Notes under the pieces: generated by a model
Told to the model about the DNA's origin: nothing
What the model saw: the letters and a program-made list of their open reading frames with translations, nothing else
Database searches by the model: none
Assembly: GCF_020405225.1 (NCBI RefSeq)
Contig: NZ_CP084472.1
Span: 2,046,001 to 2,110,000 of the forward strand
DNA from: Natrinema sp. DC36
GTDB taxonomy: Archaea > Halobacteriota > Halobacteria > Halobacteriales > Natrialbaceae
Reading direction: 5' to 3'
Length of the DNA: 64,000 bases
Shown: positions 1-64,000 of the stretch, in pieces
Numbering within the stretch: position 1 is the stretch's first letter
Layout of the letters: every line of letters begins with the position of its first letter
Position numbers and translations under genes: made by a program

Positions 1-753
1 TGTGCGCGCATCGATCCTGATGCTACTGCGGAGCAACTGGATTTTAATCTGCGTGCGTTCGGTCTCGGTGACGAGGAAGACTCTCCAGCCGAGAATCCTG
101 AGTCGCTCGAGGCGGTCGCGACGGCTGTTCATGACCTTTCGAATGAAGGGAATCCGTACGTGACGGTGACGGTGAGGGTGAATAACTGGGATACCGATTC
201 GGAGCACGGCCCAGAGGCACAGGGCGTGATTTCAGACTCGACCGGCACTATCGATATCGTCGATTGGGTTGGGTGCGACCTTGACGGGAAGGCCCCGCTC
301 GAGGAAGATGAGCGGTACGTACTGGAAGACGTGCGCGTCAGCCCGTACAATGGGTCGCTCCAGCTGGAAATCGTGAAGGGCACGACGAAGGTCGAGAAGA
401 TTCAGGAAGGCGTCGGTTACACCGGTCATGCTGATGCTGGTAACAATGTAATCTTGACCGCTGTTGCTGATGGTGGCGACACACCTAATTCTGAAGACAC
501 AGACACCACTGATGAGGATTCCACCGAATCGCAGGGTGATGATGACGAGAGTGTTGAGGAACTCGCTGAGCGTGCACACAGACAGATCTCTGCCCGCTTC
601 GATGAGGGCGATGACGTGTCCGTTCCGTCGTTCGCCCCGAAGATCGACGCGCACCCGAAGACGATGCTGTTGGCGATGAACGAACTCGAGAGTGATGGTG
701 TTGTTGAGAATGTCGGTGGGAACGTGTTCCGCTACCTCGGAGGCGATGAGTGA
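1..753 (+). CDS. Replication-type protein, C-terminal part (OB fold plus winged helix), 5' partial
   Basis: The reading frame is open from the first base, so only the last 250 residues are present. Residues about 53-135 form a beta-rich stretch (motifs YVTVTVRVNNW, GTIDIVDWVG, YVLEDVRVSPYNG, LQLEIV) that reads like an SSB/RPA-type OB fold. An acidic Asp/Glu/Thr linker follows at about 150-180, then a winged-helix-like end (about 185-250, KTMLLAMNELESDGVVENVGGNVFRYL). Large primase/helicase proteins of haloarchaeal plasmids often end in such modules, so a replication role is inferred. The catalytic part lies outside the window and the exact family is unresolved. A GTG at 160 is an internal codon, not a convincing start. 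Confidence 0.6.
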   Translation, partial: CARIDPDATAEQLDFNLRAFGLGDEEDSPAENPESLEAVATAVHDLSNEGNPYVTVTVRVNNWDTDSEHGPEAQGVISDSTGTIDIVDWVGCDLDGKAPLEEDERYVLEDVRVSPYNGSLQLEIVKGTTKVEKIQEGVGYTGHADAGNNVILTAVADGGDTPNSEDTDTTDEDSTESQGDDDESVEELAERAHRQISARFDEGDDVSVPSFAPKIDAHPKTMLLAMNELESDGVVENVGGNVFRYLGGDE

Positions 754-977
754 TGGCGCCAGCTTCCAAAATCAATCCCGCTGAGTTGAGCGAGATCGCA
801 CACAGCGAGGGAATCCTCCCGATGGAGCTGATGGAACAGGCTGTGAACGACGGGATCATCACTGATGCGAGCGACTTTAATCGGCTTGGACAGCAGGCCC
901 CAGAGTGCTTGCATTTGGCTGGGACTCGAGAGAAGTTCGAGATCTACGTGCGACGTCTCGTTGTTAGTTCGCGATAG
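753..977 (+). CDS. Small hypothetical protein (74 aa)
   Basis: The ATG at 753 overlaps the last base of the preceding stop codon (TGATG), which suggests translational coupling to the OB-fold replication protein. A GTG one codon earlier is an alternative start. The protein is helical, with an N-terminal segment that could be a small helix-turn-helix (NPAELSEIAHSEGILPMELM). It has no metal-binding cluster, signal peptide or membrane segment. It is not recognised as a known family. The coupling makes an accessory replication role plausible, but the sequence does not show one. Confidence 0.55.
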   Translation: MAPASKINPAELSEIAHSEGILPMELMEQAVNDGIITDASDFNRLGQQAPECLHLAGTREKFEIYVRRLVVSSR

Positions 978-1171
978 CTATGTGCGGTTGTTTCTTTTTA
1001 TAGTGGTGGTGCGTATTTCTAATTATCCTGTTAGGTAGTGTTACCTGCTGGGCCGGATCGCTTTGGCTGGCACCACCCTTGTTTCAAGCGTGTCGGCATT
1101 TGAGTCAGATATCTTGACATCTTTGGTTTTTGTATGGCCGGTTTTTGTTATTCTCTTACTCTATTTGCAGA

Positions 1172-1316
1172 AGCTGTAACAAGTGAAGGTTCTGCGTTCA
1201 TCCCATTGAAAGTATAGCTGTAACGTAATACATAGCTGTAACAAATCGGGGGTTGTGGCGCTCACCATAACCTGTCTGCTGGATAGTACGAACGATCGAT
1301 CGTATAGCTGTAACAA
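1172..1316 (+). repeat. Iteron-like direct repeats (AGCTGTAAC)
   Basis: The 9-mer AGCTGTAAC occurs four times in the same orientation, at 1172-1180, 1216-1224, 1234-1242 and 1306-1314. Three copies extend to ATAGCTGTAAC, and a degenerate TTGTAAC follows at 1324-1330. The repeats occupy the 370-base gene-free gap before the start codon at 1348. Spacings (44, 18 and 72 bases) are uneven, unlike textbook plasmid iterons, so this may be a replication origin or an operator for the downstream protein. The rest of the gap (978-1170) has T-rich tracts and a small GGTA/TACC inverted repeat near 1035 but no gene. Confidence 0.6.
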
Positions 1317-1347
1317 CACTTAATTGTAACTAATTCCTGTTGTAAGT

Positions 1348-2379
1348 ATGGCTAGCCAGCCTACAAATAATCCCGGGCAGCAGCACAGCGACGGGTCAAC
1401 CAAACACAAGAAACTCTATGAGCATTGCGCAGAAGTGAAGCGTGGTGTCGAGCGTCGATCACGACGCATTGGGGAGGAAGCCAAGGTAAACTACCTGTGG
1501 AAGAAGTACCGCGAGGAATACCCGATCACCGAGGCCGACCTGAAGTTCGTCGCAGGCCTCGGATGGCTCGAGATCGACGGCGAAATCTACTTCAAAGACC
1601 ACGAAACCGGCGAACGAGTCACGCGTACGCACTACATCAGCGAGGGGCATCGATGGTTGGTGGACTGGTTCGATCCGAACCTCGAACTCCTCGAACGTCT
1701 CGACCTGGTTGGCCCTCCATACATCGACTCTGAACCGCGAGAACGCATCATCAACCGCCGATTCTACAATTTGACACCGAGCGGGCGCGACCTCGTCGAC
1801 CGAACATTCAGCGGCGAAAACGTCGGGGATACCGGAGAGAACGTCGTGCACAGACTCGGAATGCATCTCACCAATTGGTGGAGCGAAGAGAAGTGGGACT
1901 GGAACGACCAGATGCTTCCCGAGATGTACCCGACGATCGAGGGTGCCGAGCTGGACTTCTGCATGTGGCAGAAGGGCGGACTACAATTCGTGAACGGCGA
2001 GGATGTCGACAAGCACACGCGCCATGTCTTTGAAGTGGAAACCGGAACGAGTGACGTCGACGGGATTGTCACGGACGCAACGAAGCTTGCCTACCTGCGT
2101 GGGGATTCCTGGTGGGTGTTTCCGACGCGTGATGTGTTGGTTGGGGTGTTGGAGGAACTGACGATGCGCGGATACACTGGATTGAGTCGTCCGATTCCGG
2201 AGACGCTTGCGATGCGGAATCATCGAGACACGTATAATCAGCGTCTTGAGGATGTAGAGCCGGAGATTTCGGAGTTGAATCATCCGCCGGTCGAGCACGT
2301 GATGACGTTCAAAATGATGGTCGACGACCTGAAGGAGTGGCGTCCTGAGTTATTTTACGGGTCTCAAGATCAGAAGTAG
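1348..2379 (+). CDS. Nuclease-like hypothetical protein downstream of iterons (343 aa)
   Basis: The ATG at 1348 follows the AGCTGTAAC cluster. The N-terminal ~60 residues are highly charged and DNA-binding-like. Residues ~95-160 resemble a winged helix (LLERLDLVGPPYI, FYNLTPSGRDLVDRTF). The region around residues 190-270 has the order Asp (AELDFCMW), Glu-x-Glu (HVFEVETGT) and Lys in a helix (DATKLAYLRG), then a hydrophobic strand (SWWVFPT). That order fits a PD-(D/E)xK nuclease fold, but this is pattern reading only. Position next to iteron-like repeats and an OB-fold replication gene suggests replication initiation or its control. Nuclease, initiator and autorepressor are all possible. Confidence 0.6.
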   Translation: MASQPTNNPGQQHSDGSTKHKKLYEHCAEVKRGVERRSRRIGEEAKVNYLWKKYREEYPITEADLKFVAGLGWLEIDGEIYFKDHETGERVTRTHYISEGHRWLVDWFDPNLELLERLDLVGPPYIDSEPRERIINRRFYNLTPSGRDLVDRTFSGENVGDTGENVVHRLGMHLTNWWSEEKWDWNDQMLPEMYPTIEGAELDFCMWQKGGLQFVNGEDVDKHTRHVFEVETGTSDVDGIVTDATKLAYLRGDSWWVFPTRDVLVGVLEELTMRGYTGLSRPIPETLAMRNHRDTYNQRLEDVEPEISELNHPPVEHVMTFKMMVDDLKEWRPELFYGSQDQK

Positions 2380-2416
2380 TCTCTCTTTTGTTGGTTGCAT
2401 TTAATAGTATTGCACA

Positions 2417-2445
2417 ACACTTTATACAATATATGTCATAAGTGT
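2417..2445 (+). promoter_or_regulatory. TATA box flanked by inverted repeat
   Basis: TTTATA at 2421-2426 lies about 30 bases before the ATG at 2454, so the transcript is probably leaderless or nearly so. The box sits between ACACTT (2417-2422) and AAGTGT (2440-2445), an inverted repeat placed to let a bound repressor block TBP/TFB. It would control the seven-gene run that starts at 2454. Confidence 0.55.
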
Positions 2446-2453
2446 AATTGCCG

Positions 2454-2693
2454 ATGGACGATACAATAACAAATCTCGACAAGACGGACGTACTAATCCC
2501 CTCCCTCACAGGCGCGGAACTCAACGGAAAACTGGTTACAGCCGGTCACTCCCCACTCTACGGGCACGATCAAATTGAGGCTGTACACGCTCTTGACACA
2601 GCTGAATCTGTCGAAGATCTCAAAACCCAGCTGAGTCACACCAACGTGGATACCCGAACAACCGAGTACATCATTGAGGCTGCCCAACTATGA
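2454..2693 (+). CDS. Hypothetical protein (79 aa), first gene of element operon
   Basis: The ATG at 2454 is preferred over a TTG six bases earlier because it sits about 30 bases after a TATA box. The product is acidic and soluble (MDDTITNLDKTDVLIPSL at the start), ends in a likely helix (TTEYIIEAAQL) and has no recognisable domain. The stop overlaps the next start by four bases (ATGA), so this gene and the next are translationally coupled. It heads a run of seven same-strand genes to 6001. Function unknown. Confidence 0.6.
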   Translation: MDDTITNLDKTDVLIPSLTGAELNGKLVTAGHSPLYGHDQIEAVHALDTAESVEDLKTQLSHTNVDTRTTEYIIEAAQL

Positions 2694-3064
2694 CTGAAAG
2701 CAACAGTAACCAACAGAAGCTCGACGCAATCGAAACGATCCACAACCAAGTACGGGAAGCCGATTCACTCGCAGACACACCGTTCAGCGAACTCTTCCAT
2801 GAAGCGCGCACCTCGGACAAACGGTATACCGGGGCTACCGCCGATTATACCCTGGAAATTGAAGACGGAGAACCAACGCTGACACAACAAGTCTGCGTGA
2901 AGACCCGTCAAGGAGAGCACTGGATGCCGGACAACGATCCCGACCTTTCGATCGGTATGCACGCAAAGCCATTCTTGGGAACTGAGGAGGCAAAGCAGAG
3001 GATTACCGATCAACTCCAGAAAGAAATTGACACCCTGAAACGCTTGGTTATCGACTTCCGCTGA
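2690..3064 (+). CDS. Hypothetical protein (124 aa)
   Basis: The start overlaps the previous stop (ATGA). The protein has N-terminal and C-terminal amphipathic helices (KLDAIETIHNQVREAD; RITDQLQKEIDTLKRLV) around a middle beta-rich part (DYTLEIEDGEPTLTQQVCVKT), which suggests a small alpha/beta or oligomerising protein. It has one cysteine, no signal peptide and no membrane segment. A 107-base spacer that recurs after the next gene follows it. Family not recognised. Confidence 0.6.
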   Translation: MTESNSNQQKLDAIETIHNQVREADSLADTPFSELFHEARTSDKRYTGATADYTLEIEDGEPTLTQQVCVKTRQGEHWMPDNDPDLSIGMHAKPFLGTEEAKQRITDQLQKEIDTLKRLVIDFR

Positions 3065-3171
3065 ACGACCCGGTGCGCGTTTACGACGCCGTCGGTTCAC
3101 GACCGATTCTGGGCTTCGCCACCGCTGAAAAACAACTTGGTGGCACTGCGACCCCGCTGGAGAATACAACT
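3065..3171 (+). repeat. Duplicated structured spacer, copy A
   Basis: This 107-base gap between two genes can be aligned over nearly its whole length with the 105-base gap at 3520-3624. Both start at a TGA stop and run into an ATGGAACAA start. A core of 23 bases (3139-3161) is identical in the two copies. In both, GCCACC (3118-3123 here) can pair with GGTGGC (3139-3144) across a 15-16 base loop whose sequence varies. The conserved stem with a variable loop suggests a structured RNA leader or a recombination site. The spacer has no obvious TATA box. Confidence 0.6.
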
Positions 3172-3519
3172 ATGGAACAAACAAATACACAAACGGATGT
3201 CGAGACGAAATTCATCGAAGCGTACCAGGAGACAATTGTAGATGCTATCAAAGGAGCCCTAAAGGAATCTGAAGGCCATAGCCATATCCTCCGAATTCTG
3301 ACGCACGAAGAAACAGCAGTACGGAATATCCGATGGGAATGCCTATCGTTCAATACCTACCGTGAATTGCAACACGGTGTCGACTATCTCAAGGTTGAAG
3401 ATTTGGCGGATTTCGACTGTGACGACGACGTGTATACGGACACGTGGGAATCTCGAATCGACTTCCATACCGAAATCGAGGCTAATGGCGAGAAGTTCCG
3501 ACTGGAACTTCAATACTGA
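3172..3519 (+). CDS. Hypothetical protein between duplicated spacers (115 aa)
   Basis: The frame is open upstream to 3073, but the start at 3172 (MEQTNTQ) is preferred. It matches the MEQQ start of the next gene, and the sequence before it is the repeated spacer. The product is acidic, with helices at the N-terminus (TKFIEAYQETIVDAIKGAL) and a beta-rich C-terminus (ESRIDFHTEIEANGEKFRLELQY). No family is recognised. Because near-identical spacers flank it, the gene looks like a cassette inserted or tandemly duplicated within the operon. Confidence 0.5.
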   Translation: MEQTNTQTDVETKFIEAYQETIVDAIKGALKESEGHSHILRILTHEETAVRNIRWECLSFNTYRELQHGVDYLKVEDLADFDCDDDVYTDTWESRIDFHTEIEANGEKFRLELQY

Positions 3520-3624
3520 CTGGCAGCGCGTTCACGGCGCCATCGAGGTCATGCTCGACTGTAGGACTCGCCACCGATGAAGAAAGCAATTGGTGGCACT
3601 GCGACCCCGCTGGAAAATCCAACA
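3520..3624 (+). repeat. Duplicated structured spacer, copy B
   Basis: This is the second copy of the spacer at 3065-3171. The stem halves are GCCACC (3570-3575) and GGTGGC (3592-3597), and the invariant core runs from 3592 to 3614. Differences from copy A fall mainly in the loop and outer part. It leads into the ATG at 3625. An ATG at 3577 in the same frame would translate the core as GGTATPLEN, so a longer N-terminus cannot be excluded. Confidence 0.6.
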
Positions 3625-4746
3625 ATGGAACAACAAAAACCCTCCAATCGACCGACTGTAGAACTGAATCACGAACACATCACAACACTGCGATCCGTTA
3701 ACGAAGTCGTCGCTATCGACCGCGAACTCGCCACAATCCACGATCAATACCTCGCTGGCGAGTACCAGACTACGGAGTTCGGGCACGCATTCGTAGACGA
3801 TCTCGATCTGAATCCTTCCCAGATCGCGCACTTGGATCGACAACTTCGCAAGAATATGGCCGACCTGCCGATCGATGTCGTTGAACACCTGGCCGGTGAG
3901 TTCGACCACTACGATCAAATCAAGTTCTGTCAGCCGGTTAGTTCGAGCGCCTCTGACGATTACGATGACGATAGCGGTGGTGACATCATGGTTGCCGACG
4001 GTGGTGTCGAAATAACGCCATCGTCTGTGGAACCGCCGTCGAGGGTGGCCGACATTATCCAACTTTGTGAAGGCGATAGAGTCGTGTTTCAAGTTGACTC
4101 CCAGACGTTCACCGGAACGATTGATTTGACGCGCTGGGAGACGACCGACGGAGTACCAGATGACCCTGGATTTGAGGTCACGTCTGCGTACGTTGAACTC
4201 GACTCCGACGCTACTCAATTTGACGGTCAGACCACTATCCTGCACGCCGCACGCCCACTGAACGGCGAATGGCGCGACGATGAACCCGTCGTGATAGACA
4301 CCGATGACATGACCGAAGACGTTGGCCCGATTGAGGAACTGCATTCCATTAGTCAGGCTGAAACACCATCATGGTCGGTGTCTCCAGACTCTGTTGCGGA
4401 TCTCTACCATTACGAGCCTGAGATTCTCAACGATTTCGCTAGCCAGGCAGCCCAGCGCGTTGCCGAGCAGTGGAGCGAGCATCGTCGAGAAGCCGTAATT
4501 GAACTGATTAGTGCTGGGTTCCATCCGAAGAATATCGACGTTACGTCGGAGCGCGTCGAAGGGATCTGGAAGCTTACTATCAGGCACGACGGAGCTCTGG
4601 ATGACCACACTACGGATGGGCACGACCCTGAGGCTGCGAAGCGAGATTTCTGTGAGGACGTTATCGCGGAGATTTGTGAGCTGGTGCGCCGCCAAGTCAA
4701 GGATGCACGTGCTGGCTCATTACGGGTGGGCGTCGATGACGAATAA
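3625..4746 (+). CDS. Large hypothetical protein (373 aa)
   Basis: The start at 3625 (MEQQKPSN) is chosen because the preceding bases are the repeated spacer; an in-frame ATG at 3577 is the alternative. The N-terminal ~110 residues are helical (IDRELATIHDQYLAGEY; SQIAHLDRQLRKNM). An acidic Asp/Ser/Gly hinge near residues 110-125 leads to a beta-rich module (GDRVVFQVDSQTFTGTIDLTRWE), possibly SH3- or Tudor-like. The C-terminal ~110 residues are again helical (AAQRVAEQWSEHRREAVIELI). No catalytic motif is visible. The last 11 bases overlap the AbrB-like gene. Confidence 0.55.
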   Translation: MEQQKPSNRPTVELNHEHITTLRSVNEVVAIDRELATIHDQYLAGEYQTTEFGHAFVDDLDLNPSQIAHLDRQLRKNMADLPIDVVEHLAGEFDHYDQIKFCQPVSSSASDDYDDDSGGDIMVADGGVEITPSSVEPPSRVADIIQLCEGDRVVFQVDSQTFTGTIDLTRWETTDGVPDDPGFEVTSAYVELDSDATQFDGQTTILHAARPLNGEWRDDEPVVIDTDDMTEDVGPIEELHSISQAETPSWSVSPDSVADLYHYEPEILNDFASQAAQRVAEQWSEHRREAVIELISAGFHPKNIDVTSERVEGIWKLTIRHDGALDDHTTDGHDPEAAKRDFCEDVIAEICELVRRQVKDARAGSLRVGVDDE

Positions 4747-4936
4747 ATATCATGGTGAGCGGAAGGCAATCCAGCATGGTGGCAGTACCCGCCTCACGAT
4801 CCCACCCAAGGCAGTTGAGCAACTCGGGATTGGGGCAGGGGACTTCATCGCTGTGTACGGTTCTAATGGCGTTCTGATGCTCGTTCCCAGCAACGACGAT
4901 CACGGAGGTGGCTCAGATGAGGAACACCTACCCTGA
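4736..4936 (+). CDS. AbrB/SpoVT-type DNA-binding protein (66 aa)
   Basis: The ATG at 4736 lies inside the end of the previous gene (ATGACGAATAA). The protein shows the swapped-hairpin pattern: STRLTIPPKAVEQLGIGAGDFIAVYGSNGVLMLVP. This is the usual AbrB/MazE core, a dimeric beta-barrel that binds DNA, followed by an acidic His/Gly tail. Haloarchaeal mobile elements often carry such transcription regulators or antitoxins, and no toxin partner sits beside it. It overlaps the mini-TFB start by 20 bases, so the two regulators are made from one message. Confidence 0.75.
   Translation: MTNKYHGERKAIQHGGSTRLTIPPKAVEQLGIGAGDFIAVYGSNGVLMLVPSNDDHGGGSDEEHLP
4904..4910 (+). promoter_or_regulatory. Shine-Dalgarno (GGAGGTG) of the mini-TFB gene
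   Basis: GGAGGTG ends six bases before the ATG at 4917 and matches the 16S anti-SD. It decides the start at 4917 rather than the in-frame GTG at 4908, which overlaps the SD itself. SD-led starts are a minority in haloarchaea and fit an internal operon position. Confidence 0.65.
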
Positions 4937-5591
4937 ATCTGATAGCCGCCTCGAGACTGACTCCACTAAGGAAGAAGTGTGCATGTCGTGTGGTCTCGTC
5001 GTTAACAACACGTGTATGGATTATGGCCCCGAGTGGCATGCCTACGACGCTTCTGAGCAATCTGATCGTGACCGTGCTTGCTCCCCCGAAACGGAATTTC
5101 TGCACGACAAAGGCCTGTCAACGGTGATTAGTTGGCAGAATAAGGATGCGTCCGGGAACAGCCTTTCTGCGACCAAGAAGAAGCAGATGAAGCGTCTACG
5201 AAAGTGGGACGAACGCTATCGAACAAAGGATAGTCAGGCGCGGAATCTCCAGCAGGCGCTCGCAGAAATTCAGCGTATGAGTTCGACGCTGGACGTGTCG
5301 ACGGAGAGTGAAACGACTGCAATTCGTCAGCTGAAAACGATGGAAGACGCTGATGGGCACGCTGGGTTGCGTCCGATTGGTCTGGCTGCTGCCGCTATCT
5401 ACGCCGCGAACGTCATTCAGGGGAAACCGACGCACATCACACAAGCCGATGTTACTGATGCGGCTGACGCGTCGGTAGTCACCATCCGGAAACGATCTCA
5501 GCAAATTCTGACGTTGAACGACTACGATTCGGACTTGGATGACCCGGCCAAGCACCCAGACCAGCATACCGTATTGGAGGGTGACGCATGA
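4917..5591 (+). CDS. Miniature, degenerate TFB-like transcription factor (224 aa)
   Basis: TFB (archaeal TFIIB) recruits RNA polymerase to TBP-bound promoters. Here residues 5-30 are a TFB zinc ribbon whose first knuckle reads YPES instead of CPEC; only C22 and C25 of the second knuckle remain. The B-reader and linker are well kept (GPEWHAYDASE at 37-47, ISWQNKDASG at 71-80, LRKWDERYRTKDSQARNLQQAL at 94-115 in TFB style). A single cyclin-like unit follows: the first helices of repeat 1 run straight into the end of repeat 2 (PIGLAAAAIYAANV, VTIRKRSQQIL). The usual length is about 320 residues, so roughly one cyclin repeat is missing. It may compete with host TFBs or direct element promoters. 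The gene starts behind an SD inside the AbrB-like gene. Confidence 0.8.
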   Translation: MRNTYPESDSRLETDSTKEEVCMSCGLVVNNTCMDYGPEWHAYDASEQSDRDRACSPETEFLHDKGLSTVISWQNKDASGNSLSATKKKQMKRLRKWDERYRTKDSQARNLQQALAEIQRMSSTLDVSTESETTAIRQLKTMEDADGHAGLRPIGLAAAAIYAANVIQGKPTHITQADVTDAADASVVTIRKRSQQILTLNDYDSDLDDPAKHPDQHTVLEGDA

Positions 5592-6001
5592 CTGGTACGT
5601 GCCAGCTGCGTCGTCGGCTCGAGGGTGTTGATAGCGAAAAGCCGCAGCTGGTGAAGACGGCACGTCTGCTCGAGCGTATTGATCGTGTCGCGCTCTCCGA
5701 CGACGAGTATCGGGAGTTCCAAGGTGTGGATGGTCGACGCGTCACTGCCGTTCTGGAATCGAGCGACTACCGCGCTGTCTGGAACGAAATCATGGATGTG
5801 ATGTCCGTGATTGCCCCAGTCAAAGAAACGAATTCAAGCAGTGATGATGCCGTGATGATCGAGGCGGTCGCTGCCGGGAGTCGTCGAGAACTTCAAGTGA
5901 AGTACTGTGCAGACGGGTCGTTGCGGGTGAAGGCGCTGTGGTCGGCTAGCGCGACAGTGTCGCATGCGATGGTGCTGGTGGACGAAACCTATTCGTTGTG
6001 A
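5588..6001 (+). CDS. Hypothetical protein (137 aa), end of operon
   Basis: The start overlaps the mini-TFB stop (ATGA), so it is coupled to it. The N-terminal half is helical and charged (LVKTARLLERIDRVALSDDEYREF). The C-terminal half is beta-rich (RELQVKYCADGSLRVKALWSA). No motif or family is recognised. It is the last gene of the rightward run that began at 2454; the next gene is convergent. Confidence 0.6.
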   Translation: MTGTCQLRRRLEGVDSEKPQLVKTARLLERIDRVALSDDEYREFQGVDGRRVTAVLESSDYRAVWNEIMDVMSVIAPVKETNSSSDDAVMIEAVAAGSRRELQVKYCADGSLRVKALWSASATVSHAMVLVDETYSL

Positions 6002-6050
6002 GAGTTTCAAACGCAGATGCTGCTTACCATTATAGGGTAGAACTGTTGCC

Positions 6051-6443
6051 CTACTTTGCTTCGAGGTTCACGGCGAACGCAATCATGCCACAGTTACCAT
6101 CTTCACCCATGCAAGTGTGACAAATGCCATATTCATCCTGAGGTGCAGTCAGCGTTACATCATGGCTGTCCAACAGTTGGTCAACCGCGCTTTTCACGGT
6201 TTGATATTCCTCATCTGGTAGTTTTGAAACGTGGCTTGGATCACCTGCTGTGCCATCATATCGTGCACAATGCGTGGTATCGGCTGGAATGATCTCTGGG
6301 AAATCATCGTGGTGCTCGAGATAGATATTGACACAGAGTGCACCTGGACGAGAATCTTCGTCTACCAGTGTGATTGTCATCTGCGAGTCTTCATAGAGTG
6401 TATATTCTTTTTCAGAAAGCGTCTCTGGGATATTGATACTCAT
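6051..6443 (-). CDS. Hypothetical protein with C-terminal Cys cluster (130 aa)
   Basis: The protein is acidic and soluble, with a beta-rich N-terminal half (YEDSQMTITLVDED; GALCVNIYLEHHDD) and a C-terminal CHTCMGEDGNCG cluster that could bind zinc. The start at 6443 is supported by a TATA box 28 bases upstream, making a leaderless message. The gene is convergent with the upstream operon and divergent from the next gene, so it is a single transcription unit. Family not recognised. Confidence 0.6.
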   Translation of the reverse strand: MSINIPETLSEKEYTLYEDSQMTITLVDEDSRPGALCVNIYLEHHDDFPEIIPADTTHCARYDGTAGDPSHVSKLPDEEYQTVKSAVDQLLDSHDVTLTAPQDEYGICHTCMGEDGNCGMIAFAVNLEAK

Positions 6444-6466
6444 AGACAGTTTTTCTGGTTACCAGA

Positions 6467-6475
6467 CTATATATG
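6467..6475 (-). promoter_or_regulatory. TATA box of the 6443 leftward gene
   Basis: CTATATATG is centred 28 bases upstream of the start codon at 6443, the spacing expected for a leaderless haloarchaeal gene. A short GGTTACC near-palindrome lies between box and start. Confidence 0.55.
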
Positions 6476-6597
6476 TTCTTCTCCGATGTATCCCAGAAAC
6501 CATGGGAGTGAACGAGGTATTCCGGTGAATGAATCAGTTGTCTGTTGGTTTTACTTCCACTTTGTGGCAATTCTGTTTATACGCTGGTCAGGCATAG

Positions 6598-6867
6598 ATG
6601 GACACAGACAAGCTGATGAATTCGGATTCACGCCAAAAACAGATCGGCTATACAATCCTCGAGACTGTCGATAGGCACGGCACGATCTCCAATACGGTAC
6701 TGTTCAGTCGTGTCGAGCGTGAATTCCCGGATGTTGATGGGCGAGAGTACGCTGACGCTCTAACACAGCTGCGAGAGTTGAATTTGCTGCATTCGTTCGA
6801 TGGCGGGTACGATCGAATCCATGAAGTCAGCCGACAGGGGTCTTGTATGCTTGCTCGAGATAGTTGA
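6598..6867 (+). CDS. Small winged-helix protein (89 aa)
   Basis: The sequence QIGYTILETVDRHGTISNTVLFSRVEREFPDVDGREYADALTQLRELNLLHSFDGGYDRI fits a compact winged helix, with a recognition helix (YADALTQLREL) and a wing near GGYDRI. It is a probable DNA-binding regulator of the element. TTTATA at 6576-6581 is a possible TATA box, though slightly close. The next gene begins 108 bases on, across nested inverted repeats that may be this protein's or the next protein's operator. Confidence 0.55.
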   Translation: MDTDKLMNSDSRQKQIGYTILETVDRHGTISNTVLFSRVEREFPDVDGREYADALTQLRELNLLHSFDGGYDRIHEVSRQGSCMLARDS

Positions 6868-6870
6868 GCC

Positions 6871-6969
6871 AGGGCAACTGAAGACAACTATTATATGGGT
6901 TGCACTTGACGTTGTGCATAAGCAACCCTGGAGCAGTAAAGACAGACGTCATACCCCGGGTGTTGCCCT
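6871..6969. promoter_or_regulatory. Nested inverted repeats in the leader of the zinc-finger gene
   Basis: An outer pair AGGGCAAC (6871-6878) and GTTGCCCT (6962-6969) encloses an inner pair GGGTTGC (6898-6904) and GCAACCC (6922-6928). That pair in turn encloses TGCAC (6901-6905) and GTGCA (6914-6918). A TATA-like TTATATGG at 6891-6898 lies among them. The last repeat ends six bases before the ATG at 6976. Such symmetry suggests a multi-site operator, or a leader that folds over the start codon. Confidence 0.5.
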
Positions 6970-6975
6970 GCATAC

Positions 6976-7956
6976 ATGCCTGACAACTCCCTATCTGCCG
7001 CCCCAGAAAACTCCGATATTCAGGAGTGGCAATGCCCGTACTGCGAGCAGACCCGTCAATCACTCCGCGAGCTTCGGGAACACATCACAGAGTCTGCGGA
7101 AGGTGACCATCGAGGGGTTGACGGTCTCAAGCCAACCCGAGACATCGTTGCCTATGGTTCCGGTGGTGATGTGGTTGAGCGTATCGAAGGTGTGTCGACG
7201 GAACCTGCCGACCCGATCGAGGAGTACGACAAGCGCGAGGTAATCATCAATGCATGGCTGGCTGGCGAGCGCGATCCAGACCGGAGAGCTGTCGAGGCCA
7301 TCAGTGGTGCCACCCAGCAGTACATTAGCAAGTTGTTGAACGATATTGAGTCTGGAGAAATCCCCAGGGAGACGTGGGTAGAGGCCATCGACTATGGCCT
7401 CAAGGACGAACTTGAGGAGCGGCTCGACGAATACGAACCTGAAGAAGACACGGAGGGCACCATGAGTGCACAAACTACCGCCACACCCGAAGAGATCATT
7501 GAGGACTCGACGAAGAAAGACCGAATTCTGGCTGCGTATCGCGCTAATCCAAATGCCGATAAGAACGCGGTAGCGGACGCGCTTGGCGTGAGCTACGAAT
7601 ATGTGAGGCAGATCTACAAGGACATTGATGACCGGGATTTCACCGAGATGCAGAAACTCCAGGAGGGTGAAGTTAACAAGGAACTCGATGAAGAGTTGGA
7701 GGCTGCTGTTGAACAGCGCTTACGAGATGCAGGCGCGTTAGCCGGTACGAGCGAGGAACAGATAGAGGACGTACCCCGCGAGTCAATGTCTTCGGCGCAG
7801 GTCGAAGGGATGGTTCCTGCGTCCGAGATCGCGGACGTGCGCGACAAGATCGAACTGCTTCTCGAACAGGCTGAATACACCGGCGATGAGGACGCGGAAT
7901 TCGTGGCCAGGAAAGGTGCCCAGTGGCTGAACGACCTTCTCGAGCAAGCCGAGTGA
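6976..7956 (+). CDS. Zinc-finger and double-HTH protein (326 aa)
   Basis: Residues 20-45 hold a C2H2-like finger (C20-x2-C23-x12-H36-x8-H45; CPYCEQTRQ). Two similar helix-turn-helix segments follow. One is near residues 80-130 (KREVIINAWLAGERDPDRRAVE, ISGATQQYISKLL); the other is near 175-220 (KDRILAAYRANPNADKNAVADALGVSYEYV). The rest is acidic coiled coil, ending in a helical tail (KIELLLEQAEYTG; GAQWLNDLLEQAE). The layout suggests a DNA-binding protein using two HTH units, perhaps a master regulator or partition-type factor. Inverted repeats just upstream hint at autoregulation. No enzymatic motif is seen. Confidence 0.65.
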   Translation: MPDNSLSAAPENSDIQEWQCPYCEQTRQSLRELREHITESAEGDHRGVDGLKPTRDIVAYGSGGDVVERIEGVSTEPADPIEEYDKREVIINAWLAGERDPDRRAVEAISGATQQYISKLLNDIESGEIPRETWVEAIDYGLKDELEERLDEYEPEEDTEGTMSAQTTATPEEIIEDSTKKDRILAAYRANPNADKNAVADALGVSYEYVRQIYKDIDDRDFTEMQKLQEGEVNKELDEELEAAVEQRLRDAGALAGTSEEQIEDVPRESMSSAQVEGMVPASEIADVRDKIELLLEQAEYTGDEDAEFVARKGAQWLNDLLEQAE

Positions 7957-7960
7957 CGCG

Positions 7961-8266
7961 TTAGTTGTTGTCGATTGTATTAATCCAGCTCTTGCCGATC
8001 TCATCGACTTTCTGTTGAACGTCGTCTTTAGGAACGGTCATGTCAACCGGTCGTCGGTCTGGTTCCCCTTTGTCGTCTGCCTTGTCGTATTCGTCAACGG
8101 TGATTTCGACAGTGTCGGTTTGCGGGCCGTCCCAATAAACGGTCATTTCAGCACGAGAACCACCGTGTATGCACTCATACCCTGCTACCCATCCGTCGTT
8201 GGTTGGGCCATGTGGTTCATCGAATAACATTGTCCAGTTGTCTGTCGGGATTGGTGTTTCGAACAT
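7961..8266 (-). CDS. Hypothetical protein (101 aa)
   Basis: A small acidic protein with Trp- and Gly-rich N-terminal half (DNWTMLFDEPHGPTNDGWVAGYECIHGG) and a beta-rich centre (AEMTVYWDGPQTDTVEITVDEY), ending in a helix. No family is recognised. It is convergent with the zinc-finger gene (stops four bases apart) and divergent from the integration module. Confidence 0.55.
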   Translation of the reverse strand: MFETPIPTDNWTMLFDEPHGPTNDGWVAGYECIHGGSRAEMTVYWDGPQTDTVEITVDEYDKADDKGEPDRRPVDMTVPKDDVQQKVDEIGKSWINTIDNN

Positions 8267-8397
8267 CTGATTTTCTGTGTAGAGATGTCTATGAACCTGC
8301 TGTATAGTCCTACGGGTTGTGTCCGTTTGTGCGTTCGCTCAGTCGGGCAACTCTAGTCCATAGTTTTAATATAGGTGGTTGTTTTGGTGGTAGTAGA

Positions 8398-8538
8398 GCA
8401 ACCAACTAGGTTGCGAGAACTGCCCGGAAGCGACCGTAACGCCCGCTGTAACGGTTGCACCGGGATACGCGACACAGCGAGTAACAACCATATATGAACG
8501 AGACGATCTCCCGCTCTCCCCGCGCCCGCGATGGAGGT
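8398..8538 (+). promoter_or_regulatory. Control region of the integration module
   Basis: GCAACC (8398-8403) and GGTTGC (8409-8414) form an inverted repeat, and GGTTGC recurs at 8453-8458. These words match the inner repeat upstream of the zinc-finger gene. GCTGTAAC at 8445-8452 repeats most of the iteron word from 1172-1314. A TATA-like CATATATGA lies at 8489-8497, and an SD (GGAGGT, 8533-8538) lies eight bases before the ATG at 8547. The element's regulators may therefore act here as well. Confidence 0.5.
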
Positions 8539-8546
8539 ATCGACCA

Positions 8547-8795
8547 ATGAGTACCGACACACCGACTACTACGTCTACGTCCACGCATGCACACGAAGAG
8601 AACTCCGATGAGGCCGACACGGAACCCGATCGTGAACCTGCCACGGTCGCGCGCTCTCCGGACGGCGAACCGCGCGGTGTCGCGGTCTATCTGACTGCTG
8701 CCGACCTCCGTAAACTCGGGATTCTCCCAGACGGCGTGGAAGCGGTCGTACCGCAAATCAAGAACGGTGCTGTGCTGATCAAGCCGGTTCGGTAG
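8547..8795 (+). CDS. Small hypothetical protein of the integration module (82 aa)
   Basis: The start follows an SD with eight-base spacing. Residues 1-40 are Thr/Asp/Glu-rich and probably disordered. The C-terminal half (GVAVYLTAADLRKLGILPDGVEAVVPQIKNGAVLIKPV) resembles a short beta-alpha-beta unit with an AbrB-like flavour, but lacks the full motif. It precedes the ribbon-helix-helix gene by 48 bases and may act as a small regulator or excision accessory; this is inferred from position only. Confidence 0.55.
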   Translation: MSTDTPTTTSTSTHAHEENSDEADTEPDREPATVARSPDGEPRGVAVYLTAADLRKLGILPDGVEAVVPQIKNGAVLIKPVR

Positions 8796-8843
8796 TCAAC
8801 TGTTATTACACCGGAGTTTGATGGCGTTGTATAGAGACAACAC

Positions 8844-9293
8844 ATGGGAAAGAAGCACGTTGCCGCGCACATCCCGGAAACGGAGTACGAGGATTGGCGC
8901 GACGAAGCCGATGCGATGGGAGCATCGATCAGCAAGTACGTTGCAATGATGGTGCGTGCGGGAAGGAAAAAGTTCGATAGAACGGCTGTTGAACCGGACA
9001 AAGACCGCGCAGAACTGCGCCAGCAATGCAACGACCTCCGAGACGCATTACGCGACAGCCGAGAACGTAACAATAAACTCGAGCGTCAACTGTCTGTGAC
9101 AGAGCGTTCCGGCATCATCGAGCACGTCGAAGACAACCCTGGAGCTGAGCGAGACGAAATCATCCAGAAGATGGTGAACTCGACGAACGGTCGTGTGACG
9201 CGTCTGCTGACGCAAATGGAAGGTGCTGAGTTACGAATTGACGCTGAAGGCCGGTACTACGCTGGCGACAACACCGGAGGCAATTCGGAGTGA
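8844..9293 (+). CDS. Ribbon-helix-helix, coiled-coil, winged-helix protein (149 aa)
   Basis: The N-terminus (KHVAAHIPETEYEDWRDEADAMGASISKYVAMMVRAG) reads as an RHH fold: a beta strand followed by two helices, with the usual 'S-x-x-V' second helix. A coiled coil follows at residues ~55-90 (AELRQQCNDLRDALRDSRER). The C-terminal part is winged-helix-like (NPGAERDEIIQKMVNSTNGRVTRLLTQMEGAEL). It is likely a dimeric DNA-binding partner of the recombinase (directionality or accessory factor). The stop overlaps the next start (GTGATCA region), consistent with coupled translation. Confidence 0.7.
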   Translation: MGKKHVAAHIPETEYEDWRDEADAMGASISKYVAMMVRAGRKKFDRTAVEPDKDRAELRQQCNDLRDALRDSRERNNKLERQLSVTERSGIIEHVEDNPGAERDEIIQKMVNSTNGRVTRLLTQMEGAELRIDAEGRYYAGDNTGGNSE

Positions 9294-9805
9294 TCAACCC
9301 GCATTACGACATCGATTCTGGTTATCACGACGGAGACCTCGTCGAACAGGATGCCCGTGCATGGCTGGGCGTGTGGAAATCAATCGACGACGTCCCTCAC
9401 CGTCGCCGCCTGCAACAGTGCGCGCACGATCTGGATGCTGACAAAGCCTGGAGTGAGTTCTGTGAGGAGTACGGTGAGGACTGGACGGAGTCGACCAGGA
9501 AGTACCAGTACGGCAAGGCGTGGCGAGAATGGACTACGTATTGTGAGCAACACGGTGTTCAACGTCTCTGCCCCGACCCTTCGGATATCGAGGATCATCT
9601 TGTTGAACAGCGCTCGGAAGCGGCTAGCGATTCGACGCTACACCAGACCCGGTTCCGTCCGTTGTGCCGACTGTTCGAATACCTGCGGTACAGTACTGCG
9701 TATCCACACCAGTACAATCCGACAATCATGGCCGTTCTGTTTGGTGGAGCGGCACACGCTGCCTGGCGTGATCGAATCAGCACCAGGCTCCCCGAGAGTT
9801 ATTAA
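9290..9805 (+). CDS. Free-standing integrase core-binding-type domain protein (171 aa)
   Basis: Residues ~60-155 have the SAM-like pattern of tyrosine-recombinase core-binding domains. A helix (STRKYQYGKAWREWTTYCEQHG) is followed by DPSDIEDHLVEQRSEA and then LHQTRFRPLCRLFEYLRY. There is no catalytic domain, so it would bind DNA only. It lies directly before, and overlaps (TAATG), the complete tyrosine recombinase. It could be a split or duplicated core-binding domain that shapes the synaptic complex, or a decaying copy. The start is a GTG at 9290. Confidence 0.6.
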   Translation: MINPHYDIDSGYHDGDLVEQDARAWLGVWKSIDDVPHRRRLQQCAHDLDADKAWSEFCEEYGEDWTESTRKYQYGKAWREWTTYCEQHGVQRLCPDPSDIEDHLVEQRSEAASDSTLHQTRFRPLCRLFEYLRYSTAYPHQYNPTIMAVLFGGAAHAAWRDRISTRLPESY

Positions 9806-10926
9806 TGACCGACAAAGACCCTGCGCAGATACGACAAGAGAAGTTTGGCATCGAAAACGACCCGCTGGCTGAAGAGGAGTCGATGTTCTTGGAAATCGAG
9901 GAAGACGGGATGATCGACCCGTTGGAAGAGTATGTTCAGAAAATTCAGGAGAAGGCAACTAACAACGTCGATGAAACGGTTGGACATTACAGGCGGACGT
10001 TCCGCCAATGGAGAGAGCACATGGAGGGAGAAGGTCGTCACCCCGCTTGCCCGCACAAGTTCCATGTCCTCCGCTTCATCGACTATTGGCTTGAACAGGG
10101 GAACAAACCGAGTACCGTGCGCAAGAAAGTGGAGCGGCTTGAGAACGCTTACAAATGGTGGCAAGTTGCGAATTTCCCGCACGAATCCGAGTACAATCCG
10201 ATTGCAGCTGCAACGGAAGAGCGGTATTTGAAAGATGATGCTAAACCGGAATATCAAAAGAAGAAACCCCCACGAGTGTCACTCGATAAGGTTCGAGAAA
10301 TTGTGCAAGGTATCGAAGATGTTGCTGACCGGGCAATCGTCGGGCTTCAGCTGAAACTCGGATGCCGTTCGAGCGAATTAGCGAATATCAAGCTGTCTGA
10401 AATCCATATTGATCACCCGGACGTGCTCGAGTACTACCCGATGATGGGGTCTCACGAAATGCTTGAGGGACGCCCGAATGCAGTAGTCATCCCGCACAAT
10501 CGGGAGTTGAATAAGCGGGCACGTCCGACGGTGTTGCCGCTGGATGTGGAGTCTCGGAAGTTGTTGATTGATTGGCTATTGGTGCGTCCGGATACTGGTG
10601 ATGAGTGGGTGTTCATGACGCATAAGGGCGAGCAGTTGAATCGGACGGATATCCGGTATATTTGGACGAAGTACTGGTGGCCTGAATACGAGTTTGATGA
10701 GGATGATCAGTTCCGGTCGGTGACACCGCACTTCGCTCGACATCGGTTCGGTACGTACTGGAAGACAGATTTGAATGGCGTGAATCGTGAGCTTGTCAAG
10801 TATATGCGCGGGGACAAGACAGACAAGAGCGTTGGCAAGGATCATGACGCCCTCGATCACTATGTGCACACGTACTACGAGGATATTGAAGAGTTGTACG
10901 AAAAGATGTACCAGCTGTACGTCTAA
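9805..10926 (+). CDS. Tyrosine recombinase/integrase (373 aa)
   Basis: This enzyme would catalyse integration and excision of the element by site-specific strand exchange. Residues ~40-135 are the core-binding domain (VGHYRRTFRQWREHM, PSTVRKKVERLENAYKWW). The catalytic domain carries the first Arg in LGCRSSELANI, the H-x-x-R in TPHFARHRFGTYW, a following YMRGDK turn and the nucleophile in DALDHYVHTYYED. The usual residues are therefore present. The gene is last in the module, overlaps its neighbour by one base, and lies at the element's right edge, as expected for an att-adjacent integrase. A T-run after the stop (about 10,947) may end transcription. Confidence 0.9.
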   Translation: MTDKDPAQIRQEKFGIENDPLAEEESMFLEIEEDGMIDPLEEYVQKIQEKATNNVDETVGHYRRTFRQWREHMEGEGRHPACPHKFHVLRFIDYWLEQGNKPSTVRKKVERLENAYKWWQVANFPHESEYNPIAAATEERYLKDDAKPEYQKKKPPRVSLDKVREIVQGIEDVADRAIVGLQLKLGCRSSELANIKLSEIHIDHPDVLEYYPMMGSHEMLEGRPNAVVIPHNRELNKRARPTVLPLDVESRKLLIDWLLVRPDTGDEWVFMTHKGEQLNRTDIRYIWTKYWWPEYEFDEDDQFRSVTPHFARHRFGTYWKTDLNGVNRELVKYMRGDKTDKSVGKDHDALDHYVHTYYEDIEELYEKMYQLYV

Positions 10927-10987
10927 GGCGCTGTATTACCGGTCTGGTTTTTGCTGACTTAAACCCTACTTAAAGGAAGATTTTATT

Positions 10988-11365
10988 TCACTTGTTGTAG
11001 TCTCGGATTTGGTCGCTGTCTTGCGATTTCTCCCTGTTACGTCGTTGAGACACCTTGTTCAGTTCGATCAGCAGCCGGAAGATAGCCTTCACCAGATTCG
11101 CATCGACGTCGAACTGCTCGGCGTTGTCGCCGGCCCGCTCCATGACCTGTTGTTCCTGTTTCTCGTCGGTCGTCGGCAGCCCCTGTTCGTCCTTGACCGC
11201 AGCGATCGTGTCCGCGACGTAAGTTCGTTGAGCGATCAGTTCGACGATTTCCTGATCGATCGTCCGGATCTCCTCGCGCAGTTCGTCGAGGTCCATCTCT
11301 TCGGGCGTGCGATCCTCCTCGTCGATTCCGCCATCCGTCACCGTGTCAGTGTGCTCTCGAGTCAT
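10988..11365 (-). CDS. aroQ: Chorismate mutase, AroQ type (125 aa)
   Basis: It converts chorismate to prephenate for Phe and Tyr synthesis. Residues 26-109 are the all-helical AroQ fold (LDELREEIRTIDQEIVELI; QRTYVADTIAAVKDEQGLP; EKQEQQVMER). An acidic N-terminal tail precedes it. The ATG at 11365 overlaps the shikimate kinase stop (ATGA), so the two are coupled; a longer upstream reading is less likely. The C-terminus after NKVSQRRN is a polar tail (REKSQDSDQIRDYNK). It may have been rewritten by insertion of the neighbouring element, whose integrase ends 61 bases away. Confidence 0.9.
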   Translation of the reverse strand: MTREHTDTVTDGGIDEEDRTPEEMDLDELREEIRTIDQEIVELIAQRTYVADTIAAVKDEQGLPTTDEKQEQQVMERAGDNAEQFDVDANLVKAIFRLLIELNKVSQRRNREKSQDSDQIRDYNK

Positions 11366-12234
11366 ATCGTTCGTGTTCCGTCCGTTCGCGTCCGCAGTAA
11401 TCGTGTCGTTCCGTCGTGCTCGTCCCACCTGTCCCGGAGCGCCTCGAGCGTCGCCCGCTCGCCGATGGCGACGTAACTCGGTCCGGTTCCGGACAGCGAG
11501 ACGCCGGTTACCTCGGGCAAGGCGTCGATTATCGGCTCGGTCGAGAACTCGAGTGCGCCACAGAACGCGAAGCCGTTGACGGTCATCGCCTCACCGTAGC
11601 GGCCGTCGAGCGCGAGTTCTTCGACGAGTCGGGCCATCGGGGCAACGTGCTCGCAGGCCGAGACGTCGGCGTCGGCGCTGTAGGACTGTTCGGGCGGCGT
11701 GTAGACCAGTGCGTGCCAGTCGACCTCCTCGCGAGCAAGCAGCGCGTCGGCCGTGTTGTCAGTCACCGTCACGCCGCCGAGCATGCTCGCGCTGGCGTCA
11801 TCGAACGCGCCCGTGACCGTCACGCCGGCGTCGCGGGCGGCCCGAACGCCGAGGCGGCAGGCCTCGATCCGTTCGACCGAATCCGCGACCTCGAGGGCGT
11901 CCAACGTCGCGAGCACCGTCGCGTTGGCCGCGGCGCTGGAACTCTTTAGCCCGGAGGCCATCGGCACCTCGCTCTCGGTGTGGACTCGAGCACCGACCGT
12001 CGAGTCGTCCAGCCCGGCCCGCTCGGCGTACTCGACGATCGTCATCGCGGCACAGCGCTCGACGAGCGTCGTGTCGGCCTCGGGCTGGCCGGCGACCTCG
12101 CCGACGACATCGTCGTCTTCGGTGAGTTCGACGGTTGCGGTCGTCTCGAGGTCGATCGCGAACGCCGACCCGGTGCCGGTCGCGAGCGCGTTGAGTACCG
12201 TTCCGGCTGCGGGGGCGACAGCGCGGCCATCCAT
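11362..12234 (-). CDS. aroK: Archaeal shikimate kinase, GHMP family (290 aa)
   Basis: It phosphorylates shikimate in aromatic amino acid synthesis. This is the archaeal GHMP-kinase type, not the bacterial P-loop type. The ATP-binding GHMP motif is at residues 91-105 (PMASGLKSSSAAANA), and a C-terminal GHMP motif is near 247-255 (SLSGTGPSY). Length is normal. It is the promoter-proximal gene of a two-gene operon with chorismate mutase. The start ATG at 12234 opens with MDGRAVAPAAGT, typical of the family. Confidence 0.93.
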   Translation of the reverse strand: MDGRAVAPAAGTVLNALATGTGSAFAIDLETTATVELTEDDDVVGEVAGQPEADTTLVERCAAMTIVEYAERAGLDDSTVGARVHTESEVPMASGLKSSSAAANATVLATLDALEVADSVERIEACRLGVRAARDAGVTVTGAFDDASASMLGGVTVTDNTADALLAREEVDWHALVYTPPEQSYSADADVSACEHVAPMARLVEELALDGRYGEAMTVNGFAFCGALEFSTEPIIDALPEVTGVSLSGTGPSYVAIGERATLEALRDRWDEHDGTTRLLRTRTDGTRTI

Positions 12235-12366
12235 ACTCGGACACTCTCAGCAGGCGTACTTACGGCTAACGATCCTCGAGACCGATCGATGGCGGAACCG
12301 TTCCTGGGGGAAGCGATGAGACCGGAGAACGCACCGTTTTTCCCCGATCCGACCGAAGTGGAGACC

Positions 12367-12798
12367 ATGAGCGCACGGAACAACGTCGCCCCCGCCACGA
12401 TCAGCGTCGATCTCGTCGACGGTGGCGTCGTCGTCGAATACCACGACGGTCGAGAGGTGTTCTACCACGGGCCGCCGGAACCCGTCGACGGACCGCTGAC
12501 GACGCCGCCGGGGAAGGAAGTTCACGTCCTCGTCACCGACCCCGACGGCGTCGAGGGCGTCATGACCTACGTCAATGACCGCAACACTCACGACGACATC
12601 CTCGAGACGACCGGCGTCGGCCGCGTGATGCTCGAGCGCGACGACGAGGAGGAACTGTTCCCCGGTGTGACAGTCGCGACGGAGGCGTACTCGGTTCGCG
12701 TCGAAGCCGACCTCTCGGTCGTCGACGGCCGCGTCTTCGTCTTCGCCGAGGACGAGATGAGCGAACACGCCTACGAACTCGTCGAGGAAACCGACTGA
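12367..12798 (+). CDS. Conserved haloarchaeal protein, DUF5796-like (143 aa)
   Basis: The start at 12367 (MSARNNVAPATISVDL) gives a compact beta-rich domain (GVVVEYHDGREVFYHG; KEVHVLVTDPDGVEGVMTYV) that I recognise as a conserved haloarchaeal family of unknown function. The reading frame is open further upstream, but that part overlaps the divergent shikimate kinase and looks non-coding. It has an acidic C-terminus and no signal peptide. The stop overlaps the next start (TGATG), so the two are coupled. Confidence 0.75.
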   Translation: MSARNNVAPATISVDLVDGGVVVEYHDGREVFYHGPPEPVDGPLTTPPGKEVHVLVTDPDGVEGVMTYVNDRNTHDDILETTGVGRVMLERDDEEELFPGVTVATEAYSVRVEADLSVVDGRVFVFAEDEMSEHAYELVEETD

Positions 12799-13043
12799 TG
12801 CCGCTGCAGAAACCCTGGCGCGACCTCGAGCGAAAGACGGTCGCCGCCGCGCCGGATCGACCTGGCGTCTACGAACTCGGCGACGCCTCGGGAACGGTGC
12901 TGGCGGTCGACCACGGCGTCCTCCGGGACGAACTCAAGAGCGTACTGGCGTACGGCGACGCCGACCGCGTCCGCTGGACCGAAGCCCATACGCTCGAGCA
13001 GGCCAGCGAACTCGCCGACGAGCACCGCGATCGCCTCGAGTGA
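12798..13043 (+). CDS. Small conserved haloarchaeal protein (81 aa)
   Basis: Residues ~18-60 (APDRPGVYELGDASGTVLAVDHGVLRDEL) resemble the first strands of a GIY-YIG domain, but the catalytic residues and length are lacking, so nuclease activity is unlikely. It is translationally coupled to the DUF5796-like gene. It appears in haloarchaeal genomes as an uncharacterised small protein; I recall no function. Confidence 0.7.
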   Translation: MPLQKPWRDLERKTVAAAPDRPGVYELGDASGTVLAVDHGVLRDELKSVLAYGDADRVRWTEAHTLEQASELADEHRDRLE

Positions 13044-13064
13044 CCGAGCGGGGTCGCGGCCGGA

Positions 13065-13199
13065 TTACTGAATGTAGGACGGATCGCTGCCGTCACACCG
13101 CGACTCGTGTTCCGTCGCGTCCGACTTCTCGTCGAAGAGGAGCCCGCAGGTCTCGCACTCGTACCAGGTAGTGTCGTCGCGTTCGGTCTGGACTACCAT
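13065..13199 (-). CDS. Tiny zinc-finger protein (44 aa)
   Basis: The sequence opens MVVQTERDDTTWYECETCG, then continues with a short acidic segment and EHESRCDGS. Two Cys (CETC), a His and a late Cys form a C-x2-C ... H-x3-C knuckle, so a single zinc site is likely. Such tiny zinc proteins are abundant and conserved in haloarchaea and act mostly in regulation or protein contacts; the role here is unknown. It is convergent with the preceding pair and has its own upstream region. Confidence 0.75.
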   Translation of the reverse strand: MVVQTERDDTTWYECETCGLLFDEKSDATEHESRCDGSDPSYIQ

Positions 13200-13270
13200 G
13201 GGAGATGATGGAACACGAACGACAAAAGGCGTTTCTCCGGTGACTGCAGCGAGACCGAGCGACGACAGTT

Positions 13271-13367
13271 AGGGAGTATCGTCACCAACAGAGGGTTTCG
13301 TGATTCTCGACTCGATCGTGTCTCTCGGTCCCGTATTCCGACGCGATGAACGTCTACGATACTCCCT
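13271..13367. repeat. 12-bp perfect inverted repeat, 97 bases end to end
   Basis: AGGGAGTATCGT (13271-13282) is repeated as ACGATACTCCCT (13356-13367). The pair lies between the end of the R2lox-like gene and the start of the tiny zinc-finger gene. It could be a long hairpin ending the R2lox transcript or the ends of a miniature mobile element. No clear target-site duplication is visible. Confidence 0.45.
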
Positions 13368-13391
13368 CAGTGCCCTTGCGAACCGCCGTCG

Positions 13392-14291
13392 TCAGGCGTC
13401 GAGTTCGGTCAGTTCCTCGACGTCCGGAATCTGCTCGCTCGCGGTGGTGATCTGGCGCATTCGCTGTTCGTGTTTCGTGTACGCGTAGTCGGCGAGGTCG
13501 GAGGGACTCGGACCGGGGCCCCCCTCGGAGCTAGCCCCGTCGTCGCTCGTCAGGCTCTCCTGGACGAGCGGTACCAGTTCGTCGACCGTCTCGCGGAGGA
13601 GGTCGGGATCGACGTCGCCCTCGCTCACGAGTTCCTTGAGTTTCGCCATCCCGAAGCCGACGTGGCGTCCCTCGTCGCTGCGAATCAGTTTGAGTCCCTC
13701 AACCAGTCCCGGCAGATCGGGGAGTTCGGGTTCGTTCTCACCGTACGCGAGGGTGAGTCCGTAGTAGCCGGTCTGGGCCAGAATCCCCTCGATCGTCAGG
13801 TGATAGTGACAGTGGGCCTTCGCGCGATTCTCCGGGGTGTCTTCCTCGAGGAGGAGCGCCATCGCCCGCTCGTTGCGCTCGAACAGTTCGTCGTAGGGCT
13901 CGTTGAACCACTTCTCGTCGGTCGGCGACGAGAGCTCCTGCCCGCGGCGTTCCTCTTCGGTGTGGATCACGTCGCGCCAGTAGCGATCGAAGAAGTCGGT
14001 GTGTTTGGACTCCTCGTAGAGCTGCGTCGTGATGAACATCTGGTCGCCGATGTCCTCCAGGACGACCGCCAGCGGCGAGAGGTCCTCCGTCACCGACTCC
14101 TCGCCCGCACCGAACAGCGCGAGCGACTGCTTGAGCCCCTCGAACGCGGGGTCAGGAAGCTCGGCGGCCCCCTCGCGGTCCGCCTCAAGGTCGATCTCGT
14201 GGGGGTCCCAGTGCTTCTCGACCGCGTTTCGGTAGTAGTTGTGCGACCGGGTTCCGGTCTCGAGTTGCATCGCCGGCTCGTTAGTGGCCAT
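13392..14291 (-). CDS. R2-like ligand-binding oxidase (R2lox-type) di-metal protein (299 aa)
   Basis: The fold is that of ribonucleotide reductase R2. Metal ligands can be placed at E64, E94, H97 (YEESKH), E168 (TIEGIL), E207 and H210 (SDEGRH). A Val three residues after the first ligand (V67) and a Tyr five residues before E168 (Y163) match the Val-Tyr ether cross-link pair that marks R2lox proteins rather than R2. No large-subunit gene adjoins it, and the RNR at the window's end is class II and needs no R2. It is often annotated as RNR beta subunit. Start ATG 14291 preferred over GTG 14297. Confidence 0.75.
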   Translation of the reverse strand: MATNEPAMQLETGTRSHNYYRNAVEKHWDPHEIDLEADREGAAELPDPAFEGLKQSLALFGAGEESVTEDLSPLAVVLEDIGDQMFITTQLYEESKHTDFFDRYWRDVIHTEEERRGQELSSPTDEKWFNEPYDELFERNERAMALLLEEDTPENRAKAHCHYHLTIEGILAQTGYYGLTLAYGENEPELPDLPGLVEGLKLIRSDEGRHVGFGMAKLKELVSEGDVDPDLLRETVDELVPLVQESLTSDDGASSEGGPGPSPSDLADYAYTKHEQRMRQITTASEQIPDVEELTELDA

Positions 14292-14348
14292 TCTCACCCG
14301 AACAGATGCGTCGCTGTCCGATCAACCTATATCTCACGTATTAGGGTG

Positions 14349-14354
14349 TTTAAG
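14349..14354 (+). promoter_or_regulatory. TATA box of the Bat-like regulator
   Basis: TTTAAG is centred 27 bases before the ATG at 14379, which indicates a leaderless transcript. An AAGGAG stretch just before the ATG is too close to act as a normal SD. Confidence 0.6.
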
Positions 14355-14378
14355 TAGGGGCGGGTCGAAGAAGGAGAT

Positions 14379-15014
14379 ATGGGCCTCATCGCCGAGTTTC
14401 AGGTGAACTCCCCAGACCTGCCGCTGACGAACGCGGTGGCGGCCGTCCCGGAGATTACGGTCTACATCGACCGAATTCTTGTCGACGATCCCGATCGACC
14501 GGTCGTCCTCTGCCGAGCGGTCGACGACGCCGACGACGAGTTCGGGGCCGCGCTCGAGGACGATCTCACCGTCGAGACGCATACGACAGTAGACGGGACG
14601 GGCGGCGGATCGACGTACCGGATCAGGCTCCGAGATCCGCCGCTCCCCATCTACCGCAAATACGTCGAACTCGGAACCACGCCGTTGGGCGGGATCGTGA
14701 CCGTCGACGGCTGGTGGGCCCGAGCGCGGTTTCCGGACAGGGAAGCGCTCGCGGAGTACCGAACGTTCTGTACGGATCGGGGCGGAACGTTCAAACTCGA
14801 GCGGCTCACTCGGGAATCGTCGAGCGACGATCCGCCGTTCGGACTCACCACCGAACAGTACGAGGCGCTCGTCGCAGCCCGCGATGCGGGCTATTTCGAC
14901 GTCCCGCGAGAGGCATCGACGGAGGAGATCGGCGATCGACTGGGGATTTCGGCACCGTCGGCCTCCGAGCGGCTTCGTCGCGGGATCGATCAGCTACTGG
15001 AAAACGCGCTGTAG
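14379..15014 (+). CDS. Bat-type HTH transcription regulator (211 aa)
   Basis: Residues ~1-145 form the beta-rich sensor-like domain common in haloarchaeal Bat/HTH_10 proteins (MGLIAEFQVNSPDLPL; TPLGGIVTVDGWWARARFP). The last 58 residues are the HTH_10 domain (LTTEQYEALVAARDAGYFDVP; STEEIGDRLGISAPSASERL). It is a likely transcription factor that responds to a small molecule or redox signal; the target is not evident. The divergent R2lox-like gene shares the 88-base promoter region and is a candidate target. Leaderless start supported by the TATA box. Confidence 0.85.
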   Translation: MGLIAEFQVNSPDLPLTNAVAAVPEITVYIDRILVDDPDRPVVLCRAVDDADDEFGAALEDDLTVETHTTVDGTGGGSTYRIRLRDPPLPIYRKYVELGTTPLGGIVTVDGWWARARFPDREALAEYRTFCTDRGGTFKLERLTRESSSDDPPFGLTTEQYEALVAARDAGYFDVPREASTEEIGDRLGISAPSASERLRRGIDQLLENAL

Positions 15015-15091
15015 CGAACGACGCCAAAGTCTCGATTCCGCCGGCCGGCGATGGGACAATTCTCAAGGCGACCGGCCCGAAAGGAACGGGT

Positions 15092-17326
15092 ATGAGTTCG
15101 TCGGAATCGGACGGCGTCACGTTGTCGGTTCGCGCTGCCGAAAAGGGAGACGCCGGCCGGGGCGTCGCGCGAATTCCCGAACCGGTGCGGCGACAGCTCG
15201 GCATTCTCAGCGGCGACGCCGTCGTGATCGAGGGCGAGGAATCGACGGTCGCCAAGATGTGGCCCGCCGACCCGTCGGTCCCCGACAACGCCATTCAGGT
15301 CGACGGCGATACCCGAGCGAACGCCGGCGTTCACGTCGGTGACACGGTTACCGTCCGGGCGAAAGACAAGTCGACCATCGCCGACGCCGATCGGGTGACG
15401 CTCGTCGCACCGTCGGGACTCGCCGAGAGTCAGCGACGGGCCGCCGAAAACAGCGCGACGGAGAAACTCCGCAATCGACCGGTCCGTGCGGGGGAGCAGG
15501 TCCGGATCGAAGGGATCGATCAGCAGCCGTTCCGGGTCACCGACACGGATCCCGACGGTGACGTTCGAATCACGAGCGGGACGACGGTTCGGCTCGCCGA
15601 CCTCGAATCGAGACCGGACGCCACTCCGAGTTCGAGCACGACGGGATCCACCGGCCGCGGCCGACAGTCGGACGGATCCGCCGGAGCATCGGCCGGTTCC
15701 GACTCCCAACTCGAGGCCGAAACGGCCGAACTCGATCCGGGATCCGGCGTCACCTACGAGGACATCGGCGGCCTCGACGAGGAACTCGAGCTGGTCCGCG
15801 AGATGATCGAGCTCCCGCTGTCGGAGCCGGAGCTGTTCAGACGCCTCGGCGTCGAACCGCCGTCCGGCGTCCTGCTGTACGGCCCGCCGGGCACCGGGAA
15901 AACGCTGATCGCACGCGCCGTCGCCAACGAGGTCGACGCCGAATTCGAGACGATCTCCGGGCCGGAGATCATGTCGAAGTACAAGGGTGAGTCGGAAGAA
16001 CAGCTCCGAGAGACGTTCGAGAAGGCGCGCGAGGAGGCCCCGACGATCATCTTCTTCGACGAGATCGATTCGATCGCCGGCACGCGCGACGACGACGGAG
16101 ACGCCGAAAATCGGATCGTCGGCCAGCTACTGACGCTGATGGACGGCCTCGACGGCCGCGGCGAGGTGATCGTCATCGGCGCGACCAACCGGGTCGACGC
16201 GATCGACCCCGCGCTCCGGCGCGGCGGCCGCTTCGATCGCGAGATTCAGATCGGCGTCCCCGACGAGACCGGGCGCCGGGAGATCCTCGAGGTCCACACC
16301 CGTGGGATGCCGCTGGCCGACGACGTGGATATCGACGCGATCGCGCGCCGGACCCACGGCTTCGTCGGCGCGGATCTCGACGCCGTCGCGAGCGAAGCGG
16401 CGATGGCAGCCATCCGCGATCGCCCAACTGAGACCGACGACCGCCGCGAGTGGAACCGAGATCCGACCGTCCGAAAGCGCCACTTCGACGCCGCGCTCGC
16501 GTCCGTCGAACCATCGGCGATGCGCGAGTACGTCGCCGAGTCGCCGACGACCGACTTCTCGGACGTCGGCGGCCTCGACGAGGCGAAGCAAACGCTCCGG
16601 GAGTCGGTCGAGTGGCCGCTGACCTACGACCGACTGTTCGAGGAGACGAACACCGATCCCCCCTCTGGGGTCCTGCTCTACGGCCCGCCCGGAACCGGGA
16701 AAACGCTGCTCGCGCGCGCACTGGCGGGCGAGACCGACGTCAACTTCGTCCGCGTCGACGGCCCCGAAATCATCGATCGATACGTCGGCGAGTCGGAGAA
16801 GGCGATCCGCGAGGTGTTCGAACGCGCCCGCCAGTCCGCCCCGTCAATCGTCTTCTTCGACGAACTCGACGCCATCGCGGCCGCTCGAGGCGACGGCCAC
16901 GAGGTCACCGAGCGCGTCGTCTCGCAGCTCCTGACCGAACTCGACGGAATGCGGGAAAACCCCAATCTCGTCGTCCTGGCCGCGACTAACCGCAAAGATC
17001 AGATCGACCCGGCGCTGCTCCGGCCCGGTCGCCTCGACACCCACGTCTTCGTCGGCGAGCCCGATCTGGACGCCCGCGAGAAGATTCTCGCGGTTCACAC
17101 GCAGGGCAAACCGCTCGCCGACGACGTCGATGTCAACGAACTCGCGGCCGAACTCGAGGGATACACCGGCGCGGATCTCGAGGCGCTGGTCAGAGACGCC
17201 TCGATGCGGGCGATTCGAGAGGTCGCCGCAGAGTCAGACCCCGAAACGGCCAACGAGCGGGCCGACGAGGTCCGAATCGAGCGACGACACTTCGAGGCCG
17301 CGGGGGAGTCGACCGACCGAACGTGA
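15092..17326 (+). CDS. Divergent Cdc48-type AAA+ ATPase (744 aa)
   Basis: This is a tandem AAA+ unfoldase of the Cdc48/p97 family. The N domain is at ~8-170 (double-psi barrel with RGVARIPEPVRRQLGI). An unusual Ser/Gly/Thr/Asp-rich linker of about 45 residues (173-217) follows. D1 has Walker A GPPGTGKT at 264-271 and Walker B IIFFDEID near 319-326. D2 has Walker A at 531-538 and Walker B IVFFDELD. The D1 arginine-finger segment is RRGGRFD, where family members normally have RRPGRFD. The start at 15092 is chosen because the sequence before it overlaps the Bat-like gene in another frame. A second, more canonical Cdc48 lies at 21759-23987. Confidence 0.88.
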   Translation: MSSSESDGVTLSVRAAEKGDAGRGVARIPEPVRRQLGILSGDAVVIEGEESTVAKMWPADPSVPDNAIQVDGDTRANAGVHVGDTVTVRAKDKSTIADADRVTLVAPSGLAESQRRAAENSATEKLRNRPVRAGEQVRIEGIDQQPFRVTDTDPDGDVRITSGTTVRLADLESRPDATPSSSTTGSTGRGRQSDGSAGASAGSDSQLEAETAELDPGSGVTYEDIGGLDEELELVREMIELPLSEPELFRRLGVEPPSGVLLYGPPGTGKTLIARAVANEVDAEFETISGPEIMSKYKGESEEQLRETFEKAREEAPTIIFFDEIDSIAGTRDDDGDAENRIVGQLLTLMDGLDGRGEVIVIGATNRVDAIDPALRRGGRFDREIQIGVPDETGRREILEVHTRGMPLADDVDIDAIARRTHGFVGADLDAVASEAAMAAIRDRPTETDDRREWNRDPTVRKRHFDAALASVEPSAMREYVAESPTTDFSDVGGLDEAKQTLRESVEWPLTYDRLFEETNTDPPSGVLLYGPPGTGKTLLARALAGETDVNFVRVDGPEIIDRYVGESEKAIREVFERARQSAPSIVFFDELDAIAAARGDGHEVTERVVSQLLTELDGMRENPNLVVLAATNRKDQIDPALLRPGRLDTHVFVGEPDLDAREKILAVHTQGKPLADDVDVNELAAELEGYTGADLEALVRDASMRAIREVAAESDPETANERADEVRIERRHFEAAGESTDRT

Positions 17327-17368
17327 ACCGAATCGAACTCCATCGGACCGCTACTCACAGCCGGACTG

Positions 17369-18529
17369 TTACTGCATGCTACGCGCCTCGTTCGGCGGAA
17401 GGGAGGCCAGTTCACAGGCCGTCCCGAGCACGGAGAGGTCGTCGCCATCCCGTAGCGTCTCGTTATCGTCCGGAAACGGGATCACCTCGCCGTCACGAAC
17501 GACGACGAGAACGATCCCCGATAGCCAGCCGACGAACACGTTGTCGAGAGTGCCGCCGTCTTCGACGGTGATGGACCGCACCGTCTCGTCGGCGGATCGG
17601 AGCGCGGAACACAGCGCGTCGCCGTCGTTCGGCGGTTCCGATCGCGTCGTCAGTCGATAGCTCGAGCCCGGATCGAACGCGATCCGATCGGCAGCGTCGG
17701 CGTCAACTGTAATCGTCGCCAGATCCCCAGCAGTGGCACGTATCGTTCCGGTCGCCGCGAGTCGGCTCGAGTAGCCCTCGGACGTCCAGACCTCGATCGG
17801 ATCGCCGACGCTTGCGGTCGGTGCCGGATCGGCGCGGATCGCCATCGCGACGGTCCCCGCCGGTAGCATCGACCCGATTCGAGAGCGAGTGTCGCCGACC
17901 GCGAGTCGCTCAACCGTCCCGTCGGCTCCGATCGTGATCGACACGTGGCCGAGATCGTAATCGCGCTCGAGGCGGGCCGCGAGCCGAGAGCGAAGTGCCG
18001 GTTCGTCGCTGATCCGGGGGAACAACACCGTCCTGCCGGCAAGATCTCGTTTGACCGACGGATCGACCGGCGGGTACCCCGCCGCATCGTCGATCCGTTC
18101 GGGTAACTGGATCGCTATCGAGAGCCGCGCCGATCGGACGAGCGACGCGATCTCGCCGGTGGCCGCCAGCCGGTCGATGTCAAAGACATCGCGCGCGATC
18201 CCGTCACCGATTCGCCGGCCGATCTCGGCGGCGACCGCACTGACGACGACCGCGCCGAGGACGTACGTCGCGGTCGCGTGGTGGACGAGCGGCGTTTCGT
18301 CGATGATCGTCGCCTGCTCGAGACTGACGGCGTTCAGCCACCCCGCGACGACGGCGAGTCCGGCGAACGCGCCGACGCCGACCGGAGCCCCTTGCGTACT
18401 CACGGCCCGATACCCGAACGCAACTGTGGTCGCGACGATGCCGGCGATCAGTGCGAACCCGAGTATATTGATCAGTGCCGTTTCGGTCCACTCGGTGACT
18501 GCCGTCTGCAAGACGACGACTCCAGTCAC
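17369..18529 (-). CDS. Membrane protein with TrkA-C-like end (386 aa)
   Basis: Three hydrophobic N-terminal segments (ALINILGFALIAGIVATTVAF; VGAFAGLAVVAGWLNAV; TYVLGAVVVSAVAAEI) anchor a large cytoplasmic part. Its end (FVGWLSGIVLVVVRDGEVIPFPDDNETLRDGDDLSVLG) has the RCK_C/TrkA-C pattern of ligand-gating domains in K+ transport proteins. It is the third gene of a leftward trio; its start overlaps the stop of the preceding small TrkA-C gene. It is probably a transport or potassium-response regulator in the membrane; the ligand is unknown. Confidence 0.7.
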   Translation of the reverse strand: MTGVVVLQTAVTEWTETALINILGFALIAGIVATTVAFGYRAVSTQGAPVGVGAFAGLAVVAGWLNAVSLEQATIIDETPLVHHATATYVLGAVVVSAVAAEIGRRIGDGIARDVFDIDRLAATGEIASLVRSARLSIAIQLPERIDDAAGYPPVDPSVKRDLAGRTVLFPRISDEPALRSRLAARLERDYDLGHVSITIGADGTVERLAVGDTRSRIGSMLPAGTVAMAIRADPAPTASVGDPIEVWTSEGYSSRLAATGTIRATAGDLATITVDADAADRIAFDPGSSYRLTTRSEPPNDGDALCSALRSADETVRSITVEDGGTLDNVFVGWLSGIVLVVVRDGEVIPFPDDNETLRDGDDLSVLGTACELASLPPNEARSMQ

Positions 18530-18822
18530 GATTTACCCTCCAGTGCTGGGATCGCGGTCGAACGCGGCGTCGGTTCGCGATCATCGTCGATCCGCCGCTG
18601 TAACGCAGTTCGTTCCCCGACGACGAACACCTCGTCCCGGTCGTCGAGCGTCGCGACGTCGGGATCGAAACACCACGTCTCCTGTTCGGTAACCGGATCG
18701 ACGCTCGTCGGCCCCGTGCCGTCGGCGTCGGAATCGCGGCGGTTTGAAGCGAGGACGCGAATCGTATCGTCGGTCGCTCCGTCGCCCGTATCGACGGTTT
18801 CCCTCACCGCACCGAACGACAC
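18526..18822 (-). CDS. Small TrkA-C-like protein (98 aa)
   Basis: The central part (ETWCFDPDVATLDDRDEVFVVGERTALQRRI) matches the end of an RCK_C domain, where 'D-x-x-x-V-V-G-x-x-x-A-L' is typical. The N-terminal third is acidic and probably flexible. The stop overlaps the start of the next membrane protein (ATGA), and the preceding gene ends three bases away, so the three form a tight operon. It may work in trans as the ligand-binding domain for its two membrane neighbours. Confidence 0.65.
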   Translation of the reverse strand: MSFGAVRETVDTGDGATDDTIRVLASNRRDSDADGTGPTSVDPVTEQETWCFDPDVATLDDRDEVFVVGERTALQRRIDDDREPTPRSTAIPALEGKS

Positions 18823-18825
18823 GCG

Positions 18826-19908
18826 TCAAACCGAGTAGCCCGCTCGCTCGAGTCGGAACAGCGCCTGGCGGTCGGCGTCCGGTCCGCTGGCGGGGACGAC
18901 GATTCGAGCGCGATCAGCAGTAAGTAGCGAGTCGGCATCGGCGGACGGAACGGCGACGGTGACGTGGCCGTCGCCACCGACCGTTTCGGCGGTCGGGCGC
19001 GGGACCACGTTGGTCGCCCCGACGGTTGAATAGCTCCCGTTCTCGATCGTATCTCCCTCGCTGAACCCGGCTCCGGAATCGGTCGCTGGCCCCGATACTG
19101 AGGGTGCGTCCGATAGCGAAGCGCCGGCTTGTCCGTACCCGGACTGATCACGTCGACTGGCGCTCAGAACGGTTCCCGTCACCGACGCACCTCGAGTGTG
19201 GACGGCGACATCGTCACCCGGTCGCAGTCCAGTCGGAAGGAGCGCCGAAATCGAAACGGCTCGCCAGCCGTCGGGTACTGCCGTCGCGATATCGCCGGAG
19301 TCCGGTGCGGCGGCGACGGTTGCCCGGCCGCGCCCGTCGATCGACACGGCGACGGCAGCAAGTTCGTACTCGGTTCGGAGTCGGGCCTCGAGCCGCGTCT
19401 CGAGCGCGGACAACGGAAGATCGGCGGGGAATCGCCACGCGTCCGCCTCGAGTGCCCTCCGAATGTCGGGCGACAGCGGCGGATAGCCGTCGATATCACG
19501 AATTCGCCCGGTCGTTCGGATCGTTACCTGTCCCATCGCATCGACCGAGTCGATAGCCGCGGCAGCAAGCGATCGGTTCCGGTGGGTCGGCCGCCCGGCT
19601 CCGAACGGAAGTTCCGACGCGACGCGCTCGCCCTGACTGGTTGCGTACACCGCCAGGATGGCAACGATGAGCGTCCCAGTTGCGAGGCGGGGAAGCTGTG
19701 TTCGAACGAGACTGGGCTCGAGCACGCCGACGAAGTAGCCGTTGAGGGCGGCAAGCGCCACGCCGACCGCGATGCTCGCGGGCAACGGCAGTCTCGAGCC
19801 GCGGGCGCTGCGGACGGCACCGACGGATCCGACGGCGATCGCGGGGCCGATCCCGACGACCAGCCCGAACGCGATACCGATGATGAGCTCGGTCGTCGTT
19901 TCGATCAT
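18826..19908 (-). CDS. Membrane protein related to its TrkA-C neighbour (360 aa)
   Basis: Three N-terminal membrane segments (LIIGIAFGLVVGIGPAIAVG; SIAVGVALAALNGYFVGVL; LATGTLIVAILAVYATS) are followed by a soluble region that parallels the protein at 17369-18529. Shared features include IDGYPPLSPDIRRALEADAWRFP against IDDAAGYPPVDPSVKRDLAG, and matching 'RLEARL' segments. The two look like paralogues that form one complex. It is the first gene of the trio, with only 34 bases between it and the gene upstream. Its C-terminus is Ala/Asp-rich and lacks a clear RCK_C, which the small middle gene could supply. Confidence 0.65.
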   Translation of the reverse strand: MIETTTELIIGIAFGLVVGIGPAIAVGSVGAVRSARGSRLPLPASIAVGVALAALNGYFVGVLEPSLVRTQLPRLATGTLIVAILAVYATSQGERVASELPFGAGRPTHRNRSLAAAAIDSVDAMGQVTIRTTGRIRDIDGYPPLSPDIRRALEADAWRFPADLPLSALETRLEARLRTEYELAAVAVSIDGRGRATVAAAPDSGDIATAVPDGWRAVSISALLPTGLRPGDDVAVHTRGASVTGTVLSASRRDQSGYGQAGASLSDAPSVSGPATDSGAGFSEGDTIENGSYSTVGATNVVPRPTAETVGGDGHVTVAVPSADADSLLTADRARIVVPASGPDADRQALFRLERAGYSV

Positions 19909-19942
19909 CGGTCGTCTCGGTCGTCGTTCGTCTCGATCATCG

Positions 19943-20458
19943 CTATCGAGAGACGACCCGGATGCTCGGGTTCGGCTGTTCGTCGATGTAGTTGCTGTCG
20001 GACGGCGGGATCACCTCGAGCTGGATCGTTCCCATGTCCTGATCCGCTCGAAGGCTCTGCGAGCCGTCGAAATCGAGCTCTGCGTGGTTGTCGTCGCCGG
20101 TTGGTTTGTCGAGAACGCCGTCTAGCTGGGCGGAGTCGGCGGTCGCGACGATGGTCGCGTCCGAGACGTTGTTCCCGTTTTCGTCCATCGCGTAGACGTC
20201 CACTTTCGCATCGCTACCGGTCGAATCCGCATCGATCACCTGATCGTCGTCGGCGATTTTCACGGTCACCTCCGTATCGCCCACGCTGCCGATTCCGCCG
20301 AGCATGTTCAGCATGATCGCCAGCGCCGCAACGCCGACGACCAGCGCGATCACCAGCCGAATCGGGAGCCCCTCGATCGCGCGATCGTCTCGAGCGAACG
20401 ACGACCGCGACCGGTTCGTCCCATCCGTCGAATCCGAGTCGGTCCGTTTCGAAGTCAC
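19943..20458 (-). CDS. Single-pass membrane protein with extracellular beta domain (171 aa)
   Basis: A basic, Ser/Asp-rich cytoplasmic tail (1-32) precedes one membrane helix (LPIRLVIALVVGVAALAIMLNML). The outer part is beta-rich (EVTVKIADDDQVIDAD; DAKVDVYAMDENGNNVSDATIVATA) and Ig- or carboxypeptidase-regulatory-like. Haloarchaeal genomes carry this architecture as an uncharacterised family. A TATA box 28 bases upstream of 20458 gives a leaderless message. The trio downstream is close enough to be co-transcribed. Confidence 0.7.
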   Translation of the reverse strand: MTSKRTDSDSTDGTNRSRSSFARDDRAIEGLPIRLVIALVVGVAALAIMLNMLGGIGSVGDTEVTVKIADDDQVIDADSTGSDAKVDVYAMDENGNNVSDATIVATADSAQLDGVLDKPTGDDNHAELDFDGSQSLRADQDMGTIQLEVIPPSDSNYIDEQPNPSIRVVSR

Positions 20459-20482
20459 GCCCCGCTTGGCCGCGGCTTCGCA

Positions 20483-20488
20483 CTTAAA
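20483..20488 (-). promoter_or_regulatory. TATA box of the 20458 leftward gene
   Basis: TTTAAG on the minus strand is centred 28 bases before the start codon at 20458, as expected for a leaderless haloarchaeal transcript. It would drive the membrane protein and possibly the TrkA-C-like trio behind it. Confidence 0.6.
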
Positions 20489-20532
20489 CGGTGGCTCGAG
20501 GATTCAAATACGATGCCGCGGCAGTTCCTCCC

Positions 20533-21612
20533 GTGAGTTTCGTACTCGGTCGTGGCGGCGATCGCGAGGATGGCCCCGTCGGTCACCTCGGTTCCTACCG
20601 GGCGCTCGACGGCAGCGACGGCGCGCCCCTCTACCTCGATCTCGACGGGCCACACGCGATACTGCTCGTCGGCAAACGCGGCTACGGGAAGTCGTACACG
20701 ATGGGTGTCATCGCGGAAAACCTGGCTCGATCACGCGGTGTCGCGCCCGTTCTCGTCGATCCGATGGGTGCGTTCGGCACGCTGGCGGAACCGGCCGACG
20801 GCGAGGCAGTCCCAGCCAGCGTCGTCGACGAACCGACCGTCACGGCCGCGTCCCTCGACCCCAGATCGTGGTGTGAACTGCTCGGCCTCTCGCCGGAACG
20901 CGGTGCTGGCAGCCTGCTCTGGCGAGCCGCACAGGACGAGTCGACGATCGGAGACATGCAGGCCCACGTCGCGTCCGCAGACGCTTCGAACGTTGCAGTG
21001 CGCGCCGCGACTAACCACTTGCGCCTCGCCGACTCGTGGGGCGTCTTCGACCCCGACGGACTCGATGCGACGGCCCTCGGCGGTCCGGAGATATCGGTCA
21101 TCGACGTCTCGGAGCTTGCGGCCGCACCGATGAACGCCGTCTGTCGCGGCGTCGCGGAGGCGCTGTACCGAGCGCGGGTCTGCGAATCGATCGATCGGCT
21201 CCCCTGGCTCTTGCTCGACGAGGCCCACGCGTTCTTCGACGGCGTGGCCGAACCCGCCCTCGAGACGATCCTCACGCGCGGCCGTGCGCCCGGTGTCAGT
21301 CTGGTCGCCGCGACGCAACGACCGAGCGCCGTCCCCGAGGTCGGCATCTCGCAGTCCGACATCCTCTGTGCGCACCGACTGACCGCCCGGGACGACCTGG
21401 CGGCGCTCGAACACGCACAACCGACGTACGTGAACGGCTCGCTGGCCGATACAGAGCGGTTGCCGGACGCGCCCGGGGAGGTCGTCGTCATCGACGATGC
21501 GACGGAGACGATCCACGCTGCCCGGATTCGCTCTCGAGACACCCCGCACGGGGGAACGAGTCCGACCGCGAGCGGCAGTATGGCCTGCAGTAAGAATGAA
21601 CGGGCCGAGTGA
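20533..21612 (+). CDS. HerA/FtsK-like P-loop ATPase (359 aa)
   Basis: Walker A is LLVGKRGYGKSYT near residues 43-55 and Walker B is PWLLLDEAHAFF near 222-233. An Arg-rich segment (ILTRGRAPGVSLVAATQRPS) then matches the sensor region of HerA/VirB4-type hexameric ATPases. Such proteins move DNA or couple to nucleases; no NurA-like partner is adjacent. The GTG at 20533 (VSFVLGRG) is chosen because a TATA-like TTCAAATA at 20504-20511 lies the right distance upstream. A GTG at 20491 would add 14 residues that overlap that box. The C-terminal tail is Ser/Gly-rich. Confidence 0.8.
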   Translation: MSFVLGRGGDREDGPVGHLGSYRALDGSDGAPLYLDLDGPHAILLVGKRGYGKSYTMGVIAENLARSRGVAPVLVDPMGAFGTLAEPADGEAVPASVVDEPTVTAASLDPRSWCELLGLSPERGAGSLLWRAAQDESTIGDMQAHVASADASNVAVRAATNHLRLADSWGVFDPDGLDATALGGPEISVIDVSELAAAPMNAVCRGVAEALYRARVCESIDRLPWLLLDEAHAFFDGVAEPALETILTRGRAPGVSLVAATQRPSAVPEVGISQSDILCAHRLTARDDLAALEHAQPTYVNGSLADTERLPDAPGEVVVIDDATETIHAARIRSRDTPHGGTSPTASGSMACSKNERAE

Positions 21613-21758
21613 CGATTCGGTCCGATCGAGCGGACGGATATCGTCAGCTACCAGATCGAACCGTCAATAGTGCTCACGCGATCTACCAGCCAAACCGAAA
21701 AATCGAAAACCGAAAATCGATCGGCGACTGCATCGGTGAACCTGGACGACGACCGCGA

Positions 21759-23987
21759 CTACTGGAAGCCGATGCGGCTGCCGCGGCGACCCGTCGGATC
21801 GGGGCCGCTCGTGCCGCCCTGGAACTCCTCTTCGATCTGCTCGTAGTAGTCGAGGATGTCGTCGGTGATCGTCGGCCGGACGTTCTCCATGGCCTGTCGG
21901 AAGTGACGCATCTCGACGATGTCGGCCTCCTCGTCCTCGCGGAGGGCCTCGATGGCCGCCTCGCGAGCGATCGACTCGAGGTCGCTACCGACGTAGCCGT
22001 CCGTGATCTCGGCGATCTCGCGCAGCGTGACGTCGGCGGCCAGCGGCGTGTCCTCGGTGTGGATCTCGAGGATGCGTTCGCGACCGTCGACATCGGGTTG
22101 GCCGATCATGACCAGTCGGTCGAACCGGCCCGAGCGCAGGAGTGCGGGGTCGATCATGTCCGGTCGGTTGGTCGCGCCGATGACCATCACGTTCTCCATG
22201 TCCTCGAGTCCGTCGAGCTCGGTCAGCAGCTGGTTGACGACCCGCTCGGAGACGTTCGAGCCGACCTCACCGCCTCGGCCCGGTGCGAGCGCGTCGAGCT
22301 CGTCGAAGAAGATGACCGTGGGAGAGACCTGTCGCGCCTTGCGGAAGGTCTGTCGGATGGCCTTCTCCGATTCGCCGACCCACTTCGAGAGCAGTTGCGG
22401 GCCGCGCACGGAGATGAAGTTCGCGTTGGTCTCGTTGGCGACGGCCTTCGCCATCAGCGTCTTCCCGGTCCCCGGCGGGCCGTAGAGCAGGACGCCGGCG
22501 GGCGGGTCGACGCCCAGCCGATCGAACCGCTCGGGATTGGAGAGCGGCCACTCGACGGACTCCTGGACCTGATCTTTGGCGTCCTGCAGGCCGCCGACGT
22601 CGTCCCAGGAGATCTTCGGGAGTTCGACGAGGACCTCCCGCATCGCCGAGGGTTCGACCTCGTTGAGCGCCCCGCGGAAGTCCGTCCGCTTGACGATCAT
22701 CCGATCGATCAGGCTCGGCGGGATATCCTCCTCGTCGAGATCGATCTCGGGAAGGTAGCGTCGGAGCGCCTTCATCGCCGCCTCCTTGGTCAGGCTCTCG
22801 ATGTCAGCACCGACGAAGCCGTGGGTCTCGTCGGCGAGGTGGCCGAGGCTGACGTCGTCCGAGAGGGGCATGCCGCGGGTGTGGATCTGCAGGATCTCCT
22901 CGCGGCCCGTCTCGTCGGGGACGCCGATCTCGATCTCGCGGTCGAACCGGCCGGGCCGGCGCAGCGCGGGATCGACCGAGTCGACGCGGTTGGTTGCGGC
23001 GATGACGATGACCTGGCCTCGCGACTCGAGGCCGTCCATCATCGTGAGGAGCTGGGCGACGACCCGGCGCTCGACCTCGCCGGTGACGTCCTCGCGCTTG
23101 GGTGCGATGGAGTCGAGTTCGTCGATGAAGATGATCGACGGCGACTCCTCGGTGGCGTCCTCGAAAATCTCCCTGAGTTGCTGTTCGGACTCGCCGTAGT
23201 ACTTCGAGATGATCTCCGGGCCAGCGATAGAGAAGAAGCTGGCGGAGGTCTCGTTGGCGACGGCCTTGGCGAGCAGGGTCTTCCCGGTTCCCGGCGGCCC
23301 GTGCAGGAGCACGCCCTGTGGCGGCTCGATGCCGAGTTTCTTGAAGATCTGCGGATGCTTCATCGGGAGTTCCACCATTTCCCTGACCCGCTGGATCTCG
23401 TTTTGGAGGCCGCCGATGTCCTCGTAGGTGATCCCGCCTCCGGTCTTCTCGAAGCCCGAGATCGGCTCCTCGCGGAGTTCGACGTCGGTGTCTTCGGTGA
23501 TGAGGACCACGCCCTCCGGTTCGGTCTCGACGGCTATGAGTGGGATCGCCTGGCCCGGCGATCGCATGAACGGATGGTTCGTCGAGCTCATTACGGGGAC
23601 GATGTCACGTCCGACGACCGGACGCTTGAGGATCTGCCGTTTCACCATGCCCGCGGCATCGGAGCCGAACTGGACCGACGCCTCCTCGGGCGGTGCGAGC
23701 ACGAGCTTGTCGGCTTTCGTCGCTTCGGCCTTCCGAATCGTCACCCGTTCGCCGATACCGACGTCGGCGTTTTGACGGGTGAATCCGTCGATACGGACGG
23801 TGTCCGTGTTCCAGTCCTGCCGGTCCGCACGCCAGACCTTCGCGGCAGTCGTATCTGCACCCTCGATTTCGATGATGTCGCCCGGACTCAGCTTCAGATG
23901 CAACAGCGTGTCCGGGTCGAGTCGGGCGATACCACGACCCGAGTCGTTCGGGTACGCTTTCGCGACCTCCAGTTGGACTTCGTTCAT
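21759..23987 (-). CDS. cdc48: Canonical Cdc48/VCP-like AAA+ ATPase (742 aa)
   Basis: An archaeal p97 homologue that unfolds proteins, probably for the proteasome. The N domain (residues ~3-175) starts [23 protein letters not shown]1 has Walker A GPPGTGKT at 230-237, Walker [10 protein letters not shown] near 285-293 and RRPGRFD near 343-349. D2 has Walker A at 503-510 and Walker [10 protein letters not shown]. The C-terminal tail is acidic then Gly/Arg-rich. Length and motifs are standard, unlike the divergent paralogue at 15092-17326. It is transcribed alone, divergently from larC. Confidence 0.96.
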
Positions 23988-24067
23988 GGTTTAGGGATGG
24001 ACGGCGATGTCTTTCACTCCGGTTCGTGAGCGGATAGGTTTTGTGTTAGCCCACATCTCTGTGCTAG

Positions 24068-24082
24068 TCACTATCATAGTGA
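24068..24082. promoter_or_regulatory. 15-bp perfect palindrome in the cdc48-larC divergent gap
   Basis: TCACTATCATAGTGA is perfectly symmetrical about C24075. It lies 81 bases upstream of the cdc48 start and 115 bases upstream of the larC start. The size fits a dimeric repressor or activator site. No other copy was noticed in the window. Confidence 0.45.
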
Positions 24083-24196
24083 GATGCGACCGGACGCTAC
24101 AAAGATGTACCGGACCCGGTCGGCTTTGGCCGTATCGACAGCCCGTCGACGACCGGGACAGGTGGCTTTTTGCGTCTCCCCCTCCGGAACGTAGGC

Positions 24197-25501
24197 ATGC
24201 GAATTCTCGCCTTCGACGGTCGCATGGGCGCGAGCGGCGACATGATCCTCGCCGCGCTCCTCGACGCCGGTGCCGACCCCGACGTCCTCGAGCCCGTGAC
24301 CGACGCCCTCGAGGTGGAGTATCGGATCGACGAGACGACGAAGCGCGGCATCGCCGCGACGACGGTCGACGTGTTTCTGAGGAGCGACGGGGAGAGCGAC
24401 GGAGACGGTCACGACCACGACACCGATCATCACCACGACCGGGACGATTCGGGTCACGAGCACGACCACGACGGCACTCGCGCCGAGGGTCACGGCCCTC
24501 ACCGGAGCTATCTCGAGGTCCGCGAGATCGTCGCCGAGATGGACCTCGAGCCGGCGGTCGAACGCGACGCGCTCGCGATTTTCGAACTGCTCGGCGAGGC
24601 GGAGGCGAGCGTCCACGGCGAGGCACTCGAGGAGATCCACTTCCACGAGGTGGGAGCCGACGACGCGATCGCTGACGTGGTCGGTGCCGCGGCCTTGCTC
24701 CGCGACCTCGAGCCCGAGCGGGTCGTCACCACCCCGCTCGCGACCGGCGGCGGGACGGTGTCGATGAGCCACGGCGAGTACCCCGTGCCGACGCCGGCGG
24801 TGGTCGAGATCGCCGAACGGGCCGACTGGTCGCTGCGCGGCGGTCCGGTCGACGCCGAGTTGCTCACGCCCACCGGCGCGGCGATCCTGGGCCACGTCGC
24901 CGACGGGATCGACGCGCTGCCCGCGCTCGAACTCGAGGCGTCGGGCTACGGCACGGGCGGCTACGATCTCGATCCGCATCCGAACGTCCTTCGGGTGCTG
25001 GTCGGCTCCGGCGAAGGGCGTGGCGAACTCGCGAAAGACGATATCGCGGTCCTCGAGACGAATCTCGACGACGCGACGCCCGAAGTGCTGGGCGGGCTCC
25101 AGGAGACCCTCGCGGACGCGGGCGCTCGAGACGTGTCGATCCTCCCCGCGACGATGAAGAAGTCCCGTCCTGGCCACCTCGTGAAGGTCATCTGCAAGCC
25201 CGCGGATCGGGAGCGCGTCGCTCGAGCGCTGGCCGAAGAGACGGGAACGCTCGGCGTCCGTGACGCGGGTGTGACGCATCGGTGGATCGCGAACCGAGAG
25301 TTCGAGACCGTGACGCTCGAGATCGACGGCGACGAGTACGAGGTCACCGTGAAGATCGCGAGTGATTCCGATGGTGAGGTGTACGACGTGAGTGCGGAGT
25401 ACGATGATGCGATGGCGGTTGCTCGAGAGGCGGGGATAGCGATCCGAAGCGTGCTTCACAGAGCCGAACGAGCAGCCGATTCGTCAATCGATGGATCCTG
25501 A
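24197..25501 (+). CDS. larC: LarC-like nickel-pincer cofactor protein (434 aa)
   Basis: LarC inserts nickel into the pincer cofactor of lactate racemase-type enzymes. The start at 24197 (MRILAFDGRMGASGDMILAALLDAGAD) shows the family's opening. A His/Asp-rich insert at residues ~70-105 (GHDHDTDHHHDRDD) is a metal-binding stretch typical of LarC. Conserved blocks IHFHEVGADDAIADVVG, GGTVSMSHGEYPVPTPA and ETNLDDATPE follow. LarA and LarB are not in the window, so the client enzyme is unknown. The frame continues upstream to 24170 without a better start. Confidence 0.88.
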   Translation: MRILAFDGRMGASGDMILAALLDAGADPDVLEPVTDALEVEYRIDETTKRGIAATTVDVFLRSDGESDGDGHDHDTDHHHDRDDSGHEHDHDGTRAEGHGPHRSYLEVREIVAEMDLEPAVERDALAIFELLGEAEASVHGEALEEIHFHEVGADDAIADVVGAAALLRDLEPERVVTTPLATGGGTVSMSHGEYPVPTPAVVEIAERADWSLRGGPVDAELLTPTGAAILGHVADGIDALPALELEASGYGTGGYDLDPHPNVLRVLVGSGEGRGELAKDDIAVLETNLDDATPEVLGGLQETLADAGARDVSILPATMKKSRPGHLVKVICKPADRERVARALAEETGTLGVRDAGVTHRWIANREFETVTLEIDGDEYEVTVKIASDSDGEVYDVSAEYDDAMAVAREAGIAIRSVLHRAERAADSSIDGS

Positions 25502-25669
25502 TCCCGAATCGCGGTCGATCTCAATTGACTCGGCCAAGAGTGGTCTGATTCCATTTACGGACAGATCGGCTACTTTGCCCGACGGCTCGGGGTATCTAAC
25601 TTTTCAACTCTCTCGGCAGTGGTCAACTGGACGCGACGCAAAAAATGAAAAGCGTCGTAATTAAACGGA

Positions 25670-26116
25670 TTACGTACTGTTACCGAAGAGGCCTCCGAAG
25701 AGGCTGTCGATGATATTACTGATATCATCGCCGAGAAGACCTTCGTCGTCGTCACTGGCCTCGGCTTCGGACTCGGCTTCGGACTCGGCGTCGATTTCGT
25801 TCGAGGAGACCGTGGTGGTGTCCTCGACGTTGGCGTTGTTACTCTGGTCGACGTCTTGCTGCTGAGCCGCGTTCGTCTCAGCGTAGCTCTTGTCTGAGCT
25901 GCTGTAAGACGTAGCGACCTGCGTCTGCTCGTTTTCGTTCTCCTGATCGACGTCGATGTTAGTCTCCGCGGACGAAGTCTGGTTCACGTCTTCGACTTCG
26001 ACCTCGGATTCAGCTTCGGAGTCGGCCTCCTGTGCGGCTGCTGTTCCTGCGGCGGCTGTGAACATGAGCCCGCCGATTAGTGCTACCGTCAGTGCGAGTG
26101 TGATTGCGCGTTTCAT
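25670..26116 (-). CDS. Secreted Q/N-rich protein with curli-like half repeats (148 aa)
   Basis: A clean signal peptide (MKRAITLALTVALIGGLMF ... AAAQ) ends near residue 29. The mature part starts with an acidic Glu/Ser stretch, then two half repeats, NIDVDQENENEQTQVA and QQQDVDQSNNANVE, that use the same Q-x-x-V-x-Q-x-N-x-N rhythm as the large divergent neighbour. A second acidic run follows, and the end is a hydrophobic amphipathic helix (DDISNIIDSLFGGLFG) that could bind membrane or another subunit. By layout it could be the minor subunit or nucleator of a fibre built from the neighbour; this is inference. Confidence 0.7.
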   Translation of the reverse strand: MKRAITLALTVALIGGLMFTAAAGTAAAQEADSEAESEVEVEDVNQTSSAETNIDVDQENENEQTQVATSYSSSDKSYAETNAAQQQDVDQSNNANVEDTTTVSSNEIDAESEAESEAEASDDDEGLLGDDISNIIDSLFGGLFGNST

Positions 26117-26807
26117 TGATTTCGGTCACCGTATTCGTCATCGGGCAGCACGCGTGTGGACCACAACGGAAGTCAGCTATCACGTGTGACGGCGCTGTCG
26201 CTCGCCGCGCGTAGCGCCGACACCTCCCGGTTCTCCCGCTGTGGCGCGTTGCCCAGTCGCTACTGTTTACAGAGACCCATTTGAACCCGGCAAACGGTTT
26301 CGTCCCGAATCCGCGCGTTGGGACCTGTGTTGTCTTCCCCTATCACAGTGTGATGGTTTTTATCCGAATTTGGGAGGAATTTGACCTCGTTACAGCGACA
26401 CTACATCTCCAATTTCCGGTCGTTTCGAGGACGATATTCGGAACCGCCGTCCCCGAAATGTCGGTCGAGTCAGATAATCGACTGGAAATGTCAGTCGGTA
26501 ATAGCAGCCTGTCATCGGAAAAACGGTTCACAGCGGCGGGACGAGGTGCCCGTGCTGACCGCACGAATCACCGTCCAGTCCCCCGATCGACCGTGCGAAC
26601 CGAACCGTGCTTGCCTCGAGACCGCTTCGGCACACCGTTCTCCGGTCGAAGCCACTGATTACCGGCTATAAGGTATCAGCTTCCCAATTATATCCCGATG
26701 CAACCGAGCTCCAACCTATCGATAACAAAGGTGGTCATCACGGAATGGTGGTTTGCGTCGTAGAGACTCAGAAACGAAAGACACTCACGAAGCAAATCAA
26801 ACGATCA
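26117..26807. promoter_or_regulatory. Long divergent promoter region of the Q/N-rich pair
   Basis: These 691 bases separate the two secreted genes and hold no convincing gene. Short frames here have poor codon use. TATA-like stretches for the rightward gene are GGCTATAAGG (near 26,663) and CAATTATATC (near 26,685), implying a leader of about 100 bases. An SD-like AAGGTGGTC at 26728-26736 precedes an in-frame ATG at 26745. The length of the region suggests extensive regulation. Confidence 0.45.
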
Positions 26808-28364
26808 ATGACAAACGACACGACGAGACGATCACAAGCTACGACACTCCTTCTGTCCTGTATGGTCGCCCTGTCCATGATGGCAGCCGGCGTCCCGGCG
26901 GCCACGGCGGGCGGTGACGGCGACCTCGAGAACGGGACCGTACACGCGCTCGAGGACGGGGAGGAGCTCTACCTGGTCTTCGGTGCCGACCTCGGCGATC
27001 AATCGCTCGAGGAGTACGTCGACCAGCACGCGAGCGGCTCGGCCGACACCGCGGCCGAGGTCATCCAGTATCAGGACGTCGATCAGGTCAACATCAACGA
27101 GCAAGGCTCCGCGGTGTCGATCTCGATCGACGGCGGCGAAGCGACCGCCGTCCAGGAAGCGAACCAGTACAACGACAACGAACAGCGCGGGTCCGCGACC
27201 GCCGAGGACCGCCTCCAGAGCGCGGAAACGCAGTTCGAAAACGTCGGTGACGTCAACATCATCATCGGCGACGGTGGCGACCAGCAGTTCGACGGCTGGG
27301 GAGTCAAAGACAAGAAGGGTGACGACGAGACGGTCACTCAGGAGGCTCTCGCCGCCGTGACGCAGTCACAGGAGGTCGCACAGGTCAACTACAACAACCA
27401 GAGCACCGCGTTCGCGCTGGCGGTTGACGACAGCGACGCGACCGCGCTCCAGCAATCCTACCAGCGCAACGAGAACCTGCAGGAAGGCGTCGCAAACGCG
27501 TCGAACGTCTACCTCGGTAACGGTGACTTCGGTCACAAGAAGGACAAGAGCGGCGATCACGGTCCGAGCGCCGACCAGAGCGCCGACGCGTTGCTCACGC
27601 AGCAACAGGACGTCGAACAGGCGAACCTGAACGAACAGCGCGGTGCCGTCGCCATCGCCGTCGGCGAGGGCAGCACCGCGACCGCGATCCAGTTCACCGA
27701 TCAGAGCAACCTCAACACCCAACTCGGCAGCGCCGACGCCTCGAACCTGCTGGCGTCGTCAGTCGGGATGAACGTCGCGACCGCGGGCGACGTCGGCAGC
27801 GACGTCCTCTCGACCGAAACCGAGACGAAAAAGCCCGACAAGAAGGGCAGCGACGACGGTGCCGAGCAGACGGCGACCGCCGGCGTGGCCCAGGAGCAGG
27901 GCGTCGAACAGCGCAACATCAACCTGCAAAACAGCGCCATGGCCATCGCACAGAACGGCAGCGAGGCCGTCGCCATCCAGATGGCGTACCAGCAGAACTA
28001 CAACGCGCAGATCGGCTACGCCGACGCGCTCAACGTCTACGCGAGTCCGGGCTACGTCTCCGACGAGGTCGCCCGCACCTCGAGTACGACGGTCACCGTG
28101 GACGGTAACTCCGGCTCCGCCAACCCCGGCATGTCGTACGATTACGCCGCCAACGCGACGCAGACGAACGACGTCGATCAAACGGCGAGCGCAGCGATCG
28201 AACAGCACCAGTTCGTCACGCAGGAGAACCTGAACGAGCAGCACACCTCCGTCGCACTCGCTGAAGACGGTGGCAGTGCCGGTAGCTCGCAGATCTCCAT
28301 GCAGGAGAACGAAAACATCCAGCTCACGTCCGTCGCGGCGACGAACACGTGGGTCGAAGCGTAA
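26808..28364 (+). CDS. Secreted curli-like repeat protein, probable fibre subunit (518 aa)
   Basis: A signal peptide (residues 1-34, TTLLLSCMVALSMMAAGVPA core) is followed by five ~50-residue repeats at about 85-132, 184-232, 263-313, 360-409 and 464-513. Each follows the rhythm Q-x-Q-x-V-x-Q-x-N-x-N-x-Q-x-x-A-x-A-x-A, then a second half Q-x-x-x-Q-x-N-x-N-x-Q-x-G-x-A (for example QQQDVEQANLNEQRGAVAIA). Acidic or Lys/Asp-rich spacers separate them. Curli CsgA uses a comparable Q/N ladder in a cross-beta solenoid, so an extracellular amyloid-like fibre is likely, though descent from curli is not shown. The ATG at 26808 was chosen; ATG 26745 would add 21 residues. Confidence 0.78.
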   Translation: MTNDTTRRSQATTLLLSCMVALSMMAAGVPAATAGGDGDLENGTVHALEDGEELYLVFGADLGDQSLEEYVDQHASGSADTAAEVIQYQDVDQVNINEQGSAVSISIDGGEATAVQEANQYNDNEQRGSATAEDRLQSAETQFENVGDVNIIIGDGGDQQFDGWGVKDKKGDDETVTQEALAAVTQSQEVAQVNYNNQSTAFALAVDDSDATALQQSYQRNENLQEGVANASNVYLGNGDFGHKKDKSGDHGPSADQSADALLTQQQDVEQANLNEQRGAVAIAVGEGSTATAIQFTDQSNLNTQLGSADASNLLASSVGMNVATAGDVGSDVLSTETETKKPDKKGSDDGAEQTATAGVAQEQGVEQRNINLQNSAMAIAQNGSEAVAIQMAYQQNYNAQIGYADALNVYASPGYVSDEVARTSSTTVTVDGNSGSANPGMSYDYAANATQTNDVDQTASAAIEQHQFVTQENLNEQHTSVALAEDGGSAGSSQISMQENENIQLTSVAATNTWVEA

Positions 28365-28373
28365 CTGGACTCC

Positions 28374-28403
28374 GTCACACGGTCGATTTTCGACCGGCGT
28401 GAC
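28374..28403 (+). terminator. Hairpin terminator after the repeat protein
   Basis: GTCAC-AC-GGTCG (28374-28385) pairs with CGACC-GGC-GTGAC (28391-28403) around an ATTTT loop. It lies ten bases after the stop codon at 28364. A T-rich stretch (TTTCTTTTG, near 28,417) follows. Confidence 0.55.
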
Positions 28404-28809
28404 TGCAGTTCCCGTTTCTTTTGCCTTCCCGACAATCGGCCGTAACCACTCTCGCCGACGAACGACTTGACGACCTTGACTGTCGCGTCGGAGAGCCGGC
28501 TTCGTGATCGAAGATCGATCGAATAGCCTAGCGAATTCGGGAGTAATATCGTATTACGTCCCGATGTTATCGGGTAATCAGCTGCCGTGGACGCCAAAAC
28601 CGCATCTTGGCTAGAAATATTACATATATGAATTTATGACTATTTTGCTTAGAAGTGTTTCAGTTAAAAGAAGATTTATGACCACGTGCTTGAATCGGTT
28701 CGGGTGTGGTATTCGGAAATACAGTATTACTCACGACACTGTGTCGAGATTGTATTATGAGAAATAATAATATATCATATATATTCGGCCGAGGAGGTCG
28801 GAATTACAG
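28404..28809 (+). promoter_or_regulatory. AT-rich promoter region of the chitinase gene
   Basis: No gene is seen here. From about 28,600 the sequence becomes very AT-rich, with several TATA-like runs (for example TATATCATATATATTC near 28,770). An SD (GGAGGT, 28792-28797) stands 12 bases before the ATG at 28810, set in GGCCGAGGAGGTCGG, which can fold on itself. The AT-content is unlike the flanking genes, suggesting acquired DNA or a strongly regulated promoter. Confidence 0.5.
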
Positions 28810-30660
28810 ATGGAACTGAACCGTTCTGCTACTATCGGCATCACCGCGTTACTGATAACGTCGCTGTTTGGCGGTGCAGCAGTCTCAGCAGCGACGGAAA
28901 GTGGCCTAACAGCCGACTTCTCCGTGCGCGATGATACGATTGAAACCGGCGAACGAGTCGGCTTTATGGCCGAACCCGAAACGACGAACACGTGGGTGAC
29001 CGATCTCGAGTGGTCGTTCGACGATGGGGCGACGAAGCGCGGTTGGTGGCAAACCCACCGATTTAGCGAACCCGGGAACCATACTATCTCGTTAACCGTA
29101 ACTGACAACACTGGCGCTACGGACACTACTACGGTGACGGTTGTTGTCTCAGGTCCGGGAGACGAGACGAACACAGATAGCGGGACCAACAGCGACACCG
29201 ATTCGACAGCCGAGACGGACAACGAAACCGCGCTCGAGTCGGAGTACGAGACGTGGGACGAAACCGAAGTCTACCGTCACGGTGACCGGGTCGTCTGGAA
29301 CGAGCAGATCTGGGAAGCTCAGTGGTGGAGCCAAGGCGACACCCCTGACAACGCCCGCGTCTGGGAACGCGTCTCGGATCCTGGCGCCAACGATACTGAG
29401 ACCGTCGACGAAACGAGCGATACCGACCGGTCACAGGACGGTACCGAAACCGACGGAACTGACGAATCATCCGACACCAACGACACCGATCAGACCGACG
29501 AGACGGATACTCAAACGGACACCAGTGGCGAGCAACCCAATCGTACGGAGACAGGAGAGTCATCCGAAGACATGCGTATCGTCGGATATTACACGAGCTG
29601 GTCGGTTTACGACCGCAACTACACGCCGAGTGACGTTCCGCTCGACAAGGTGACCCACATGAACTACGCGTTCATGGATGTCGAAGCCGACGGGACGGTG
29701 AGCTACGGCGACGCGAGCGCAGACCCACAGAACCTGGCCGAGTTCCGCGATCTGAAAGCGCAGCATCCGAACACGACGATGCAGTTGTCGATCGGCGGCT
29801 GGTCGTTATCGACTCACTTCTCCGACGCCGCAGCGACTCAGGAGAACCGTGAACGGTTTGCCGAAACGTCGGTCGACCTGATGCAGAAGTATGATTTCGA
29901 CGGCGTCGATATCGACTGGGAGTACCCCGACGGCGGTGGCGCCGCGGACAACAGTGAACGTCCCGACGATCCCGAGAACTACGTACTGCTTCTGGAAGCG
30001 GTCCGTCAGGAACTCGATGCGGCAGAGCAAGCAGACGGTCGGGAGTACGAACTGAGTATCGCCGGCGCGACGGACCCGCACAAAACCGCCGCGCTCGACG
30101 TGCCGGGAATCGCTGCCCAAGTCGACTACGTGAGTGTCATGAACTACGACTACACTGGAACGTGGGACTCGCAGACGAACCACAACAGTAAGCTCTTCTC
30201 CGCATCCGACGATCCGTCGCCGGATCGATTCAACGCCGCTGCCGGTATGCAGGGCTGGGTAGACGAGGGGATGCCGAAAGACAAGCTGGTCTTCGGCGCA
30301 GCCTTCTTCGGGTGGGGCTTCGACGGCGTCCCGGACCAGAATAACGGCCTCTATCAGTCGTTCGACGGCGCTGCCGACGTCGGCTGGAGCGAATCCGGGG
30401 CTACCGACTATCAGTACGTCTCGGAGCTACTCGAGTCGGACTCTTCGTACGAACAATACTGGGACGACGAGGCGAAAGTTCCGTACGTCTATTCCGCTCG
30501 CGACAACGTCTTCATCACCTACGAAAACCCCAAATCGATCGCCAACAAAGTCGAGTACGTCGTAGAAAACGGGTACGGTGGCATGATGTTCTGGGAATTC
30601 TACGGTGACCGCGAAGAGGTGCTTATCGACGAGATCAGTAATACCCTCAACGACCGGTAA
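28810..30660 (+). CDS. Secreted modular GH18 chitinase (616 aa)
   Basis: It hydrolyses beta-1,4 GlcNAc polymers outside the cell. Order: signal peptide 1-28 (TALLITSLFGGAAVSA); PKD-like beta domain 33-115 (WSFDDGATKRGWW; GNHTISLTVTDN); CBM5/12 chitin-binding module 145-190 (YETWDETEVYRHGDRVVW; EAQWWSQGDTP); acidic Thr/Asp linker 191-254; GH18 domain 255-612. The catalytic D-x-x-D-x-D-x-E is at 364-371 (DGVDIDWE), with E371 as acid. SIGGWS and MNYDY are also conserved. It lies between the fibre genes and the polysaccharide cluster. It may be a nutrient-scavenging enzyme or may remodel a GlcNAc-containing matrix. Confidence 0.95.
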   Translation: MELNRSATIGITALLITSLFGGAAVSAATESGLTADFSVRDDTIETGERVGFMAEPETTNTWVTDLEWSFDDGATKRGWWQTHRFSEPGNHTISLTVTDNTGATDTTTVTVVVSGPGDETNTDSGTNSDTDSTAETDNETALESEYETWDETEVYRHGDRVVWNEQIWEAQWWSQGDTPDNARVWERVSDPGANDTETVDETSDTDRSQDGTETDGTDESSDTNDTDQTDETDTQTDTSGEQPNRTETGESSEDMRIVGYYTSWSVYDRNYTPSDVPLDKVTHMNYAFMDVEADGTVSYGDASADPQNLAEFRDLKAQHPNTTMQLSIGGWSLSTHFSDAAATQENRERFAETSVDLMQKYDFDGVDIDWEYPDGGGAADNSERPDDPENYVLLLEAVRQELDAAEQADGREYELSIAGATDPHKTAALDVPGIAAQVDYVSVMNYDYTGTWDSQTNHNSKLFSASDDPSPDRFNAAAGMQGWVDEGMPKDKLVFGAAFFGWGFDGVPDQNNGLYQSFDGAADVGWSESGATDYQYVSELLESDSSYEQYWDDEAKVPYVYSARDNVFITYENPKSIANKVEYVVENGYGGMMFWEFYGDREEVLIDEISNTLNDR

Positions 30661-30752
30661 GTGTAACGAAACACCGAGCGATTACGACGTCGCGCTCGCG
30701 GCGACGTCTCCCGTTCGGTACGGCGTCCTCGAAGGCGGGGTACCGATGTGAG

Positions 30753-31808
30753 TCAGGCGAGGACTGCACCTGGTTGTTCAGTATCGTAGAGGATATCGAG
30801 CGCACAGACGTTTCCGTCCTTCCAGGTCGGTGTCCAGTCCTGAACGCAGACGGTCTGTCCGCGTTTCTCGAACGGAGTTTCGTCGAGATAATTCTCGTAT
30901 CCGACCCCTCCCGTGAGATAGTTGTCACCACCGAGATAGTCGGTCAGACGAGCCAGGTACGCCGACGGATCGCCGGGATGGGTGACCGGAAGCTGGCTGG
31001 AACGGACGACCGTCGACTCGATATCCAATCGGGAGAGCAATTCGTTCAGCAGCGGAACGGTGAGATCGACGAGTCTCACGTCGGCCATGAGTTCACCGGG
31101 GTCGACGCCGTCGAGGTTCCAGAGGCGAGCCATAGAGACATCGGCGATATCTCTCTCAGCAGGGAGCGACGCGGCGAGTGTAACGAGTGTCCTGTTGCAC
31201 CGTTCCCGGAGCGATCGACAGGCGGCTTCCGCCTCGACTAATTTCGTCTGGACCGCTTTACTCTCTGCGACCAGGTCGTCGATATCGGCGGTCGGGTCCG
31301 CGTGCCTTCTCTTGGTGATGCGGTCCGCGAGACGCGTCTTCCGTTCCCGAAGTTCGGGTAACTGATACTCGCGTCGACGGGCTCGCAACTCGTCGTTCAG
31401 CCGCAGGCATTCGTTTACGAGGTCCCGCTCTGCGTATCGAGCGATCTCGTCACGACACCGTCTGAGTGTTTCAATTTCGACGAAGTCAGCACAGAGGCGT
31501 TCGTAGAAGGGCCGAAACTCGTCCACTGCCGCTCCGTACTCTCGGCGAAGCGTCTTGACGTGGTCAACGGGCCACGGCTCCGACATATCGATGCGGGCCT
31601 CGTCGATTCGAACGTCGCTACTAGTATGGCGAACGGGTATCGTGAGCCAACCCTTGTCGGAAAGATCGATCGGCGTTCTGTGTTGGCGAGACCGCCGGGA
31701 GAATTCTACGTCGTCGTAGATAACAAAAATATCCGCCTGTTTTATCCGTGCGAAGTAATGGAGCCGGGGGTAATAGTGCGGCTGATACGCTGTAACCGTT
31801 CTACTCAT
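30753..31808 (-). CDS. WbqC-like family protein (351 aa)
   Basis: The N-terminus (YQPHYYPRLHYFARIKQADIF; YDDVEFSRRSRQHRTPI) and C-terminal blocks (YLGGDNYLTGGVGYENYL) match the WbqC family, found in glycan gene clusters. These proteins are thought to help modify amino sugars of surface polysaccharides. Between the two ends is a long charged helical insert (residues ~145-225, RRREYQLPELRERKTRLADR), which makes this protein longer than most family members. It lies at the far end of the leftward polysaccharide cluster, 111 bases after the PIG-L gene. Confidence 0.8.
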   Translation of the reverse strand: MSRTVTAYQPHYYPRLHYFARIKQADIFVIYDDVEFSRRSRQHRTPIDLSDKGWLTIPVRHTSSDVRIDEARIDMSEPWPVDHVKTLRREYGAAVDEFRPFYERLCADFVEIETLRRCRDEIARYAERDLVNECLRLNDELRARRREYQLPELRERKTRLADRITKRRHADPTADIDDLVAESKAVQTKLVEAEAACRSLRERCNRTLVTLAASLPAERDIADVSMARLWNLDGVDPGELMADVRLVDLTVPLLNELLSRLDIESTVVRSSQLPVTHPGDPSAYLARLTDYLGGDNYLTGGVGYENYLDETPFEKRGQTVCVQDWTPTWKDGNVCALDILYDTEQPGAVLA

Positions 31809-31919
31809 GGGGAGGTTCTTTCGAGACTAACCAGATATATTCTCACACTCGTTTACCCGATAAACGCCGTCCAGATACATCTAATACGGTTTTAGCGGGG
31901 AATAAGCGGCTATTTCGAA

Positions 31920-32603
31920 CTACCGTCTCCGCTCCAGCAGTAACTCGAAGGGCTCGGCGGCGTATAATCCAGCTTTCTCCCCCCAGAGGTAGCTGTTGTT
32001 CCGAATGCTTCGGGTGCTTCGCGGATGCGGGGAATCCTCGATCTCGTCCTCGTAAACCGAAAGTGCGTCCATCTTTCGGTCCAAATATTCGTCGATATCG
32101 ACGAACACCGTCGGTTGGAATGCAGTGTCCGCCGTGGGGATCGCCCATTCCGTGGACGACAGCGACTCGAACGAGAGAATGCGGTTAACGTTCGACCCGG
32201 CGAGCGGGCGCGCCGCGGTACGCACGGCGCGAGCAGCAATCTGGTGATCGACGTTGAGATCTCCGTAGTGATGTGTGTAGATTACGTCGGGCCGGAACGA
32301 TTCGAGTTTCGACTCGATGTCCCGAATCACGTCGATGAGCGCCTCGTCATCGAGTTGGTTTCCCCAGTAATCGAGGAGAGTAACACCTTGAAAACCGAGC
32401 AAATCTCCGATCGTCCGCGCGCGGCTTCTCCGTTCTTCTTGCCGCTCCCTGGCGGCGCCCGTCTCCATTTCGTACCGGGCCATGACGCCGTCACTGAGTA
32501 TCAGCACCTCAACCTCGTCGCCGTCGTCGACGTGCTTGATAAGAGTCCCACCGACACCGATCAGTTCGTCGTCCGGATGTGCGGCCACACAGAGCACACG
32601 CAT
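31920..32603 (-). CDS. PIG-L family N-acetyl-sugar deacetylase (227 aa)
   Basis: The opening MRVLCVAAHPDDELIGVGGT holds the zinc-binding H-P-D-D-E motif. YTHHYGDLNVDHQIAARAV supplies the later zinc His. The family removes acetyl groups from N-acetylglucosamine-type sugars or their conjugates. Next to WbqC, it fits an amino-sugar modification step: deacetylation followed by other acylation. It lies in the leftward glycan cluster but is separated from the xylanase-like gene by about 290 bases, so it may have its own promoter. Confidence 0.9.
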   Translation of the reverse strand: MRVLCVAAHPDDELIGVGGTLIKHVDDGDEVEVLILSDGVMARYEMETGAARERQEERRSRARTIGDLLGFQGVTLLDYWGNQLDDEALIDVIRDIESKLESFRPDVIYTHHYGDLNVDHQIAARAVRTAARPLAGSNVNRILSFESLSSTEWAIPTADTAFQPTVFVDIDEYLDRKMDALSVYEDEIEDSPHPRSTRSIRNNSYLWGEKAGLYAAEPFELLLERRR

Positions 32604-32905
32604 CTTTCATGGAGAGAGACCGATCGCAATGAACCATGTGATGGTTTCGACCCATAGCGACGGAATTACTCGCACCTCTGGTGGAAACGATCGCAGTCGT
32701 GCTCGGAAACATGGTATTCCTTGACATCCGATAACGGATAGGAGTCCGTTCCCTCAGCTCAATTCCTCAGGTCGAACTCGCGTAGAACGGGGGAACATGA
32801 ATGGCTCGTCACGCGTGCGACTCGAGAAGCGACGTTCGACCGTCTCCCGCAGTCGGAACAGCACGGCGTAACGGAGAACGCCTCGCTCTTTAAGGCGAGG
32901 ATGAT
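32604..32905 (+). other. Gap with IS200/IS605 (IS1341-type) end scar
   Basis: No intact gene is seen. CCTCGC (32881-32886) and GCGAGG (32895-32900) form a hairpin around TCTTTAAG, like the ends of haloarchaeal IS1341-type elements. The frame leading into it (HGVTENASLFKARM) looks weakly like the C-terminus of a TnpB protein. It may be the last trace of such an element. The hairpin also covers the stop codon of the leftward GH10-like gene and could act as its terminator. Confidence 0.4.
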
Positions 32906-34389
32906 TCCGACTCGAATTGGATCCTGACAGTTTCGCTCGCTGTCGGATCATCGAGCGTCACGGACGTCGTTTTTCTGTCGCCGTTGGCAGTCGCCGTTAT
33001 CTCGTAGTCACCCAGGAATCCGCTGGTACTGAACCGCCCATCGGACCCCGTTCGTCCCGATTCCTGCGTCCACCACTGATCGAATACCAACCCAGTATAC
33101 ACGTCGTAGGCCGGCTTTCGCGACCAATCCTCTCGAAACAGTGGGGCATTATTCTGCCAGTGGATCGCGTCCCAGAACCCCCACATCGTAAAGCCGTCAA
33201 CGACTGGATGACTGAACACCGTCTTCAGGAACTCGTAGAGGTATTCCGCCTCGCGATCTTCCGTCCACTCCGTCCCCCACGCGTCGTATTCGGTTATTTG
33301 AATCGACGGAACGAGCTCGGCGAATCGGTCGAGGGTCGAGAGCAATTCCGAGGGCGATCGTCGCTGCTCTTCCCTCCAGTGATGACCCTGCATACCGATC
33401 CCCTCGAGCGGCGCATTGTTTTCCCGTGCGTAGGTGACGATCGCTTCGAGAGCGTCCCGTTGTTCGTCGTTGTCTCCGACGAGAATTTCGTATTCGTTGA
33501 CGTAGAGACGGGCATCGGGATCGGCATCCGCCGCGATTCGATACCAGTCGACGATCTTCGGAGCGCGGGTGGACGGCGCGTCCGGATCGATGAGGTCGGT
33601 CATCTCGTGGAATTCCACGGGCTCGTTCAACACGTCCCACTCGGTGACGTTCTCGGCTCCGCTATGGGTACCGACGATGTCCGAGACGTGCTCGTCGCTA
33701 CGCGATTCGATGTATGCGCCGTCGCCCGAGTTCATCGCCTGAAGGACGTCGTCCGGGATCGCACCCTGGTTTCGCCGTTGCCAGATACAGGTGTGCCCCC
33801 GTAATTCGAGTCCCCGATCGAGAAGCCACCAGGTCGCGGTTTCCGCGGACTTCCGATGGGACGGTATTTCCCAGAAATTCCACTTGTGACGGTTCTCCAG
33901 AACGGCCTTATTGAACAGGTCCGTGATCGCCGTTCGATACTCGTCACCGGGATCGGTTTCCTCGACCAGATGCGCTGCGTTGACTGCGGTTCCGAACCCG
34001 AAAGCGTGGCGTTGCATCTCGACCGCCACGCGTGCGTCCGCGATCGGATCCCCCCGTTCGTCGGCGACGACGACCTCGAGCGGCGCGGTTCGATGTCGTC
34101 GGATCCGCTTGTCTGCCGCTGTTTCCCAGGACGAGTCGGCACTCGCGTCACCCGCTTCCCCATTGGGACCTCCTGCTACCGTTCCGTTATCGCCGCGGTG
34201 TTCGTTTCCCCGCTGGCGAATCGCACAGCCGGCGGTGACCGTCAGTCCGCCGAGACCCAGTCCCTCGAGAATAGCGCGTCTGGAAACCCGGTCGGGGGCG
34301 CCGTCGGTTTCACCGCTGGTCCCGAGCACGTCTCGATCGGTATCGTCACCGTCCGTCACTACCCATCGCCTCCGGTCACGGGAATTCAC
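32890..34389 (-). CDS. Tat-exported GH10-like endoglycanase (499 aa)
   Basis: The N-terminus has a twin-arginine signal (SRRAILEGLGLGGL, R37-R38) with a possible lipobox Cys at C55. After a charged region and a small Ig-like part, the GH10 barrel carries the acid/base E256 (EWDVLNEP), the nucleophile E367 (QITEYDAWG) and HTCIWQR. The C-terminal ~60 residues are beta-rich (GDYEITATANGDRKT). GH10 enzymes usually cut xylan, but here the gene overlaps the deacetylase in a polysaccharide cluster. It may therefore trim the cell's own exopolysaccharide. The stop lies inside an IS-like hairpin. Confidence 0.88.
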   Translation of the reverse strand: MNSRDRRRWVVTDGDDTDRDVLGTSGETDGAPDRVSRRAILEGLGLGGLTVTAGCAIRQRGNEHRGDNGTVAGGPNGEAGDASADSSWETAADKRIRRHRTAPLEVVVADERGDPIADARVAVEMQRHAFGFGTAVNAAHLVEETDPGDEYRTAITDLFNKAVLENRHKWNFWEIPSHRKSAETATWWLLDRGLELRGHTCIWQRRNQGAIPDDVLQAMNSGDGAYIESRSDEHVSDIVGTHSGAENVTEWDVLNEPVEFHEMTDLIDPDAPSTRAPKIVDWYRIAADADPDARLYVNEYEILVGDNDEQRDALEAIVTYARENNAPLEGIGMQGHHWREEQRRSPSELLSTLDRFAELVPSIQITEYDAWGTEWTEDREAEYLYEFLKTVFSHPVVDGFTMWGFWDAIHWQNNAPLFREDWSRKPAYDVYTGLVFDQWWTQESGRTGSDGRFSTSGFLGDYEITATANGDRKTTSVTLDDPTASETVRIQFESESSSP

Positions 34390-35677
34390 CCGCTTTGAGC
34401 GCTGATAGCCACTCGCCCGTCGTTACCACGGTGACGTTCTCGGCATCGTGTACGTACCGTACCGTCTCCTCGAAGTCGGACTGAGAGATCCCCTCCGACG
34501 AACCGACGGTATGATACATGATCGGTATCACGCAACTGTACCGCTGTGCACGATCGATCATCGTCCGCACGAAGTCGACGGCCTCGCCGTTGACCCGACC
34601 GCAGAGTAACGGTGACGTGATCCCCGCGCCGTACCCCGCCGTCGGCACTTTGAATCCGAGATCGTGGTACTTCGAGACGACTCCGACGTTCTCGTCGTTA
34701 ATCTCGCCAAACGGGTATATAATGTACTCGCTCCCTTCGTATCCGCGCTCGGACAGCCACGTTTTGTACCTCCGAAGCGTCGACTCGAGCTTCGAGGGAC
34801 TCATCTCGGCGAACGTCTGCGAACCGTGTGGGTGACTACACAGTTCCCAGCCGTTGTCCGCGAGAATATCGATCTGTGACTGGTTCATGTGTCCGTCCGC
34901 CCCGATCTCGGGGAGAATAACGCCGCCCGTGGCACGGTAGCCGTACTCCGTGAGAATCGGAAACGCGTTCGTGTACGCCCCTTCGTAGATATCGTCGAAA
35001 TGAAAGAGGACGTAGCTCTCGGGTGCGGCCTCGGTCGTACGGAAATCGTCGATGTAAACCGTCGCCTCGGTGTTTCCCGTCCACACCATGACGTCGATGG
35101 TTTCGATCGCCGAGAGGTCGGGATCGCCGCTGATCGCGTTGATGCCGAGATCGTACCGGTGCCAGTCCCGCAACGTTTTATTTTCGACGTCCTGTGTGAC
35201 TCGAAACCAGTCCCCCGTTCCGTCCCACAACGTCAGAGACACGGGCAGATTTTCGCTAATTCCGGCCCAGGTGTCCCACTTCACCGCGAGGGAAAACGTT
35301 CGGCCTTCGAAATCCACCGGCCGATCGAGCGTCCGTCGTGCGATTCCCTCCCGTTGTTCGTGTCGGGTCTCGAGGACGAGAGAACGCGTGCCTCGCACAC
35401 TCTCGGCGTCGGTCGTTCGAACGGTCCCACCCCACTCCGCCCACGTCTCGGGATCGTTGAGTCCGTCGATCGGGGTTCCCGCGTGCAATCGCTCCGCGAC
35501 GAACGGCGACGAGATATCATAGGACTCCGGATCAAACGTGAAACCGCTCTCGGAACCGTTGTTCGACTCGTTCGGATAATCCGTCGAATTGTCCGACTGC
35601 CAATTGAGACAACCGGCCACCGCTGAAACCGATGCGCTAGCAGCCAGTCGAAGGTATCGTCGTCGTGACTCGTTCAT
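34376..35677 (-). CDS. Lipoprotein polysaccharide deacetylase with N-terminal beta domain (433 aa)
   Basis: A lipobox-type signal (LAASASVSAVAGC, C23) anchors it outside the cell. Residues ~45-215 are a beta-sandwich, carbohydrate-binding-like (RTFSLAVKWDTW; ATVYIDDF). The NodB-like domain starts at ~222 (FHFDDIYEG, D228-D229), then CSHPHGSQTF (H282, H284) and IIYPFGEIND. The His spacing is not the usual one, so the metal site needs checking. It overlaps the GH10-like gene by 14 bases and follows the glycosyltransferase closely, arguing that the three act on one polymer. Confidence 0.85.
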   Translation of the reverse strand: MNESRRRYLRLAASASVSAVAGCLNWQSDNSTDYPNESNNGSESGFTFDPESYDISSPFVAERLHAGTPIDGLNDPETWAEWGGTVRTTDAESVRGTRSLVLETRHEQREGIARRTLDRPVDFEGRTFSLAVKWDTWAGISENLPVSLTLWDGTGDWFRVTQDVENKTLRDWHRYDLGINAISGDPDLSAIETIDVMVWTGNTEATVYIDDFRTTEAAPESYVLFHFDDIYEGAYTNAFPILTEYGYRATGGVILPEIGADGHMNQSQIDILADNGWELCSHPHGSQTFAEMSPSKLESTLRRYKTWLSERGYEGSEYIIYPFGEINDENVGVVSKYHDLGFKVPTAGYGAGITSPLLCGRVNGEAVDFVRTMIDRAQRYSCVIPIMYHTVGSSEGISQSDFEETVRYVHDAENVTVVTTGEWLSALKAGEFP

Positions 35678-35680
35678 GGT

Positions 35681-37288
35681 TTACTTGTTCCAATTGCGTT
35701 TACCGACGAACAGATCCGTCACGACCTGAGCGTAAACGTACACGCCGATCGGTAACTGACAGAGGCGGACCGGTATCGACACGAGAAGCGACGAAATGGT
35801 GATCTGCCGATGGGCGAACAGCCCTGCGACGAGACAGTACAGACCGAACTCGACGGCGATGACTGCCATTACCAACTCGATCGGCACGAGACCGACGATC
35901 GCGAGCAGCCCCACCAGGAGAAGCGCGGTCGGATACAGTCCGTCGATGAGTTGCGACGTGACGACGGCACTGAGCGTTCGGCGTCGGCCGATCCGCCGCG
36001 AGCCGTCGGACGGGTCATCAGTGCTCCGATCGTCGGTCGCTACACCGTCCGACGCGGTCACCTCGTTGGAGTCGTCGGACGAGGAGATGTCCATAGGTGA
36101 GGGCTGGTCATCCGAATCGCCCCGGCGCTTGGATTCCAAGACCGCCTCGTCCGACTCCTCTTCCGTGGGCGTTCGTTCAGCGGATCCAAGGCTGTCCGGT
36201 TCCGTAGTTCCGCCGTCCGTTCCGACAGTGGTGGTCTCGGCCGAGACCGAGTCGATCACCTCGTTCCGGACGATCGTATCGGTCACGTCACCGGTCCAGG
36301 ATCGGAGATGCTCCGAGAATGACCGGAAGTAAAACGAACTCTGGAGAAACGACGAACTCCACAGGTACGTCTGATTCGAGATCGTTCCGAGAGACGGTTC
36401 GACCGTTCGCATCGTCACGTCCGAAACCTGCACGTTCGCGAATCCGCGGTCGACGAGGCTGAATCCAATGAAGATGTCCTCGCTGTTCGTCAGTTGATCG
36501 CCGAGCGACGCCTCGTAATCGTCGAACACTGTTCGGAGCGCCGACCGATCGTACAGTACTCCACAGCCGGCCGGAAATAACGACGTCTTGATCAGTCGCA
36601 TCTGCGACTCCTTGAAAAACTGTTGTTCGATCGCGTACAGGACGGATCGATACTGCTCGACCGGCCACCATGCGAGAAGATAGGAGGCGCGATCGGTCCA
36701 GGGTCGGTCGCCGTCGATCCATTCCGGAGCGGCTTCGGTAACGATGCGCTCGTCCGGCAGTATCGGCTCTAACTCGCGTCGGTGGAACGATCTCTTCGCG
36801 GAACGCGAATCGGGACGAACGACGCCGAACGAACAGGCGACGTCTTCGGCGTCGTGAGCGGCGACCACTCGTTCGAGGTAGGTCTCGCTCACGAGGTAGG
36901 TGTCCGCATCGAGGACGAATATCTTGTCCGCAGTGCTGTTTCGAGTCACCTGTTTGAGCCGCTTCGTCTTACTGCCCGAATCGGCGTGTCGGACGAAATC
37001 CATCTCGAGGTCGAGGTCCGCTCGATCTCGCATCGCTTCGACGATCTCCGCGGTCGCATCGGTGGAGCCGTCGTCGACGATCGTCACTTTCTCGGGACGG
37101 TACGACTGCCGCGCTAACGAAGCGATCGCGTAAGCGATCGTCTCCGCTTCGTTTAACGCCGGAATGAAGGCTTCGACCGTCGGCTCCGACTCGCCGTCCT
37201 CGGGAAGCGGCAGCGGTGACTTGGCCAGATAGCCGTATATCCCGAGGACGATCGAAAGACCGGGGACGAACAGTATCGCTACGTGCAT
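35681..37288 (-). CDS. Membrane glycosyltransferase family 2 (535 aa)
   Basis: The start at 37288 begins with one membrane segment (MHVAILFVPGLSIVLGIYGY). The GT-A domain has FIPALNEAET, VDDGSTDAT (71-79), the D-x-D in LDADT (127-129) and an E-D pair in NSEDIFIGF (270-271). The Q-x-x-R-W box of processive synthases appears as QTYLW (306-310), with Leu for Arg. An acidic Ser/Asp insert (~345-420) precedes C-terminal membrane helices (YPTALLLVGLLAIVGL; LVMAVIAVEFGLYCLVAG). It is likely the polymerising transferase of the cluster, making and exporting the glycan. The gene begins one base after the epimerase stop. Confidence 0.88.
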   Translation of the reverse strand: MHVAILFVPGLSIVLGIYGYLAKSPLPLPEDGESEPTVEAFIPALNEAETIAYAIASLARQSYRPEKVTIVDDGSTDATAEIVEAMRDRADLDLEMDFVRHADSGSKTKRLKQVTRNSTADKIFVLDADTYLVSETYLERVVAAHDAEDVACSFGVVRPDSRSAKRSFHRRELEPILPDERIVTEAAPEWIDGDRPWTDRASYLLAWWPVEQYRSVLYAIEQQFFKESQMRLIKTSLFPAGCGVLYDRSALRTVFDDYEASLGDQLTNSEDIFIGFSLVDRGFANVQVSDVTMRTVEPSLGTISNQTYLWSSSFLQSSFYFRSFSEHLRSWTGDVTDTIVRNEVIDSVSAETTTVGTDGGTTEPDSLGSAERTPTEEESDEAVLESKRRGDSDDQPSPMDISSSDDSNEVTASDGVATDDRSTDDPSDGSRRIGRRRTLSAVVTSQLIDGLYPTALLLVGLLAIVGLVPIELVMAVIAVEFGLYCLVAGLFAHRQITISSLLVSIPVRLCQLPIGVYVYAQVVTDLFVGKRNWNK

Positions 37289-37289
37289 C

Positions 37290-38348
37290 TTACACCTCGC
37301 GTGCGTAGGGCTGAGTCGATCGTTCCATCGAGTCGGCCACCTTCCGAATTCCGGCGGGGAGCGGTGTTCGCGGCGTGTAATCGAGTAACTCTCCGGCCTT
37401 CGTGATGTCCGCACACCGTCGCTCAACTCGATACGGACGCGGATCGTCGGTATGGACGATTCGACCTTGCCCGATGACGTCGACGACTACCTCCGCGAGC
37501 GTTCGGATGCGACACTCGATACCGGTACCAACGTTGAACGTTTCGTTTCGGCCGGCAGGACCGAGGGCGCGGACCGTCGCATCGAGTGCATCGTCGATGT
37601 AGGTGAAGTCCCTCGTTTGCTCGCCGCTTCCGTAGACGGGGATGGAACCGTTCGCGAGCGCGCGGCGGACGAACTTCGGAACGACGTAGCCGTCGGTCGA
37701 TCCGTCCTGATCGGGCCCGTAGACGTTGAAATATCGAACGATCGTGTACGGGATATCGGCCTGTTCGCAGTAGCCTTCGACGTACCGTTCGTTGACGGCT
37801 TTCGCGACGGCGTAATTCGTCTTCGGTGCGATCGGACCGTCTTCCCTGTAGGGCGGATCGACGAGATCACCGTACATCTCCGATGTCGACGTGAACAGAA
37901 CACGGTCGACCCCCGCTTCGACAGCTGCCTCGAGAACCGCCCGGGTTCCCTCGACGTTGACCTCGAGCGTGCCGATCGGATCGTCCAGCGTTCGTTGGAC
38001 GCCGGCCATCGCGGCCATGTGCACGATGACGTCCTGATTGCGGAGGACGTCCGAGACGAGTTCACCGTTGCGAACGTCTGCGTCTACGACGGTGATGTCT
38101 CCGATATCGTCGATGTTTCGCCGCGATCCGCTGGTAAAGTCGTCGAGAACCGTTACGTCCGCGTGGGGTGCGAGCCACCGCGCGAAGTTCGATCCGATGA
38201 ACCCCGCACCGCCGGTGACGAGGATGCGCCGCCCCGCGAGGTGGTCGATCGATCCGACCCCTCGATCCTCGCGGCGGCCGTGACGCCCGTCCCGCGGTTC
38301 CGACCTCGGTCGGGCCGAGTGTCTCATCGACGTGTCGTGTGTCGTCAT
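37290..38348 (-). CDS. NAD-dependent sugar-nucleotide epimerase/dehydratase (352 aa)
   Basis: This is an SDR-family enzyme with the nucleotide-binding TGGAGFIGS at 45-53 and the catalytic Y179-x3-K183 (TNYAVAKA). DxxD-like DVRN and a substrate segment (GYVVPKFVRRALANG) follow. It probably interconverts UDP-hexoses (4-epimerase type); the exact substrate cannot be told. The first ~35 residues are an unusual Arg/His-rich tail, so a shorter start at IDHLAGRR is possible. It lies between the sugar dehydrogenase (4-base gap) and the GT2 (1-base gap) in one operon. Confidence 0.9.
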   Translation of the reverse strand: MTTHDTSMRHSARPRSEPRDGRHGRREDRGVGSIDHLAGRRILVTGGAGFIGSNFARWLAPHADVTVLDDFTSGSRRNIDDIGDITVVDADVRNGELVSDVLRNQDVIVHMAAMAGVQRTLDDPIGTLEVNVEGTRAVLEAAVEAGVDRVLFTSTSEMYGDLVDPPYREDGPIAPKTNYAVAKAVNERYVEGYCEQADIPYTIVRYFNVYGPDQDGSTDGYVVPKFVRRALANGSIPVYGSGEQTRDFTYIDDALDATVRALGPAGRNETFNVGTGIECRIRTLAEVVVDVIGQGRIVHTDDPRPYRVERRCADITKAGELLDYTPRTPLPAGIRKVADSMERSTQPYAREV

Positions 38349-38352
38349 CGTC

Positions 38353-39648
38353 TCAGAACCTCCGATAGACGACATCCGTTTCCGTCGGTTCGTCGAACAC
38401 TCGCGGCGTATCCACGACGATCGGCCGTTCCTGACACGCGTCGACGACCTCGTCGAGCGTGAGCGTCGTGAGCTCGTCGTGAGCGGTGAGCACGAGAACG
38501 CCGTCGGCTTCACCCGTATCGATCGACGGCCACATCTCGAGGTCGAACACCGCCGCCGCCTCCGACTGATCGACGTGCGGATCGTATCCGATCGGCTCGA
38601 CTCCGATAGTGCGAAGCGCGTCGAATAACTCCGGTTTCACTCTCGAGCGGAGATCGGCCGTGTTCGGTTTGTACGAGAGTCCACAGACGACGATACGAGT
38701 GCCGGTATCGTCACCCTCGGCGCGTTCCTCGCGTTCGGACACTGCTTCTTCGGTCAGCCGAACGATGAAATCGGTAACGAATTCGTTGACGTTTCGCGCC
38801 TCGCGCATGAGAGACACGGACGCGCCGTATTCCTCGAGCCGGTTGATCAGAAAGTACGGATCGATCGGAATGCAGTGTCCTTCCACTAACCCGGGACTGT
38901 ACCGCTGGAAGTTCCACTTCGTATCGGCAACGGAAAGGACAGCTTCGTAGTCGAGGGAATCGGTTTCGTGACAGGCCATTGCGAACTCGTTGATCAGGGC
39001 GATGTTGAGATCTCGCTGGGTGTTCTCGAGGCATTTCGCCGCCTCGGCGGACTCGATCGACGGTGCCGGATACAGTTCGTCGACGATGTCACCGTACAGA
39101 TCCATGAGAAACGAGCGGACGGTATCGGTGTGCCCGCTGACCGGTTTGACGCTGTTGCGGAGACTGTGTTCGTCGCCGGGATTGATCCGTTCCGGCGAGT
39201 ATCCCACGTCGAAATCCTCGCCGAGCACGAGTCCCGACGCCCGCTCTAGTTCGGGAACGAACTCCTCCCGAGTCGCACCCGGGTAGACGGTCGACTCGAG
39301 AACGACCGTCGTCCCGGCCGTGAGGTGTTCGCCGATCGTCCGTCCCGCCGAACGGACGTTCGAGAGGTCTGGTTCGGCGGCTTCCGTTAGCGGAGTGGGG
39401 ACTGCCGTGATGAGGACGTCACACTCCTGTAACCGGGCCGCATTCGTCGTGTACGTGGGTTCGCGTTCGTCGTGCTCGGACGCGGGCCCACCGATCGTCA
39501 TGGGGGATTCTACCGCGGTCCCCGCTCGGAGCGTTTCAATTTTCTGACGGTCGATGTCATAGCCGACGACAGAGTGGCCGGCTGTAGCAAACGCCGATGC
39601 GAGCGGCAATCCGACGTACCCCAGTCCGATGATTCCTATCCGTTCCAT
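38353..39648 (-). CDS. UDP-sugar 6-dehydrogenase (431 aa)
   Basis: It oxidises a UDP-(N-acetyl)hexose to its uronic acid. The Rossmann motif is GLGYVGLPLA (8-17), and TVYPGATREE and the catalytic C259 in EGHCIPIDPYF are present. The UDP-binding domain follows (VCGLSYKPNTADLR). It resembles UDP-N-acetyl-mannosamine/glucosamine dehydrogenases (WecC/VipA-like) more than UDP-glucose dehydrogenase; this is by motif feel only. It is the first gene of the leftward cluster, so its upstream gap should hold the operon promoter. Confidence 0.92.
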   Translation of the reverse strand: MERIGIIGLGYVGLPLASAFATAGHSVVGYDIDRQKIETLRAGTAVESPMTIGGPASEHDEREPTYTTNAARLQECDVLITAVPTPLTEAAEPDLSNVRSAGRTIGEHLTAGTTVVLESTVYPGATREEFVPELERASGLVLGEDFDVGYSPERINPGDEHSLRNSVKPVSGHTDTVRSFLMDLYGDIVDELYPAPSIESAEAAKCLENTQRDLNIALINEFAMACHETDSLDYEAVLSVADTKWNFQRYSPGLVEGHCIPIDPYFLINRLEEYGASVSLMREARNVNEFVTDFIVRLTEEAVSEREERAEGDDTGTRIVVCGLSYKPNTADLRSRVKPELFDALRTIGVEPIGYDPHVDQSEAAAVFDLEMWPSIDTGEADGVLVLTAHDELTTLTLDEVVDACQERPIVVDTPRVFDEPTETDVVYRRF

Positions 39649-40185
39649 GTCTCTCCAGCTATTGCGGGCCGTATGAGCACTTATCAACCGCCAACCGTTG
39701 TCCGAGTAATCCGCTTGGTACCAGCGGCCGGGGAAGGTAATAATTCTTATACTACTTGCCCGCTGCCACCCGGTCCGGAGCGATCGATCGTTCACCGATC
39801 GATCGAACGGCCATCGGTTTCGACGGCGGTACCGGTTTCAAGTCATCACAGTTATACTGGTGGAACAGATCGTGTGAGTACAGCCATATTCGCGACAGAC
39901 GGCTTCTCCGTCGATATTAGGACGCGCTTCGAGATCAGTTGAACGTCGATCAATTCGCACTGGTAGCGGGCGTTCGTGACGAGCGTGTCAGCAAATCCAT
40001 CCGATCAAGTACCGATTTCCCACCTTCTATTTGTTTTGGGAATTTCTGACGGAATTTGCCGTTGAGAAGCCCTAAGCGACCTGTAGAGCGATATCGGAGA
40101 GAAAGTGTGTGTGAATCACCATATGTGTTGTATTACTATCAATCCATCCCGATGAATTAAATACTAGATGGTCGGACGGGCGACT
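39649..40185. promoter_or_regulatory. Divergent region with CGATCGATCG inverted repeat
   Basis: No gene is seen. CGATCGATCG occurs at 39781-39790 and again at 39796-39805, separated by TTCAC; each half is self-complementary. For the leftward operon, a TATA-like AGTATAAGAA on the minus strand (near 39,748) lies just downstream of this repeat, so it could be an activator or repressor site. On the other side, AATTAAATA (40155-40163) is centred 26 bases before the ATG at 40186. Confidence 0.5.
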
Positions 40186-40863
40186 ATGCGTCGCCGCAAG
40201 TTACTCACCACGAGCGGGTTCGCTCTCGGAATGGCGCTGAAACCGTACGGCCGGGCTTCGGCCGTGACACCGGCTGCGACACCTACCGACCGAAACGATC
40301 CGGATCCGATCGAGTTCGAGGGCGAGGGGGTAGCGATAACCGACGAGTTCGAAGTCGAGAGCGGACCGGCGATCGTCGACAGTACGCACGACGGCGATTC
40401 GACGTTCGACGTTCAAGCCGTTCCGAGCGAGAACGGACAGGACTATCACCTCGTGACTCAGACCGGGATATTCGACGGAACGACGGGTTCCTTCATCGAA
40501 GAGGGGACGTACGTACTCTACGTCGATGCCGACGGAGAGTGGACAGTGACTGTACGGCAACCCCGGGTGTCTGAAACCGAAGCCGATGATCCGCCCGTTT
40601 CGATCGACAGCTCCGGATCGGACTGGATCGGCCCGATTCTCTTCGATCGAACGACGCGCCTCGCGGCGAGATATCGCGGCGAGTCGAGTTTCCGCATCGA
40701 TCTGATTCCGCAAACGGCGGACGACAGCGAGTACCTCTGGGAAGGTAGCGAACTCATTTTCAACGCGATCGGACCGTTCGAAGGAATAACCGGGGTGCAC
40801 ACGGACGGCGTCGGCTATCTCAGCGTAGAGGGTGACGGCGAATGGAGACTCCGGATAGAGTAG
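40186..40863 (+). CDS. Tat-exported protein of unknown function (225 aa)
   Basis: The start at 40186 is chosen because a TATA box lies 26 bases upstream, making it leaderless. It gives MRRRKLLTTSGFALGMAL, a twin-arginine signal. The mature part is all-beta, with two similar halves: 'AIVDSTHDGDSTFDVQAVPSE ... YVLYVDADGEWTVTV' and 'GPILFDRTTRLAARYRGESSFRIDL ... GYLSVEGDGEWRLRIE'. Both end in 'G-E-W-x-L/V-x-I/V', which points to an internal duplication of a jelly-roll-like domain. No known family is recognised. It lies beside the glycan operon and may bind the polymer. Confidence 0.7.
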   Translation: MRRRKLLTTSGFALGMALKPYGRASAVTPAATPTDRNDPDPIEFEGEGVAITDEFEVESGPAIVDSTHDGDSTFDVQAVPSENGQDYHLVTQTGIFDGTTGSFIEEGTYVLYVDADGEWTVTVRQPRVSETEADDPPVSIDSSGSDWIGPILFDRTTRLAARYRGESSFRIDLIPQTADDSEYLWEGSELIFNAIGPFEGITGVHTDGVGYLSVEGDGEWRLRIE

Positions 40864-41312
40864 GAAGGGGCAGTAGCGCCTCGATTCAGGTAAACGCAGG
40901 ACCGTTCTCTCCAGTTGGGCTGTCTAACCGATTCGCATAACCGCCGTCAGACGATATCTCGATAGCGAGTAGCTGTTAGAAATATCTATAAACAACCCAG
41001 ATCCAGTATTATATTATTACTGTTAGCTGTGGAAACCACCGGTGGAAATTGAAGAACGAAATGTCCGGTATGAGTTCTAGAACCAATATCGAATGAGACG
41101 GGAAATGTTCTGAAAATATGTTCAGTTGGATTACTTCACCGGCGGAAGAGATGAGATGATTGGTCCACAGCGTATTGTACGATTAGTGGAAATGCAAAAA
41201 AATCTTTCCAGATCGCTATACTATCAGAAAAATGTCTAGTTAGAGAAATTATAATTGAATTGGCCGATACGATCATGGATTCAAAAGAGGGCTCGTCTCG
41301 ACAGGCATCCGT
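40864..41312. other. AT-rich gap between the Tat-exported protein and glmS leader
   Basis: No gene is seen. The stretch contains many TATA-like words (for example near 40,980-41,025 and AATTATAATTG near 41,248) and an A-run at 41195-41201. GC content is well below that of the neighbours. Promoter(s) for glmS probably lie here. Confidence 0.4.
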
Positions 41313-41627
41313 ATGGATATCCCCGCTACGACCATCTCAGTCACTGAATCGAGCGTCCGACGATATACTAACGCCGGCCTCGAGGAGGTCGCCACCCTCG
41401 TCAGCGATCTGCGCGATCGCGTCCGACTGCTCTCCCAATGGAAATTGCAGTCCTTTTCGCTCACGCCTCTCGATCCGCGTGTTCATGCTCGCCCCCTCCG
41501 AAGCGGAGTCGCTATCCCAGAGACGGTCACAGCTCCATCCGAGTCCACCGTTCGCGTCGGTGCACACGCGGGTATCGATTCCGTGGTGCGGACGAAGAAC
41601 GCAGCGGCGGCGGGGGTGCGTCTGTAA
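41313..41627 (+). CDS. Doubtful small ORF or gene remnant upstream of glmS (104 aa)
   Basis: The frame ends TAATG, sharing a base with the glmS start, which would couple the two. The first 45 codons have chromosomal-like third-position GC and a plausible helical product (LEEVATLVSDLRDRVRLLS). The second half is less convincing and may be decayed. The end (VRVGAHAGIDSVVRTKNA) weakly recalls the repeats of sugar nucleotidyltransferases, often found beside glmS. A remnant of such a gene is possible but not shown. Confidence 0.3.
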   Translation: MDIPATTISVTESSVRRYTNAGLEEVATLVSDLRDRVRLLSQWKLQSFSLTPLDPRVHARPLRSGVAIPETVTAPSESTVRVGAHAGIDSVVRTKNAAAAGVRL

Positions 41628-43423
41628 TGTGCGGAATAATCGGATACGTCGGTTCACCGACGAGCGATAACACCCTCGAGATCCTCACGGACGGTCTCTC
41701 GAGACTCGAGTACCGGGGGTACGACTCGACCGGCGTCGCGATCTCGAACTCGTCGCTCGACGTCTACAAGCGACGGGGCGAACTGACCGAACTCGAGGAC
41801 GTGCTGCCCGACCAGTCGACCAACGGCTCCGCCGGAATCGGGCACACGCGGTGGAGTACGCACGGGCCGCCGACCGACGAGAACGCTCATCCCCACACCG
41901 ATTGCAACGAGACGGTCGCCGTCGTCCACAACGGAATCATCGAGAACTACCAGCAACTCCGGGAAACGCTCGAGGCGGACGGACACGAGTTCGACAGCGA
42001 AACAGATACCGAAATCATCCCTCATTTGATCGAAGCAGCCCTCGAGCGGGACGGCGACATCGAGCGGGCATTCCGGTATGCGATCACGATGCTGGAGGGA
42101 AGTTACGCCGTGGCAGCGGTCTTTTCCGGACGAGACGAGGTGTACGCTGCGCGTAACCAGTCGCCGCTCGTCGTCGGCATCGGCGACGACGGGTATTTCC
42201 TGGCGAGCGATATCCCGGCATTTCTCGACTACACTGAAGACGTCGTCTACCTCGAGAACGGCCAGTTCGCGGCCATTCGTTCCGATAGCATTCAGATTTC
42301 CGACGAGCGAGGCGCTCCCGTCGAAACACCGGTCGAGACGGTCGACTGGAGTACGGAAGATACGGGAAAAAGCGGACACGAGCGCTACATGCTCAAAGAG
42401 ATCTATGAACAGCCCCGCGCGTTGCGCAAGTGTCTCCAGGGACGGTTACGGGAGTCGGATGGCTCCGTCTCGATCGAGGCGGTCGAGGACATGGAGAAAC
42501 CGAAGCAGATCCACGTCGTCGCCTGCGGGACATCGTATCACGCGTCCCTCTACGCGGCTCGGCTATTTCGCGATCGGGGCGTTCCGTCGACCGCGTTCAT
42601 GGCGAGCGAGTACGACGTCGATACGATCCCGATCGACACGGAGACCCTGGTCGTTGGCGTCACGCAGAGCGGTGAAACGGCCGACACGCTGGAAGCGCTC
42701 CGGGAGGCAAATCGCGTCGGTGCGGAGACGCTGTCGGTGACGAACGTCACCGGGAGCTCGGCCTCTCGCGAAACCGATCGCGTGGTGTACATCCGCGCCG
42801 GGCCCGAAATCGGCGTCGCCGCGACGAAAACCTTCGCCGCACAGCTGGTGGCACTGGCGATGATTTCAATAACACTCACGAACGACTCCGCTGCGACGTT
42901 CGTCGAGGCGCTTCGGACGCTGCCAGAGCTGGTACAGTCCGTCCTGGACCGCTCTCGAGCGAAGGAAATCGCAACGGAGTACGCGGATTCGGACGCGTAC
43001 TTCTTCATCGGCCGCGGATACAACGCGCCGGCGGCCCTCGAGGGGGCGTTGAAGACGAAGGAGATAACGTACAAACACGCGGAGGGGTTCTCGGCCGGCG
43101 AACTGAAGCACGGGCCCCTGGCGCTGGTGACGGACAAGACGCCGGTCTTTGCAGTGATTCCCAGAGACGGGAACTTCGAGAAAATGGTTGGAAACGTCAA
43201 AGAAGTCGAGGCTCGCGAGGCACCGGTGATTGCTGTCACCGACGCGGCGGAGGCGGTCGAACCCCTCGCAGACCACGTGTTACGCATTCCCCAGACCGAC
43301 CGGCGATTGGCGCCGATTTTGGCGAACGTACAGCTGCAACTCGTCTCCTACTGGATCGCAAACGAGTTGGGCCGATCGATCGATAAACCCCGGAACCTCG
43401 CGAAGAGCGTCACGGTGAAGTAG
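41627..43423 (+). CDS. glmS: Glucosamine-fructose-6-phosphate aminotransferase (598 aa)
   Basis: It makes glucosamine-6-phosphate from fructose-6-phosphate and glutamine, the entry to UDP-GlcNAc. MCGIIGYVGS starts with the catalytic Cys2 of the Ntn glutaminase; RLEYRGYDSTG and TRWSTHGPP follow. Two SIS domains bind the sugar phosphate (ACGTSYHASLYA; GVTQSGETADTLEAL; GRGYNAPAALEGALKTKEI). The usual ending (KPRNLAKSVTVK) is intact. Its place at the end of the amino-sugar glycan and chitinase region supports a GlcNAc-type polymer. Confidence 0.96.
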   Translation: MCGIIGYVGSPTSDNTLEILTDGLSRLEYRGYDSTGVAISNSSLDVYKRRGELTELEDVLPDQSTNGSAGIGHTRWSTHGPPTDENAHPHTDCNETVAVVHNGIIENYQQLRETLEADGHEFDSETDTEIIPHLIEAALERDGDIERAFRYAITMLEGSYAVAAVFSGRDEVYAARNQSPLVVGIGDDGYFLASDIPAFLDYTEDVVYLENGQFAAIRSDSIQISDERGAPVETPVETVDWSTEDTGKSGHERYMLKEIYEQPRALRKCLQGRLRESDGSVSIEAVEDMEKPKQIHVVACGTSYHASLYAARLFRDRGVPSTAFMASEYDVDTIPIDTETLVVGVTQSGETADTLEALREANRVGAETLSVTNVTGSSASRETDRVVYIRAGPEIGVAATKTFAAQLVALAMISITLTNDSAATFVEALRTLPELVQSVLDRSRAKEIATEYADSDAYFFIGRGYNAPAALEGALKTKEITYKHAEGFSAGELKHGPLALVTDKTPVFAVIPRDGNFEKMVGNVKEVEAREAPVIAVTDAAEAVEPLADHVLRIPQTDRRLAPILANVQLQLVSYWIANELGRSIDKPRNLAKSVTVK

Positions 43424-43439
43424 CGCCTCCGATACCGTC

Positions 43440-44189
43440 TCACGTCGAACCCGCATCGTTGCGGTCCGCTCGGTGCTCGTCGAGCGCTTCGTCGATAGTC
43501 AACTCGCCCGCAGCGACCCGGCGTGCGAGCACCTCGTCGATCGCCCGATTGTGTTCACTCTGCTCTCTCGATCGGTCTTTGATGACCTGAATCTCCCCCT
43601 CGGTCGGATCGATCTCCCGCGAGTCGACGACCTCTCCCTCGAGCCGAGCGATGTTCACCGCGGCCAGCACGTCACCCATCCCTCGCGTCCCGGTGCCGAG
43701 ATAGGGGGTCGTCCCCGTCTCGTCGACGAGTTCGACGCGGACGTCGTCGAGATCCGTGACCAGTTTCGCGCTCTCGAGTCGGGAGCCGTCGCCGATGCGG
43801 ACGACCGGGGAGGGTGCCTCGGCGGCCTCGCGTTGAATCAGATCGACGGCGTCGCCCAGCGGCACCTGGAAGGCGGCGACGACCGTCTCACCGGCGAGGA
43901 CGGCGATACCGGGCTTGCGGCCCGGATCGACGCCGATGATCGTCCGGCCGCCGCCGCCGCGAACCGCGGCCAGCGCCTGGTCGACCGCCCGTCTCGAATC
44001 GTCGGAATCGGCGACGATCGTCGTCACGTCGGCGAAGTCGTCGGCGTGATCGGCCCCGGTAACGACCACGTCGGCGTGGTCCGGCAGCTCGGCGTCGGGT
44101 TCGACGGTGGTAAACGTCGTCCCGCGCTCGCGGAGCTCGTTGACGACGCCGTGGTACACCTCGAAGTCCGTCGTGGCGACGACGATCAC
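43440..44189 (-). CDS. RNase H-fold (RuvC/YqgF-like) protein (249 aa)
   Basis: The start GTG at 44189 (VIVVATTDFEVYHG) is preferred because a TATA box lies 28 bases upstream; the open frame continues to 44336. The N-terminal ~90 residues look like a small Rossmann-like domain (ADVVVTGADHADDFADVTTIVAD). Then TIIGVDPGRKPGIAVLAG shows the first strand and Asp of an RNase H/RuvC fold, with LGTGTRGMGDVLAAVNIARLEG later. The C-terminus is a charged helix (SEHNRAIDEVLARRVAAGELTIDEALDEH in part). It is a predicted nuclease or nucleotide-binding protein; no partner adjoins it. Confidence 0.7.
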   Translation of the reverse strand: MIVVATTDFEVYHGVVNELRERGTTFTTVEPDAELPDHADVVVTGADHADDFADVTTIVADSDDSRRAVDQALAAVRGGGGRTIIGVDPGRKPGIAVLAGETVVAAFQVPLGDAVDLIQREAAEAPSPVVRIGDGSRLESAKLVTDLDDVRVELVDETGTTPYLGTGTRGMGDVLAAVNIARLEGEVVDSREIDPTEGEIQVIKDRSREQSEHNRAIDEVLARRVAAGELTIDEALDEHRADRNDAGST

Positions 44190-44213
44190 GACTCGGCCTT
44201 CGGCCCCGTGACG

Positions 44214-44219
44214 AATAAA
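44214..44219 (-). promoter_or_regulatory. TATA box of the RNase H-fold gene
   Basis: TTTATT on the minus strand is centred 28 bases upstream of the GTG at 44189. This supports a leaderless GTG start and argues against the longer reading from 44336. Confidence 0.6.
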
Positions 44220-44393
44220 CGTACGCGAACGACCCGTCCCGACCGTGGCGTCGACGAGCGTACCGACCGTGGCATCAACGAGAGGTGGAAAGCGACGAGG
44301 GGAACGCCGACGGGATCCGACGAACGTCCGGGGCAACGAGACGATCGGGACCTTCCTAACCCTCTCACGAGCCGAACGCTGAACACCGCAACG

Positions 44394-45992
44394 CTATTCG
44401 GCGGCGCCGTGATTCCGGTCGCGGTTCGACGGGTGATTCACCGACGAGGGTTCCGATTGCGCCTCGGTCGGAATCGTGAAATAAAACGTCGCCCCATCGC
44501 CGGGGACGGACTCGACCCAGATCTCGCCGCAGTGGCGTTCGACGATCCGTTCGCAAAGCGCGAGCCCGATTCCCGTTCCCTCGTGTTCGTCGGGCGGGTG
44601 AAGGCGTTCGAACACCTCGAAGATGCGGTCGAGTTCGTCCGCGTCGATACCGATCCCGTCGTCGCGGACGGCGATCCGCCACTCGTCTCCGTCTCGCTCG
44701 GCCGAGACGTCCACTCGAGGCGCCCCCTCACCGCTGTATTCGATCGCGTTGTCCAGCAAGTTCTGGAACACGTGACGAAGTTGCTCCTCGTCACCGATGA
44801 CTCGTGGGAGTGAATCGGCCGTGATCTCCGCACCGCTCTCTTCGATTCGAAACGCGAGATCCGCGCGGACGTCGGCGAGAACGGAGTCCAGATCGACGGG
44901 TTCGAAGGAGCCCTCGTCCTTGTCGACCCGCGAGTACTCGAGGAGGGCCTGGATCATCTGGCGCATCCGGTCAGCGCCGTCCACCGCGAACTCGACGAAT
45001 TCGCGGCCCTCCGCGTCGAGGTCGTCGGCGTACCGGCTCTCCAGCAACTGGAGGTAACTCGAGATCATCCGCAGGGGCTCCTGGAGGTCGTGCGAGGCGG
45101 CGTAGGCGAACTGCTCGAGGCGGTCGTTCGATCGTCGAAGGTCCCGTTCGGACTCGATCTGTTCGGTAATGTCCGTGTAGGTGAGCACGGCGTTTCGCCG
45201 CTCGTCGCCTCGTAACGGGTTCCCGCTGATCAGGAGCCAGACGCGCTGACCGTCGGCGTTTTTGAGGCCGATCGGACCATCGTGAACCGTCTCCTCCCGT
45301 TCCATGATTCGATACGCCGGGGTCTCCTCCGGGGCGAGCGGTGTCCCGTCCAACCTGATCAGGTCGAACTCGTCGATGCGGTTCTCGTAGTCACCGACGG
45401 CCTCCGGTGCGTCCCCGAATATCTCTTCGACCTGCTCGTTGTGGTAGTCGAACGTCCCGTCGTGGTCGAGCGTCGCGATTCCGATCGGAGCCGTCCGGAC
45501 GAGTTGCTCGACGAAGTTCCGTTCCTTCCGCAGCGCGCGTTCGCTCCGTTCGGCTTCGGCCGCTCGAGTGAGCGCTCGCGCCTCCATCACACCGACCCCC
45601 AGACCGCCGATAGTACCGACTGCGGTCAGGATACCGATCTCCCGCACCGGGTTCCTGAGGATCACGTCGGGATTGAGAACGAGGAGGGTGGTGACGCCGA
45701 GCATCACCGCCAGACCGCCGAGACACCAGCCTGCAACGCGCGGAGCCCGAGCGGCCGGAAGATCGCTCTTACCGAGCCAGTACCCCCCGTAGAGTAGCGT
45801 GACGGCCGGCCAGGCGAACAGAAGGAAATCGACCGAAATCTCCCCGGTGGGACCGTCCGTCACTAGATTTCGGTGTATCTGGACTGCCCCGAGCACGACG
45901 AACAGCCCGCCGAGCGCCGAGATAAAGCGCGGCCCACCGACTGTCGAGATGGATCGACTCCACGGAGGCATTATCTCACGTAACTCGTCCAT
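44394..45992 (-). CDS. Membrane PAS-containing sensor histidine kinase (532 aa)
   Basis: Four hydrophobic segments in residues ~22-135 (ISALGGLFVVLGAVQI; FLLFAWPAVTLLYGGYW; VAGWCLGGLAVMLGVTTLLV; IGILTAVGTIGGLGVGV) form a membrane input part. A PAS domain lies at ~160-280 (APIGIATLDHDGTFDYHN). HisKA has the phosphoacceptor H301 (YAASHDLQEPLRMISSYL), and the ATPase domain has N, G1 and G2 boxes (NLLDNAIEYS, RDDGIGIDAD, GTGIGLALC). Haloarchaeal kinases of this type often lack an adjacent response regulator, as here. The signal is unknown. Confidence 0.93.
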   Translation of the reverse strand: MDELREIMPPWSRSISTVGGPRFISALGGLFVVLGAVQIHRNLVTDGPTGEISVDFLLFAWPAVTLLYGGYWLGKSDLPAARAPRVAGWCLGGLAVMLGVTTLLVLNPDVILRNPVREIGILTAVGTIGGLGVGVMEARALTRAAEAERSERALRKERNFVEQLVRTAPIGIATLDHDGTFDYHNEQVEEIFGDAPEAVGDYENRIDEFDLIRLDGTPLAPEETPAYRIMEREETVHDGPIGLKNADGQRVWLLISGNPLRGDERRNAVLTYTDITEQIESERDLRRSNDRLEQFAYAASHDLQEPLRMISSYLQLLESRYADDLDAEGREFVEFAVDGADRMRQMIQALLEYSRVDKDEGSFEPVDLDSVLADVRADLAFRIEESGAEITADSLPRVIGDEEQLRHVFQNLLDNAIEYSGEGAPRVDVSAERDGDEWRIAVRDDGIGIDADELDRIFEVFERLHPPDEHEGTGIGLALCERIVERHCGEIWVESVPGDGATFYFTIPTEAQSEPSSVNHPSNRDRNHGAAE

Positions 45993-46104
45993 CGAGTTGT
46001 GAAAGTTTGGATGAATTCACCGCTATTTCGCACCTAGTACTTCTCCGATTCCGATCACCGGCCCGTTCCGGGGCCTTTTTGCGCATCCCCTGTCAACTGA
46101 AACC

Positions 46105-46845
46105 GTGACCGACGAGGCGATTTCAACCGGCTGTGGCCCGGTCGACGAGTTGCTCGGTGAGGGGTTCGAACGCGGAGCCGTCACGCAGTTGTACGGCCCG
46201 CCGGCCGCCGGGAAGACGAATCTCGCGCTGTCGGCGGCCGTCGAAACGGCGGTCGACGGCGGCACCGTCGTCTACATCGACACCGAAGGCGTCTCCGTCG
46301 ACCGCTTTCAGCAACTGCTCGAGGCCACCGTCGACACCGAGCCGCCTCGAGACGGGGACGAGGGCGACGCGGACGACGTCGAGGCCGTCGCCTCGCGGAT
46401 CGTCATCGAGGACGCGCTGGACTTCGAGGAACAGGCCGAGGCCGTCCGCGACGCCGAGGAGTTCGCCGAGCGCGCGGACCTGATCGTCCTCGACAGCGCG
46501 ACCGGCTTCTACCGCCTCGAGCGCACCGCCGACGGCGACGAGGGCGAGGCGTTACGCAGCGTCACCCGACAGGTGACTCATCTGCTCTCGCTGGCCCGGA
46601 AACACGATCTCGCCGTCGTCCTGACGAATCAGGTCTTCGCGGACCCCGACTCGGATCGTACCCGGGGGCTCGGCGGGAACACCCTCGAGCACTGGACCGG
46701 AACGGTCGTCCGCCTCGAGCGCTTCCGCGGCGGAAAGCGGCGCGCGACCCTCGAAAAACACCGCTCGAAACCCGTCGGGGACTCGGTTCAGTTCCGGATC
46801 ACTGACACCGGACTCGAGGGCGGCGACGACGCCGCCTGGTCCTGA
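46105..46845 (+). CDS. radB: RadB recombinase paralogue (246 aa)
   Basis: RadB is a RecA-family protein that helps RadA in archaeal recombination. The GTG start at 46105 gives the usual short N-terminus (ISTGCGPVDELLGEGFERGAVTQLYGPPAAGKTNLA), with Walker A at ~27-35 and no N-terminal DNA-binding domain. Walker B is ADLIVLDSAT. The ends FRGGKRRATLEKHRSKP match the family's basic C-terminal motif. An acidic insert (residues ~80-95) is typical of halophiles. It is transcribed alone. Confidence 0.92.
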   Translation: MTDEAISTGCGPVDELLGEGFERGAVTQLYGPPAAGKTNLALSAAVETAVDGGTVVYIDTEGVSVDRFQQLLEATVDTEPPRDGDEGDADDVEAVASRIVIEDALDFEEQAEAVRDAEEFAERADLIVLDSATGFYRLERTADGDEGEALRSVTRQVTHLLSLARKHDLAVVLTNQVFADPDSDRTRGLGGNTLEHWTGTVVRLERFRGGKRRATLEKHRSKPVGDSVQFRITDTGLEGGDDAAWS

Positions 46846-47084
46846 TCGCACCGCGTCCGGGTCCCGGAGACGCGGCCGTCACTCGTTCTGCAATCTCTCG
46901 CTCTCGACGGACACTCCCGTCGATTCGCTACGGTCCGGACGACGGGTCGTCGACGGTGGGGCGTCACGGCCGGGCTATCCACGAACCTACTGAAAGGACC
47001 ATCGACGAAACAACCGAAAAGGCCATCGACGAGACGGCCTACAGAAAAAACGAGCGCGGAGACACCGAACTCGGACACCCCCGG

Positions 47085-48242
47085 CTACAGTTGATTGAGC
47101 TTTCGCAGCAACTGGCCGCGGTACTCCTCGTCGCTGGTGACGCCCTTGAGTTCCAGGACGTTGCGCTCGAGTTTGTCCTCCGCGACGCGGAAGGCGTTCT
47201 CCGAGCCGTAGCCTTCGCCGGTGCCGGCGACCTGTCCCTTGTTGGTTCGCAGGCGGATCTGACACTGCACGAGCGGGGTGCCCCGGAGCTTCTCGTTGTG
47301 CTCGTGGAAGCGGACGTGGGCGTGCATCACCTGCATGTCGGCGTACTTGTCCGCGACGGACTCGATGCTCTCGACGATCGACTCCCGGGTGATGGTGTCG
47401 AGCATCGAAATGTTGGTGATCTGAACGTCCATATGCTCCTCCTCGGTGAACGTCAGCGCGCGCAGGACGTCCGTCTTGGTGATGACGCCGATGACGACCC
47501 GGTCGTCGTCGGCCGGCGTGACCATCAGCCCCGCGTAGTCGTCCTCGAGCATCGCTTCGACGGCCTCCTTGGCCGTCGCGTCCAGCGTCGTCGTCTCCAC
47601 GGGACTGTTCATGATGTCGTAGACGGGCACGTCGAGCAGGCGATCGCTGTCGCCGACCCGGTCGCCGGTCGTCGTCGTGTGATTCTCTCGAATGACGAAG
47701 TCGGCGATGTCGTGGGTGGTCACGACGCCGGAGAGGTAGCCGTTCTCGTTCATCACCGGCAGCCGCGAGATCCCGTTTTCGCGCAGGAGGTTGATCGCTT
47801 TACCGACCCCGTCGTCCTCGGTGAGTGTGATCGGCTCGTCAGTGTAGATGTCCTCGACGGTGAGCGCGTCGAGGTTCTCCAGTACCGCCTCGAGGATCGC
47901 GTCGTCGGTGATGACGCCCCAGAGGTCGCCGTTTTCGAAGACCGGCGCGACCGTGGCGTTGCTCTCGACGAGGACGCGTGCGGTCTCTCGAATATCCTCC
48001 TGACGGTCGACCTTGGGAGACGGCGTGTTCCGGCTCGGTTTCGTCAGCGCCGCAACCTTGGCGTCGTCCTCGACGTGCGACTGGAGGATCTCCCGCTCGC
48101 TGATGACGCCCTCGTATTCGCCATCGTTCATCACGATAATTCCCTTGGGGTTTCCGTTCTCGAACATCGAACGGACTTTCCCCATTCGCGTCCCGACATC
48201 GACTTCGATAAACTCCGTAGTGGCGATATCAGCGATATTCAT
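47085..48242 (-). CDS. Four-CBS protein with S30AE/HPF-like C-terminal domain (385 aa)
   Basis: The start at 48242 (MNIADIATTEFIEVD) has TTTAA 34 bases upstream. Four CBS repeats fill residues ~1-275 (GVISEREILQS; GVITDDAILEAVL; GVVTTHDIADFV; GVITKTDVLRAL) and should bind adenine nucleotides. The last ~100 residues read like the ribosome-hibernation S30AE fold (VMHAHVRFHEHNEKLRG; VQCQIRLRTNKGQVAGTGEGYG; AFRVAEDKLERNVLELKG). It may therefore couple energy state to ribosome inactivation. That link is inferred from domains, not shown by the context. Confidence 0.8.
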   Translation of the reverse strand: MNIADIATTEFIEVDVGTRMGKVRSMFENGNPKGIIVMNDGEYEGVISEREILQSHVEDDAKVAALTKPSRNTPSPKVDRQEDIRETARVLVESNATVAPVFENGDLWGVITDDAILEAVLENLDALTVEDIYTDEPITLTEDDGVGKAINLLRENGISRLPVMNENGYLSGVVTTHDIADFVIRENHTTTTGDRVGDSDRLLDVPVYDIMNSPVETTTLDATAKEAVEAMLEDDYAGLMVTPADDDRVVIGVITKTDVLRALTFTEEEHMDVQITNISMLDTITRESIVESIESVADKYADMQVMHAHVRFHEHNEKLRGTPLVQCQIRLRTNKGQVAGTGEGYGSENAFRVAEDKLERNVLELKGVTSDEEYRGQLLRKLNQL

Positions 48243-48348
48243 CTGTCCGTATGAACGTAATGCCGCAGGGGTATTTAAGGTACTGCCCGTTTTGGCCGGG
48301 TGGCCCTGGGCACCGGGATTTTTGTCCGGGCCGTTGAAGCGGCTCACG

Positions 48349-48690
48349 ATGCGTGACATCACCGTCTTCGGCCGGTACACCTACCTCGTCACCGAAATCG
48401 TCTGGGGACTCGTCGCCGCACTCCTCTTGCACCGGGCGAACGCGCTCCGGAAGGCGGCGGTTACCATCGTTGCACTGTATCCGATCGCCTACGTCTGGGA
48501 CCGCTACACCCTCGCCGTCGGCGTCTTCGACATCAAACTGCGGACCGGCGTCGATGTCGCCGGCATCCCGCTCGAGGAACACCTGTTCATGGCGGTGGTT
48601 CCCGGACTCGTCATCGGGATCCACGAGACGATTTTCGGCGACGAATCCGACGAGGCGACGGCACCCTCGAAGCAGTCGGCAAACCGATAG
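48349..48690 (+). CDS. Half-size lycopene cyclase-type membrane protein (113 aa)
   Basis: About three membrane helices (YLVTEIVWGLVAALLLH; AAVTIVALYPIAYVWDRYTL; HLFMAVVPGLVIGIHETIF) and the motif IPLEEHLF match the repeat unit of CrtYcd-type lycopene cyclases. Those normally carry two such units in about 230 residues. Here only one is present and ends cleanly, so it may act as a dimer or have another carotenoid role. It has its own start at 48349 (MRDITVFGRYTYL), divergent from the CBS gene. No other carotenoid gene is in the window. Confidence 0.75.
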   Translation: MRDITVFGRYTYLVTEIVWGLVAALLLHRANALRKAAVTIVALYPIAYVWDRYTLAVGVFDIKLRTGVDVAGIPLEEHLFMAVVPGLVIGIHETIFGDESDEATAPSKQSANR

Positions 48691-48753
48691 CTCCCTTTCA
48701 CTGACTGTAAGCAACCGCGACTATCTTGTACGCACGGACCGTCAGTCGACTCG

Positions 48754-49506
48754 ATGGATAGCCGTCGGTTCGCGACGACCGAGACGGACGAAACGGACGC
48801 GGACGAGAGCGACGACCGCGCGCTGATGCGGGGACTGGTAAACTTCCTCGTCGCCGTCGCACTCGTCTGTTCGCTCGCGCTCGGAACAGCCCTTTTCGCA
48901 CCTCAACTCATCGACGGGCTCGGCCTGGATGAACGACCGCGACCCAGTTCCGACGTGAACCCGGCCGGCGAACGCAACCCCGACGTGACCGATCCCGACG
49001 ATCCGGGGAACTCGAGCTACGAAACCGACGTCGAAGTGGTTCGCTCCGCGACCGTCGAGGACTTCGTCCACGCGGAGGTCAACGAGCGTCGGGCCGAGCA
49101 CGGTCTCGAGCCACTCGTTTGGGATGGAACGATCGCGTCCGTCTCTCGCGCCCACAGCGAAGACATGGCCGATCGCGACTACTTTCGCCACAGGAACCCC
49201 GACGGAGAGGGACCGTACGACCGGTTTCAGGACGTCGGCAACTACTGTCCGGGATACGGCGAGAACATCGCCAAGACGTGGCTCGATCGACGCGTCGGAC
49301 AACCCGGCGGCGACGGAACCGTTCGCCATCGGACCGCCGAGGGACTCGCAACCGGGCTGGTCAACCAGTGGATGAACTCCACGTCCCATCGGCAGGCCAT
49401 CCTCGAGGAAGGCGACACGCCCAGCTGGGATCGAGCCGGTGTCGGCGTCTACATCGCCGACGACGGCGAGGTCTACGCGGGGCAGAACTTCTGTCGCGAG
49501 TGGTGA
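48754..49506 (+). CDS. Membrane-anchored CAP (SCP/PR1) domain protein (250 aa)
   Basis: An acidic N-terminal tail and one membrane helix (FLVAVALVCSLALGTALF) anchor the protein with its C-terminus outside. After an acidic linker, the CAP domain covers ~105-250 (FVHAEVNERRAEHGLEPLVWD; SRAHSEDMADRDYFRHRNPDG; YGENIAKTW; VNQWMNSTSHRQAILEE; GVGVYIADDGEVYAGQNFC). The CAP His and Glu residues are present. Extracellular CAP proteins bind lipids or other ligands in other organisms; the role in haloarchaea is unknown. Confidence 0.88.
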   Translation: MDSRRFATTETDETDADESDDRALMRGLVNFLVAVALVCSLALGTALFAPQLIDGLGLDERPRPSSDVNPAGERNPDVTDPDDPGNSSYETDVEVVRSATVEDFVHAEVNERRAEHGLEPLVWDGTIASVSRAHSEDMADRDYFRHRNPDGEGPYDRFQDVGNYCPGYGENIAKTWLDRRVGQPGGDGTVRHRTAEGLATGLVNQWMNSTSHRQAILEEGDTPSWDRAGVGVYIADDGEVYAGQNFCREW

Positions 49507-49720
49507 GGGCAAGAACACACCCTCTCGCGTAGTGACCGGATCACCGACGGTTCCGTACGAAGCGGTGACTGATCCACGAGCGGATCCGTCTCGAACGAGA
49601 ACTGGCCCACCAGAAAACCATCATAACTATGAAATTAATCACGAAAACCGCGATACTGGTTGGGGCACAGGAATTGCGAACGATTTACAGGTCCATAGAC
49701 TGCAATAATTGACGTTCCAT

Positions 49721-50503
49721 ATGAAGGTTCCAGAGACGTTCACCAGTATCTACCGGACGGCGAGCGACCGCGATCTGACCTTTCTCGCGGCCGGGTTCGC
49801 CTACTACGCGTTCGTCTCGCTGATCCCGCTGATCCTGCTCGCGCTCGTCGTCGGCTCGCTGGTCGGCGGCGAGGAGGCAGCCCAGCGGCTGATCACCGTC
49901 GCCGGCGACTTCCTCCCGGCGGCCGGCGAGGAACTGGTCACCGCGGCGCTCACGACGGAATCCGGGCGCGCGGAGGCGACTGTGGTCGCGTTCGTCGTCG
50001 CCACGTGGGGTGCACTCAAGGTCTTTCGCGGACTGAGCCTGGCGTTCGACAAGGTCTACGACGAGGTGGCCGAGGACTCGATCGTCGACCAGATCAGGGA
50101 TGGCCTCACCGTGATCGTCGCCGGCGCGGGTGCGCTTGCGCTCATGATCGGAATCGGCGCGATGCTCCGGATCGTCGCCGACTCTGTTCCCTTCGCCGGC
50201 CTGCTCGGCTGGATCGTCCTGCTCGGTGGGCTCGTCCTCGTCTTCCTGCCGATCTACTACGTGCTGCCGCCGATACCCGTCGAACTGAGTGAGATCGTCC
50301 CCGGCGCGGTCTTCGCCGCCGTCGGCTGGACGGTCCTCCAGATCGGGTTTCAGCTCTACGCGTCGAACGCCGGCCAGTACGAGGCGTACGGCGCCGTCGG
50401 TGCGGTCCTCCTGTTCGTCACCTGGCTCTACTTCGCCGGCATCATCATCCTCGTCGGTGCCGTTCTCAACATCGTCCGATCGCGCCCCGCGGTCGCGGAA
50501 TAG
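49721..50503 (+). CDS. YihY/BrkB-family membrane protein (260 aa)
   Basis: Six hydrophobic segments and the family opening DLTFLAAGFAYYAFVSLIPLIL identify YihY (formerly annotated as RNase BN). Later blocks ATWGALKVFRGLSLAFDKVYDE, LPIYYVLPP and AVLLFVTWLYFAGIIILVGA are typical. The start at 49721 is preferred to a TTG four codons upstream. The function is unknown; these are probably transporters or envelope proteins, not nucleases. The 200 bases before it hold no gene. Confidence 0.9.
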   Translation: MKVPETFTSIYRTASDRDLTFLAAGFAYYAFVSLIPLILLALVVGSLVGGEEAAQRLITVAGDFLPAAGEELVTAALTTESGRAEATVVAFVVATWGALKVFRGLSLAFDKVYDEVAEDSIVDQIRDGLTVIVAGAGALALMIGIGAMLRIVADSVPFAGLLGWIVLLGGLVLVFLPIYYVLPPIPVELSEIVPGAVFAAVGWTVLQIGFQLYASNAGQYEAYGAVGAVLLFVTWLYFAGIIILVGAVLNIVRSRPAVAE

Positions 50504-50589
50504 CGGCCGGAAATAGCGTCACCGAGCCCGTTTTCTGTATCGCCCGCACAGGGGAAAGATTATGTCCCCGGCAGCGACAGACCACGACC

Positions 50590-51270
50590 ATGAGCGACGA
50601 GCGATCACCCTCCACCGCCGCGACCGACGACCCCGGCGCGGCCGACGACGTCGAGGCCGATGATGGCTCGAGCGAGGCCCTCGAGCCGAGCGGCGGCCCC
50701 CGGCGCGTCGTCTCCGAGCAAAGCGTCGATGACATCCTCGACTCGCTCGACGCGACGACGGCCGAGTCGACGGACTCGAGCGACGAGCCGACCACGACGA
50801 ACGAACCGAGTGACACCGTCACGACCCCGGTCGACGAGGCCGACGGAACGACGGCCGATCAACCGACGACCGACGACACTGCATCCCGATCCGGTGAAGG
50901 GGCGAACGCGAGCGACACGGCATCGGTCGATGCGGCAGCCTCGTCGCTTCCCGACGACGCGTCGCTCGAGGACCTCGCGACCCGCGTCGACGACGGCACC
51001 GTCACCGGCGCGGACGTCCGGGCAGCCGAGGCCGGCGACGGCCGCGGGTCGACCCCGGAGATCGACGATATCGACCTCTCGATGGACGACCTCGAGACGG
51101 CACAGTCGGGTGCCAGCGGCTCCGGCGTCGATACCGACGTGCCCGCCGACGCCGGACCCCTCGCCGGGTCGGTCGACCCCGACGCGGCTGCCGAAACGAG
51201 CGACGACTCCGCCGATTCCGACGACGGAGCCGGCTTGCTCGGCCGACTCAAGCAATTCTTTTCGCGGTAG
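50590..51270 (+). CDS. Acidic, disordered haloarchaeal protein (226 aa)
   Basis: Almost the whole chain is Asp/Ser/Thr/Ala-rich and likely disordered. Three short conserved-looking stretches stand out: GGPRRVVSEQSVDDILDSL (residues ~35-53), SLEDLATRVDDGTVTGADVRAAEAG (in the centre, helix-like) and the basic end GLLGRLKQFFSR. The last could be a membrane- or partner-binding helix. An AT-rich box (AAGATTATG, ~28 bases upstream) supports a leaderless start at 50590. No family function is known to me. Confidence 0.7.
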   Translation: MSDERSPSTAATDDPGAADDVEADDGSSEALEPSGGPRRVVSEQSVDDILDSLDATTAESTDSSDEPTTTNEPSDTVTTPVDEADGTTADQPTTDDTASRSGEGANASDTASVDAAASSLPDDASLEDLATRVDDGTVTGADVRAAEAGDGRGSTPEIDDIDLSMDDLETAQSGASGSGVDTDVPADAGPLAGSVDPDAAAETSDDSADSDDGAGLLGRLKQFFSR

Positions 51271-51348
51271 TGGACGGCTTCATCGGTCCGGATCGGTCTC
51301 ATCGCCACTCGAGAGTCGATGAGTGAATTCGAAACCGACCCCAGCCCG

Positions 51349-52257
51349 TTAGCTGACCAGTGTGATCAGCACGAACAGCGTCGCGACGGAGGCCAGCGTC
51401 GTGACGAAGACGTTCAGCGACGCGAACTCCCGGTCGCCGCCGAGTTCGCTCGCAAAGACGAACGTCGAGACGGCGGTCGGCGTGCCGAGCATCACGACGC
51501 TGGCGGTAAACGTCGCGGGATCGACGGCGAGCGCGGAGAAGACGGCCCACGCGAGGGCGGGCATCAGGCAGATCTTGAGCGCGACGACGGCGGCGGTCGC
51601 CCCGACGTCGATCGAGGGCACGTCGACCTGCAGGGACGCTCCGACGCAGAGCAACGCGACGGGCAGGGCGAGCGAGCCGACCGCATCGAGACCGGTCGCG
51701 GCGGACGACGGGATCGAGATCTCGAGAGAGCCGACCGCGAGGCCGGCGATCAGCGTCGCCAGGATGGGGTTCGTCGCGAGTCCGCGGAGTTCGCGCGCGA
51801 TCGAGGCGTCGGCTCCGTTGAGCGTCGAGAGGACGAGAATCGTCAGCGGCAACTGCGCCAGCGTCACGACGCCCAGCACGACGCTCGCGATCGCCGTCAC
51901 CGACGCGTCGAACGTCGCGGCGACCAGCGGCAGTCCGAGATAGCCCAGATTCGAGTGGTAGGACTGGACGATCGCAACGCTCCGCCGGGCGCTCGAGTCG
52001 CGATTTCGGTGGACGAGCGCGGCGAGTCCAGCGGTCGCGAACAGCACGAAGAGCAGTCCCCCGAGCAGCGCCGGCGAAAGGAGCTCCCCGATCGACCGGT
52101 TGTAGGTGGAGACGAAGATGAGCGCCGGCAGCGCGACGTAGTAGGCCAAGGCGTTCAGCAGTTCAGTCCGCCGCCGGTCGAGGATCCTGGTCGTCCGCAG
52201 TCCAGCCCCGATCAGCAACACGACGAGCAACGCCAGCAGCCGACCGACGACTTCCAT
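51349..52257 (-). CDS. AEC-family transporter (302 aa)
   Basis: The protein has about ten hydrophobic segments with the auxin-efflux-carrier pattern. These include YYVALPALIFVSTY, SYHSNLGYLGLPLV in the first half and a second half with VGSLALPVALLCVGASL and MLGTPTAVSTFVFA. Members export small organic acids or auxin-like compounds; the substrate here is unknown. The start at 52257 (MEVVGRLLALLVVLL) is preferred; the frame continues 40 residues upstream with a basic, unlikely extension. Confidence 0.88.
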   Translation of the reverse strand: MEVVGRLLALLVVLLIGAGLRTTRILDRRRTELLNALAYYVALPALIFVSTYNRSIGELLSPALLGGLLFVLFATAGLAALVHRNRDSSARRSVAIVQSYHSNLGYLGLPLVAATFDASVTAIASVVLGVVTLAQLPLTILVLSTLNGADASIARELRGLATNPILATLIAGLAVGSLEISIPSSAATGLDAVGSLALPVALLCVGASLQVDVPSIDVGATAAVVALKICLMPALAWAVFSALAVDPATFTASVVMLGTPTAVSTFVFASELGGDREFASLNVFVTTLASVATLFVLITLVS

Positions 52258-52427
52258 ATCCCGCTCGAGCCGACTCGCGGGTTTGTACCGTTCGATTTCG
52301 AGCGACGGGATGATGGGGAGTCCGCTGGCCCAACTGACTCGAGACCGAAAGCGATGACCGCGTCGCGATACGATCAAACGTTCATGGCGCTGGACGATGT
52401 CGAACGTCTCGAGGGGATCGAATCACA

Positions 52428-52685
52428 GTGACCGAGAACACTCTTTCGGACATTCCGACCCGAATCAGAGCGGGGCTCCGAAACCGACTGCAGCGCCTTC
52501 GCTGGTGGTTCGCGCTGCGAGTCGGCGGCGCTCCGAACTGTGCGGTTTGCGGCGACGAGGCGGCGTGGATCGCCGAGACGGAGGGCGAACCGCGCTGCTT
52601 TCGTCACATTCCGAGCGAGGGCTCGGATGCGATACGAGATGTCGAGCCCGCCGACTGTTTCACCGACTGGGAGGACGACGCGTGA
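52428..52685 (+). CDS. Small Cys/His-containing protein (85 aa)
   Basis: A basic amphipathic N-terminal helix (RIRAGLRNRLQRLRWWFALR) is followed by CAVCGDEAAWIAETEGE and RCFRHIP. Together these give a C-x2-C ... C-x2-H zinc knuckle, and an acidic tail follows. It is probably a small membrane-surface or nucleic-acid-binding protein. The start is a GTG at 52428. A 25-codon frame (52353-52431) overlaps it by four bases and could be a coupled leader peptide. Confidence 0.65.
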   Translation: MTENTLSDIPTRIRAGLRNRLQRLRWWFALRVGGAPNCAVCGDEAAWIAETEGEPRCFRHIPSEGSDAIRDVEPADCFTDWEDDA

Positions 52686-52736
52686 GCTCGAGACTGACAG
52701 AGGGAAGTGTCGGCGAGCTCGAATTATGGAGGTCAC

Positions 52737-52769
52737 GAGGCTAAAACCTCGCCCTTCAGGGCGGGGAGG
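52737..52769. mobile_element. IS1341-type end hairpin (scar)
   Basis: CCTCGCCC (52747-52754) pairs with GGGCGGGG (52759-52766) around TTCA, preceded by GAGGCTAAAA. This closely resembles the subterminal hairpins recognised at haloarchaeal IS200/IS605-family ends. No transposase gene follows, so it is a scar or a non-autonomous copy. The next gene (UspA) has lower GC than its surroundings and may have been carried in here. Confidence 0.45.
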
Positions 52770-52852
52770 CGGTGATCGTTCAGTACAAGGAGACGATGTA
52801 GCACGGCGGGTAGTTCTTTGTCCGTCATCTGGGACCGTTCAGAGGACACGTA

Positions 52853-53281
52853 CTACCGAACAGTCGTTACCGGGATAGGTGACCGTTCGAATACCGTCTT
52901 TGCGATGTTTCCTACTAGAAAACTTCGTATGATACCCTCACTGTGCTCTCCATGAGCCCCCATTACAATCGCGTCGTAGTTTTCAGCACGATTTACGATT
53001 GCTCGCGTTGGGTGACCTAAACCGATGTCCGTCTCTATCTCAGTGGTATACTCAGCAGCAATATCGCGGGCCCGATCGAAGATCGGTTCGGCCCGTTCCT
53101 CAGCGGTTGCTTCGAGGTCCTCTTCTAATGCAAGACCCACTGCGCTGCCCATCATCATCGATGGAGTGCCAACGACATGGTAGACAGTTATCTCCGCGTC
53201 TGAATGGACTTCAAGTGCATACCTGAGTGCCTGCCCCGCTATCTCTGAGCCGTCCATCGGAACGAGAACGCGTGAAACCAT
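52853..53281 (-). CDS. Universal stress protein, UspA family (142 aa)
   Basis: It starts VSRVLVPMDGSEIAGQALRYAL, the UspA opening. The usual ATP loop G-x2-G-x9-G-(S/T) is altered: GAHGEHSEGIIRSFLVGN has a longer spacing (12 residues) and Asn for Ser/Thr, so nucleotide binding is uncertain. The end SPIPVTTVR is typical. Lower GC and the adjacent IS scar suggest horizontal arrival. It is followed by the phosphate-transporter gene on the same strand at 126 bases. Confidence 0.88.
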   Translation of the reverse strand: MVSRVLVPMDGSEIAGQALRYALEVHSDAEITVYHVVGTPSMMMGSAVGLALEEDLEATAEERAEPIFDRARDIAAEYTTEIETDIGLGHPTRAIVNRAENYDAIVMGAHGEHSEGIIRSFLVGNIAKTVFERSPIPVTTVR

Positions 53282-53407
53282 GACGAACGCTACAACGAAG
53301 ACCTGAATAAAGCCTTGTAGGGGGAACGACCTGACGAATGGAAAGACACTAGAGCAATCGTGAGTGTGGGAGAGATCAGTAGCTCAATAATCCATAGCTG
53401 ATAGAAT

Positions 53408-54586
53408 TCAGATCCCGAAGACGGGGACGAACCGGAAGGTCAGGTACGCCCCGAGTGTTGCGATTGCCGGGACGACGTTCTGCATCAGAACGACACGGCC
53501 GGTCGTCGCAGGATCGAACAAATCCGACGCAGACGGAACGTCCGCGGGATTTTCTTGGCCGATCGACGGTAATTTCTCGCCCTCCTCGTCGGCGGCCAGT
53601 GCCCCGACGGAGAGCTTCGCCGCTTGTTCCCTGCGGACGGATTCGAGGACTGTGACTGGACGGGTTGCCCGTCCCCAGCCGAGGCCGATGATCGACATCG
53701 TCGCGATCACGACGAAGCTCGCCGGGATCCCGATCCAGGACAGGAAGGTCACCAGCGTGGCGCTGACGGTCGCGACCACGATAGCCGCCGTCAGCGGGAG
53801 TTCGGTGAGGTCGTTACCCATCGTCTCCAGGGTCCGCCGGGCGATAGTGAACGTGCCGATGCCGACGGCTAGACAGCCGATGACGATAGCGGGATTCATT
53901 TCGAGTGCACCGCTGCCGACCAGCGGGGCGATCGCGTTCGCGATGTTGGAGGTGCCGGAGCTGAACGCCATCACACAGCCGATCACGATGACGGTAAACA
54001 CGCCGCTCAACTCGCGCCGGCTCGTGGTTTCGCTCGCGGCGGGAACCGGGACGGCGCGAGAGCGATCGACCGTGAGGAGTGGTCCCTCGCTTCGCTCCAT
54101 GGCGACCATCCGATTGAGATACGCGTAGAAGTACCGGCCGATGATCAGCGATATCCAGAAGCCGATGAAAGGAGCGACGAGCCACCAGACGGCGATTTCG
54201 CCCATCACCGCCCAATTCAGTTCCCCGCCCGCGAGGCCGAGTCCCGCGATCGCCCCGACAGCCGTCATCGAGGTCGAGGCGGGGACACCGAAGAAGTTCC
54301 CGATGAACAGCGCCAGTCCAATGAAAAAGAGGACGCCGATACTCGCTTCCAGCGTGAAGACGCCGGGGTCGTGGACCAGTTCAGTCCCGAGCGTGTCGAC
54401 GACTCGACGGCCGATCGTCCAGGCACCGACGAAGAAGAAAATCGTCATCAGTGCGGCTGCCCACGTCTTCGAGATCGCGTCGGCACCGACCGCCGGGCCG
54501 AATGCCGGACCCGTCGTCGCACCGCCGACGTTGTACCCGACGAAAACCGCGACGAAGACGCCGACGAGAACCAATACAGCGACCAT
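53408..54586 (-). CDS. PiT-family inorganic phosphate transporter (392 aa)
   Basis: Two inverted halves with the family signature are visible. The first half has FVGYNVGGATTGPAFGPAVGA and FGVPASTSMTAVGAIAG; the second has MAFSSGTSNIANAIAPLVG and SWIGIPASFVVIATM. About ten membrane segments and a cytoplasmic loop between halves (residues ~165-200) are present. It imports phosphate with H+ or Na+. Typical G-(A/G)-N-D-x-(A/S)-N blocks are degenerate (GYNVGGA, GTSNIAN), common in this archaeal subgroup. No PhoU partner is adjacent. Confidence 0.88.
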   Translation of the reverse strand: MVAVLVLVGVFVAVFVGYNVGGATTGPAFGPAVGADAISKTWAAALMTIFFFVGAWTIGRRVVDTLGTELVHDPGVFTLEASIGVLFFIGLALFIGNFFGVPASTSMTAVGAIAGLGLAGGELNWAVMGEIAVWWLVAPFIGFWISLIIGRYFYAYLNRMVAMERSEGPLLTVDRSRAVPVPAASETTSRRELSGVFTVIVIGCVMAFSSGTSNIANAIAPLVGSGALEMNPAIVIGCLAVGIGTFTIARRTLETMGNDLTELPLTAAIVVATVSATLVTFLSWIGIPASFVVIATMSIIGLGWGRATRPVTVLESVRREQAAKLSVGALAADEEGEKLPSIGQENPADVPSASDLFDPATTGRVVLMQNVVPAIATLGAYLTFRFVPVFGI

Positions 54587-54738
54587 GGTATCCTCTCGCT
54601 AGGATATTACGGAGATAGACTCATAGTTATTGTGCCGTCTCTTAGCGTCGAAAAACTGTCTGTACCGTGAGATACGGACTGACAACGGATGTCGTTCAGT
54701 CGCAACTCGTGATGCGAGCCGGTATCCGGAGAGTGTGA

Positions 54739-55128
54739 TCAGCTATCCGATCGGCCTTGCGCGTCATCCTCGACGGTCTCCTCGATCAACTCCTCAACCT
54801 CGTCTTCCCGCGGGAGACGCTCGACGCGTCGCTCGACGGACTCGATCTGTTCCTGGACGATGCCGACCTGCTCCTCGACGCTCTGTCCGACCGCCTCTTC
54901 GACCGTCTCCCCCACGGTCTGGTCGACGGCCTCCTCGACGGCCGTGGTCATCCAGTCGGGATCGAAGCGCGCCATCTTCCAGACGACGTGAACCGCGTAG
55001 GAAACCAAGACGCCGAACCCGAAGGCGAGACCGATTTCGGATCCTACCGTGACGATCAACAGGATAGAGACAAAGATCAACACCCCGTACAAGAGGTCGA
55101 TGACAGCGTCGACCTGCCGCGAATTCAT
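54739..55128 (-). CDS. Two-helix membrane protein with acidic coiled coil (129 aa)
   Basis: The start at 55128 (MNSRQVDAVIDLLYGVLIFVSIL) gives two membrane helices (LLYGVLIFVSILLIVTVGS; IGLAFGFGVLVSYAVHVVW). A long heptad-like acidic coiled coil (VEEAVDQTVGETVEEAVGQSVEEQV in part) then reaches the end. It is probably a haloarchaeal membrane scaffold or uncharacterised regulator. Longer readings of the frame have no membrane logic. It lies between the phosphate transporter and the AT-rich gene; no operon is evident. Confidence 0.75.
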   Translation of the reverse strand: MNSRQVDAVIDLLYGVLIFVSILLIVTVGSEIGLAFGFGVLVSYAVHVVWKMARFDPDWMTTAVEEAVDQTVGETVEEAVGQSVEEQVGIVQEQIESVERRVERLPREDEVEELIEETVEDDAQGRSDS

Positions 55129-55321
55129 GGCTGGAAGATCCCCCCGGAAGCGATTTCTCTGGGCCCAGATTGGGAGACAGGGCCCTGCTCGTGTTTCCCG
55201 AACCGATACGGGTGGAACATCATGTCCTTGTCCGTCCTTAGAGGGGCTTGAGGAAATCCTTTGGGTCCCAACGCAATATCCAATTTTGAGTAAAGGAACG
55301 GGATTACCAGCTACTATTAAG

Positions 55322-55807
55322 TTAATTCTCTTCTCTATTGAACTGTCTGTCCTTGTCAAAGGGATAATTTTGGAACTCAGTCTGTTGTGTTGTATTAGTC
55401 GTTACACGGTAGGTGACTGAGTACATGAACTCCTCCGATTCAGCCAGTTGAGATGAGTCTGTAACACCGCCTCGACACTCTAACTGGACGTGAAATCCAT
55501 CCGTACTATCGTTTGAGGTTGAGATAGAGGTACAGTTAGTTATCACTCCTTCATCGTCATAGAGACTGTTATTATTATGCTCAAGTATGTCGTTATAGAA
55601 AAGGCGCTCTTCGTAAGTAACAGTATAGTCTACGACATTTGAGGAGTTCAATGGGATTGGTTTCTCGGGACCAACGGGGTAACTATCAAAATCCGAATTA
55701 CCGCCCGGCGTATCAGGCTGAATCTGGAACACGAGGAATAGACCCGCCCCAACAAGGAGTACACAGGCAAGAAACCCAAGTGGAATGAGCACCCAGTCTG
55801 AATCCAT
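55322..55807 (-). CDS. AT-rich hypothetical membrane-anchored protein (161 aa)
   Basis: One N-terminal membrane helix (WVLIPLGFLACVLLVGAGLFLVF) tethers an extracytoplasmic beta-rich part with two Cys (VITNCTSIS; HVQLECRGG) that could form a disulfide, and several N-x-T/S sites. GC content is clearly lower than in flanking genes. It lies on the 3' side of tRNA-Val, the usual landing place of integrating elements, so it is probably a transferred gene. An inverted repeat ACACTT (55819-55824) / AAGTGT (55835-55840) lies just upstream. Confidence 0.65.
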   Translation of the reverse strand: MDSDWVLIPLGFLACVLLVGAGLFLVFQIQPDTPGGNSDFDSYPVGPEKPIPLNSSNVVDYTVTYEERLFYNDILEHNNNSLYDDEGVITNCTSISTSNDSTDGFHVQLECRGGVTDSSQLAESEEFMYSVTYRVTTNTTQQTEFQNYPFDKDRQFNREEN

Positions 55808-55991
55808 TAGTTCGAATTACACTTCTGACCCGAAAAGTGTTACCAACCTTAAGAATCGGTGTATTGAGTGTTATGTTTACCGCCTATACTTATTGCGGGT
55901 TTCACGCAACACTCTGAATAAAGAAACCGTGTTCCTTTCTACCGATAACAAACAAATACGCTGCTCGGAAAATCGTCCGCAGGAAGCGTAG

Positions 55992-56066
55992 TGGGTTGGG
56001 GCAGAGTTGAACTGCCGATCTCCTCCATGTCAAGGAGGTGTCATAACCAGACTAGACTACCAACCC
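55992..56066 (-). tRNA. tRNA-Val (anticodon GAC)
   Basis: On the minus strand the acceptor GGGTTGG (56060-56066) pairs with CCAACCC (55993-55999), with discriminator A at 55992. The anticodon stem CCTCC/GGAGG encloses TTGACAT, giving anticodon GAC. The T arm GGCAG/CTGCC encloses TTCAACT. The length is 75 bases, no intron is seen and the 3' CCA is not encoded. It reads the Val codons GTC/GTT. Confidence 0.93.
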
Positions 56067-56200
56067 GCCTGGTTTCGCGTTCACACAGCCCGACACGCGT
56101 CGTCACGCTGTCTGCACTCAATCGTTGCCCGCCACTACAATTGAAGGTTTCGAATCGACCGCCGTACGCGAGTCGCCCCCATGCGCCGGGACGATACGCT

Positions 56201-56245
56201 TAAGTCTATGTACTCATTTGGTCATTGTAAGACAACTACGTACAT
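56201..56245 (+). promoter_or_regulatory. trp operon promoter with ATGTAC/GTACAT inverted repeat
   Basis: A TATA-like CTTAAGTC near 56,199-56,206 is followed by ATGTAC (56208-56213) and GTACAT (56240-56245), an inverted repeat that spans the expected transcription start. The trpD ATG is at 56257. The position suits a repressor that senses tryptophan. The TGTAC word recalls the TRP box of methanogens, but descent is not shown. Confidence 0.45.
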
Positions 56246-56256
56246 TGGTGTTCACT

Positions 56257-57279
56257 ATGCAGGAATACGTCGAACGAGTGACGGACGGGACGGACCTCGC
56301 GCAATCGGACGCTCGAGCGGCGTCGACGGCCGTTTTCGAGGGTGCGACGGAAGCACAGATCGGCGCGCTGCTGGCGGCGCTGCGCGCGAAAGGAGAAACG
56401 GAGGCCGAAATCGCCGGGTTCGCCGAGGGAATGCGCGACGCGGCCAGAACGATCGATCCCGACCGGGAGCCGCTGGTCGACACCTGCGGAACGGGTGGCG
56501 ACGACTACGACACGATCAACGTCTCGACGACGAGCGCCATCGTCGCAGCCGGAGCCGGCGTTCCGATCGCCAAGCACGGCAACTACTCGGTTTCGTCGTC
56601 ATCGGGCAGCGCCGACGTGCTCGAGGAAGTCGGCGTGAACGTCGAGGCCGAACCGCCGGCCGTCGAGGAGGCCATCGAGGACGACGGCATCGGCTTCATG
56701 CTCGCGCCGGTGTTCCACCCGGCGATGAAGGCCGTCATCGGGCCGCGCAAGGAGCTCGGGATGCGGACGATCTTCAACGTGCTCGGCCCACTGACGAATC
56801 CGGCCGGGGCCGACGCGCAGATCGTCGGCGTCTACGATCCGGAGCTCGTCCCCGTCCTCGCGGACGCGCTGTCCCGAATGGACGTCGACCGTGCGCTGGT
56901 CGTCCACGGTGCGGGCACCGACGAAATCGCCATTCACGGCGAGACGCGCGTTGCAGAAGTCGACGGCGATTCCGTCGCGGAGTACACGCTCGAGCCGAGC
57001 GACCTCGGACTTGCGACGCACGACATTGACGATATCGCCGGCGGCTCGCCCGAGGAAAACGCAACCGACATGCGCGGGATCGTCGAGGGCGATGTCACGG
57101 GTGCGAAGCGGGACGTCATCCTCGCGAACGCCGGCGCGGCGATCTACGTTGCCGGCGAAGCGGACTCGCTCGAGGCGGGTGCCGACGCGGCCCGCGAGGC
57201 GATCGACTCCGGCTCCGCGGCGCGGAAACTCGACCGGCTCCGCGGCGCGACGGCGGCGCCGGCAGGGGAGGAGCGATGA
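56257..57279 (+). CDS. trpD: Anthranilate phosphoribosyltransferase (340 aa)
   Basis: It joins anthranilate to PRPP in tryptophan synthesis. The PRPP and glycine-rich loop is LVDTCGTGGDDYDTINVST (residues ~74-92). KHGNYSVSSSSGSADVLE and RTIFNVLGPLTNPAG are also family blocks. The start at 56257 (MQEYVERVTDGTDL) excludes a longer upstream frame with no family resemblance. It is the first gene of trpDFEG, and its stop overlaps the trpF start (ATGA). Confidence 0.95.
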   Translation: MQEYVERVTDGTDLAQSDARAASTAVFEGATEAQIGALLAALRAKGETEAEIAGFAEGMRDAARTIDPDREPLVDTCGTGGDDYDTINVSTTSAIVAAGAGVPIAKHGNYSVSSSSGSADVLEEVGVNVEAEPPAVEEAIEDDGIGFMLAPVFHPAMKAVIGPRKELGMRTIFNVLGPLTNPAGADAQIVGVYDPELVPVLADALSRMDVDRALVVHGAGTDEIAIHGETRVAEVDGDSVAEYTLEPSDLGLATHDIDDIAGGSPEENATDMRGIVEGDVTGAKRDVILANAGAAIYVAGEADSLEAGADAAREAIDSGSAARKLDRLRGATAAPAGEER

Positions 57280-57926
57280 CCCGCGTCAAGGTCTGCGGGC
57301 TGACCACCGAATCCGACCTCGAGGCGGCGGTCGAGGCGGGCGCGGACGCGGTCGGCATCATCTGTGACGTCCCGGTCGACACCCCGCGGGAGGTCTCGAT
57401 CGAGCGAGCGACGGCGCTTGCGGCGGCGACGCCGCCGTTCGTGACGAGCGTTCTCGTGACGATGCCATCGGGGCCCGAGGAGGCGATCGAACTGGTCGAG
57501 ACGATCGAACCCGACGCGATTCAGATTCACAGCGACATTCGGGTCGGTGACCTCGCGTACCTGCGCGCGAAACTCGAGGCCGAAATCCTGCTCGCGGTCG
57601 ACGCCGACGACGCGACGACCGCCGAGACCTACGACGACATCGTCGATGGACTCGTCGTGGACACGGCGGCCGAGGACGGCGGCGGCGGAACCGGTCGAAC
57701 CCACGACTGGGAGCAGACGCGGCTGGCCGCTGCGGACCTCGAGTCGCCGCTGATCCTCGCGGGCGGACTCACGCCCGAGAACGTCGGCGACGCGGTCCGG
57801 ACCGTCGACCCGTTCGCCGTCGACGTGGCCAGCGGCGTCGAGGAACGCGGCGGCGTCAAGGACATCGACGCCGTGCGATCGTTCGTCGACCGAGCGAAGA
57901 ACGCCCGCCGACCGGCACAGCCGTAA
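57276..57926 (+). CDS. trpF: Phosphoribosylanthranilate isomerase (216 aa)
   Basis: It isomerises phosphoribosylanthranilate to CdRP in tryptophan synthesis. The opening TRVKVCGLTTESDLEAAVEAGADAVGII holds the catalytic Cys. Near the end, LAGGLTPENVGDAV and VDVASGVEE carry the phosphate-binding loop and catalytic Asp of this TIM barrel. The length is normal. Ten bases separate it from trpE. Confidence 0.95.
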   Translation: MTRVKVCGLTTESDLEAAVEAGADAVGIICDVPVDTPREVSIERATALAAATPPFVTSVLVTMPSGPEEAIELVETIEPDAIQIHSDIRVGDLAYLRAKLEAEILLAVDADDATTAETYDDIVDGLVVDTAAEDGGGGTGRTHDWEQTRLAAADLESPLILAGGLTPENVGDAVRTVDPFAVDVASGVEERGGVKDIDAVRSFVDRAKNARRPAQP

Positions 57927-57935
57927 CTGACTCAC

Positions 57936-59621
57936 ATGGACGACTCTACCGCCACCGTATCCGAGCCGACGGTCGACATGGACCGGGAGACGTTCCGCGA
58001 GCACGCGGGGTCGAGCGCCGATCGCTCGGATCGACCCACCGTCGTTCGCACCGTCGCCACGCTCGACGTCGAGACGACCCCGCTCGCTGCCTACGCGGCG
58101 CTTACCGGCCGAACGGCCGCGAGCGACCGCGAGCGCGCGCCGTACGCCTTCCTGCTCGAGAGCGCCGAGAAGACCGCCTCGAGCGACCCGGATGGAGCCT
58201 TCCGACCGAGTGCTGCGGACGCCGAACGCCACGCCCGATACTCCTACGTCGGATACGATCCCGAGGCCGTCGTGACGGTCGACTCCGGCGAGGCGACCGT
58301 CGAGGCCCTCTCAGAGGACGCGCCGATCGCGGCGATGCAATCCGAAGCCGACGGAGATACCGTCGACGCGCTTCGAGCCGCGATGCCGGACGTCCGTCTC
58401 GCGAACATGCCCGACCACGACCGCCAGCACCTCGAGGGCGGGCTGGTCGGCTTCCTGGCCTACGACGCGGTCTACGACCTCTGGCTCGAGGAGGTCGGCT
58501 GCGAGCGGCCCGACTCCCGGTTCCCGGACGCACAGTTCCTCCTGACGACGAAGACGCTGGCGTTCGACGAACGCGACGGCACGCTCTCGCTGGTCTTCAC
58601 GCCCGTCCTCGAGGCCGACGACGATCCGGACGAGGTATACGACGCGCTCCGGGACGAAGCCGCTACGGTGGCGGCGACGCTGCGCGACGCCGAGCGGCCC
58701 GAGACGGGCGGGTTCGTCCGCGAAGACGAGATCGCGGGCTCGAAGGCGAACTACGAGGAGAGCGTCCGTCGAGCCAAAGAGCACGTCCTCGACGGCGACA
58801 TCTATCAGGGCGTCATCTCCCGGACGCGGGAACTGTACGGAGACGTCGACCCGCTCGGCTTCTACGAGGCCATGCGGGACGTGAACCCGTCGCCGTATAT
58901 GTACCTGCTCGATCACGATGAGCTCACCGTCGTCGGCGCCAGCCCCGAAACGCTGATCTCCGTCCGCGGGCGCGAGGTCATGTCCAACCCAATCGCCGGC
59001 ACCTGCGACCGCGGCTCGAGCCCCGTCGAGGACCGCCGGCTCGCGGGCGAGATGCTGGCCGACGGGAAGGAACGAGCCGAGCACACGATGCTGGTCGACC
59101 TCGCACGAAACGACGTTCGCCGGGTTTCGGAGCCGGGATCGGTCCGCGTCGACGAGTTCATGAACGTCCTCAAGTACAGCCACGTCCAGCACATCGAGTC
59201 GACGGTGACCGGGAAACTGGCTGCTGACTCGGATGCGTTCGACGCGACTCGAGCGTCCTTCCCCGCCGGCACCCTCTCGGGCGCGCCGAAGATCCGAGCG
59301 ATGGAGATCATCGACGACCTCGAGTCCGACCCCCGCGGCCTCTACGGCGGCGGCGTCGGCTACTACTCGTGGACCGGCGACGCGGACTTCGCGATTGTGA
59401 TCCGAACGGCGACCGTCGAGGACGAGGGCGACCGCGATCGAATCACGGTCCAGGCCGGCGCGGGGCTGGTCGCCGACAGCGATCCCACCGCCGAGTACGA
59501 GGAAACCGAGCAGAAGATGGGCGGCGTTCTCGCGGCGCTCGAGGCGATCGAACTGCCGGCCGGTGACGACGCCCCGAGTTCGGACGACGAACCCGATGCG
59601 ACGGCAGAGGTGAGTCGATGA
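57936..59621 (+). CDS. trpE: Anthranilate synthase component I (561 aa)
   Basis: It makes anthranilate from chorismate with ammonia from TrpG. The N-terminal half carries the Trp-feedback-site region (PYAFLLESAEKTA; HARYSYVGYDPEA). The chorismate-binding half shows GDIYQGVISRTRELYGDVDP, NPIAGTCDRG, HTMLVDLARNDVRRV, SHVQHIESTV and FPAGTLSGAPKIRAMEII. The first ~45 residues are an acidic Thr/Ser extension beyond the usual start. Its stop overlaps trpG (ATGA), so the two subunits are made together. Confidence 0.96.
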   Translation: MDDSTATVSEPTVDMDRETFREHAGSSADRSDRPTVVRTVATLDVETTPLAAYAALTGRTAASDRERAPYAFLLESAEKTASSDPDGAFRPSAADAERHARYSYVGYDPEAVVTVDSGEATVEALSEDAPIAAMQSEADGDTVDALRAAMPDVRLANMPDHDRQHLEGGLVGFLAYDAVYDLWLEEVGCERPDSRFPDAQFLLTTKTLAFDERDGTLSLVFTPVLEADDDPDEVYDALRDEAATVAATLRDAERPETGGFVREDEIAGSKANYEESVRRAKEHVLDGDIYQGVISRTRELYGDVDPLGFYEAMRDVNPSPYMYLLDHDELTVVGASPETLISVRGREVMSNPIAGTCDRGSSPVEDRRLAGEMLADGKERAEHTMLVDLARNDVRRVSEPGSVRVDEFMNVLKYSHVQHIESTVTGKLAADSDAFDATRASFPAGTLSGAPKIRAMEIIDDLESDPRGLYGGGVGYYSWTGDADFAIVIRTATVEDEGDRDRITVQAGAGLVADSDPTAEYEETEQKMGGVLAALEAIELPAGDDAPSSDDEPDATAEVSR

Positions 59622-60280
59622 GTGCGACCACGACCGACGAGCTGGACGCCGACACGGACGGGGACGGAGATGAAAACGGGAAGAAGGATGCGGATCCGCT
59701 GACGGTCCTGTTCGTCGATAACTACGACTCCTTTACGTACAACCTCGTCGAGTACGTCAGCCAACTGCCCGGCACCGAAACCGAGGTCCTGAAGAATACG
59801 GCGTCGCTCGAGGCCGTGCGCGCCGTCGATCCCGACGCGATCGTCATCAGTCCGGGCCCGGGCCATCCGAAACACGACCGCGACGTCGGCGTCACGATGG
59901 ACGTGCTCCGGGAGGTTTCTCCCGACGTGCCGACGCTCGGCGTCTGTCTCGGCCTCGAGGCCGCCGTCTACGAGTACGGCGGGACCATCGGCCGTGCACC
60001 CGAACCGATCCACGGGAAGGCCTCAGCGGTCGACCACGACGGCGACGGCGTCTTCGAGGGCTTAGCGCAGGGCTTTCGCGCCGGTCGCTATCACTCACTG
60101 ATCGCGACCGAGGTCCCCGACTGTTTCGAGGTGTCGGCGACCGCGGAACACGGCGAACGGACGCTCGTGATGGGCGTGCGCCACCGCGAGCATCCCCTCG
60201 AGTGCGTCCAGTTCCATCCGGAGAGCGTGCTCACGGCCGTCGGACACGATATCATCGAAAACTTCCTCGAGTCGGTCTGA
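59618..60280 (+). CDS. trpG: Anthranilate synthase component II, glutaminase (220 aa)
   Basis: This class I glutamine amidotransferase supplies ammonia to TrpE. After an acidic ~28-residue tail comes FVDNYDSFTYNLVEYVSQL. ISPGPGHPKHD and the nucleophile Cys in LGVCLGLEAAVYEYGG (family usual: GVCLGHQ) follow. The catalytic His and Glu are in VQFHPESVL. The Leu-Glu replacing His-Gln after the nucleophile is a small departure worth noting. It is the last gene of the trpDFEG operon. Confidence 0.95.
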   Translation: MSATTTDELDADTDGDGDENGKKDADPLTVLFVDNYDSFTYNLVEYVSQLPGTETEVLKNTASLEAVRAVDPDAIVISPGPGHPKHDRDVGVTMDVLREVSPDVPTLGVCLGLEAAVYEYGGTIGRAPEPIHGKASAVDHDGDGVFEGLAQGFRAGRYHSLIATEVPDCFEVSATAEHGERTLVMGVRHREHPLECVQFHPESVLTAVGHDIIENFLESV

Positions 60281-60346
60281 ACGGCGGACCGACCGCGTGG
60301 GGCGGCAAGGGTATGCCGAGAGCGGACAGCGCAGTACGCCGGCGGT

Positions 60347-60535
60347 CTAGAACGGCAGAAACGACAGGTCGGTGAACCCGGCGGCATAGAGCCCGGCGAG
60401 GACGACGGCGGCCACGATGCCGATGCGGACGGCCAGTTTGATCGCGATTTTGATTGCGACGACGGCGACGGCGAAGGCAGCCAGTCCGGCCAGTACGAGG
60501 AGGATCGTCGGCCCCGATGTCAGTGCTTCGATCAT
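60347..60535 (-). CDS. Small hydrophobic membrane protein (62 aa)
   Basis: The start at 60535 gives MIEALTSGPTILLVLAGLAAF. The sequence is almost entirely hydrophobic, with two likely membrane helices and two Lys/Arg residues between them (VVAIKIAIKLAVRIGIVAA). Similar tiny two-helix proteins are common in haloarchaea and uncharacterised. Convergent with trpG (66 bases between stops). Confidence 0.65.
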   Translation of the reverse strand: MIEALTSGPTILLVLAGLAAFAVAVVAIKIAIKLAVRIGIVAAVVLAGLYAAGFTDLSFLPF

Positions 60536-61017
60536 ATGCGACCCAGTGTACTGCAGGGACGTAATCTTTCTGGATATCGTGAATGAATTTCGACAGTGAC
60601 AGACTCGTGCGATGATCGATAATTGCCTCGAGCGGCGCTCAGGGAGAGACGTGAGCGACGGTGTCAACCCGTCCCACGGAAATAGCCGTGAAAGAGAAAA
60701 TCGCGTGAAGACGACGGATTCTCGTCGCTCACAGTCACTTTCAGTCCGGTCTGAAAATCGTTAAGGCGGTCGGCGACGTAGGACGTAGTGACCACACAGG
60801 CGGCCGTCTCGGCGGCCGCGGGAGGAAGAGAAACGATAGGTTACAGAGACATCATTACAACTGTATTTGTATTACTACAAGAAAAGTGGGACAACAACAC
60901 CACGTTTTATGATGGATGCATGAATACCGAACCTTCGTTACGAATGATGAGAGCAACGACCCGGATTGACGCCAGAATCGGTGTGCGCCAGCGGTGTACC
61001 GACGAGGTGACGCGCGC
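60536..61017 (+). promoter_or_regulatory. Leader and promoter region of the class II RNR gene
   Basis: Between the small membrane gene and the RNR lie about 480 bases. A TATA-like TTTTAT at 60905-60910 is followed by an ATG at 60920 that opens a 33-codon frame ending at 61021. The first ~130 bases near 60,660-60,790 show nothing recognisable. I looked for, and could not assemble, a cobalamin riboswitch here. Confidence 0.45.
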
Positions 61018-61021
61018 ATGA
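60920..61021 (+). CDS. Possible coupled leader peptide upstream of RNR (33 aa)
   Basis: The frame opens ATG at 60920, just after a TATA-like box, and its TGA overlaps the RNR start (ATGA at 61018). Product: MNTEPSLRMMRATTRIDARI followed by a basic end. It is the only reading that links the presumed transcript start to the RNR gene, so it may control RNR translation by coupling. It could also be chance; no homologue is known to me. Confidence 0.35.
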   Translation: MNTEPSLRMMRATTRIDARIGVRQRCTDEVTRA

Positions 61022-64000
61022 GCGATGTCGAACTCTCCGCGGCGGATCTGACGCTCCCGATCAAGCGCTCCGACGGGGACACCTTGGCGGAGCGATTGAC
61101 GGAGAACGCCTACGAGAACATTCTACCGGCCCGCTATCTGCGGAAGGACGCCAACGGCGATCTGATCGAGACGCAAGAGGACCTCTTCGATCGCGTCGGC
61201 ACGAACATCGCGCTGGCCGAAGCCGTCTACGAGGCCGAGAAGCGCGACCGCGAGATCACCGTCACGCCCGACCAGCTAAAGCCCGACCACCCGCGACGGG
61301 ACGAACTCGCCGCGGAGGTCTTCGGTGAAGGCGTCACCGCGGACGACGACGTCGAGACGACGCTCACCGAGCGCAACGTCAACAAGTTCGCCTACGACAC
61401 GATCGTTCCAGAACTTCCAGACGAGGTCCGAACCCACGTCGAGGACGTCGCCGAGACCTTTACCGACGGGATGGAGTCGCTCTCCTTTATGCCGAACTCG
61501 CCGACCCTGATGAACGCCGGGAACGAGCTCCAGCAGCTCTCGGCTTGTTTCGTTATGTCGCCCGACGACGATCTCTCGGACATCCACGAGACCGCCAAGA
61601 AGGCGGCCGAAGTCTTCCAGTCCGGCGGCGGCGTCGGCTACGGTTTCTGGCAGCTGCGACCCTACGGCGACTCGGTCGGCTCGACCGGCGGCATCGCGTC
61701 GGGTCCGATCACCTTCATGCGAACCTACGACCAGCTCTGTGAGACCATCGCGCAGGGCGGGACCCGCCGCGGTGCCCAGATGGGTATCATGCGCGTCTCG
61801 CACCCCGACGTCATCGAGTTCATCCACGCCAAGAACAAGGACGTCTCGCTCGCTCACACGCTGCGACTAAACGACCCCGACGACTACACGTACACCACGT
61901 TCTCGGAAGCCCTCGAGGAAGCCCGCGACCTCATCGACGAGGACGGACGCGTCCCCAAGCACCTGCGCAACGCCGTCGAGGGTCACCTCTCGAACTTCAA
62001 TATCTCCGTCGGCGTCACCGACGGCTTCATGGAAGCGGTCCAGAACGACGAGGAGTACACCTTCACTAACCCGCGGACCGAAGAGCCCCACATCGCCACC
62101 GAGGAGACCAAGGAGATGTACAGCCGGTACGACCTCGGCGAGCACGTCGAGGTCGGCGAACCCCTCTCCATCCCGGCGGAACTCGTCTGGGAGCGCATCG
62201 TACAGGGCGCACACGAGAACGGCGAACCGGGCGTCATCTACCTCGAGCGAGTGAACAAGGAACACTCCTTCGACGTCGAGAAGCAAGACGATCACCGGAT
62301 GCTCGCCACCAACCCGTGTGGCGAACAGCCCCTCGAGGAGTACGAGGCCTGTAACCTCGGCCACATCAACCTCTCGACGCTGGCAGACCTCGACGCCCCC
62401 GACTGGCGCGTCTGGTCCGACGAGCACGGCGACGAGTACGACAGCCAAGAAGCGGCCGTCGCGGCCTTCCTCGAGGAGGCCATCGACTTCGAGGAGTTCG
62501 ACGAGCGCATCGAGTACGGCACCCGCTTTTTGGAGAACGTGGTCACGATGTCGGACTTCCCGGTCGAGGAGATCGAGGAGAAGGTCCGCGACATGCGCAA
62601 GATCGGTCTGGGCGTCATGGGCCTGGCCCAGCTGTACGTTCAGCTCGGGATCAAGTACGGTAGCGACGAAGGGAACGAAGTCGCCAGCCAGCTGATGACC
62701 CACATCAACCACGGCGCGAAGGCGACGAGCCACGAGCTCGCTCGAGAGCGCGGCTCCTTCAACGACTGGAACGAGTCCAAGTACGCCAACCCGACGGAGT
62801 ACCGCGAGTGGTTCGAGCGCCAGACCGGCGAGGACGCCGACGACTGGGAAGACGGTTTCCCCATCCGCAACCACAACGTCACGACCATCGCGCCGACCGG
62901 GACGACCTCGATGGTCGGCAACACCACCGGCGGCTGTGAACCCATCTACAACGTCGCCTACTACAAGAACGTCACCGACGACGTGCAGGGCGACGAGATG
63001 CTCGTCGAGTTCGACGACTACTTCCTCCGCGTCCTGGAGGACAACGACATCGATATCAACGCGGTCAAGGAAGAGGCCCAGGAGCAGATGGCGACGAACC
63101 AGTTCGACGGCGTCGAAGGCCTCTCGACGGTGCCTGACGCGATCGGCGAACTGTTCGTCATCACGTCGGACGTCTCGGCGAAACAGCACGCAGCGGTGCA
63201 GTGTGCCTGCCAGAACGGCGTCGACTCGGCCATCTCGAAGACGGTTAACGCGCCCAACGATTCCACGCTCGAGGACGCCAAGGAGGTCTTCGAGTGGGTC
63301 TACGAGAACGGCGGCAAGGGCGTCACCTACTACCGCGACGGCACCCGATCGAAGCAGGTGCTGACGACGCGCGCCGACAACGCCGACTTCGCCGACGAGA
63401 CCGAAGCCGCACAGGCCCTGGTCGAACAGATCGACGAGATCTTCGGCGGCCTCGAGGCCTTCCTCGAGAGCGAGGAGGTTGCGGACGTCCTCGAGGAGGA
63501 CGTCGACTCGCTGCTCGGCGACGGCCGCCAGCCGATTCAGGTCGACTTCACCGAGAAGCGCGAGCGACCCGACGCGCTGCAGGGCGTCAGTCAGCGCATC
63601 GACACCGGCTACGGAAAGATCTACGTGACGATCAACGAGGATCCCGAAACTGGCCAGCCGTTCGAACTGTTCGCGAACATCGGCCACTCCGGTGGGTTCA
63701 CGAACTCCTTCACCGAGGCGCTGGCGAAGGTCATCTCGACCTCGCTACGTTCGGGCGTCGACCCCGAGGAGATCGTCGACGAACTCTGTGGCACTCGCTC
63801 GCCGAAGGTGGCCTGGGACAAGGGCGAACAGATTCAGTCCATCCCCGACGCCATCGGCACCGCGATGCGCCGATACCTCGAGAACGAGATCGACAAGCCG
63901 TACCCGAAACAGCAGACGCTCGAGGAGTCGGCCGACGCCGATGCGGACATCGACGTTGACGCCGCCGAGTACGACGGACCCAAGACAGACGGCGGTGCGG
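61018..64000 (+). CDS. nrdJ: Adenosylcobalamin-dependent (class II) ribonucleotide reductase, 3' partial
   Basis: It reduces ribonucleotides to deoxyribonucleotides using a B12-derived radical and needs no R2 subunit. The frame runs off the window after 994 codons. Visible family blocks are PNSPTLMNAG, LSACFVMSPDDD, GGGVGYGFW and GGTRRGAQMG in the first half, the radical-site NPCGEQPL with CNLGHINLS, APTGTTSMVGNTTGGCEP, and a C-terminal vitamin B12 RNR region (NIGHSGGFTNSF; LCGTRSPK). No zinc-like C-terminal end is reached. The start at 61018 overlaps the leader frame's stop. Confidence 0.95.
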   Translation, partial: MSDVELSAADLTLPIKRSDGDTLAERLTENAYENILPARYLRKDANGDLIETQEDLFDRVGTNIALAEAVYEAEKRDREITVTPDQLKPDHPRRDELAAEVFGEGVTADDDVETTLTERNVNKFAYDTIVPELPDEVRTHVEDVAETFTDGMESLSFMPNSPTLMNAGNELQQLSACFVMSPDDDLSDIHETAKKAAEVFQSGGGVGYGFWQLRPYGDSVGSTGGIASGPITFMRTYDQLCETIAQGGTRRGAQMGIMRVSHPDVIEFIHAKNKDVSLAHTLRLNDPDDYTYTTFSEALEEARDLIDEDGRVPKHLRNAVEGHLSNFNISVGVTDGFMEAVQNDEEYTFTNPRTEEPHIATEETKEMYSRYDLGEHVEVGEPLSIPAELVWERIVQGAHENGEPGVIYLERVNKEHSFDVEKQDDHRMLATNPCGEQPLEEYEACNLGHINLSTLADLDAPDWRVWSDEHGDEYDSQEAAVAAFLEEAIDFEEFDERIEYGTRFLENVVTMSDFPVEEIEEKVRDMRKIGLGVMGLAQLYVQLGIKYGSDEGNEVASQLMTHINHGAKATSHELARERGSFNDWNESKYANPTEYREWFERQTGEDADDWEDGFPIRNHNVTTIAPTGTTSMVGNTTGGCEPIYNVAYYKNVTDDVQGDEMLVEFDDYFLRVLEDNDIDINAVKEEAQEQMATNQFDGVEGLSTVPDAIGELFVITSDVSAKQHAAVQCACQNGVDSAISKTVNAPNDSTLEDAKEVFEWVYENGGKGVTYYRDGTRSKQVLTTRADNADFADETEAAQALVEQIDEIFGGLEAFLESEEVADVLEEDVDSLLGDGRQPIQVDFTEKRERPDALQGVSQRIDTGYGKIYVTINEDPETGQPFELFANIGHSGGFTNSFTEALAKVISTSLRSGVDPEEIVDELCGTRSPKVAWDKGEQIQSIPDAIGTAMRRYLENEIDKPYPKQQTLEESADADADIDVDAAEYDGPKTDGGA

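Follow-up and report, generated by a model that had tools for sequence, protein, structure and literature searches.

A divergent gene pair of Natrinema sp. DC36 encodes secreted Q/N-ladder repeat proteins, a candidate haloarchaeal family of fibre-forming beta-solenoids

Analysis of a 64,000-nucleotide stretch of the Natrinema sp. DC36 genome (contig NZ_CP084472.1, positions 2,046,001 to 2,110,000, hereafter the window) revealed a divergently transcribed pair of previously unannotated genes, whose exported products are carried by most relatives within the same family. We favour, with about even confidence, the explanation that these proteins belong to a new family in haloarchaea and are secreted as wide beta-solenoids whose stacking gives cross-beta fibres, the small protein being a minor subunit. 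The pair had been interpreted from its sequence as a curli-like fibre system (hereafter the original prediction), and this interpretation is partly supported.

The large gene (26808..28364, forward strand, ATG at 26808, stop at 28364) encodes a secreted five-repeat Q/N-ladder protein of 518 aa, and the start at 26808 is supported by some orthologues having an in-frame stop just upstream. Sequence and alignment place a Sec-type signal peptide and its junction at about residues 1-35 (26808..26912). The original prediction of a signal peptide and five repeats of about 50 residues was confirmed, the repeats being 51-52 residues long. On the forward strand they occupy residues 85-135 (27060..27212; two ladders, predicted rung 1), 184-234 (27357..27509), 263-314 (27594..27749), 360-410 (27885..28037) and 464-514 (28197..28349), and because the chain ends four residues past repeat 5, no C-terminal cap is apparent. 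The mature protein contains 10 Q-x-N-x-N-x-Q ladders, two per repeat as had been claimed (10 of 10), while composition-preserving shuffles yielded at most 2 (20,000 shuffles). The A-x-A-x-A tracts described behind the ladders are also real, with a difference in phase: they are offset by one residue after ladder 1 and in phase after ladder 2. The repeat motif is Q-x-Q-x-V-x-Q-x-N-x-N-x-Q.

This architecture is strongly conserved. Among large proteins, almost all repeat copies are 51-52 aa long, nearly all proteins have exactly five of them, and the linkers in between vary from 11 to 81 aa. In alignments of large proteins from diverse haloarchaea (29 sequences, and again with 50), the invariant columns are mostly ladder Gln/Asn and interior alanines. 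In the repeat profile, positions of one uncharged, nearly invariant face (Q/N/A, with some V/G) take turns with variable positions that are often charged; the phase shifts between residues 15 and 18, and a D/N-G-S/G turn lies at mid-repeat. Pairwise dN/dS of the large gene against eight Natrinema relatives was about 0.17-0.25. In most members of the clade with Sec-type signals only a few residues follow rung 5, as a conserved tail resembling A-T-N-x-W, PGF-CTERM-like anchors were found in five to seven orthologues, and a sister clade carries Tat-type signals on the large protein (14 of 58 loci).

The small gene (25670..26116, reverse strand), divergent from the large one, encodes a secreted one-repeat partner of 148 aa. 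Its signal peptide (MKRAITLALTVALIGGLMFTAAAGTAAA; 26033..26116, reverse strand) is conserved across the small family. The ladder core, at residues ~50-98 (25823..25969, reverse strand), consists of a c-like half repeat followed by a degenerate a-like one. The rhythm of the large protein had been said to occur twice here, which holds for one full ladder (QENENEQ), whereas the second is degenerate (QQQDVDQSNNA). The hydrophobic C-terminal helix also noted before is visible in the sequence (25682..25744, reverse strand) and is shared by no more than a few close Natrinema relatives. The small family is fast-evolving, diverse and often tandem, with a characteristic signal peptide common to its members. 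Its profile aligned to the large-protein repeat with an hhalign probability of 96%, and with the repeat HMM 26 of 113 small proteins, but 0 of 113 shuffled ones, exceeded 15 bits, which shows, at the level of sequence, that small and large proteins share a homologous repeat. A few small proteins hold one complete repeat (e.g., at loci L160 and L168, 46-47 bits). In others, including that of Natrinema sp. DC36 by eye, the order of the half repeats appears to be permuted, with the second half first; the scores are modest, so the pattern is suggestive. Some larger members of small-gene clusters (L061:6933-7898, L062:13803-14924 and L065:5477-6187) contain an extra cysteine-containing domain between or after the ladder segments, possibly a functional head group. 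Weak Pfam/NCBIfam matches of the small protein (presenilin, SecF etc.) fell below curated cut-offs and were rejected as composition noise.

Of 391 genomes sampled from the class Halobacteria, 85 encode the large protein, comprising 79 of the 99 genomes of its own family (Natrialbaceae) and a few in other families. The closest named orthologue is that of Natrinema zhouii (91% identical), and named hosts include Natrinema, Haloterrigena, Natrialba, Natronorubrum, Natronococcus, Halopiger, Halobiforma, Haladaptatus, Halalkalicoccus, Halogranum, Halegenticoccus and Halocatena. No relatives of the large protein were found outside the class in a sparse 345-genome sample of the phylum, and tblastn against IMG/VR gave no viral relatives. 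Plasmid copies of the large protein in PLSDB are annotated as hypothetical or PGF-CTERM. Within Natrialbaceae the two genes co-occur, an outcome in favour of the original prediction: of the 79 genomes that encode the large protein, 67 also encode the small one, against 0 of the 20 that lack it (P-value = 5e-13, Fisher test, genomes counted without phylogenetic correction). Small genes, one to four in number, lie divergently upstream at 39 of 44 Sec-type large loci, the nearest usually ~0.5-0.7 kb from the large gene, but at only 1 of 14 Tat-type loci.

The divergent intergenic region in the window is 691 bp long (26117..26807), and many relatives have one of ~0.5-0.7 kb. It contains short conserved blocks, GAACCCGG-AAACGGTTTCG near the small gene and GATAACAA and CAGAAACGAAAGACACTCACG before the large gene, which suggest shared regulation of the pair. 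The pair often sits between a LarC-like/CDC48-like gene pair and other housekeeping genes, and the large gene is also found at other sites, including plasmids. The window encodes two CDC48/VCP-like AAA ATPases ~4 kb apart (15092-17326 and 21759-23987), of which the second keeps conserved synteny with the LarC-like gene beside the Q/N pair. The CDC48-like ATPase and LarC-like neighbours were rejected as parts of the system and regarded as conserved housekeeping synteny. Adjoining the large gene on the other side (28810-39648) are genes for a GH18 chitinase with PKD and CBM5/12 domains, a WbqC-like protein, a PIG-L deacetylase, GH10, a polysaccharide deacetylase beside a GT2 glycosyltransferase, and then sugar-nucleotide enzymes, a cluster that resembles a matrix polysaccharide locus. 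Because it recurs only loosely elsewhere, it was left out as functional evidence. The left end of the window (1-10900) has a GC content of 0.51-0.58, compared with ~0.65 to its right, and many short ORFs, and looks like an integrated element. In Natronorubrum bangense (L121, L122), a letter-identical 19.5-kb segment with large and small genes occurs both on the chromosome and in an 828-kb plasmid record, either a recent duplication or an assembly artefact.

Two AlphaFold2 models were obtained, model 1 for the large protein (50 sequences) and model 2 for a Halogranum orthologue 43% identical to it (32 sequences). Both have ten strands of ~21-31 residues (about 25), forming two long arms per repeat, with repeat pLDDT of ~80-95 and pTM of 0.56 (model 1) and 0.62 (model 2). 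The linkers are predicted to be disordered (mostly pLDDT <50), and a low-confidence helix is predicted ahead of repeat 1, neither model having a confident N-cap. As DSSP is blind to the difference between an antiparallel hairpin and a stacked beta-arch, structural comparisons matter here, although Foldseek significance was low for all matches of both models. Model 1 had only two Foldseek matches in PDB, CsgA (E 0.18) and FapC (E 0.43), both insignificant. By VIA-align it matched CsgA over 97 residues (Z 2.9, rmsd 2.8, below the range proving a shared fold), with all five repeats set against a 118-residue CsgA stretch of about five curlin rungs; FapC was absent among the VIA-align matches listed for this model. 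The best matches of model 2 were the parallel beta-helices of SufB/SufD (Z 8.4-8.7, 150-156 residues), again involving all five repeats. Its match to CsgA reached Z 7.2 over 118 residues, but with rmsd 8.2 and likewise below the range proving a shared fold, and a PL6 lyase, FapC (Z 2.5) and a yeast adhesin followed with Z <3. Matches in BFVD were insignificant, and side-chain size complementarity across the two arms, which would prove face-to-face packing, was not supported (r 0.1). The models thus agree with the beta structure originally expected, their nearest solved structures being beta-solenoids including CsgA, and the large protein is predicted to be a parallel beta-solenoid of five rungs, each unusually wide.

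Curlin repeats measure 23 ± 5 aa, carry the motif N-x-psi-x-psi-x-Q-X-G-X-X twice and number 4 to 62 per protein (PMC10192328). Curli CsgA/CsgB form a beta-solenoid whose Gln/Asn ladders point inward while variable polar residues face outward (PMC10192328), and the large Q/N-ladder protein is predicted to resemble them in this. Both systems also combine a repeat protein with a minor partner, and CsgA ranks high among the structural neighbours of either model. In contrast, repeats of ~23 aa with the curlin motif, a variable repeat number and CsgG-dependent export, all typical of curli, do not hold for the pair. PF07012 (curlin repeat) matched neither the large nor the small protein at E up to 5, nor any of 41 single repeats, and hhalign gave a probability of 2.8% between large-protein repeats and haloarchaeal curlin repeats. 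CsgG (PF03783) was absent from the whole genome at E up to 1, control genomes giving matches, so that the lack of a CsgG-like export gene, first noticed in the window, extends genome-wide. Taken together, the Pfam and hhalign results, the repeat length and the missing CsgG led us to reject curlin membership. Genuine curlin-repeat proteins, with PF07012 above the cut-off, do exist in two genomes from a single genus of Natrialbaceae (L101:1300-2037, reverse strand; L102:994-1617, forward strand). They have a signal peptide and 19-residue repeats of the form N-D-A-D-V-D-Q-R-N-x-A-x-V-x-Q-D-G-x-N, are followed by a gene for a conserved 258-aa secreted protein, and possibly belong to a separate archaeal curli system.

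By analogy, the architecture closest to the large protein is that of FapC of Pseudomonas, not CsgA. The cryo-EM core of FapC comprises residues 45-96, 110-161 and 173-234, that is, ~52 residues for repeats 1 and 2; the number of repeats is exactly three in 94% of FapC proteins, the linkers between them are disordered and differ in length, and each layer is shaped by conserved Asn/Gln residues that form a network (PMC12392863). Both proteins are therefore alike in having imperfect repeats of about this length in fixed or nearly fixed number (five of 51-52 aa in the large protein), variable disordered linkers and conserved Asn/Gln, and a second repeat protein is encoded nearby in each case (the nucleator FapB for FapC). 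FapC differs in its three repeats, its motif GN-G-N-aaG-gNqQN, its Greek key of five short strands in place of the two long arms in our models, and the export genes of the fap operon itself. Moreover, neither the repeat profile nor the large protein matched any PDB chain at E up to 10, though PDB includes FapC structures. Because the two differ in sequence, repeat number, layer fold and export, the large protein may be said to work like FapC, a claim of similar design and not of membership in Fap. Among archaea, an extracellular amyloid-like beta-arch assembly is formed by the Methanospirillum sheath protein SH, which belongs to another lineage and builds 400-nm rings of the cell sheath (PMC10593813). 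In Haloferax volcanii, staining of the biofilm matrix by Congo red and by thioflavin T points to amyloid outside the cells; no responsible structural amyloid gene was shown, HVO_1403 being only proposed (PMC4180959). The Q/N-ladder family need not explain this staining, since most other haloarchaeal families showed no trace of it in the genomes sampled. A literature search, with most subscription journals outside its reach, found no paper describing the family.

A possible mechanism can be outlined from these features. The large subunit would be exported by Sec, and the absence of CsgG would be no obstacle in an archaeon, because archaea have no outer membrane to cross. Each 51-52-residue repeat would fold as one wide rung with two arms of ~22-25 residues, and the rungs would lie in parallel register, with invariant Gln/Asn and Ala ladders inside, variable acidic or polar residues outside, and disordered linkers looping out between them in a FapC-like way. 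Ending right after rung 5, the chain would present an open beta edge, which is plausible for most of the Sec clade given where the chain stops. Through such edges, subunits would most likely stack end to end to build, at the cell surface, a cross-beta filament or coat that one-repeat small proteins may join as minor subunits, acting as nucleator, end piece or variable decoration. The small-subunit role and a biofilm or surface function of the pair are likewise what we infer. In its fullest form, to which we give a little less than even credence, the proposal is of an undescribed archaeal functional amyloid: channel-free five-rung subunits making surface fibres at very high salt, seeded or decorated by diversifying one-rung partners, some of them apparently half-repeat-permuted.

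Fibre formation by the large protein is, in our judgement, evenly balanced, chiefly against a reading in which the same five-rung beta-solenoid is secreted as a non-polymerising monomer, such as a surface adhesin, matrix binder or coat, with the small proteins as diversified ligands, caps or accessory factors. To this we assign roughly one part in three of our belief. The repeat number fixed at five, the Tat-type signals of the sister clade and the PGF-CTERM-like anchors of several orthologues cut against simple unlimited fibres, and the predicted folds are at least as like the non-polymerising SufB/SufD beta-helices as CsgA. A fixed repeat number together with the possible low-confidence helix before repeat 1 could point to a monomer that is closed and capped at one end. 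The Tat-clade protein probably folds before export, an awkward order of events for an amyloid, and the scarcity of adjacent small genes in that clade also counts against our favoured reading. Against the monomer stand the lack of an apparent C-terminal cap in most of the Sec clade, the lack of a confident N-cap in both models, and the one-repeat partners, which suit stacking onto an open edge.

The other explanations are considerably less probable. Each repeat might instead be a long beta-hairpin of ~25 residues in antiparallel sheets, with Q/N pairing across its two strands; the DSSP strings alone fit this equally well and the QNNQ ladders would be in register across the hairpin in every repeat, but the structures matched over the full set of five repeats are beta-helices or solenoids of the parallel kind, and we consider it improbable. 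Still less credit is due to a true but divergent archaeal curlin (CsgA/CsgB) system. The resemblance to a Q/N-ladder beta-solenoid, the presence of large and small subunits and the genuine curlin-repeat proteins of related haloarchaea speak for it, and it is opposed by the PF07012 and hhalign results, the repeat length and the genome without CsgG; membership of the curlin family was not supported, FapC being the closer comparison. Least credible is low-complexity, Q/N-rich halophilic sequence with no defined fold. It would suit the predicted disorder of the linkers and the acidic, compositionally biased nature of halophilic proteins, but for the repeats it is contradicted by the conservation seen in the sequences, namely invariant ladder columns, fixed repeat length and dN/dS about 0.2, as well as by the shuffled controls.

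The Q/N-ladder family is a concrete, widespread and genetically simple two-gene amyloid candidate in culturable Natrinema and relatives, and the solenoid prediction for the large protein is open to direct checking. If fibres do form, archaea would have come to the principle of stacked Q/N rungs known from curli and FapC, doing so under very high salt and with no outer-membrane secretion channel. Even without polymerisation, a major haloarchaeal family would possess here a family of surface proteins that is strongly conserved yet unannotated.
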